A stretch of 32,446 bases of DNA from Parabacteroides sp. (GTDB lineage: Bacteria; Bacteroidota; Bacteroidia; Bacteroidales; Tannerellaceae): contig JAGBDR010000041.1 in the NCBI GenBank assembly GCA_017937385.1, forward strand, positions 1 to 32,446, given 5' to 3'. Below are positions 1-32,446 of the stretch, in pieces; position 1 is the stretch's first letter; each line of letters starts with the position of its first letter. The notes below the pieces were generated by a model. The model was given only the letters and a program-made list of their open reading frames with translations. It ran no database searches and had not been told where the DNA came from. Both the position numbers and the translations under genes were made by a program.

Positions 1-62
1 AAACATCTTAGGTTTAGGAAGTAGATATACACTTCTGAAGAGTAGTTATGTCTATATACGAA

Positions 63-102
63 CTTACCCAAGGATACGTTAATGTTCGTAAACTTGGGTA
101 AG
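63..102. repeat. Inverted repeat, possible hairpin
   Basis: A perfect 10-bp inverted repeat pairs CTTACCCAAG (63-72) with CTTGGGTAAG (93-102). A second pairing, TACGAAC (57-63) with GTTCGTA (84-90), would compete with it. No T-run follows directly on the plus strand, so this is not a standard intrinsic terminator. It lies in the 275-bp leader of the window, where I see no gene. It could be the 3' end of a transcript or a protein-binding site. Confidence 0.4.
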
Positions 103-143
103 ATTTTATAGATATTGTTTGGAGGGGACTTAGAATTCAGCCT

Positions 144-218
144 CCTATTATGCGAAGCGCCTACAGCGCTTTTTGACACACTTCCCTATTATGCACCTAC
201 AGCGCCTTTCGACACATC
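144..218. repeat. Imperfect tandem duplication downstream of the phosphate transporter genes
   Basis: Two imperfect copies lie side by side: 144-183 and 185-218. Both begin CCTATTATGC, share CCTACAGCGC and end with GACACA. The first copy carries six extra bases after CCTATTATGC. The segment lies just beyond the 3' end of the minus-strand gene that ends at 276. No protein is supported here. Confidence 0.5.
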
Positions 219-275
219 CTCATGTTATTCGCGCCATCCGCAGCCCCATAATATTTACGTTTATCAGACATTCCC

Positions 276-1964
276 TTAAATTTTCTTCTCAATAACCGCC
301 TGTACCACATTCAGCACATAATCGCCCAACTTTTCGGCTTCGCCGATGATGTCCATGTAATAGACACCGTCCTGATAGTGGTATTTCTTGTTGTTGATGT
401 CCTCCACATTGCGGGCTTTCAACTGGTTGCGGTAGTTGTTTATCTCATTCTCGATGTTGTAAGACGGATTGATATCGTCACGTACGAGTTCCGACTTCTT
501 CAGTATCTCGATCATGCGGCACAAAGCCTTCTCCGTGAGCGACAACATCTGGTCCACATTACGATTCTGTTCGTCCGTGAAAGTCGATTTGAACTCGTTG
601 CGGCGCTTGATGCTCCGCGCCATATTATTACAGGAGTCTGCGATACTTTCGATCTCCGATACGGCACGCAACATGATGCGGATCTCTTCCTTCCCCTCCG
701 AACTCAAGCGGCCTTCAGCCACGCAAGTCAAATAATTGGCGATCTCGATCTCCATCCGGTCGCTGATACTTTCGTATTTCTCGACACGGCTATACGTTTT
801 CAGGAACGTATCCTCGTTCTTCTCATAAAACAACGCTTTCACCATGTCCAGCATACGGCCCGTACGCTCGGCAAACAAGGTAATCTCCTCACGCGCCTGC
901 AAGATCGAAAGTTCGGCGGTCGACAACATACCTCCCGTGATATAGCGCAGGCGGTATTCCTCGTCCTCGTCCTTTTTCCCCTGGATCAGGAAACGGACGG
1001 TTTTTTCGATCAGGCCGACAAACCAGATCATGACAAATGTATTACTGATATTGAAAGCCGTATGGAAAGCCGCCAGTTTGAAAGATACAGCCACCGACGG
1101 ATCGGATATGCGCATCACGTTCGTGACGAACCAGGAGACGGCATCGGTGAATGGATAAAACAGGACCAAGACCCAAACCACACCGAATATGTTGAAGACA
1201 AGATGCGCCAAAGCTGCCCGTCTGGCCTGCACATTACCGGTCAAGGCCGCCAGGTTAGCCGTGATCGTCGTACCTATATTCTCACCTAATACGAGCGCCA
1301 CACCCAATTGGTAATCGATCCATCCGTTGGCACACATGATCAACGTGATAGCCATCGTCGCAGCAGAAGCTTGCACGATCATGGTCAGGATAGCTCCGAT
1401 AAACAGGAACAGGATGACAGAGAAAAAGCCCATATCGGCATAGTTCTGCACGAAAGCAAGCATATCCGGATTGGCTCCGAGATCCGGCGCATTGGCTTTC
1501 AAGGCCTGGAGCCCCATAAAAAGGAAAGAGAAACCGAAAATAAACTCCCCGGCCGACTTACGTGAGCTTTTCCCCGAAAACAGAAGCGGTATTCCAAACG
1601 CAAGCAGCGGAAAAGCGAATGCCGCAATATCGACTTTGAATCCCAAGGCAGAAATAATCCATGCCGTTACGGTCGTTCCGATATTGGCACCCATGATAAC
1701 TCCGATGGACTGGGTAAGCGTGAGCAAACCGGCATTTACAAAACTGACCACCATGACAGTCGTGGCGGATGAAGACTGGATCAAGGCTGTAATCAAAACG
1801 CCGGTAAGGACTCCGGTAACCCGGTTGGTCGTCATAGCCGTCAGAATCTTGCGCAGACTGTCACCCGCAAATTTCTGCAAGCCTTCACTCATCACTTTCA
1901 TACCGTACAGAAACAGCCCTAAAGATCCGATAAGGCAAAGGAAATCGAATAATGAATAGTCCAT
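276..1964 (-). CDS. Na+/phosphate cotransporter family protein with C-terminal PhoU-like region (copy 2)
   Basis: This 562-residue inner-membrane protein belongs to the Na/Pi cotransporter (NptA/PF02690-type) family. The N-terminal two thirds contain two inverted-topology repeats of hydrophobic helices. The first carries the family QSSSATT signature near residues 63-69, and the second carries the degenerate QASAAT. The last ~220 residues are helical and charged and resemble PhoU, which in this family is thought to be regulatory. The start at 1964 gives MDYSLFDF followed by a clean first membrane helix. The gene lies 34 bp downstream of a very similar paralogue, so the two are probably co-transcribed from the 3.7-kb region. 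Ion and phosphate specificity is inferred from the family. Confidence 0.9.
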   Translation of the reverse strand: MDYSLFDFLCLIGSLGLFLYGMKVMSEGLQKFAGDSLRKILTAMTTNRVTGVLTGVLITALIQSSSATTVMVVSFVNAGLLTLTQSIGVIMGANIGTTVTAWIISALGFKVDIAAFAFPLLAFGIPLLFSGKSSRKSAGEFIFGFSFLFMGLQALKANAPDLGANPDMLAFVQNYADMGFFSVILFLFIGAILTMIVQASAATMAITLIMCANGWIDYQLGVALVLGENIGTTITANLAALTGNVQARRAALAHLVFNIFGVVWVLVLFYPFTDAVSWFVTNVMRISDPSVAVSFKLAAFHTAFNISNTFVMIWFVGLIEKTVRFLIQGKKDEDEEYRLRYITGGMLSTAELSILQAREEITLFAERTGRMLDMVKALFYEKNEDTFLKTYSRVEKYESISDRMEIEIANYLTCVAEGRLSSEGKEEIRIMLRAVSEIESIADSCNNMARSIKRRNEFKSTFTDEQNRNVDQMLSLTEKALCRMIEILKKSELVRDDINPSYNIENEINNYRNQLKARNVEDINNKKYHYQDGVYYMDIIGEAEKLGDYVLNVVQAVIEKKI

Positions 1965-1998
1965 TCAATTAAAATTTAGGTAAATGTATAATTCGGTT

Positions 1999-3693
1999 TC
2001 ATATTTTTTTCTCGACAACAGCTTGCACGACATTCAACACATAGTCTCCCAGTTTTTCCGCTTCACCGACGATATCCATATAGTAGACTCCATCCTGATA
2101 CTGGTATTTCTTGTTGTTGATGTCTTCCACATTACGCGCTTTCAACCGACTCCGGTAATTATTGATTTCGTTTTCGATATTATAAGAAGGATTGGCATCG
2201 CTACGGACCAATTCCGATTTCTTCAGGATCTCGATCATGCGTTGCAAGGCCTTTTTCGTAAGCCCCAACATCTGGTCTACATTATGGTTCTGTTCGTCCG
2301 TAAACACCGACTTGAACTCGTTACGCCGCTTGATACTCCGCGCCATATTGTTGCACGAATCGGCAATGCTTTCTATTTCCGACACCGTACGCAGCATGAT
2401 GCGGATTTCTTCCTTGCTTTCCGAGCTCAACCGGCCTTCCGCCACGCAAGTCAAATAGTTGGCGATCTCGATTTCCATCCGGTCGCTGATGTTCTCATAC
2501 TTTTCCACCCGGTTGTAGGTCTTCAAGAAAGACTCTTCGTTCTTGTCATAAAACAGATCCTGCACCATCTCCAACATACGGCCGGCACGTTCGGCAAACA
2601 GAGAGATCTCCTTATGCGCCTGCAAGATGGACAGTTCGGCCGTTGAAAGCATGCTGCCGGTGATATAACGCAAACGGTATTCTTCTTCGTCTTCCGACTT
2701 AGGTTTGATCACGATGCAGACCAAACGTTCGATCCATTTGACAAACCAGATCAAGATCAACACATTGCAGATATTGAACGCGGTATGGAAGGCAGACAAC
2801 GTATACGTGATGGCCACCTCCTTCGGCGTATTGGGGGCCAAATAATCGACAAGGCGGATCACGGTGTCGATAAAAGGATGGAACACACACAAAATCCAAA
2901 TCACCCCGAAGAAGTTAAAGATGAAATGGGCCAATGCCGCCCGCCGTGCCTGCGCATTCCCGGTCAACGCCGCGATGTTGGAGGTGACGGTCGTACCGAT
3001 ATTCTCCCCCATCACCAACGCGATCCCCAAATAGAGGTCAAGGACACCGCTGGAACAGAGGATCAAGGTGATAGCCATCACGGCAGCCGACGATTGCACT
3101 GCCATCGTAATCGTCCCCCCGATCAGCAGGAACAACAACACGGAAAACATCCCCCACTCCTTGCAAGAGGCGATAAAATTCAAGATCATTTCATTGTGTT
3201 CCAGATCCATGTGCAAGGCATTCTCCCTCAACGTAGACAAGCCTAAAAACATGAAAGCGAACCCGAAGACAAATTCTCCCAACGACTTGCGTCCGCTTTT
3301 CTTGGAAAATATCAAAGGCAGGGACAAGGCGAAAAGCGGGAAAATCACGTTCGACATGTTGAACTGGAAACCGAAGACCGACATGATCCAGGCCGTCACC
3401 GTAGTCCCGATGTTGGCTCCCATGATGACGGATATGGCCTGTGCCAACGTGAGCAGCCCGGCGTTTACAAAACTGACGGTCATGACCGTCGTCGCGGTCG
3501 ACGACTGGACAGCCGCCGTCACGAATGCTCCAGTCAGCAAACCGGTAAAGCGATTGGTCGTCATCGCCCCCAAGATATTGCGCAAATGGTCGCCAGTCAA
3601 CTTCTGAAGGCTTTCGCTCATCACTTTCATCCCATACATCAAAAGGGCAAGCGAACCGAGCAACTTTAGTACAATAAATATAGTGTTATCCAT
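1999..3693 (-). CDS. Na+/phosphate cotransporter family protein with C-terminal PhoU-like region (copy 1)
   Basis: This 564-residue paralogue of the next gene downstream shows the same architecture: Na/Pi cotransporter repeats with QSSTATT and QSSAAV signatures, then a PhoU-like helical tail. The two proteins are nearly identical over long stretches of the tail (for example the region around EIEIANYLTCVAEGRLSSE) but differ more in the central membrane part. This indicates a tandem duplication followed by divergence of the transport core. Unlike copy 2, this copy keeps serine at both QSS motifs. It is the first gene of the minus-strand pair and is divergent from the nucleoside kinase gene, with 92 bp between the starts. 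Confidence 0.9.
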   Translation of the reverse strand: MDNTIFIVLKLLGSLALLMYGMKVMSESLQKLTGDHLRNILGAMTTNRFTGLLTGAFVTAAVQSSTATTVMTVSFVNAGLLTLAQAISVIMGANIGTTVTAWIMSVFGFQFNMSNVIFPLFALSLPLIFSKKSGRKSLGEFVFGFAFMFLGLSTLRENALHMDLEHNEMILNFIASCKEWGMFSVLLFLLIGGTITMAVQSSAAVMAITLILCSSGVLDLYLGIALVMGENIGTTVTSNIAALTGNAQARRAALAHFIFNFFGVIWILCVFHPFIDTVIRLVDYLAPNTPKEVAITYTLSAFHTAFNICNVLILIWFVKWIERLVCIVIKPKSEDEEEYRLRYITGSMLSTAELSILQAHKEISLFAERAGRMLEMVQDLFYDKNEESFLKTYNRVEKYENISDRMEIEIANYLTCVAEGRLSSESKEEIRIMLRTVSEIESIADSCNNMARSIKRRNEFKSVFTDEQNHNVDQMLGLTKKALQRMIEILKKSELVRSDANPSYNIENEINNYRSRLKARNVEDINNKKYQYQDGVYYMDIVGEAEKLGDYVLNVVQAVVEKKI

Positions 3694-3785
3694 AAAAATA
3701 GTTATATACAGACCAGTGACGAGTCGGCATTCGATTTATATTCCTAATTTTATGGGACAAAAATAAAAATAATAACCGAGATAGT
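3694..3785. promoter_or_regulatory. Divergent promoter region between phosphate transporter and nucleoside kinase
   Basis: This 92-bp A/T-rich gap must hold both promoters. On the minus strand, TATTTTTG (plus 3758-3765) matches the Bacteroidota -7 box TAnnTTTG. On the plus strand, TAATTTTA (3745-3752) is a one-base-off -7 box for the kinase. I could not find a good -33 TTTG for either, so both assignments are tentative. Confidence 0.35.
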
Positions 3786-5453
3786 ATGTCTGAAACAATT
3801 ACAATTTTTTGCAAAAACAACAACCTGTATAAAGAAGTGCCGGTCGGCTCTTCTTTATTGGAGATTTATTCGCTGGTCGGCGCACCGCTCCGGTCACGCC
3901 CGATGAATGCGCAGGTCAATAATAAGACAGAAGGGCTTACCTTCCGTTGCTGGCATCCAAAAGATATTGAGTATGTCGACTATTCCGGGCCTTCGGGGAT
4001 GCGAACGTATGTCCGTTCCCTCTGTCATATTTTCTCGAAAGCCGTCAACGACGTGCTTCCTGCGGCCACCCTGAACCTGGAACATTCCATATCGAAAGGT
4101 TACTATTGCGTGATCCACAACGGCAAGAAAATCGACGAAGAGACAATCGGCAAGCTCAAGAAGCGGATGCGTGAAATCATCGACGCCGACCTTCCTTTCC
4201 ACTTGAAGACGGTCCGCACGGCCGATGCGGCAGTCCTGTTCCGGGAAAGAGGGATGAACGACAAAGCCCGCCTGATCGAAAGTGCCGGTATGCCCTATAC
4301 CTCTTATTATGAGCTGGACGGTTACATCAACTATTTCTACGGTTGCCTGACACCATCCACTGGCTATATCCGGCAATTCGACCTGGTCCCCTATTTCGAC
4401 GGCGTGTTGCTGCGCGTGCCCCAAAGGACCGACCCGACAGCGTTGGAGCCGGTTATCCACCAAGACAAGATGTTCCAGGTCTACAAAGAGCATCTGACCC
4501 TGCAACACACGGTCGGGCTCGATAACGTCGGCGACCTGAACCGGGCGATAGAGAAAGGCATGGCGTCCGAGATCGTCATGGTTTCCGAAGCCATGCAGGA
4601 AAAACAGGTAGCCAAGATCGCGGAAGAGATCGCCGCCCGTTACGACAACGGCGTCCGTATCGTGTTGATTTCCGGTCCCTCCTCTTCAGGGAAAACGACC
4701 TTCTGCAAGCGGTTGGAGATCCAGTTGATCACCAACCTGATCCATCCGGTCGGACTTTCACTGGACGACTACTTCCTGAACCGCGAAGACACGCCGAAAG
4801 ACGAATCCGGAGAATATGACTTCGAATCGCTGTACGCACTCGACTTGCCCTATTTCAACCACGAATTGCAGAAGTTGCTTTCAGGAGAAGAGATCGATGT
4901 GCCGAGCTTCGATTTCGAAACGGGCCGCCGCGTATTCAAAGGGAAAAAACTGAAGATGCGGGAAAACTCCGTCTTAGTGATAGAAGGCATCCACGCCTTG
5001 AACCCCGAACTGACCTCCATGATCGAAGACCGCTACAAATATCAGATCTACGTGTCTGTGCTGACTTCCATCTCGTTGGACAACCACAACTGGATTCCGA
5101 CAACCGACAACCGCCTCTTGCGCCGCATCATCCGCGATTACCGCTTCCGGGGATATTCCGCCCGCGACACGATCGCCCGCTGGCCCAGCGTACGCCGGGG
5201 AGAGGAGAAATGGATATTCCCATATCAGGAAAATGCGGACGCGATGTTCAACAGCGCCATGCTGTACGAGCTGGCCGCCCTGCGCAAGTTTGCCGAGCCG
5301 ATCCTGAGAGAAGTGCGCGAATGCGATCCGGAAAATGCCGAAGCATACCGCCTGCTCCGTTTCCTCCGCTATTTCAACAGCATCCCCGACACCGGGCTTC
5401 CCGGCACGTCCCTGCTGCGTGAATTCCTCGGAGGGGGCAGCTTCCGGTATTGA
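3786..5453 (+). CDS. Nucleoside (uridine-type) kinase with N-terminal TGS/ThrRS-like region
   Basis: This 555-residue cytoplasmic protein has a TGS-like N-terminus (residues ~1-70). A threonyl-tRNA-synthetase second-additional-domain-like region follows (to ~240; the HSISKGYYCVIHNGKKIDEETI stretch is of this kind). Its C-terminal half is a P-loop kinase with Walker A GPSSSGKTTF at residues 297-306 and a downstream LSLDDYF motif typical of the uridine kinase/phosphoribulokinase fold. Bacteroidota and Thermotogota nucleoside kinases share this layout. The expected reaction is ATP-dependent phosphorylation of a nucleoside, probably a pyrimidine. It is transcribed alone and converges on the AraC gene 42 bp downstream. 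No aminoacylation core is present. Confidence 0.88.
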   Translation: MSETITIFCKNNNLYKEVPVGSSLLEIYSLVGAPLRSRPMNAQVNNKTEGLTFRCWHPKDIEYVDYSGPSGMRTYVRSLCHIFSKAVNDVLPAATLNLEHSISKGYYCVIHNGKKIDEETIGKLKKRMREIIDADLPFHLKTVRTADAAVLFRERGMNDKARLIESAGMPYTSYYELDGYINYFYGCLTPSTGYIRQFDLVPYFDGVLLRVPQRTDPTALEPVIHQDKMFQVYKEHLTLQHTVGLDNVGDLNRAIEKGMASEIVMVSEAMQEKQVAKIAEEIAARYDNGVRIVLISGPSSSGKTTFCKRLEIQLITNLIHPVGLSLDDYFLNREDTPKDESGEYDFESLYALDLPYFNHELQKLLSGEEIDVPSFDFETGRRVFKGKKLKMRENSVLVIEGIHALNPELTSMIEDRYKYQIYVSVLTSISLDNHNWIPTTDNRLLRRIIRDYRFRGYSARDTIARWPSVRRGEEKWIFPYQENADAMFNSAMLYELAALRKFAEPILREVRECDPENAEAYRLLRFLRYFNSIPDTGLPGTSLLREFLGGGSFRY

Positions 5454-5495
5454 CCTGCCGCCCTGGAGGCGACACTTGCGTAAACGAAGCCATCC

Positions 5496-6368
5496 TTATT
5501 TCGTCACTTCCCGTGGAGAAACACCCATTTGTTGTTTGAATATCCGGGAAAAATACTGGGGAGACTGGAAGCCGCAGGCAAAGCATACTTCCTTGACAGA
5601 CATCTCCGTATTCCGCAACAATTCAATTGCTTTGTTGATCCGGATCTGGTTCAGGTAATCCAACGGGGAGAGATTCAGATATTGGGAAAAAAGTTTACGC
5701 AAGTAGCGTTCTCCGACCCCTGTCTGGGAGGCGACATCGCTGATCGTCACTACTGACTGGTAATTCAAGCGGATATAAGAGATCGCTTTCTTCAGCGAAT
5801 CATTCGTACAGATCGGCAGGTACGCCTCATCTAAATAGCGATAAATCAAGATCAGCAGTTCGGCATAGTACATGACAACCAGATACTGGTAATATTTGTT
5901 TTTCTGGTTCATCTCATTGACAATACGCTGTACGGCACGCATGATCCGGACGTTATTCACGATCTTGATCAGCCGGTTCTCTTCCGAAAAGATCGTGACC
6001 GGCCCCAGTTCGCCCGCTCCGTCCTGCCCCGACGAATTGAAGCGGGAAAAGATTTCAGGCAGGAATTCAAGCTGCATCAGGGTCGTATCATCCGACCCCG
6101 CCTCAAAAGTATGCTCGACATTGGAGCAGATCACCATCATCTCATTTTCCTTGAAACTGATGCTCTCGTTCTCCAGATGCAGGATGCAGTTCCCCTTCTT
6201 CACATAATTGATCTCTATACGCAGGTGTTTATGCGGCCCAAAAGTCTCAAACGGCTGAAAAGAGACAAAGCGGAACACATCTGCCAGCCGTTTGTACTTC
6301 AGATTCTCGGTAATGCCTTCCAACATCCCCCATAAAGATTGTTCGGACGATAGTTCCATAATACGCAT
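5496..6368 (-). CDS. AraC-family transcriptional regulator
   Basis: This 290-residue one-component regulator has an N-terminal cupin-like sensor half (residues ~30-120, with the HKHLRIEINYV and CILHLENESI strands). Its C-terminal AraC DNA-binding domain has two helix-turn-helix units; the second contains the classical GFQSPQYFSRIFKQQMGVSP stretch. Such proteins commonly sense sugars and activate nearby catabolic genes. It follows the broken GH2 gene in the same direction with a 73-bp gap and has its own candidate promoter, so it may once have controlled that glycosidase. The ligand is not deducible. Confidence 0.92.
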   Translation of the reverse strand: MRIMELSSEQSLWGMLEGITENLKYKRLADVFRFVSFQPFETFGPHKHLRIEINYVKKGNCILHLENESISFKENEMMVICSNVEHTFEAGSDDTTLMQLEFLPEIFSRFNSSGQDGAGELGPVTIFSEENRLIKIVNNVRIMRAVQRIVNEMNQKNKYYQYLVVMYYAELLILIYRYLDEAYLPICTNDSLKKAISYIRLNYQSVVTISDVASQTGVGERYLRKLFSQYLNLSPLDYLNQIRINKAIELLRNTEMSVKEVCFACGFQSPQYFSRIFKQQMGVSPREVTK

Positions 6369-6384
6369 TGTTTTATCGATGGCA

Positions 6385-6392
6385 CAAAGTTA
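6385..6392 (-). promoter_or_regulatory. -7 box of the AraC regulator gene
   Basis: The minus strand reads TAACTTTG here, an exact TAnnTTTG match, about 17 bp before the AraC start codon at 6368. The nearest TTTG upstream (plus 6417-6420) is 24 bp away, slightly farther than the usual 19-21 bp, so only the -7 element is convincing. Confidence 0.45.
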
Positions 6393-6441
6393 CTAAAAAA
6401 CGGACAGGGAAGTATCCAAAAGCAAAATAACGACAAACAGA

Positions 6442-8118
6442 TTACTCCACCCTCACCCTTACACTTCCGCCAATCCGGTCTCCTTTCTTCAAGGGTTTCC
6501 GGTAGGGGGCGTAGTAGCTGTTGAGGAACATCTCATTGCCGGCCGTTACAAAGTCGGCCACCAAGAAACGGATCCTATCTTTCTCCAACCAGGAACGCCA
6601 ATGCTGTTTGCCATTGGAGGGAACCGTTATCTGATGACCGGTTCCGTCTTTCAGGCCGGCATACCAGATGTTCCGGCGGGTAGAGCGGAAATCATTGCTT
6701 CCCAACTCGTTGTAATCCAAACTCCAGGACCACCCCAGCTCCGTGCGCGGATCGACTTTGGCGGGGAGTCCTTCGTAAAAGAGGCTGGCTTCCCCTACCG
6801 GACGGCTGATGTGGTCGGCAGGATAGACACTCCACATACCCTCCCGACGCCAGAAGGTTTTGTCGAAAGAGGCAGGCGCTTCAAACACCAGTCCCCACTG
6901 CCGCGGGTTCACCTCTTCAAGGGCCTCAAAAGAGTAGGCGACTGTCAGTTCACCTCCTGCATTTATTTTCAGATCATATGATCCGGCAAACTCCTTATAA
7001 GCGCCAGCCACCTTGATCAAGACATCATCCCCCTGTTGAACCGCCTCCACTTTTTCTACCTGCCACTCGGAGCATAGGTCATTGAACACAGACGTATTGG
7101 CGTTGTGGTTCGGATAACATCCGCCGCCGGTCAACGGCAAAGCCATCAACCACGGACCGCCGTTCAAAATCTCTTTCTTCCCTTTCTTGACCGAAAGGAT
7201 CTGGCCGGAAACACGGCTGACTTCACACATAAAATCCTTTCCGCTGACGACATAACGGTCTTTCTTCTCTTTCAACCGAGGGGGAATGGAGAGACGCACG
7301 GCCGTGCGTCTCAACAATTCATTCTGGACCTGCCTGCCGACCGGAATCAAATATTCATCGGCCGTAAAACCGCGAGGATCGGCAAAAGAGAGATAGAGCT
7401 CATTCGCCTTTTCCGGATGGGCTATCCGGATGCGGAGCTGCCCCTTTTCACCGGGTTCCAGATCGACGAAAGCGATTCCCTTTTCCGCTCCATACTGCCA
7501 CCTGATGCGCAGTTCGTTCAGATTAGTATAGGTGTACCGGTTTTCAAGCTCGACAACCAGTTCGGAGGCCGGCGACAAACGCTTCGTCTCCACCCGTATC
7601 GGGCTATAGATCTTCTTCATATCCCAATATTCCGGCTTCGGGCGGCGCCAACCGTCGATCGGTCCCCAAGGGCCGTAGCCGACCGCATCACCGCCCGGCA
7701 TTTGGAAAATATCGTCGATACCAGACCAGATGGAGCCTCCTAAGGCACCCGGTGTCTGATACATATTGTCCCACGTCGGGGCCAACGCCAACGCCCAGTC
7801 GCTGCGGATGCCGGGGTCCGTCACCAGCTCGCTCCGGTTATAGACATTCAGGTGACAATATTCGCCGTAAATCATCGGGCGGTCGCTCTTCGCAGCCACC
7901 TTATAGCCGTTAGGGCCGGGATAATGGATATTCGCGATCGGTGCCGTACTGCCTTGGTTGTTGAAACCGCCATACGCCTGGTCGTGGAACGTGAACGGAC
8001 GGGTAGGATCGGCCTTTTCCATATAGACCTGCACCTGGGCGAACTCCTTGTTCCAATAGGATTCATTCGCCATCGACCAAAAGAGGATGGAGGGATGGTC
8101 CGCTTTGTTTCTGTTCAT
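6442..8118 (-). pseudogene. Broken GH2 glycosidase, C-terminal catalytic fragment
   Basis: The reading frame of 558 codons starts abruptly inside the catalytic barrel of a family 2 glycoside hydrolase (beta-galactosidase type). It begins at the DHPSILFWSMANES segment, whose NE is the expected acid/base, and includes MIYGEYCH, whose E is the expected nucleophile. It then runs through the C-terminal beta-sandwich domains. It lacks a signal peptide, the sugar-binding domain and the first half of the barrel. The nominal ATG at 8118 is simply an internal methionine overlapping the upstream fragment in another frame. The fragment is therefore unlikely to be a functional enzyme although both catalytic glutamates survive. 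A 28-bp palindromic repeat is embedded at 7288-7315. Confidence 0.85.
7288..7315. repeat. 28-bp palindromic element, copy A (in broken GH2 gene)
   Basis: The central 22 bp (7291-7312) form a perfect palindrome, GAGACGCACGG plus its reverse complement. The outer bases match the other copies at all but two positions. Read in the gene direction it encodes RRTAVRLS within a linker between beta domains. In this frame the intact element would place TAG in phase, but here the codon is TTG, so the frame stays open. Confidence 0.8.
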
Positions 8119-8806
8119 AAAAACGGGTAGCCGGCTTCTCGCAGAACGACCATGTGCCGTTTAAGGAGAGGACGGGGGTATAGACACCGGCTACCTGATG
8201 AGGTTTGCTAATATAGGTAGGCAAGACCTTTTCCGCACAGACCGTCGTGTCTACGGTGTAAGCCTGTGTATGCGCCAATTCCTTTTTGCGTTCTTCCCCG
8301 AAAGGTTTCAGCCGGGTCGGATTGGACGAATAGAGGTTCAACTCCGACACAATCGCATTGTCCCCTTTCAAGACCTCGAACACCAGAACCAACTGCCCGT
8401 AGGCATAGGCTTTCTTCGGCAGGTCGATCGTGTAGCGTTGCTCCTTTCCCTCTTCCAGTACAACGGGAGCCTGCACCTCGTTGCCATCGGCCACGATGCG
8501 CTGTTCACGCCGGCTGTCGGCCAGGTAGACGACCTCCATCCGGTAATCGGCCTGTATATCCATCTGATCGAAAGCATAAATGACCATCCCGCCGAAATTG
8601 CAGGTTTTCGCCTCTTTGCTTCCCGTGAAAGCATCCGGCAATGTATAGTTATCACCCTTGATCAGAAAGGCTTGTGTACCCGCCACTCCGCAGTCGTTTG
8701 CCGCAACCTGCTGCATTTCCTTGTTCTGGGCCTGCAAGCCGAGGCATAAAGAAAGCATGACTCCCGCACCGAGCAGCCTCCTTTTAGATAGAAAGGACCT
8801 ACGCAT
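8063..8806 (-). pseudogene. Broken GH2 glycosidase, N-terminal fragment
   Basis: This frame of 247 codons has a signal peptide (MRRSFLSKRRLLGAGVMLSL... ending LQAQ), a beta-rich N-terminal domain and then the hallmark LSLNGTWSF that opens a GH2 sugar-binding domain. Immediately after CEKPATRFYE it reads out of phase into the sequence that, one frame over, encodes the GH2 catalytic barrel. Most of the sugar-binding domain, the Ig-like domain and the first part of the barrel are therefore missing, roughly 300-400 residues by comparison with family members. Both an internal deletion and a phase change are needed to explain this. Together with the fragment at 6442-8118 it represents one gene on the minus strand. 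Confidence 0.85.
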
Positions 8807-8838
8807 ATTTGTCTCCGTTTTTTTAAATTATCCGTACG

Positions 8839-8846
8839 CAAAAATA
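8839..8846 (-). promoter_or_regulatory. Candidate -7 box of the broken GH2 gene
   Basis: The minus strand reads TATTTTTG, an exact TAnnTTTG match, 32 bp before the start codon at 8806. No TTTG lies at the expected 19-21 bp upstream; the only nearby one is 11 bp away. This is weak support only. Confidence 0.3.
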
Positions 8847-9232
8847 CGGACAATCTCCAAACCGATCTCCCCTCTATCCGAATGGAATACACTCCTGCCA
8901 GGAACAAAAAACAGGAAAACTGATACAAAACGGAACTGGCCTTCGGATATGGCAGCCGATCCATAGCAGCTACTGCCCCCGGTAGAAACAGAGCAAAAGG
9001 GCCGACAGACTCCAAACCCGCCAAACGACAATCATTTTGTATAACTCCGTCATTCATATAACACATCCACCAATCACCATCCATCCTTTCAACGGCTCTT
9101 CCCAATCCCCCTTATTGTATATTATCGTTTCTTTTACAAAAATATACAATCCTTATAAATGGCTTGAAAATCCGTTTCTGACGGCTGAAAAGAGGGGTTA
9201 CCGCCATGAAGTGCGCAGTTTTTTTCCACGAA

Positions 9233-9333
9233 GACCGTCTTCATCGCCGTGAAGTCCGACTTCACAACGGGTAAAACCGGACTTCAGGAACCATGAAGAC
9301 GGTCGTCACGGCGATAAAGACGGTCGTCACGGC
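9233..9333. repeat. Cluster of short inverted and direct repeats
   Basis: GACCGTCTTCAT (9233-9244) is the exact reverse complement of 9293-9304. Between them, 9249-9265 is an odd palindrome with 8-bp arms (GTGAAGTC / GACTTCAC), and GAAGTCCG (9251-9258) can also pair with CGGACTTC (9278-9285). The 17-bp unit starting AAGACGGTCGTC occurs twice, at 9296-9312 and 9317-9333, a 21-bp period. A transcript through it could fold in alternative ways. Confidence 0.7.
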
Positions 9334-9761
9334 AAACAGGCGGCAAATTCCTTTTTTGAATATTCGGAAACATAGCCGTATTGTTTTGCTACAAGCGATT
9401 CTCCGGAAGTTCAGCCTTTTCACAAAGGTAGGATTTCCGGCTTTTCATTAACAAAAAAAGCTGTTTTCCCGATTTCTTGCCGACTGCGTTTTACCGGTTG
9501 TTCAGATATACCGGCTTTTAAGAGAAAAAAGTCAGATCCGAATCGTCCAAAATTTCTTTCAAAATAGAAAAACACGAAAATTGGGGATATTGTCATTTTT
9601 AACTATTTGCTCCCCAGGTCGTCCGAGGTGACTCTCTGCATCGACTGCCGTCTGAATGTTATATCCGACACAAAAACCCTCGTTTGTCTTCATCAGTTGC
9701 GAATTGTGTATTTTTTTTAGGGAAAAGGTCCGAAATGGACAATAATTAAATGTATCGATTC

Positions 9762-9792
9762 TTTGCTTGTTACCTACAGTCGGTTAATTTTG
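9762..9792 (+). promoter_or_regulatory. Promoter of the phosphodiesterase gene
   Basis: TTTG (9762-9765), a 19-bp spacer and TAATTTTG (9785-9792) match the Bacteroidota sigma-70 promoter consensus (-33 TTTG, -7 TAnnTTTG). Transcription would begin near 9799, leaving a leader of about 33 nt before the ATG at 9832. This also argues against the in-frame TTG at 9763 as a start. Confidence 0.7.
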
Positions 9793-9831
9793 AAACATCA
9801 AACTTGTTTCAAGGAAAATAGTATAGTTATC

Positions 9832-10779
9832 ATGAAAAATTCAAGAAGAACATTTTTTAAACAGGGGCTTGCAAGTGCGTTGGTTTTAGGATCGGCATCT
9901 CTTTCTACGCCTGTAGTTGCAATGACGAATAAGGTTGGCAAAGTGAATGTCAAGCGTGTGGTACTGATATCTCTCGATGGAATCTGTGTGGAAGGATTCC
10001 TGAAAGCAAAAACACCGAACTTAGATGCGTTGCTGGCTGAAGGTTCTCTTTCGCTCGATACACGGGTGGTTATGCCTTCGGTAACGTTGCCTAATTGGAC
10101 AAGCCATCTGACGGGAAGCGGTCCGGAGCAACATGGAGTTGTCGACAATAGTTGGGAAATCTCCCAATTCAAACTACCAGCCATCCAAACAGACGATGAC
10201 GGCTATTATCCGTCTGTATTTAAAATCCTGAAAGATGCAGTCCCGCAAATGAAGACCGCTTTTTACTATAATTGGATCAATTTGTTTTATCCTTATAATA
10301 AGAAGTATTTGGATGAAGTCAGCTATTTGGAACAAGATGCTTATGTCCCGAATTATGAAAAAGCATTCTCATTCCTGAAAGCGAATAGAGAAAATCCTAC
10401 TTTGGTTTTCCTTTATTCCGTGCATACCGATCATGCCGGCCATAAGCATAAATGGATGTCTCCGGAATATATAAAATCAATCGAAGAAGCGGATGTCGAG
10501 ATCGGAAAGTTTCTTGAAAATATGAAACGGGACGGTTTGTATAAAGACACTCATTTTATGTTCCTCTCGGATCATGGAGGTATTGAGTATGGGCATGGAG
10601 GAGTCACCACGAATGAGATGATTGTCCCTTGGGGAATCACCGGTCCCGGAATACGGAAAGGATTTAAAATTACGGAACCGAATAATACGGTAAATACGGC
10701 AGCTACGATTCTCCGTCTGTTTCATGTTGAGATTCCTTTGTCTTGGACGGGAGAAGTCGTAAGTTCTATTTTCAAATAA
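9832..10779 (+). CDS. Secreted type I phosphodiesterase / nucleotide pyrophosphatase (alkaline phosphatase superfamily)
   Basis: This 315-residue protein opens with a Tat-like signal (KNSRRTFFKQG followed by a hydrophobic stretch). The mature part shows the metal-dependent phosphodiesterase fold: ISLDGI near the N-terminus (first metal aspartate), MPSVTLPNWTSHLTG (nucleophile threonine region), VHTDHAGH (Asp/His metal ligands), LSDHGG (Asp-His pair) and a late GHGG. It is expected to cleave phosphodiester or phosphomonoester bonds in the periplasm or on the surface. A strong promoter lies upstream. The next gene, also a phosphoesterase-type fold, starts 69 bp downstream, so the two may act together. 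The natural substrate is unknown. Confidence 0.87.
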   Translation: MKNSRRTFFKQGLASALVLGSASLSTPVVAMTNKVGKVNVKRVVLISLDGICVEGFLKAKTPNLDALLAEGSLSLDTRVVMPSVTLPNWTSHLTGSGPEQHGVVDNSWEISQFKLPAIQTDDDGYYPSVFKILKDAVPQMKTAFYYNWINLFYPYNKKYLDEVSYLEQDAYVPNYEKAFSFLKANRENPTLVFLYSVHTDHAGHKHKWMSPEYIKSIEEADVEIGKFLENMKRDGLYKDTHFMFLSDHGGIEYGHGGVTTNEMIVPWGITGPGIRKGFKITEPNNTVNTAATILRLFHVEIPLSWTGEVVSSIFK

Positions 10780-10848
10780 GTCGTTTTTAGTCCATCCACC
10801 CACACGTGAAGACAAACATACGTACAAACATCTAAATAGAATCGATTG

Positions 10849-11850
10849 ATGAAAACATCCGCTATCATTACCTGTGTCGTAGAGACGCACGGCCGTGCGT
10901 CTCTACCCCTTTTAATTGTGCTTTTTCTACATTTACTATGTTCTTGTTCCGTAAAGGAACAGGAACAGTCGCTCACCGTTCTCTCTTGGAATGTCTGGCA
11001 TGCCGGCCACTCGGAAGCCTACGGACAGAAAGCGTGCGACAACGTAATCGGAATCCTGAAAAAAAGCGAGGCCGACGTAATCCTAATGGTCGAGACTTAC
11101 GGGGCGGCACCCATGGTCGCCGACTCGTTGGGCTACCACTATCACCTGATATCCAGTAACCTCTGTATATACAGCCGCTATCCGATCGTCAAAGAATACA
11201 GTTTCCCGGACCAGATCGGGACATTCAACTTCGGAGGCGTGGAGATTGACATGGACGGGACAAAGGTCCGCCTGTTCGACACCTGGCTACATTATCTCCC
11301 CGATGCCCGCTTAGTACCGACCGATAAGCCCGAAGCCGAGATTTTAGCTTGGGACGATGCCGGCACACGCGACGACGAAATCCGCAAAATCCTTTCCGTC
11401 CTGCAACCAATGATCGCCGAATCAGACAGCATCCCCCTGATCATGGGAGGCGATTTCAACAGCTATTCACACCTGGATTGGACCGAAGCGACCCGCAACC
11501 TATACAATCATGGGGGCGCGGTTGTGGGCTGGACCGTATCCAAAGAACTGGAAAACGCCCGTTTCAAGGATAGTTTCCGAGAAATCAACCCGGACCCAGT
11601 CCAGCACATCGGAACCACCTGGCTGAGCGATGTCGATTCGTTGGAAAGTAGAGACACACAGCCGTGCGTCTCTACTCACAACCGGCAAGACCGTATCGAC
11701 TTCATCTATTACAAAGGCAAGAACATACAGGCTACCGCATCGGAATGCTACGACCAGAATCTGGGCGAAACATTCTCATTCAAAGGCGAAGACTTCTTCT
11801 ATGCCTCCGACCATGGGTTTGTGTTGACGACTTTTAAGATTAAAAGATAA
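10849..11850 (+). CDS. Endonuclease/exonuclease/phosphatase-family lipoprotein
   Basis: This 333-residue protein has the Mg-dependent EEP (DNase I-like) fold: VLSWNVWHAG (Asn), MVETYG (Glu), GGDFNSY (Asp, Asn), DRIDFIYY and the terminal ASDHGFVLTTF (Asp-His pair). The N-terminus is hydrophobic and ends in LLCSCS, which could be a lipobox, so it is probably an exported phosphoesterase rather than a DNA-repair enzyme. The ATG at 10849 is preferred over the adjacent TTG at 10846. Two copies of the 28-bp palindrome lie inside it in frame, one within the signal peptide (encoding VETHGRASL) and one just before DRIDFIYY (encoding RDTQPCVST). Confidence 0.87.
   Translation: MKTSAIITCVVETHGRASLPLLIVLFLHLLCSCSVKEQEQSLTVLSWNVWHAGHSEAYGQKACDNVIGILKKSEADVILMVETYGAAPMVADSLGYHYHLISSNLCIYSRYPIVKEYSFPDQIGTFNFGGVEIDMDGTKVRLFDTWLHYLPDARLVPTDKPEAEILAWDDAGTRDDEIRKILSVLQPMIAESDSIPLIMGGDFNSYSHLDWTEATRNLYNHGGAVVGWTVSKELENARFKDSFREINPDPVQHIGTTWLSDVDSLESRDTQPCVSTHNRQDRIDFIYYKGKNIQATASECYDQNLGETFSFKGEDFFYASDHGFVLTTFKIKR
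10879..10906. repeat. 28-bp palindromic element, copy B (signal peptide of EEP gene)
   Basis: This is a perfect 28-bp palindrome made of GTAGAGACGCACGG and its reverse complement. It is read as GTA GAG ACG CAC GGC CGT GCG and so on, giving VETHGRAS, and it separates the charged start of the signal peptide from its hydrophobic core. Confidence 0.9.
11648..11675. repeat. 28-bp palindromic element, copy C (second copy in EEP gene)
   Basis: The sequence matches the other copies at 26 of 28 positions; both changes are G to A in the left arm. It is read in the SRDTQPCVST frame, different from copy B. It lies in a loop just before the conserved DRIDFIYY strand. Confidence 0.85.
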
Positions 11851-11922
11851 TCTAATGGTATAATAAATATAATTGCGATTATATGAGGTACCAATTTGAT
11901 TTAGAAACTTAATACCTGATTC

Positions 11923-14709
11923 ATGCGACGAACAAACATTTACCTTCTGGCAGCAGGCCTCCTGATGTGCCTGTTTGCCTGTAAAAACAGTCCCTCCCGC
12001 ATTTCTTTGGCGGGGGAATGGGAATTTGCATTGGACAGTACCGACACCGGCATAGACGAAAACTGGGCCAAACAGCATTTCAAGCACACGATCCAGTTGC
12101 CCGGAACCACCGATGATGCCGGATACGGAACGCCCAACTCATTGAAACCGTCTATCCAAAAACCGCAAGTCCTCCACCTGACCCGCAAAAACAGGTATGT
12201 CGGACCGGCCTGGTACAGCAAAGAAGTCGATATTCCCTCCAGTTGGAAAGACAAGACGATCGAACTCAAACTGGAACGGGTCATCTGGCAGACTGCCGTC
12301 TGGGTAGATGGAAAACCCATCAACGGCAGACAAGAAAGCCTGGTTACTCCGCATCTGTACGACCTGACGGAACAGTTGACTCCCGGCAGACACACCCTCA
12401 CGATCCGCGTCGATAACCGGAAACGATATGATATCATGGCAGGCGACATGGCACATGCCTATACCGACGAGACACAGATCATGTGGAACGGGATCATCGG
12501 AGAAATATCCCTGACCGCCAAAGATGCCGTTTCCATCCGCAATCTACAGGCCTATCCGGACCTAAAAAACAAGATTGTATGGATAAGATGCAATATCGAC
12601 AATGCAAGAGCTGATACAACCGCTTCTTTGTCGGTCTGCATCAGCAAGGACAAGCTGCACCGATCGATGAAACAGCCTATTGACCTTCAACCGGGAGAAA
12701 ACAGCATCGATTTACTTTGCGATATACCCGGCGAGCCTCAGCTCTGGAACGAGTTCTCACCCAACCTCTATACGCTCCAGGCTTCCATTGAGACAGATCT
12801 GTACCAAGATTCCAAGGAGATCAAATTCGGTTTTCGGGACTTGAGAAAAGACGGGGCGGCCTTGATGTTGAACGACCGGAAGATCTTCCTCAGAGGGACA
12901 TTGGAATGCTGCATATTCCCGCTTACCGGATATCCCCCGATGGAACACGCCGGTTGGACGAAGGTCTTCACGACCGCCCGCGAATGGGGATTGAACCACC
13001 TCCGTTTCCACTCCTGGTGCCCCCCGGAAGCGGCGTTCGAAGTGGCTGACTCGCTCGGCTTCTACCTCCAGGTGGAGCTCCCGCTCTGGTCGACCAACCT
13101 GACCGAGGATGAACGTGCCCCCTATCTATACGCCGAGGCGGACCGTATTTTGGAAACATACGGCAACCATCCGTCGTTCTGCCTGCTCAGCTTGGGTAAC
13201 GAACTCCAGTATGACTTCGAGTTCTTAGGCTCGCTCCTGAACCATGTCAAGGCGAAAGACCCGCGCCACCTCTACACCACCACCTCCTTTACGTTCGAAC
13301 GGGGACACGGCGATTGGCCGGAAACGGATGACGATTTCTTCATCACCCAATGGACAAAAAAAGGATGGGTGCGCGGCCAGGGCGTGTTCAACGCAGAACC
13401 GCCCCGGTTCGACAAAGACTATTCCGCCTCGGTCGAAGGAATGAAGGTTCCGCTCATCACTCATGAAGTAGGGCAATATGCCGTCTATCCCGACCTGAAA
13501 GAGATCGAGAAATATACCGGTGTACTGGACCCGCTCAACTTCAAAGGCGTAAAGGAAGACCTTGAAAAGAAGGGGCTGGCCGACAAGGCAGACGACTACC
13601 TGATGGCAACCGGCAAACTGGCCGCCTTGCTCTACAAAGAAGAGATCGAAAGAGCGATGAAAACTCCGGGAATCAGCGGTATCCAACTGCTCGACCTGCA
13701 TGACTTCCCCGGCCAGGGAACGGCGCTTGTCGGGCTGTTGAATGCTTTCTGGGAAAGCAAGGGCGTCACGGAGGCGGCCACGTTCCGCCAAGCTTGCGCT
13801 CCGGTAACCCCGTTGGCCCGTTTTGCCAAAGCGACCTATACATCCGACGAAGCGTTTGAAGCCGCCATCGAAATCGTAAACTACAGCGACAAGGCGATCG
13901 AGAATGCCGTTATCGGCTGGAAATTGGTCGACCGGGACGGACAGGCGGTTGCGCAGGGAGAATTTCCGGCACGTTCGCTGCCCGTCGGCGAGAACAGCCT
14001 TGCCGGAGACATCCGCTGCCCGCTGGACGCGATCACGGAAGCCAAGGAACTGACTTTGTCGGCTACCTTGAAAGGGAGTGAGTACACCAACGAGTGGAAG
14101 ATATGGGTATACCCAGCATCCCTGACCGTCGACAAAGGGGACATCGTCGTCACAGACCGTTTCGCCACTGCCGAAAAAGCCTTGCAGGAGGGGAAAAAGG
14201 TGCTCTTCAATCCGCCTTACAAATCCTTGAAAGGGCTGGAAGGGAAGTTCGTCCCTGTATTCTGGAGCCCGGTACACTTCCCCAAGCAAGCCGGCACGAT
14301 GGGATTACTGCTCGACCCGGCCCACCCGGCATTCGCCCACTTCCCGACCGACAGCCATACCGACTGGCAATGGTGGCGGCTCACAACACAGTCAAAAACA
14401 CTCTGTATCGACAGCCTGTATACCGAAGTTACACCCCTCATCGAATGTGTGGACAACTTCGCCAACAACCGCCGCCTGACCAATCTGTTCGAAACCAACT
14501 GCCTGAACGGAAAGCTGATCGTATGCAGCCTGGATCTCCTCCGCGAACAGGAGAAAAATCCGGAAAAGAAACAACTGTTGTACAGTCTCATCGAATATAT
14601 GAAATCCGGTAAATTCAGTCCGGCACGACAGGTCTCTCCCACTGCAATCCGGGCGTTCCTGACTTCCGGACAGACCCGTTCACGAGAGAAATCCGAATCG
14701 ATTTACTGA
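11923..14709 (+). CDS. GH2-like glycoside hydrolase lipoprotein
   Basis: This 928-residue exported protein has a lipoprotein signal ending LFAC (Cys20). SLAGEWEFALD and the following ~170 residues form the GH2 sugar-binding domain (WYSKEVDIPSSW, VWVDGKPING). An Ig-like domain comes next, then a barrel with LNHLRFHSWCPPEAAFEVADSLG and SLGNELQ, whose NE is the expected acid/base. ITHEVGQYAVYPDL is a likely nucleophile site. The last ~200 residues include beta-sandwich and mixed alpha/beta segments. It is about the usual size for Bacteroidota GH2 enzymes. It sits 22 bp upstream of another glycosidase-like gene, so the pair probably acts on one glycan. The sugar specificity is not determinable. 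Confidence 0.85.
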   Translation: MRRTNIYLLAAGLLMCLFACKNSPSRISLAGEWEFALDSTDTGIDENWAKQHFKHTIQLPGTTDDAGYGTPNSLKPSIQKPQVLHLTRKNRYVGPAWYSKEVDIPSSWKDKTIELKLERVIWQTAVWVDGKPINGRQESLVTPHLYDLTEQLTPGRHTLTIRVDNRKRYDIMAGDMAHAYTDETQIMWNGIIGEISLTAKDAVSIRNLQAYPDLKNKIVWIRCNIDNARADTTASLSVCISKDKLHRSMKQPIDLQPGENSIDLLCDIPGEPQLWNEFSPNLYTLQASIETDLYQDSKEIKFGFRDLRKDGAALMLNDRKIFLRGTLECCIFPLTGYPPMEHAGWTKVFTTAREWGLNHLRFHSWCPPEAAFEVADSLGFYLQVELPLWSTNLTEDERAPYLYAEADRILETYGNHPSFCLLSLGNELQYDFEFLGSLLNHVKAKDPRHLYTTTSFTFERGHGDWPETDDDFFITQWTKKGWVRGQGVFNAEPPRFDKDYSASVEGMKVPLITHEVGQYAVYPDLKEIEKYTGVLDPLNFKGVKEDLEKKGLADKADDYLMATGKLAALLYKEEIERAMKTPGISGIQLLDLHDFPGQGTALVGLLNAFWESKGVTEAATFRQACAPVTPLARFAKATYTSDEAFEAAIEIVNYSDKAIENAVIGWKLVDRDGQAVAQGEFPARSLPVGENSLAGDIRCPLDAITEAKELTLSATLKGSEYTNEWKIWVYPASLTVDKGDIVVTDRFATAEKALQEGKKVLFNPPYKSLKGLEGKFVPVFWSPVHFPKQAGTMGLLLDPAHPAFAHFPTDSHTDWQWWRLTTQSKTLCIDSLYTEVTPLIECVDNFANNRRLTNLFETNCLNGKLIVCSLDLLREQEKNPEKKQLLYSLIEYMKSGKFSPARQVSPTAIRAFLTSGQTRSREKSESIY

Positions 14710-14731
14710 TGCACAAAAAATATTCCATATC

Positions 14732-16396
14732 ATGAACAAACGTAAACTACACCTGTTGCTCGCAGCAACAACTCTGATCCCCCTCTCACTGACCGCCCAG
14801 ATCACAGAGAGGGAACGTCCTGCAGAGTGGGACCAACTCATAACAGGCGGACGCTACATGGACCGTTTCGAGGCCATGCCCGAAGGAAAGCTCTCCAAAG
14901 ACACATGGGGAGCTGACAGCGTACGCCCCCGGTATATCGACAACGGTATCGAACACCCCGGCATCTCTTTCTGGGGAGGCAACATCCTGCAAACACCCGA
15001 CCGCAAATACCACCTGTTCGTATGCGGATGGCCGGAAAGCGCTCCCAAAGGACACATGGAATGGCCCAATTCGACCGTCTATCATGCAACCAGCGACCAC
15101 CTGCACGGCCCTTTCGCCATCCAGGACACCATCGGGAAGGGACACAACCCGGAGGCATTCGTCCTCAACGACAGCCGGATCGTCGTATATGTCATCGGTG
15201 GATATTACATAGCCGACCAAGTCAACGGTCCCTGGCAATACAAACAGTTCACGTTCAATCCTCGCGACCGGAAGATCATCGAAGGACTGAGCAACCTCAG
15301 CTTTGCCAAAAGGCAGGACGGCTCCTACCTGATGATCTGCCGGGGCGGAGGCATCTGGATCAGCCAAGACGGTACGGCCCCCTACGAACAGCTCACCGAC
15401 AAGCGGGTTTATCCGCCGGTCAAAGGCGAATTCGAAGACCCGGTCATCTGGCGCGATTCCCTGCAATACCACCTGATTGTGAATGACTGGCTGGGACGCA
15501 TCGCGTTCTACCAACGCTCCAAAGACGGCATCCACTGGGTGACGGAACAGGGGGAAGCCTACGTGCCCGGGATCTCTTTCCACCGGGACGGGCGGGTCGA
15601 ACACTGGTTCAAATACGAACGCCCGAAAGTCTTCCAGGACAAACAGGGGCGTGTCGAACAGATGAACTTCGCCGTAATCGATACCATCAAGTGGGAGGAC
15701 CACGGCAACGACAATCACAGTTCGAAAAATATCTGCATCCCGATGAACAAAGGCATGTTGTTGTCCGTCCTGAACCAAGAGCCGATAACGGCCTCCACCG
15801 GAACCATCCGGGTCAAGGTCCTCGCCGAAAAAGGCTTCAATCCGGCCCGGGACATCGACGTCTCCTCCTTGCGGTTCGGTTCGTACAACGAAGTGAACTT
15901 CGGACGGGGAAGCCGGGTGATCCGGACCGAGAAATCCGGAAAAGACCTGATCCTCACGTTCGACGGACAGGGGAGCGGCATCACGCCGGATGAATTCGCC
16001 CCTAAAATGATCGGAAAAGACAAGAAAGGGAAAATGCTGTTCGGTTACGCAAGCCTGCCGTATGTCGATTACAAGCCGGCCTTACTCTCCAGCCTATGCC
16101 CCGTCTATCGGAAAGACAAAAACGAAGTCAGGGTCAAAATCCAGAACTTCGGACTTTCAGCCTCCCAAGAGGCCACAATCGAAATCAGACAGAACGGGAC
16201 AAGCATGGGAAGCCGGAAAGTGAAAGCGCTCAAGCCGTATGAGAAAACAGAGCTGGCCTTTACTCCCCAACAGGGAGAATGGGCGGACAAGGCCGATTAC
16301 CAAGTCCTGTTCCTCCGGGACGGCCAGGTGGTAGAAACAAACGACTTCACCATGCCATCCCAGGACACAGCCCATTCAACATCGAAACACAATTAG
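14732..16396 (+). CDS. Secreted beta-propeller glycosidase-like protein (GH43/GH117-like fold)
   Basis: This 554-residue protein has a Sec signal peptide (MNKRKLHLLLAATTLIPLSLTAQ). The repeated W/G-rich strand motifs (GISFWGGNILQTPDRKYHLFVCGW, GKGHNPEAFVLNDSRIVVYVIGGYY, EFEDPVIWRDSLQYHLIVNDW, YERPKVFQDKQGRVEQMNFAVID) suggest a five-bladed beta-propeller as in GH43, GH117 and relatives. The acidic residues in GEFEDPVIW resemble catalytic positions of those families. The last ~110 residues form a beta domain. It follows the GH2-like gene by 22 bp and is likely co-transcribed. I cannot assign a GH family or substrate. Confidence 0.75.
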   Translation: MNKRKLHLLLAATTLIPLSLTAQITERERPAEWDQLITGGRYMDRFEAMPEGKLSKDTWGADSVRPRYIDNGIEHPGISFWGGNILQTPDRKYHLFVCGWPESAPKGHMEWPNSTVYHATSDHLHGPFAIQDTIGKGHNPEAFVLNDSRIVVYVIGGYYIADQVNGPWQYKQFTFNPRDRKIIEGLSNLSFAKRQDGSYLMICRGGGIWISQDGTAPYEQLTDKRVYPPVKGEFEDPVIWRDSLQYHLIVNDWLGRIAFYQRSKDGIHWVTEQGEAYVPGISFHRDGRVEHWFKYERPKVFQDKQGRVEQMNFAVIDTIKWEDHGNDNHSSKNICIPMNKGMLLSVLNQEPITASTGTIRVKVLAEKGFNPARDIDVSSLRFGSYNEVNFGRGSRVIRTEKSGKDLILTFDGQGSGITPDEFAPKMIGKDKKGKMLFGYASLPYVDYKPALLSSLCPVYRKDKNEVRVKIQNFGLSASQEATIEIRQNGTSMGSRKVKALKPYEKTELAFTPQQGEWADKADYQVLFLRDGQVVETNDFTMPSQDTAHSTSKHN

Positions 16397-16465
16397 GTTT
16401 TGCTACGATGACGCTGGACCATCAATATTATCTATTGCCCTATAGAAATATTCTACATCGGAAAA

Positions 16466-16497
16466 TTGTCGTCTGACTAAACATTTTCCTACCTTTG
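16466..16497 (+). promoter_or_regulatory. Rubrerythrin promoter
   Basis: TTG (16466-16468), a 21-bp spacer and TACCTTTG (16490-16497) match the Bacteroidota -33/-7 consensus. The start codon follows 60 bp later at 16558, which leaves a leader of about 50 nt. I see no terminator between it and the preceding glycosidase-like gene. Confidence 0.65.
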
Positions 16498-16557
16498 AAT
16501 GTTGTTTATTCAAAACGATAGAACAAACTTATTTTATATCATACATAAATTAGCATT

Positions 16558-17136
16558 ATGGAAAAAAGTATTAAAGGTACTCGTACCGAGCAGAATCTGC
16601 TGAAATCGTTTGCCGGCGAATCGCAGGCAAGAAACCGTTACACATTCTTTGCAAGCGTGGCCAAAAAAGAAGGATATGAACAGATTGCAGGTGTATTCAC
16701 GGAAACGGCCGAACAGGAAAAGGAACATGCCAAACGTTTCTTCAAGTTCCTTGAAGGGGGCATGGTGGAGATCACCGCTACTTATCCTGCCGGCGTGATC
16801 GGGACAACGGCTGAAAACCTGGCTGCTGCGGCTGCCGGTGAAAACGAAGAATGGTCTGACCTCTATCCGGCTTTTGCGGATATCGCAGACGAAGAAGGAT
16901 TCAAGGAAATCGCTGTCGTTTTCCGTATGATCGCTAAGGTGGAAGCCGAACACGAAAGACGTTACCGTGAGTTGTTGGCAAACGTGGAAGCAAACAAGGT
17001 GTTCGAAAAAGACGAAGAGATCTTGTGGCAGTGCCGTAATTGCGGTTTCGTATTCAAAGGCAAGAAGGCTCCGCAGAAATGTCCGGCATGTGCCCACCCG
17101 CAGGCCTATTTCGAGCCGATGAAGCAGAACTATTAA
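16558..17136 (+). CDS. rbr: Rubrerythrin
   Basis: This 192-residue cytoplasmic peroxide-reducing protein has an N-terminal ferritin-like four-helix bundle with the diiron ligands in [18 protein letters not shown] and [11 protein letters not shown]-terminal rubredoxin-like knuckle with CRNCG and [12 protein letters not shown] binds one iron. It is normal length for the family and complete. In anaerobes it reduces hydrogen peroxide using electrons from NADH-linked partners. It has its own promoter and a strong terminator and appears to be a one-gene transcript. Confidence 0.97.
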
Positions 17137-17168
17137 TAGGTAAATTCAGATAATCTTATCTGTTTTAG

Positions 17169-17240
17169 GCACGGATTTCACGGATTATACGGTTTAATTT
17201 GATTTAAAACCGTAAAATCCGTGTGATCCGTGCTTTTTTT
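17169..17240 (+). terminator. Long-stem rho-independent terminator after rubrerythrin
   Basis: Arms 17169-17195 and 17207-17233 pair over 27 positions with three mismatches around an 11-nt A/T-rich loop, and a run of seven T follows (17234-17240). The arms contain repeated CACGGAT/ACGGATT words, as in dispersed CACGGATTTCACGGAT-type repeats seen in many bacterial genomes. It separates rubrerythrin from the export operon. Confidence 0.85.
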
Positions 17241-17297
17241 GTACGATAACCCTTATCTTTAACCCCGTTATTTAGAAAAATCAGAAGTTACCTATTG

Positions 17298-18191
17298 ATG
17301 AGCATATCGATAAGAAATCTCAATAAAGTGTATCCGAACGGAAACCATGCGCTGAAAGATGTCAACTTGGAGATACCGACGGGTATGTTCGGGCTTTTGG
17401 GACCGAACGGGGCGGGCAAGTCCACCCTGATGCGTATCTTGGTGGCTCTTATGGAGCCGACTTCGGGCGAGGTGAACATCTGCGGGTACGACCTGATGCG
17501 GCAACGCAAGAAGATACGGGGCATATTGGGATATCTGCCGCAGGATTTCCGCTTTTTTGCCAAATACAAAACGTATGAGTTTTTAGACTACGCTGCGCGT
17601 CTTTCCGGCATGAACCGGAAGTCTTTGCGGAAACAAGCGGTAGACGAGATGCTGGAAAATGTCGGGCTTTTCGATGTGCGCGACCGTTATGCCAACAAGT
17701 TGTCGGGAGGGATGAAACGTCGTCTGGGGATTGCGCAGGCGTTGATCCATCATCCGAAAGTGATTATCGTGGACGAACCTACGACGGGGCTCGATCCCGA
17801 AGAGCGGATCCGTTTCCGCAACCTCTTGTCGGAAGTCAGTGAAAACGACGTGACCATTATCCTTTCCACCCATATCGTGGGTGATATATCAAGTACGTGC
17901 AACTGCATGGCGCTTATGAACAAAGGAGAGGTCTCTTTCTACGGTTCCCCGCAGGATATGTTGAAACAGGCGGAAGGGAAAGTGTGGCGTATACGGGTGA
18001 CCGGAGACGAGCTGCATGAGGTGGATAAACGGTATCCGGTCATCTCGACGATTCCCTCCGGTACGGGTTGGGAAGTGCAGGTCGTGGCCGACGAGGTGCA
18101 GGGATATGACGCACAGTCCTATCCGCCGAACCTCGAACACGCTTACGTCTATTATATGGAAAACAAGTTGAACCGTTGGAGAAACGACTAA
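17298..18191 (+). CDS. ABC transporter ATP-binding protein
   Basis: This 297-residue cytoplasmic ATPase has Walker A GPNGAGKST (residues ~37-45), the Q-loop region LGYLPQDF, signature LSGGMKRR, Walker B VIIVDEPTTGLDP and H-loop STHIVGD. These features, with the C-terminal extension, fit the ABC-2 exporter type (CcmA-like). The ATG at 17298 is preferred over the TTG one codon earlier. The permease gene starts 14 bp downstream, so they form one transporter. The ATPase domain of the fusion protein at the operon end shares long blocks with it (TGMFGLLGPNGAGKSTLMRI and PEERIRFRNLL/PRERIRFRNLL), indicating a common origin. Confidence 0.93.
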   Translation: MSISIRNLNKVYPNGNHALKDVNLEIPTGMFGLLGPNGAGKSTLMRILVALMEPTSGEVNICGYDLMRQRKKIRGILGYLPQDFRFFAKYKTYEFLDYAARLSGMNRKSLRKQAVDEMLENVGLFDVRDRYANKLSGGMKRRLGIAQALIHHPKVIIVDEPTTGLDPEERIRFRNLLSEVSENDVTIILSTHIVGDISSTCNCMALMNKGEVSFYGSPQDMLKQAEGKVWRIRVTGDELHEVDKRYPVISTIPSGTGWEVQVVADEVQGYDAQSYPPNLEHAYVYYMENKLNRWRND

Positions 18192-18205
18192 AAGAGTTTG
18201 CTGGC

Positions 18206-21200
18206 ATGTCATTCATCACGAACATACGGTCTGTAGCCCAATACGAAAGCAAGATATTGGTGAGAAGCTGGTTCTTCCGCATCTTCACCCTGTTGGCCGC
18301 GTTTATTTTGGGGATTCTGAGCTTTAGCTTGTTGCTATCGGAAGATTCCGGCGGTTTTTGGTTTGGGAAAGCAGTCCCGTCCAATATTCCTTACCTGGTC
18401 TTGCTGCTGTTGAACACGGGGCAGGCGGTGGTCGCCGTCTTTCTTTCTTCCGAGTTTCTGAAGCGGGACAAGAAGCTCGATACGTCCGAGGTCTTTTATG
18501 TCCGGCCGCTCAGCAATGCCGAGTATGTAGTCGGGAAGATATGGGGGAACCTCCGGGTGTTCCTATTCCTGAACCTGCTGGTCATGTCGATTGTGCTGGC
18601 ATTCAATCTGATGGCTTCCGGCGTAGGGGTGGATGGGCTGGCCTATGCCGTGTATTTCCTGCTGATCAGCATACCGACGTTGATTTTTATCATCGGCCTT
18701 TCCATTTTCCTGATGTTGGTGTTGAGGAACCAGGCGCTTACTTTCATCCTGCTGTTGGGGTATATCGGGCTGACGTTGTTTTACATACAGGATAAGTTCT
18801 ACTACCTGTTCGATTACATGGTGTATAACCTGCCGTTGTTCAAATCGACGATTGTCGGGTTCAGTAACTTGGAGTTGATCTTGAACCACCGAGCGATCTA
18901 TTTCTTTGCCGGTTTGGGGTTCATCTTTTTCACGATTTTCCTATTCAAGCGTTTGCCGAATGCGAGGAGGAGCCATTATCCGTGGCTGTTCCTTTCGTTT
19001 TGTATGTTCTCGCTGGCGGGGACGGCAGGTTTCCGGCATGTGCGTTCGATTCTCCGGGGAGGGGAGATGCGTGCTTTGTACACAAGCATCAACAATCAAT
19101 ATGTCCATGAACCGAAGATGGCGATCGACCGCTATGATATTTCGGTGGAACAGAAGCCCGAAACGATCTGTTCTGTTGTCGGAATGAAAGGGACGGCTCT
19201 TACCACGTCGGACACTTTTGTTTTCTGCCTGAATCCGGGATTGAAGGTCGAAGAGGTGAAGGAAGGGGAGAGGCTGTTGGACTTTAAGCGGGAGGAACAG
19301 ATTCTACAGGTCGATTTCGGGAGGGAGATAGCCGCGGGAGATTCCGTTTCGCTTTCGGTCCGCTACGAGGGGCGGATCCGGGAGGATTTCTGCTATCTGG
19401 ATATCCCGGAGGAGATCTTGCAAGAGCCGTATAGTGAAGATATGCTCAAGCTTGATAAGAAATATAGTTTCCAGACCTCCGACTATGTGTTGTTTACGCC
19501 CGAAACCTATTGGTATCCGCGGCCCGGCACGGGGTATAGCGACAAGAGCCCCGACTGGCAGCAGACCTATTTCAGCCGGTTCCAGTTGGAGGTAAAACCG
19601 CTTCCCGGCCTGGTTGCCATTTCGCAGTCGGGGAATCATCCCTACCCGTCCGTTTCCCTGGTTATCGGGGAATATGAACAGAAGAGTGTGGAGTGTGACA
19701 GCACGCTCTATAGTATCTGGCACATAAAGGGGCATGCGTATTACGAAGCGGCGTTCGACTCGATCCGCGATACAATTCCGGGATTGATCCGGAACCTGCG
19801 GGAGAACCTGGAACGCACCTATAAGTTGAGTTACCCGTTCGACCGTTTTTCGGTGGTGGAGGTTCCGGCGCAGTTCTACAGTTATGTCCGTGCCTGGTCG
19901 CAGGCGCAGGAAACGGTGCAGCCGGAAATGGTCCTTTTCCCAGAATTAGGCTGTATGTTCAACCAACTGGATTTTGTCAAGCAGAAGCGGAACCAGTTGA
20001 AATGGTCGAAGCGGGGAGGGCGCGAGATCAGCGAGGAGGAGGCGGAGATTCGGGCGTTGAACAATTTCCTGTGGATTTTCTCGCAGACGGAGGGCAATTA
20101 TAATTACTCTTCCGGCCGGGGCCGGTTCAATATTTCTTCCAAGAACAATCCCTATTTCCTGTTTCCCGAACTTTATAACTTCCGGTATAATCTCTATTCT
20201 TCCGAATGGCCCGTTACGAACCGGCTGGTCGAACTTTTCCTGCAAAAGAAGTCCGACAACAACGGATGGGAACGCGAGATAAACGGGATCAGCCAGAACG
20301 AGAAAGCAAATCTCTTGATGGAGAAACATTCGTTTAAGGAACTTTTGGCTGATGTGGAACACCGCGATGTGCTGAGTAACGCGATCAGCCTGAAAGGGTA
20401 TTGCCTGTTTGCTCCGGCCGAAGTGAACATGGGAGTGAACCTGTTCCGGGATTCCCTGTATGCCTTGTTGGAACGGAACGAATTTCGGAATATGCGTTTC
20501 GAGAGTCTGCTGGATACGTTGGGGATGATCAGCGGAGCCGATCTCCGGGCGGGTATTTCCGGATGGAACCGTCCGACGCCTCTCCCTTTCTATACGGTCG
20601 GCCAGCCCGAAGTGACCAAGGTCACGAACAAAGGGCAGGAGAGCTTTGTGTTGAAACAATTGGTCAGCAACCTTTCCGACCACGACGGTATGCTTCAACT
20701 CGATATACAGGTCGGAGGCTATGGCCCGAATGTCGATCCGCGTATGAGCCGCAAACTGCCTCTTGCCGCCCGCCAGACCAAATTGCTGGTAACGGTTTGG
20801 GAGGAAGCCCCCCGCCAGGTGGATGTGAATACGCTGATAGCCGGTAATCTGCCGAATATCCTGAACCTGCCTGTTGCCGACATTCGGGAAGAGCGGGAAA
20901 GGGCAATCGATGCCGAAGGCGATTTCCTTGTTGCGGATTTTTCTCCCGAAGCGGAGGGGGAGGTGATTGTGGATAATGAGGATTCTCTCTTTTTCCTGTC
21001 CGAGCCGGCAGTTGTCGGGCTTCTTCCCAAGTGGCTTGACAAGGTGGAAGAGACTCCTTTCAAATATGCCGGCGTCTCGCCTTGGCGTGCCCCGTTGCAG
21101 TGGACGGCTACGACGAATGCGGCCTATTACGGCCGTTATATCCGGTCTGCCTATGTGATCAAAAGCGGAAACGGCAGCCAGACGGCGACGTGGAAAGTCC

Positions 21201-21478
21201 CGGTTCCCTCAGCCGGGACATACGATGTTTACTACTATGTTTCCAAAGACAATGAACTGAAATATAATAGGCAGGCCGGTGGAGAATACCATTTCAAGGT
21301 GGCGTATGACGAAGAAAACGAAGAGACTTATATAGATTTGAAAAGGGCGCATGAAGGTTGGGAATCCATCGGGACTTACTATTTCAGTTCCGATACGGTC
21401 CGGATCACCTTGACGAACGAGTGCAAGTTGCGGAGCGTGACGGCCGATGCGGTCAAAATAGTAAAACGATATGAATAG
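18206..21478 (+). CDS. ABC-2-type permease with giant extracytoplasmic M1-like region and golvesin/CBD-like C-terminus
   Basis: This 1090-residue protein has about seven predicted membrane helices within residues ~10-290. The next ~800 residues lie outside the membrane. Residues ~310-740 resemble M1 aminopeptidases (beta-sandwich, YFSRFQLEVKPLPGLVAIS, LSYPFDRFSVVEVPAQFYSY), but no HExxH zinc motif is present, so peptidase activity is not expected. The last ~137 residues (GRYIRSAYVIKSG, GTYDVYYYVSK, GWESIGTYYF, VTADAVKIVKR) resemble the golvesin/xanthan-lyase CBD-like domain. The start is the ATG at 18206; an in-frame TTG at 18176 would overlap the ATPase gene. It presumably pairs with the upstream ATPase. 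The outer domains may bind or stage a substrate in the periplasm. Confidence 0.8.
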   Translation: MSFITNIRSVAQYESKILVRSWFFRIFTLLAAFILGILSFSLLLSEDSGGFWFGKAVPSNIPYLVLLLLNTGQAVVAVFLSSEFLKRDKKLDTSEVFYVRPLSNAEYVVGKIWGNLRVFLFLNLLVMSIVLAFNLMASGVGVDGLAYAVYFLLISIPTLIFIIGLSIFLMLVLRNQALTFILLLGYIGLTLFYIQDKFYYLFDYMVYNLPLFKSTIVGFSNLELILNHRAIYFFAGLGFIFFTIFLFKRLPNARRSHYPWLFLSFCMFSLAGTAGFRHVRSILRGGEMRALYTSINNQYVHEPKMAIDRYDISVEQKPETICSVVGMKGTALTTSDTFVFCLNPGLKVEEVKEGERLLDFKREEQILQVDFGREIAAGDSVSLSVRYEGRIREDFCYLDIPEEILQEPYSEDMLKLDKKYSFQTSDYVLFTPETYWYPRPGTGYSDKSPDWQQTYFSRFQLEVKPLPGLVAISQSGNHPYPSVSLVIGEYEQKSVECDSTLYSIWHIKGHAYYEAAFDSIRDTIPGLIRNLRENLERTYKLSYPFDRFSVVEVPAQFYSYVRAWSQAQETVQPEMVLFPELGCMFNQLDFVKQKRNQLKWSKRGGREISEEEAEIRALNNFLWIFSQTEGNYNYSSGRGRFNISSKNNPYFLFPELYNFRYNLYSSEWPVTNRLVELFLQKKSDNNGWEREINGISQNEKANLLMEKHSFKELLADVEHRDVLSNAISLKGYCLFAPAEVNMGVNLFRDSLYALLERNEFRNMRFESLLDTLGMISGADLRAGISGWNRPTPLPFYTVGQPEVTKVTNKGQESFVLKQLVSNLSDHDGMLQLDIQVGGYGPNVDPRMSRKLPLAARQTKLLVTVWEEAPRQVDVNTLIAGNLPNILNLPVADIREERERAIDAEGDFLVADFSPEAEGEVIVDNEDSLFFLSEPAVVGLLPKWLDKVEETPFKYAGVSPWRAPLQWTATTNAAYYGRYIRSAYVIKSGNGSQTATWKVPVPSAGTYDVYYYVSKDNELKYNRQAGGEYHFKVAYDEENEETYIDLKRAHEGWESIGTYYFSSDTVRITLTNECKLRSVTADAVKIVKRYE

Positions 21479-22987
21479 ATGAGCGACATGATACGAAGAG
21501 AGTTACGATCCATGAAAAAGATCATGCAGATGGCCGCCGTCTGCTGGGGGCTGATTGTCCCTGCGGCGGGACAGATCCCGCTGACGATCGAGAAAGCGAT
21601 GGACATAGCGGAAGCGCATAGTCCTTCCTTGCGCCGTTCCCACATGAACCTGGAACGTTATCAGCAGAACCTGATTGCACAGCGGGCTTCCCTGAAATCG
21701 AAGTTTTCGTTGAATCTCAACCCGGTGGATTACAGCAAGAACCGCAGTTTCGACAACCGGTTGTCCCAATGGTACACGAACGAACGGTTCAGTACGAGCG
21801 GCACGTTCCAGGTAGACCAGCCGATCTTGTGGACGGATGGGGTCCTTTCGCTGATCAACCGCTTCGGCTGGCAGGATAACAACTCCAACATCGACGGGAT
21901 CAAGAACAGCAACAAGGCATTCAGCAACGACCTCTACCTGCAACTTTCGCAGCCTGTTTTTACCTATAACAAACGGAAGATGGAGTTGCAACAGATCGAG
22001 TACGACTATGAGAATGCCAACATCAGCTACGCCTTGCAACGGCTGAATACGGAAAAGGAGATCACCCAGCAGTTCTATTCCGTCTATATGGCGCAAAGCC
22101 AATTGGCGATTACCCGGGAGGAACTGGCCAATGCCCAACAAAGCTACGAGATCATCAAGAACAAAGTGGAAGCTGACCTGGCTGCCCGCGATGAGTTGTT
22201 CCAGGCGGAAGTGAACCTGGCTTCCGCACGTTCTTCGCTGGAGGAACAGCAGGTATCGCTCGAAAACTCGAAAGACCAGTTGAAACAGACATTGGGGATG
22301 GACCTGAACGAAGATATCATGGTCTTTGCCGAGGTACAGATCAAACCGGTGGAGGTGAATCTGGAAAAGGCGATCCGACATGGCCTTGAATCGCGTCTGG
22401 AACTGCGGCAGCGGGAAATCGAGAGCAAGGAGCTGGCTTTCGACATGATCAAGACGAAAGCGTTGAACGAGTTCAAGGGGGACATCTCCCTCTCTTTCGG
22501 CCTGATCGGGGACAACCGCCATCTGGAAAAGATTTACAATAACCCGACACAGAACCCGCGGGTCGCCATCAGCTTCAGTGTCCCGATCTTCGACTGGGGA
22601 GAAAAGAAAGCGCGTGTCAAGGCACAGGAAGTCGCCCGGAAGATCAACGAACTAGAGTTTCATGAAGACAAAGTCAACATCGAACTGAACATCCGCCAGA
22701 CTTGGCGCAGCCTGGAGAACCTGCTCTTGCAGATCAAGATAGCCGAGCAAAACGTCGCAAACGCGCAACGCACGTATGACCTGAACCTGACCCGCTATCG
22801 GGAGGGCGATATTACCGGTATGGACATGAACCAGTTCCAGACCCAGCTTTCGAATAAAAAGATTGCCTATACGCAGTCGCTTATCAACTATAAAATCGAA
22901 TTGTTGAACCTCAAGATACTTTCCCTCTACGATTTTGAGCACGATGTGCCGATTGTACCGATGGAAGAGTTAATAACGAAAAAGTAG
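21479..22987 (+). CDS. TolC-family outer membrane efflux protein
   Basis: This protein of up to 502 residues shows the TolC pattern: a signal peptide, LTIEKAMDIAEAHSPSLRRS at the start of the mature chain, long heptad-like helices, two repeats, and the conserved GWQDN-type and SFSVPIFDWGEKKARV segments. It would form the trimeric outer-membrane channel and periplasmic tunnel for the pumps in this operon. ATG 21479 abuts the stop of the permease gene. ATG 21512 gives a more compact signal peptide (MKKIMQMAAVCWGLIVPAAGQ) and may be the true start. The adaptor gene follows after a 1-bp gap. Confidence 0.93.
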   Translation: MSDMIRRELRSMKKIMQMAAVCWGLIVPAAGQIPLTIEKAMDIAEAHSPSLRRSHMNLERYQQNLIAQRASLKSKFSLNLNPVDYSKNRSFDNRLSQWYTNERFSTSGTFQVDQPILWTDGVLSLINRFGWQDNNSNIDGIKNSNKAFSNDLYLQLSQPVFTYNKRKMELQQIEYDYENANISYALQRLNTEKEITQQFYSVYMAQSQLAITREELANAQQSYEIIKNKVEADLAARDELFQAEVNLASARSSLEEQQVSLENSKDQLKQTLGMDLNEDIMVFAEVQIKPVEVNLEKAIRHGLESRLELRQREIESKELAFDMIKTKALNEFKGDISLSFGLIGDNRHLEKIYNNPTQNPRVAISFSVPIFDWGEKKARVKAQEVARKINELEFHEDKVNIELNIRQTWRSLENLLLQIKIAEQNVANAQRTYDLNLTRYREGDITGMDMNQFQTQLSNKKIAYTQSLINYKIELLNLKILSLYDFEHDVPIVPMEELITKK

Positions 22988-22988
22988 T

Positions 22989-24047
22989 ATGAATATGAAA
23001 TATACAGTCACCTCTCTCTTTTTGTTTGTCCTGTTGACGGCCGGTTGTAACAATCAGCCGCAAAATACGCAGAACGATATTGCTACCCCCGTATCGGTAA
23101 TGGAACTGAAAAAAGGTTCCATCAGCAAGTTGGTCAACACGACCGGAACGGCACAGCCCACCTACGGGGTGACGCTCAATTCCGAAATGAGCGGTTTATA
23201 TAAGTTGCAGACCAATCCCCGTACAGGCAAACCCTTCAAATTGGGCGATAGGGTCTCCAAAGGACAGTTGATCGTCCGCCTGGAAGACCGGGAGTATGAG
23301 AACGGCATCGCGATCGACGCCAAAGAGTTGAGCCTCGAAATAGCCGAGCAGGAACAGGTGAAACAGAAAGCCTTGTATGAGAAAGGCGGAGTGACGCTCA
23401 GCGAAATGCGTAATACGGAGGTGAAAGTGACGAATGCCCGCTACGACTACGAGAACGGCAAGCTCAATTTGGAGAAGATGAATATCAAGGCGCCTTTTGA
23501 CGGAGTGATTGTGGATTTGCCCCACTACACGTCCGATGTCCGTATCGAACAAGGGAAACCGGTTGTCGGCATCATGGATTATACCCGTATGTATATGGAT
23601 ATCAACCTGCCGGAAAGTGCTATCGGATATGTGAAAACGGATCAGCCGGTCTATATCACCCACTATACGCTGCCTGAAGATACGATCCGGGGCGTGATCA
23701 GCGAACTGTCGCCTGCCATCAGTTCCGAAACCCGTACTTTCAAAGGGAAGATATGGATACAGAACGACGAACTGAAGCTTCGTCCCGGTATGTTCGTCAA
23801 AGCGGATATCGTGGTGGACAAGGCAGACAGTGCCATCATCATCCCGAAAGAGGTGGTCCAGTCCAACCGCCGTATCAAATATGTCTATATTGTCGAGAAA
23901 AACACGGCTCTACTTCGCGAACTCAAGACCGGGCTGGAGGACGACAAGCACATTCAGGTACTGGAGGGGTTGAAAGAAAACGACAACCTGGTCGTGAAAG
24001 GTTTTGAAACATTGAAAGAGAATGCAAAGGTAAAGGTCCAGAAATGA
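22989..24047 (+). CDS. Periplasmic adaptor subunit of RND efflux system (HlyD/MFP family lipoprotein)
   Basis: This 352-residue lipoprotein has a lipobox LTAGC (Cys20). It then has the adaptor pattern: beta-barrel and lipoyl-like halves, a short helical hairpin (KELSLEIAEQEQVKQKALYEKGGVTLSEMRN) and INIKAPFDGVIVDLPHY-like lipoyl strands, with a conserved LRPGMFVKADIVV near the end. It would link the RND pumps to the TolC channel. Its stop overlaps the RND start by 4 bp (ATGA), which indicates translational coupling. MNMKY allows a start at either of the first two ATGs. Confidence 0.93.
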   Translation: MNMKYTVTSLFLFVLLTAGCNNQPQNTQNDIATPVSVMELKKGSISKLVNTTGTAQPTYGVTLNSEMSGLYKLQTNPRTGKPFKLGDRVSKGQLIVRLEDREYENGIAIDAKELSLEIAEQEQVKQKALYEKGGVTLSEMRNTEVKVTNARYDYENGKLNLEKMNIKAPFDGVIVDLPHYTSDVRIEQGKPVVGIMDYTRMYMDINLPESAIGYVKTDQPVYITHYTLPEDTIRGVISELSPAISSETRTFKGKIWIQNDELKLRPGMFVKADIVVDKADSAIIIPKEVVQSNRRIKYVYIVEKNTALLRELKTGLEDDKHIQVLEGLKENDNLVVKGFETLKENAKVKVQK

Positions 24048-27000
24048 AACGTATAATCAAATTTTCGGTCAGTAATCCGGTCACGATCTGGATGCTGGTA
24101 CTGGCGATCTTGCTGTTGGGTAAGATTTCATACGACCAGTTACCGGTCGATCTGTTGCCTGACCTGAATAATCCCCGCCTCTTTATCGAGCTGAAAGCAG
24201 GCGAACGTCCGCCGGAAGAGATCGAGAAGCAATTTGTCAAGAACATGGAGGCGATGGCGATCCGGCAGAGCGACGTGACGCAGGTGTCGTCTGTGATCCG
24301 TGCCGGTTCCGCCCGTATCACAGTCGAGTACACTTGGAAGAAAGATATGGATGAGGCTTTTCTCGACTTGCAGAAAGCCATGAATCCCTTTGCCCAGAAC
24401 AAGGATATTACCGAACTCAAGATCACGCAACACGATCCGAACCAATCTCCCGTCGTCCTGATCGGGCTTTCGCATCGCAGTATGACCGATATGGCGGAAC
24501 TTAGGAAGGTGGCGGAAAGCTATATCCGCAACGAGTTGATCCGGTTGGAAGGCGTGGCGGATGTTACCTTGTCGGGTGACGAAGTCAGTACGCTGGTAAT
24601 CCGAACGGATCCGTATAAGCTGGATGCTTTCAAGCTGACGATAAACGATCTTTCTTCTAAGATAGAGGCGAATAACCAAAGCATATCCGGCGGCCGTGTC
24701 AGCGAGTTGGGTTTGCAATACCTGGTCAAGAGTTCGAGCCTGTTTGCGACGGAAGGCGATTTTGAAAATCTGATTGTCGGCTATAAGCCGGTTACGGCCG
24801 AGGGTGGGGAAGAGGGCGAAAAAGCCCCGATCTTCCTGCGCGAGGTCGCTACCGTCGGTTTCGAGAATGCACGGCCGGAAAATATCGTCCGCATCAATGG
24901 CGAGCGCAGCATCGGGTTGTCGGTCTATAAGGAGATGCGTTTCAACACGGTAAAGGTGGTCGATGGTGTGATCCGCCAGTTGGCGGTTCTCGAACAGGCG
25001 TTGCCCGGTTATCGTTTTCAGGTAATCACAAACCAGGGTACTTTTATCAAGAACGCGATCGGAGAGGTAAAGAGCAGTGCCGTCCTGGGAATTGTCCTGG
25101 CGGTGGTGATCCTGTTCGTGTTTCTTCGCCGTTTAGGGACGACATTGATCGTCAGCTTGGCTATCCCGATTTCCATTGTCGCCACTTTCAACCTGATGTT
25201 TTTCAATCATCTTACGCTCAATATCATGACACTGGGCGGATTGGCGCTCGGCGCCGGTATGCTGGTGGATAATGCGATCGTGGTGATCGAAAGCATTTTC
25301 CGTAACCAGGAGAAGGGAATGGCAGTGCGCGAAGCGGCTATAACGGGAACTTCCGAGGTGGCCGGTGCGGTCATGGCCTCGACATTGACGACGATTGTCG
25401 TCTTCCTACCGATTGTTTACCTGCATGGTGCCTCCGGGGAGCTGTTTAAAGATCAGGCCTGGACAGTGACCTTTTCGTTGATATCGTCGTTGTTTGTGGC
25501 GATATGGGTGATTCCGATGTTATACGACCGGATTGCCGGACGGTCGGACCGGGGTACCGGTAATGGGGGCACACGGCCGGATTGGGGTGTCGGTGATGGG
25601 GACGCATGGCCAGACCGGGGTGTCGGTGATGGGGACGCACGGTCGGATTGGGGTACCGGTGGTAGAGACGCACGGCCGTGCGTCTCTACGGGACGCGAGG
25701 GAAACGGCATCCGGATTACCGGTTACACCCCCCTGTTGCGCATCCTGTTGCATCACCGTTGGTGGGTGATCGGGTGTGCCGTGGGGTTGTTGGCATTGGC
25801 AGGGGCGTTGGTGCCTTTTATCGGTACGGAGTTTATGCCGAAAGCCGAGAGCAAGGCGTTCTCTGCCATTATCAAATTGCCGGAGGGAACTCCGTTGGAA
25901 CGTACCGCTTCGGCTGTCGGAAATTTGGAAGTATTGATGCGGACGATCTCGCAGGACTCCCTTTGTACGATCTACAGCCATGTCGGATCGGGGAGCGGTT
26001 CGGAGAATGATATCTTTGAAGGCGAGCATACGGCTGTCATGAGAGTGATCCTCTCTTCCTCCTGTCCGGTTCCGCCCGAAGAGGTGATGGCACAGTTCGT
26101 CCGGATGACCGAGAATACCGAGGGACTGGAGGTTGCCTTGAAACAGGAGGAGAACTCCCTCAGTTCTCTTTTGGGAAGCGAAGGGGCTCCTATCGGGATT
26201 GAAGTGAAAGGGGAGGAGCTGGATATGATCGGCACTATCACCGGTGAAGTAAAGGAACGGATAACCGGTATTCCCGGAATCTATAACGTCCGGTCGTCTG
26301 TCGAAGACGGGGCTCCGGAGGTGACGATCTCCGTCGACCGTACGGTTGCCGGTATTCATAATGTCAGCGTCTCGACCGTTATCGAGCAGTTGAAACAGCA
26401 GCTCAGCGGCCTTGAATCCGGCAAGATGGAATACCGGGGAGAGATGCGGGACATCCTGATCAAGGTGCCCGATATCACTCTGCACGACCTTGGCGGACTC
26501 GTCATACGAAACGGAGAAAAAGAGTTCCGTTTGCAGGAGATCGCTACGATCACCCATTCGCAAGCGCCGAAAGAGATTTTCCGCCGGGGGCAGAACCGTA
26601 TCAGTAAGGTGACGGCTCACCTCGATGCGGACTATTCGCTCGACAAGGTTGCCAGCGAGATACGCCTTGCCGTGAAAGATATCGACTTGCCTGCCAACTA
26701 TTCGATTACCGTCACCGGTGAGGAAGAGAAACGGCAGGAGTCCATGAACAGCCTGCTGTTTGCTTTGGCTCTTTCAGTGATTTTGGTTTATATGGTGCTC
26801 GCTTCGCAGTTCGAGTCGCTGTTGCATCCGTTCACGATCTTGCTGACGATCCCATTGGCGGTGGTAGGGGCGATCCTGTTGTTCTTCCTGACGGGGACAA
26901 CGCTCAATATGATGGGAGTGATCGGCATCGTGATGCTGGTCGGTATCGCAGTGAACAACTCGATTATCCTGGTCGACCGTATCAACCAGCTGAAACAATC

Positions 27001-27265
27001 CGGGATGGAACTGACAGAGGCGATTGTGGAGTCCGGCCGGCAACGGATCCGCCCGATCCTGATGACGACGCTTACGACGATCCTGGCCCTCCTGCCGATG
27101 ACGTTCGGTTTCGGCGAAGGGGCTTCGCTCCGTTCCCCGATGGCGATCGCGGTGATCGGCGGGTTGGTGACTTCGACCGTCATGAGCCTGGTTGTGATCC
27201 CGTGCGTGTATTTTGTATTTGAAAAAATGAAAAAGGGCAAAACCGCTGTTTCCGGTGCCGGGTAG
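24044..27265 (+). CDS. RND efflux pump (HAE-1-like)
   Basis: This 1073-residue inner-membrane pump has 12 predicted helices, two large periplasmic loops and the tandem-duplicated layout of the family. GMLVDNAIVV marks TM4 and VGIAVNNSIILVDRIN marks TM10. Compared with AcrB, the first TM4 Asp is kept, the second is Asn, and the TM10 Lys position is Asn. This pattern also occurs in other RND subfamilies, so proton relay may differ in detail. A 52-residue low-complexity linker (residues ~498-549) between the two halves is made of 11-residue repeats plus the palindromic element. Porter-domain and Thr-rich TM11 segments look intact. The natural substrate is unknown. Confidence 0.92.
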   Translation: MKRIIKFSVSNPVTIWMLVLAILLLGKISYDQLPVDLLPDLNNPRLFIELKAGERPPEEIEKQFVKNMEAMAIRQSDVTQVSSVIRAGSARITVEYTWKKDMDEAFLDLQKAMNPFAQNKDITELKITQHDPNQSPVVLIGLSHRSMTDMAELRKVAESYIRNELIRLEGVADVTLSGDEVSTLVIRTDPYKLDAFKLTINDLSSKIEANNQSISGGRVSELGLQYLVKSSSLFATEGDFENLIVGYKPVTAEGGEEGEKAPIFLREVATVGFENARPENIVRINGERSIGLSVYKEMRFNTVKVVDGVIRQLAVLEQALPGYRFQVITNQGTFIKNAIGEVKSSAVLGIVLAVVILFVFLRRLGTTLIVSLAIPISIVATFNLMFFNHLTLNIMTLGGLALGAGMLVDNAIVVIESIFRNQEKGMAVREAAITGTSEVAGAVMASTLTTIVVFLPIVYLHGASGELFKDQAWTVTFSLISSLFVAIWVIPMLYDRIAGRSDRGTGNGGTRPDWGVGDGDAWPDRGVGDGDARSDWGTGGRDARPCVSTGREGNGIRITGYTPLLRILLHHRWWVIGCAVGLLALAGALVPFIGTEFMPKAESKAFSAIIKLPEGTPLERTASAVGNLEVLMRTISQDSLCTIYSHVGSGSGSENDIFEGEHTAVMRVILSSSCPVPPEEVMAQFVRMTENTEGLEVALKQEENSLSSLLGSEGAPIGIEVKGEELDMIGTITGEVKERITGIPGIYNVRSSVEDGAPEVTISVDRTVAGIHNVSVSTVIEQLKQQLSGLESGKMEYRGEMRDILIKVPDITLHDLGGLVIRNGEKEFRLQEIATITHSQAPKEIFRRGQNRISKVTAHLDADYSLDKVASEIRLAVKDIDLPANYSITVTGEEEKRQESMNSLLFALALSVILVYMVLASQFESLLHPFTILLTIPLAVVGAILLFFLTGTTLNMMGVIGIVMLVGIAVNNSIILVDRINQLKQSGMELTEAIVESGRQRIRPILMTTLTTILALLPMTFGFGEGASLRSPMAIAVIGGLVTSTVMSLVVIPCVYFVFEKMKKGKTAVSGAG
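25535..25666 (+). repeat. 33-bp minisatellite (four units) in the RND cytoplasmic linker
   Basis: Units begin at 25535, 25568, 25601 and 25634, each 33 bp or 11 codons. They translate to AGRSDRGTGNG, GTRPDWGVGDG, DAWPDRGVGDG and DARSDWGTGGR. A fifth unit start at 25667 runs directly into the palindrome. Each unit opens with a word like GACGCACGG, which is part of the palindrome half-site. The array lies between TM6 and TM7, where a variable cytoplasmic linker is tolerated. Confidence 0.88.
25662..25689. repeat. 28-bp palindromic element, copy D (RND pump linker)
   Basis: This is a perfect 28-bp palindrome identical to copy B, read here in the frame encoding GRDARPCVST. It directly terminates the 33-bp repeat array, and the last 33-bp unit boundary falls inside its left arm. 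Confidence 0.9.
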
Positions 27266-27289
27266 CCTTGATCCGGAAGCCGGAACGCC

Positions 27290-27600
27290 AATCGCGGGCG
27301 ATTCAAGGTTCCGAAGGGGGCCGGCGGGATGAATAGCCTGCGATTCGAGGTTCCGAAAAGGGTCGGCAGGACGAATCGCCCGCGATTCGAGGTTCCGAAG
27401 GGGTCCAGCGGGACAAATCGCCCGCGATTCGGGGTCCCGAAGGGGTCCAGCGGGACAAATCGCCCGCGATTCGGGGTCCCGAAGGGGTCCAGCGGGACAA
27501 ATCGCCCGCGATTCGGGGTTCCGAAGGGGTCGGCGGGATGAATCGCCTGCGATTCGGGGTGCGAACCTTGGTTCCGGATGTGAATCGCCCGCGATTCGGA
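27290..27600. repeat. Eight-copy 42-bp tandem array with dyad motifs before the RND-ABC gene
   Basis: Unit starts are 27290, 27332, 27374, 27416, 27458, 27500, 27541 and 27583, a 42-bp period with one 41-bp step. Each unit opens with a dyad AATCGC-NN-GCGATT (6-bp arms, 2-bp centre; the second unit is imperfect and the first has GG in the centre instead of CC or CT), followed by a conserved GGTTCCGAAGGGGTC-like tract. It fills most of the gap between the two RND genes. The period is 14 codons and stop-free in several frames, which creates spurious ORFs on both strands. The dyads could be operator sites or RNA hairpins. Confidence 0.92.
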
Positions 27601-27633
27601 TATTTGTCTTGGATGATGATAAAAAAAAGCGAT

Positions 27634-30600
27634 ATGAATTTTTTACTACATAGAAGAATTGCAATCAGTATGCTGTTCATTGCCCTGACGGGGTTGGGCT
27701 ACGTCTCGTACAGGCAGTTACCGGTCGAGCTGCTACCCAACGCGGAGTTGCCGATGTTGTTCGTACAGGTCACTTCGGCGCAGGACATGGACCCGTCGTA
27801 TGTGGAATCGGAGGTCGTGATCCCCCTTGAGGGCGCTATCGGAACCGTCGGTGGAGTGGAGCAGATCAAATCCCAGATCGACAGCCGCCAGTCTTCCATC
27901 CAGATCGATTTCAAACCGAATATCAATTTCAAGATCACAGCTTTGAAGTTGCAGGAGAAAATCAACGAGACCGCCTCTTCATTGCCCGATGGCTTTACGG
28001 TGCAGGTACAGAAGATTGATGTCTCGATGCTTACCGGCAACTTCATGTCGCTCCAGGTACGGGGTTCGGGCGGTACGGACCGGGTCCGAAACTGGGTAGA
28101 AAAGGAGATACGGCCTGATCTGGAAAACATCGATGGCATCGCCTCTGTCAATATCTATGGCGGGCGGGAGAAAGCTATCGAGGTACAACTTGATCCCGAT
28201 GCCTGCAAAGCGCTCGACCTGACCCCTTCCGCTATCAGCAGCCTCTTGACACAGAATACGCAGGAGAAGGCTTTCGTCGGCTATACAAACGAACCGGACG
28301 GGAAATACTTCGTCCATGTCAATTCACCTTATACCGAGGTTTCCGACCTTGAAAACCTCGTCGTCGCTCCCGGTCCGGTCCTATTGAAAGACATTGCAAC
28401 CGTTTTCTTCGATATGAAAGAGGAGACAAGCTACAGCCGGGTCAACGGCAAAGATGCCGTTTCCGTCTCCTTGCTTGCCGACTCGCAGGCCAACCTGATC
28501 CAGCTTTCCCACCGGACAGTCGAGGTGATCGAACGTCTGAACGAACGGCTTGCTCCGCTCGACCTCTCGATCGTGGTCGAGAACAATCAGGCGGAGACGA
28601 TGGAGGACAACATTGACCAGATCATCCACTTGGCGATCGTGGGCGGCCTGCTTGCCGTCGTCATCCTCTGGCTTTTCTTGAAGAACTTCCGGTTGGTACT
28701 TTTCATCGCCCTGTCCATCCCGATTTCCGTCTATACGGCGTTCAATTTCTTCTACGGGGCAGGAATTACGATCAACAGCCTTACGTTGGTCGGAATGGCG
28801 TTAGCGATCGGAATGTTGTTGGACAATAGTGTGGTGGTTCTGGAGAATATCTACCGTCTTGTTGCCGCCGGTAACACGCCCGAACGTTCCGTGACGCAAG
28901 GTACGCGCGAAGTCTGGCGTTCCATCCTCGCCGCCACCCTGACGACGGTCACGGTTTTCCTGCCGTTCGTCTTTTCCGACAAGTTCCTGATCAAACTGAT
29001 GGGCCATCATATCGGTGTCTCCATCATCTCAACCCTTTTGATATCCTTAGCTGTCGCTCTCCTTTTCATCCCGATGGCAACCTATACGGTATTGCGGAAG
29101 CCGGATAAAGGGACTTCCTTTTATGAGAAAGTGTCCGTCACGCAACGGCCGGTACAGATCTATTTAGTGCTGTTGAAGACCTGTATGCGGAATCCGGGAG
29201 GGACAATTTTCGCAGCTGTTATCCTGTTGTTCCTTTGCCTGATCCTTTCTGTTTCCCTGAATATCCAGGACCGGAAAGAGGTGGAGAGCGACCGTTTCAG
29301 CATCTATGTGACGATGCCGACCGGCAGCACGCTGGAGAATGCCGACCAAGTGGTCCATGTCATTGAGGAACGCCTTGCCGAGTTTCCGGAGAAACAGGAC
29401 CTGATCAGCCGTGTCCGGGAGACGGATGCCGAGTTGACACTGGTCCTCCGAGACGATTACCGCCAGATCGGGAAACGCAGTATCGCGGATATCAAATCCG
29501 ACGTACAACTCCGTCTTCGTGCCATCAACGGTGCCGAAATATCCCTCTCCGAAGCCGGAGGCAGTGGCAAGGGGGGAAGCGGTTCCGGAGATAGAATGGG
29601 GGGCATGGGCAGCTTCATGCGCCTTTTGGGAATGGGTGAGAACCAGGAACGGATCGTGATCAAAGGTGCCGATTTCGACTTGATGCAGCGGGTGGCGGAA
29701 GACTTTCGGTATTACCTCGACGAACAGGAGTTCATCCGCAATACCCGTGTCTCCTATAACCGCCGGCAACCGGAGATCCGTCTCGGTTTCGACCCGATTC
29801 TACTGACCTCCTACGAGATTACCCGCCAGCATATCGCCTCCGGACTCACGTCGCTGAACCCGGAGATTTCGTCCGGAACCTCTTTCAAGGTAGGGGAAGA
29901 CACCTACGATATCGTCATCCGCAACCGGACAAACCGGACGGAAGAAGAGGAAGAGGCGGACAGGAACCGGAACAAGACGGTGGACGACCTGCGCGAAGTG
30001 CGTATACCGAGCACTTCCGGTGGCCTGCACAAACTGGAGGATATCGCCTCCGTCCATTATGGCCGCGGACGTGCCCGTATCACCCGCTTGAACCAGGACA
30101 AACAAATCGAACTGTTCTATTCCTTTTCGCGCGATGTCGAGGATTCGAAAGACCTTCTTGAAGGTTACCGGTCGGATATCGACCAGTTGGTGTCGGGCTA
30201 TAACCTGCCGTCGGGCGTGGCGGTCGAGGTGTTCCACGAGGAAGATATGCTGGCCGACTTCAAGTTCCTGTTGTTGGCAGCGTTTATCCTGATCTTTATG
30301 ATATTGGCGTCGGTGTTCGAGTCCTTTGCGATGCCGTTCGTCCTGCTCTTCTCCATCCCGTTGGCGGCGATCGGTTCGCTGTTGGCGTTGCTGCTGACGG
30401 GAAACAGCTTGTTGAACAATGCGAATGTGATGATCGGGTTCCTGATTCTGTTGGGAGTGGTGGTCAACAACGGCATTATCCTGATCGACTATGCCAATAT
30501 CCTCCGCCGGCGCGGTTACCGCCGCAACAGGGCGTTGATGACGGCCGGGTTGTCGCGTATCCGCCCGATCCTGATCACCTCCATCACGACGATTGTCGCC

Positions 30601-32349
30601 ATGTTTCCGATGGCAATGGGCCACTCGGAATATGCCGGAGCGATCGGCGCTCCGTTTGCCATTACCGTCATCGGCGGGCTTTCTTTTTCGGCATTGCTGA
30701 CGTTGATTCTGATCCCGACTGTCTGCATGGGGTTGGAAAACACGTTGCAATGGTACAGGAGGTTATCTCCGAAAGTCTGGGTGCTGCACGGTATACTCGT
30801 CGGGGTGGGAGCCGGCTGTATCGGATTCTATGGAGGCAGCCTCTTGTGGCAGTCCGTCTACGGCGTGTTGCTGTTGGCCAGTATTCCGGGCGTGACCTAT
30901 TTTATGCAGGCAAGCTTGCGCCGTGCCCGTTCGAAGGTGATCGATCCGGAGGCGGATATCCATATTTCCGTCCGTAACTTGGTGAAGATATACGATTGGC
31001 CGGGGCGGATCGGCCGTCAGTGGCGAAGCGGCCTGCAAATCCGCCGGCGGTTAGGGATCGCCGGTGAATATCGTTCGTTGAAAGATTTTGCGGATGCAGG
31101 TTGGCAGTTCGCCTTGTTGGGTTTCGGTATCTGGTTTACCTGGTTCTTTATCGACAGCCGGACGTGGATCTTTATCCTTTCTTTCGCGGTCTATGCCGCG
31201 ACGCTTCACCTGTGGCACAAGGTACGGAAATACCTCTATGAGCGGTTTGCAGGAGGCCGGATGGTGAAATACATCAACCGGATTGTTTTCTGGGGGCTTC
31301 CTCCGCTGATCCTTTCCGGCCTGTTCCGCCGGCTGGACAATCCGAGTCTGGTTGGGACGGTCGGAATGTTGTGGGCGTTCTGCATCGCGGTTTATGTGAC
31401 TTCCGGTTATCTGTATGAGAAAAATATCCATATCGAACGGGTGAAAGGGCGTTTCGCCGGATTGCGCCGTTCGTGGTTCCGTATGGTGAAAAGTATTCCG
31501 TTGATCGGGAAACGCCGTCGGCCTTTCAAGGCGCTCCGGGGCGTATCGTTTGAGATCCGAACAGGCATGTTCGGTCTTTTGGGGCCGAACGGGGCAGGCA
31601 AGTCCACCCTGATGCGAATCATCTGCGGGATCCTGGAACAGAGCTATGGCAGTATCTGGATCAACGGACTGGACACTCGTGTCTATCGGGAGGAATTGCA
31701 GAGCCTGATCGGTTTCCTGCCACAGGAGTTCGGAACCTACGAAAATATGTCGTCCTGGGAATTTCTCGACTACCAGGCGATCCTGAAAGGGCTCATCGAT
31801 CCCGACCTGCGCCGGGAACGGTTGGAGTATGTGCTCCGGGCCGTCCACATGTTCGACCGTAAGGATGAGAAGATCGGTTCTTTCTCCGGCGGCATGAAAC
31901 AGCGTATCGGTATCGCTTTGATCCTGTTGCACCTGCCGCATATCTTAGTGGTGGACGAGCCGACTGCCGGACTCGACCCGCGCGAACGTATCCGTTTCCG
32001 GAATTTACTGGTAGAACTGAGCAAGGACCGCATCGTGATTTTCTCTACCCATATCATTGAAGACATCTCCAGCTCATGCAGCCAGGTGGTCGTAATCAAC
32101 AAGGGCAGCTTGAAATATTTCGGCGATCCGGTCAATATGGTCGGCATGGCGGACGGAAAAGTCTGGCAGTTCGACATCGATAAAACAACATTTGAACAGA
32201 CATTGGATAAGTCCCGGATCGTCAACCATATCCAGAAAGACGACCGCATCCGGGTCCGCTACCTCTCGACCACTTCCCCGCATGACGGGGCCGTACAGGT
32301 AGAACCGAATCTGGAGGACGCTTATCTTTGTTTATTGAAAGGAATGTAA
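27634..32349 (+). CDS. RND efflux pump fused to an ABC ATPase domain
   Basis: This ~1571-residue protein is a complete RND pump followed by an ABC ATPase. The RND part covers ~1-1035 and includes GMLLDNSVVVLEN in TM4 and GVVVNNGIILIDYAN in TM10. Two further predicted helices follow, then the ABC first-strand motif ISVRNLVKIY at ~1111. An insertion of ~175 residues with about four predicted helices comes next, then the rest of the ATPase: Walker A GPNGAGKST (1317-1325), LGFLPQEF-like Q-loop, signature FSGGMKQR, Walker B ILVVDEPTAGLDP and H-loop STHIIED. All ATPase motifs look intact and there is no frameshift or stop. The start is uncertain: ATGs at 27613, 27616 and 27634 are possible, and a frame from 27538 would translate the repeat array. 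I chose 27634 because it opens with the family-typical MNFLLHRRIAISMLF. Confidence 0.9.
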   Translation: MNFLLHRRIAISMLFIALTGLGYVSYRQLPVELLPNAELPMLFVQVTSAQDMDPSYVESEVVIPLEGAIGTVGGVEQIKSQIDSRQSSIQIDFKPNINFKITALKLQEKINETASSLPDGFTVQVQKIDVSMLTGNFMSLQVRGSGGTDRVRNWVEKEIRPDLENIDGIASVNIYGGREKAIEVQLDPDACKALDLTPSAISSLLTQNTQEKAFVGYTNEPDGKYFVHVNSPYTEVSDLENLVVAPGPVLLKDIATVFFDMKEETSYSRVNGKDAVSVSLLADSQANLIQLSHRTVEVIERLNERLAPLDLSIVVENNQAETMEDNIDQIIHLAIVGGLLAVVILWLFLKNFRLVLFIALSIPISVYTAFNFFYGAGITINSLTLVGMALAIGMLLDNSVVVLENIYRLVAAGNTPERSVTQGTREVWRSILAATLTTVTVFLPFVFSDKFLIKLMGHHIGVSIISTLLISLAVALLFIPMATYTVLRKPDKGTSFYEKVSVTQRPVQIYLVLLKTCMRNPGGTIFAAVILLFLCLILSVSLNIQDRKEVESDRFSIYVTMPTGSTLENADQVVHVIEERLAEFPEKQDLISRVRETDAELTLVLRDDYRQIGKRSIADIKSDVQLRLRAINGAEISLSEAGGSGKGGSGSGDRMGGMGSFMRLLGMGENQERIVIKGADFDLMQRVAEDFRYYLDEQEFIRNTRVSYNRRQPEIRLGFDPILLTSYEITRQHIASGLTSLNPEISSGTSFKVGEDTYDIVIRNRTNRTEEEEEADRNRNKTVDDLREVRIPSTSGGLHKLEDIASVHYGRGRARITRLNQDKQIELFYSFSRDVEDSKDLLEGYRSDIDQLVSGYNLPSGVAVEVFHEEDMLADFKFLLLAAFILIFMILASVFESFAMPFVLLFSIPLAAIGSLLALLLTGNSLLNNANVMIGFLILLGVVVNNGIILIDYANILRRRGYRRNRALMTAGLSRIRPILITSITTIVAMFPMAMGHSEYAGAIGAPFAITVIGGLSFSALLTLILIPTVCMGLENTLQWYRRLSPKVWVLHGILVGVGAGCIGFYGGSLLWQSVYGVLLLASIPGVTYFMQASLRRARSKVIDPEADIHISVRNLVKIYDWPGRIGRQWRSGLQIRRRLGIAGEYRSLKDFADAGWQFALLGFGIWFTWFFIDSRTWIFILSFAVYAATLHLWHKVRKYLYERFAGGRMVKYINRIVFWGLPPLILSGLFRRLDNPSLVGTVGMLWAFCIAVYVTSGYLYEKNIHIERVKGRFAGLRRSWFRMVKSIPLIGKRRRPFKALRGVSFEIRTGMFGLLGPNGAGKSTLMRIICGILEQSYGSIWINGLDTRVYREELQSLIGFLPQEFGTYENMSSWEFLDYQAILKGLIDPDLRRERLEYVLRAVHMFDRKDEKIGSFSGGMKQRIGIALILLHLPHILVVDEPTAGLDPRERIRFRNLLVELSKDRIVIFSTHIIEDISSSCSQVVVINKGSLKYFGDPVNMVGMADGKVWQFDIDKTTFEQTLDKSRIVNHIQKDDRIRVRYLSTTSPHDGAVQVEPNLEDAYLCLLKGM

Positions 32350-32356
32350 GGATTTA

Positions 32357-32409
32357 TGATTTGAGATTTATGATTTATCATCGACACATGAATCATAAAC
32401 CTCAAATCA
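32357..32409 (+). terminator. Hairpin at the 3' end of the export operon
   Basis: Arms 32357-32375 and 32391-32409 pair over 19 positions with one mismatch across a 15-nt loop, starting 8 bp after the stop codon. The stem is A/T-rich, and the remaining 37 bp repeat AATTCATAAATCAT-like words up to the window edge. No clear T-run follows, so termination is likely but not certain. Confidence 0.5.
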
Positions 32410-32446
32410 CAATTCATAAATCATAATTCATAAATCATAAATCATA

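Follow-up and report, generated by a model that had tools for sequence, protein, structure and literature searches.

RND pumps and ABC transporters are usually treated as two separate energy sources for trans-envelope export, with RND pumps normally running on the proton motive force. Several described systems resemble the locus studied here in part. The HAE-1 RND tripartite pumps (AcrAB-TolC, MdtABC) share with it a full ACR_tran permease, an adaptor and TolC encoded in the operon and, as with MdtB/MdtC, a pair of RND proteins; MdtB came top among the matches listed when solved structures were searched with the RND. MacAB-TolC and its relatives likewise combine an ABC motor with an adaptor and TolC, and the GldA model of ABC-2 exporters (TIGR03522) matches the ATPase of our locus with 172.3 bits, below its cut-off of 402.6. 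The CusA-type RND::OEP fusions of Bacteroidota, seen here in relatives of the same order (L253:450-4763; L254:97-4452, minus strand), likewise extend an RND at its C-terminus within a single chain of ~1440 aa, in their case by a TolC-like domain. The ArsAB arsenite pump is alike in concept, being a proton-driven pump able to couple to an ATPase, according to the available part of PMC13381914.

The locus departs from each of them. Unlike in HAE-1 pumps, an ATPase lies in the same chain as an RND permease, the equivalents of AcrB D408 and K940 are lost in both RNDs, and the operon adds a second ATPase together with one clear and one probable ABC permease. Compared with MacAB and its relatives, the motor here is fused to an RND and its nucleotide-binding domain (NBD) is split by a hydrophobic insert; a MacB model is absent from the best 25 of 199 NCBIfam families matching the fusion. 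Relative to GldA-type exporters, the NBD is fused to an RND and its first strand is displaced. In the CusA-type fusions the extension is an OEP, not an ATPase, and the ArsAB families are unrelated, ArsA and ArsB being separate proteins. V. cholerae VarABCDEF was considered as a parallel and set aside, the available part of its report (PMC5595328) describing a plain ABC tripartite pump. The preliminary description of this DNA knew of no characterised system of this kind, and our search agrees: neither an RND-ABC fusion nor an ATP-driven RND occurred among the matches listed in open-access literature (titles and abstract starts, with subscription papers and preprints outside the search). Judged from sequence, the novelty would lie in the architecture, an RND pump and an ABC ATPase in one chain, for which a mechanism is proposed below.

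The window, that is the whole stretch of DNA analysed (32,446 nucleotides), is an entire contig (C25) of its genome. In loci not cut by contig ends the operon runs A1, P1, TolC, adaptor, RND1, fusion, P2. Residue numbers in the fusion follow a 1603-residue reading that begins at 27538. The features are as follows.

17298..18191, + strand: A1, stand-alone ABC ATPase of 297 aa, first operon gene (Pfam ABC_tran, E 3.6e-32)
18206..21478, + strand: P1, 1090-aa ABC-2 permease, with Golvesin_C and a degenerate M1-peptidase-like region in its large, presumably periplasmic part (Pfam)
21479..22987, + strand: TolC-like outer-membrane factor (OEP), 502 aa (Pfam OEP, E 1e-43)
22989..24047, + strand: membrane fusion/periplasmic adaptor protein (RND_mfp), 352 aa (TIGR01730, 186.3 bits, cut-off 94.9)
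24044..27265, + strand: RND1, separate RND permease, 1073 aa (Pfam ACR_tran, E 1.9e-212)
27290..27560, no strand: 42-bp tandem repeat between RND1 and the fusion (repeat scan)
27634..32349, + strand: RND2::NBD fusion, 1571 aa counted from the homologous start
27637..30723, + strand: RND2 domain, full length (residues 34-1062; Pfam ACR_tran profile 3-1016 of 1021, E 4.7e-158)
30724..30957, + strand: linker part 1, two hydrophobic segments (~1083-1096 and ~1102-1120; hydropathy averaged over 54 fusions)
30958..30999, + strand: displaced first strand of the NBD with A-loop Tyr1152, IHISVRNLVKIYDW, ~residues 1141-1154, as placed by a profile of 32 A1 ATPases
31000..31521, + strand: hydrophobic insert inside the NBD, about four segments by hydropathy, 176 aa in the window
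31522..32346, + strand: NBD core (Pfam ABC_tran; A1 profile; motif invariance)
32387..32446, no strand: 7-bp tandem repeat at the contig end (repeat scan)
G000:C97:40-750 (profile match; ORF L218:40-753): P2 of the same genome, outside the window, at the start of contig C97

The frame of the fusion is open and stop-free from 27538 to 32349 in the ORF reading of the window. It contains both a full-length ACR_tran, which places it in the RND superfamily, and ABC_tran (residues 1333-1477 of the 1603-residue reading, E 5.6e-25), bearing out the earlier claim that an RND permease runs into an ABC ATPase in one chain. Position 27538 is merely the first ATG and falls within the 42-bp tandem repeat; the homologous start, taken from the starts of relatives (MNFLLHRR or similar), is 27634 (MNFLLHRR...), as had been proposed. 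The gap between RND1 and the fusion amounts to 272 bases to the first ATG in the window, while several relatives overlap by 4 bases. A further tandem repeat, of 33 bp, lies inside RND1 (window 25540-25678).

We then compared the fusion over two overlapping samples, whose counts are not to be summed. Set 1 comprises 63 loci with a linker ORF, the window included; set 2 comprises the best 80 of the 381 stretches confirmed among 404 found by a pattern scan of the genome collection. In set 1 the frame is a closed full-length fusion in 54 loci, runs off the contig end in 8, and in one (L041) is broken among several broken operon genes; in set 2 the figures are 68 closed and full-length, 9 off the contig end and 3 broken (L134, L151, L157). 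RND2 and NBD were seen as two intact genes in none of the loci of either set (63; 80), so the possibility that homologues are always encoded as two genes, raised in the preliminary description as grounds for abandoning the idea, was not borne out. The catalytic motifs of the ATPase, described there as retained, are indeed intact: Walker A (31582-31608), Q1396, the signature SGGMKQR (1450-1456), Walker B DE (1473-1474) and H1505 are those of an ABC ATPase. The residues of Walker A, the signature, Walker B and what we take to be the A-loop, Q-loop and H-loop are invariant in 54/54 closed full-length fusions of set 1 and, together with the presumed D-loop, in 68/68 closed fusions of set 2.

The linker between both domains, used as query, matched in 52 of 393 genomes of the order, spread over 22 families by database labels. 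In a draw from the phylum it matched in 6 of 395 genomes, two of which (the window's own and G139) were already counted, leaving 4 additional ones and two families outside the order. Among 34 same-genus genomes, six have uninterrupted frames of 1596-1618 residues and G003 a broken copy; the remaining ones gave just distant RND matches among the matches listed. The best 80 of the 381 stretches come from Parabacteroides, Bacteroides, Tannerella (T. forsythia), Proteiniphilum, Fermentimonas, Dysgonamonadaceae, Prevotellaceae, Rikenellaceae, Prolixibacteraceae and others. The distribution of the fusion is patchy. Five genomes with P1 and no linker (G048, G170, G216, G221, G310) are not counter-examples, because their contigs stop short of the fusion, that of G048 within RND2; in the G048 assembly RND2 continues up to the contig end, and neither linker nor P2 is present.

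Selection was assessed in five pairwise comparisons. The dN/dS ratio was 0.03-0.06 for the NBD, 0.05-0.09 for RND2, 0.11-0.18 for linker part 1 and 0.13-0.27 for the insert, hence low in all parts. Broken frames, as in L151, L157 and the equally long contigs of L041 and L134, are what one would expect if the fusion were an artefact (a missed stop, a frameshift or a chimeric assembly), yet in these MAGs several operon genes are broken at once, through sequencing error or decay. Given closed full-length frames in 54/63 and 68/80 loci, the fusion is neither chance nor assembly error, and we consider the chances of an artefact negligible; a missed stop or chimeric assembly was rejected for the wide conservation of the fusion, with its linker in 52/393 genomes of the order and 4 more of the phylum.

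The statement that the permease continues into an ABC ATPase holds for the covalent chain and is too simple for its layout, in which a linker, the A-loop strand and a hydrophobic insert precede the rest of the NBD. An ordinary NBD is a contiguous stretch with the A-loop ~30 residues ahead of the Walker A lysine, and the fused NBD departs from this. A profile of 32 stand-alone A1 ATPases from the same operons aligns with it (291 bits) from model position 16, at residue 1330, the first strand being absent there. The profile places this missing strand, with its A-loop tyrosine, at ~1141-1154 in 54/54 fusions, where it is also the best match in the whole protein (54/54). When the linker was shuffled (200 shuffles each), the strand score was never reached in 48/54 fusions, the worst case being 5/200. 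The tyrosine is invariant (54/54 in set 1, 68/68 in set 2), and lies 137-253 residues ahead of the Walker A lysine (median 205, 54 fusions) against 29 in the 32 A1 ATPases. By these profile matches, the NBD of the fusion is split by a hydrophobic insert and its A-loop strand displaced; a membrane insert at this site is not known from other NBDs.

Mean hydropathy over the 54 fusions shows two segments ahead of the strand and about four between the strand and the core. The insert measures 164-226 residues in 52/54 fusions and is shorter, at 110, in L117 and L118. Of seven inserts inspected one by one, those of L100 and L119 were ambiguous, while L117 has a pair of short segments and L118 a single merged stretch, possibly a hairpin of two segments. 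This reading of hydropathy, distinct from a topology prediction, would give an even number of segments in long and short inserts alike, and an even number would leave both pieces of the NBD on the same side of the membrane.

The protein encoded directly downstream, P2, has 237 residues and six hydrophobic segments. The window lacks it because the contig ends; the window finishes, and C97 begins, in one and the same short tandem repeat, so the assembly probably broke there. P2 lies downstream on the same strand in 61/62 loci tested of set 1 and 76/78 of set 2, at a median gap of ~11 bases, and is present in 52/393 genomes of the order, the same 52 that have the linker (lists compared by eye). 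The exceptions are L103, where 671 bases of DNA follow the fusion and P2 sits on another contig of the same genome (G132), and L188 and L197, two loci missing the usual neighbours as well. Pfam assignments of P2 are weak: at E<=0.1, ABC2_membrane_3 matches 3/39 members (best E 5.7e-5) and not the other 36, ABC2_membrane_4 matches 1/39, and an acyltransferase model also matches 3/39 (best E 8.8e-4). NCBIfam ABC models gave no match to P2, the P1 and P2 profiles showed no significant similarity (hhalign E 0.1, probability 0.6%), and the search against solved structures returned no real match, just one at chance level to a designed protein. From its six segments, these weak Pfam matches and its position, P2 is probably an ABC-2 permease. 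The preliminary description suggested that the covalent link might join the RND pump to the ABC permease upstream in the operon; the idea of such a junction gains support, but the likeliest permease partner of the fused NBD would be P2 rather than the upstream permease.

Median identities, calculated as identical residues divided by query length in the 45 loci that have every part, rank the components as NBD 0.67, A1 0.63, RND1 0.52, RND2 0.52, P2 0.49, TolC 0.47, adaptor 0.47, linker 0.36 and P1 0.35. The linker being less conserved than either P2 or the NBD, its segments look like a scaffold rather than a translocation path.

The remaining genes of the operon are those of a tripartite efflux system, adaptor and TolC being encoded with an inner-membrane pump, with neighbours lost in several MAGs; in L080, L084 and L114 a longer antisense frame masked the adaptor or TolC label. 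Among 30 aligned P1 homologues, at E<=0.1, Golvesin_C is found in 30/30, ABC2_membrane_2 in 22/30 and Peptidase_M1 in 14/30. The HExxH zinc motif was seen a single time, in 1/50 P1 proteins, and there it falls outside the stretch that is M1-like in the window's P1; the peptidase-like part therefore probably has no catalytic activity. Second copies of P1 (ABC-2/M1-like/Golvesin_C; L213-L217, in genomes G122, G212, G224, G312 and G323) show no A1, NBD or pump-gene match in the stretch around them. Upstream of A1, same-genus loci carry a rubrerythrin gene, and small Spy/CpxP-like proteins (likeness by eye) adjoin the operon in L033, L036, L115, L119 and L108; of four such genes tested, L036 not among them, one (L108) matched LTXXQ. 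Sigma-70-type genes stand divergent from the operon at L035:1131-1706, L089:66-641, L086:127-708 (minus strand) and L086:815-1174. In L086 a DUF6249 protein is encoded in between, and sigma-70 domains matched in 3/3 of the sigma-like genes tested (L035, L086, L089). These neighbours, found in some families only, hint at a possible envelope-stress connection. Elsewhere in the window, on the minus strand at 6442-8806, a frame (6442-8118) matching Glyco_hydro_2_C from profile position 120 overlaps another (8063-8806), perhaps one hydrolase gene split.

The presence of A1 opens another reading, in which the fused NBD is half of a heterodimeric ATPase with A1 that serves a P1/P2 heterodimer, the link to the RND being a mere tether. 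A1 and the fused NBD are 42% identical in the window, where A1 shows canonical motifs by eye, and complete operons encode one A1, one NBD and two permeases, all in keeping with such a pair. Loci that have lost their neighbours point the other way, though not decisively. In four of six such cases (L167, L175, L180, L184; L167 and L184 with little upstream sequence) the fusion and P2 stay together with no RND1, TolC or adaptor adjoining, and P1 is on another contig in three of these four genomes and not found in the fourth. The six MAG genomes with isolated fusion loci hold P2 in 6/6, P1 in 5/6 (one partial) and a close RND1 in 4/6 (73-78% in the first half, 62-66% in the second, against <=32% in the other two), and the fusion is still one chain. 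Neither is the existence of orphan P1 paralogues with no A1- or NBD-matching gene nearby decisive. Taken together, we hold the heterodimer to be unlikely.

The RND of the fusion had been called proton-driven, which is doubtful. The relay residues of HAE-1 pumps, in AcrB numbering, are D407, D408, K940 and R971, and their equivalents were read from alignments; neither RND2 nor RND1 has the full set. In RND2 (n=54) the D407 and R971 equivalents are kept in 54/54, while the D408 equivalent is N in 47, T in 5, S in 1 and C in 1, and the K940 equivalent is N in all 54. RND1 (n=56) keeps D407 and R971 in 56/56 and has N at 408 in 56 and N (54) or S (2) at 940; the RND1 of the window follows suit, with N at both. 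In set 2 fusions (n=68) the equivalents are D407 D in 67 and N in 1, D408 N in 68, K940 N in 68 and R971 R in 68. That this loss was nearly unique, as suggested by 14 control RNDs (D408 lost in 1, K940 not K in 2), was undone by a larger sample of 34, none from the operon: D is found at 408 in 24 and K/R at 940 in 27, and whereas 27/34 keep an acid at 408 or K/R at 940, both are missing in 7. Loss of the D408 and K940 equivalents in both RNDs of the operon makes proton drive of RND1 and RND2 doubtful. RND1 and RND2 each form one clade in the tree (support 100) and are joined at SH-aLRT 90, a sister relation that we do not rely on, the tree being quick, midpoint-rooted, built on 56 of 144 aligned rows and subject to long-branch warnings.

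One could suspect from this pattern that the relay has been given up and that the RND cycle is instead powered by the fused NBD as it binds and hydrolyses ATP, P2 serving as a membrane clutch, much as ArsA turns ArsB into a pump run on ATP. Several observations speak for it: the change hits both RNDs of the operon, and D is found at the D408 equivalent, or K/R at that of K940, in none of 54 RND2, 56 RND1 and 68 set 2 fusions (from overlapping genomes). In AcrB, substituting one of D407, D408, K940 or R971 abolishes extrusion, according to the available part of a review (PMC8277102), and ArsAB offers the precedent of a secondary pump able to take an ATPase, as the accessible portion of PMC13381914 has it. 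Yet the D407 equivalent is kept in 54/54, 56/56 and 67/68 and that of R971 in 54/54, 56/56 and 68/68, P2 would be superfluous as a permease, and the 7/34 controls without the D408 and K940 equivalents mean that the pattern is not tied to ATP use. An ATP-energised RND is, in our judgement, rather unlikely. The same tentative, rather improbable standing would apply to a primary-active RND class, in which a relay-less RND pair is powered by an attached NBD threaded through the membrane, with P2 as obligate partner. The retained D407 and R971 equivalents, and the usual dependence of RND pumps on the proton motive force, would instead suit an NBD that transports nothing and gates or regulates an RND pump still driven by protons. 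With the K940 and D408 equivalents lost, and with constant P2 company and full catalytic conservation pointing to an ABC transporter, we find this very unlikely.

The reading we prefer, to which we give a probability of about one half, is that the fused NBD and P2 form an ABC exporter covalently tethered to a heteromeric RND/adaptor/TolC conduit, with ATP powering the loading. It starts from what the sequences contain, namely the fusion, the NBD motifs, the displaced A-loop strand with its insert, the P2 company, the operon and the altered relay. The exporter itself is suggested by P2 company, its six segments, the invariant NBD motifs and the conservation of NBD and P2 above that of the linker. 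Against it, the ABC-2 family membership of P2 is weak, and the fused NBD could equally pair with A1.

Under this tethered-exporter model, the seven genes (A1, P1, TolC, adaptor, RND1, RND2::NBD, P2) would encode one transport machine, whose stoichiometry, pairing, direction and substrate class we infer. RND1 and RND2 may form a mixed RND trimer beneath the adaptor and TolC by analogy with MdtB2C, the precedent described in the available part of PMC4338810. The linker segments would hold the NBD at the cytoplasmic face, where it would act as motor for P2. ATP hydrolysis would move a substrate, perhaps an amphiphile or lipid-like, via P2 to the periplasmic side near the RND entry sites, from where the RND/adaptor/TolC conduit would export it. 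By tying one ABC unit to one RND pump, the covalent link would channel both steps, and the machine may include a second ABC unit in A1/P1.

An RND pump and an ABC ATPase are here joined in one chain, whose linker was found in genomes of 22 families of the order and two outside it, with catalytic residues kept. This offers a natural system for asking whether ATP can drive an RND, how an RND conduit takes over from an ABC step, and whether the fold of an NBD can accommodate a membrane segment.
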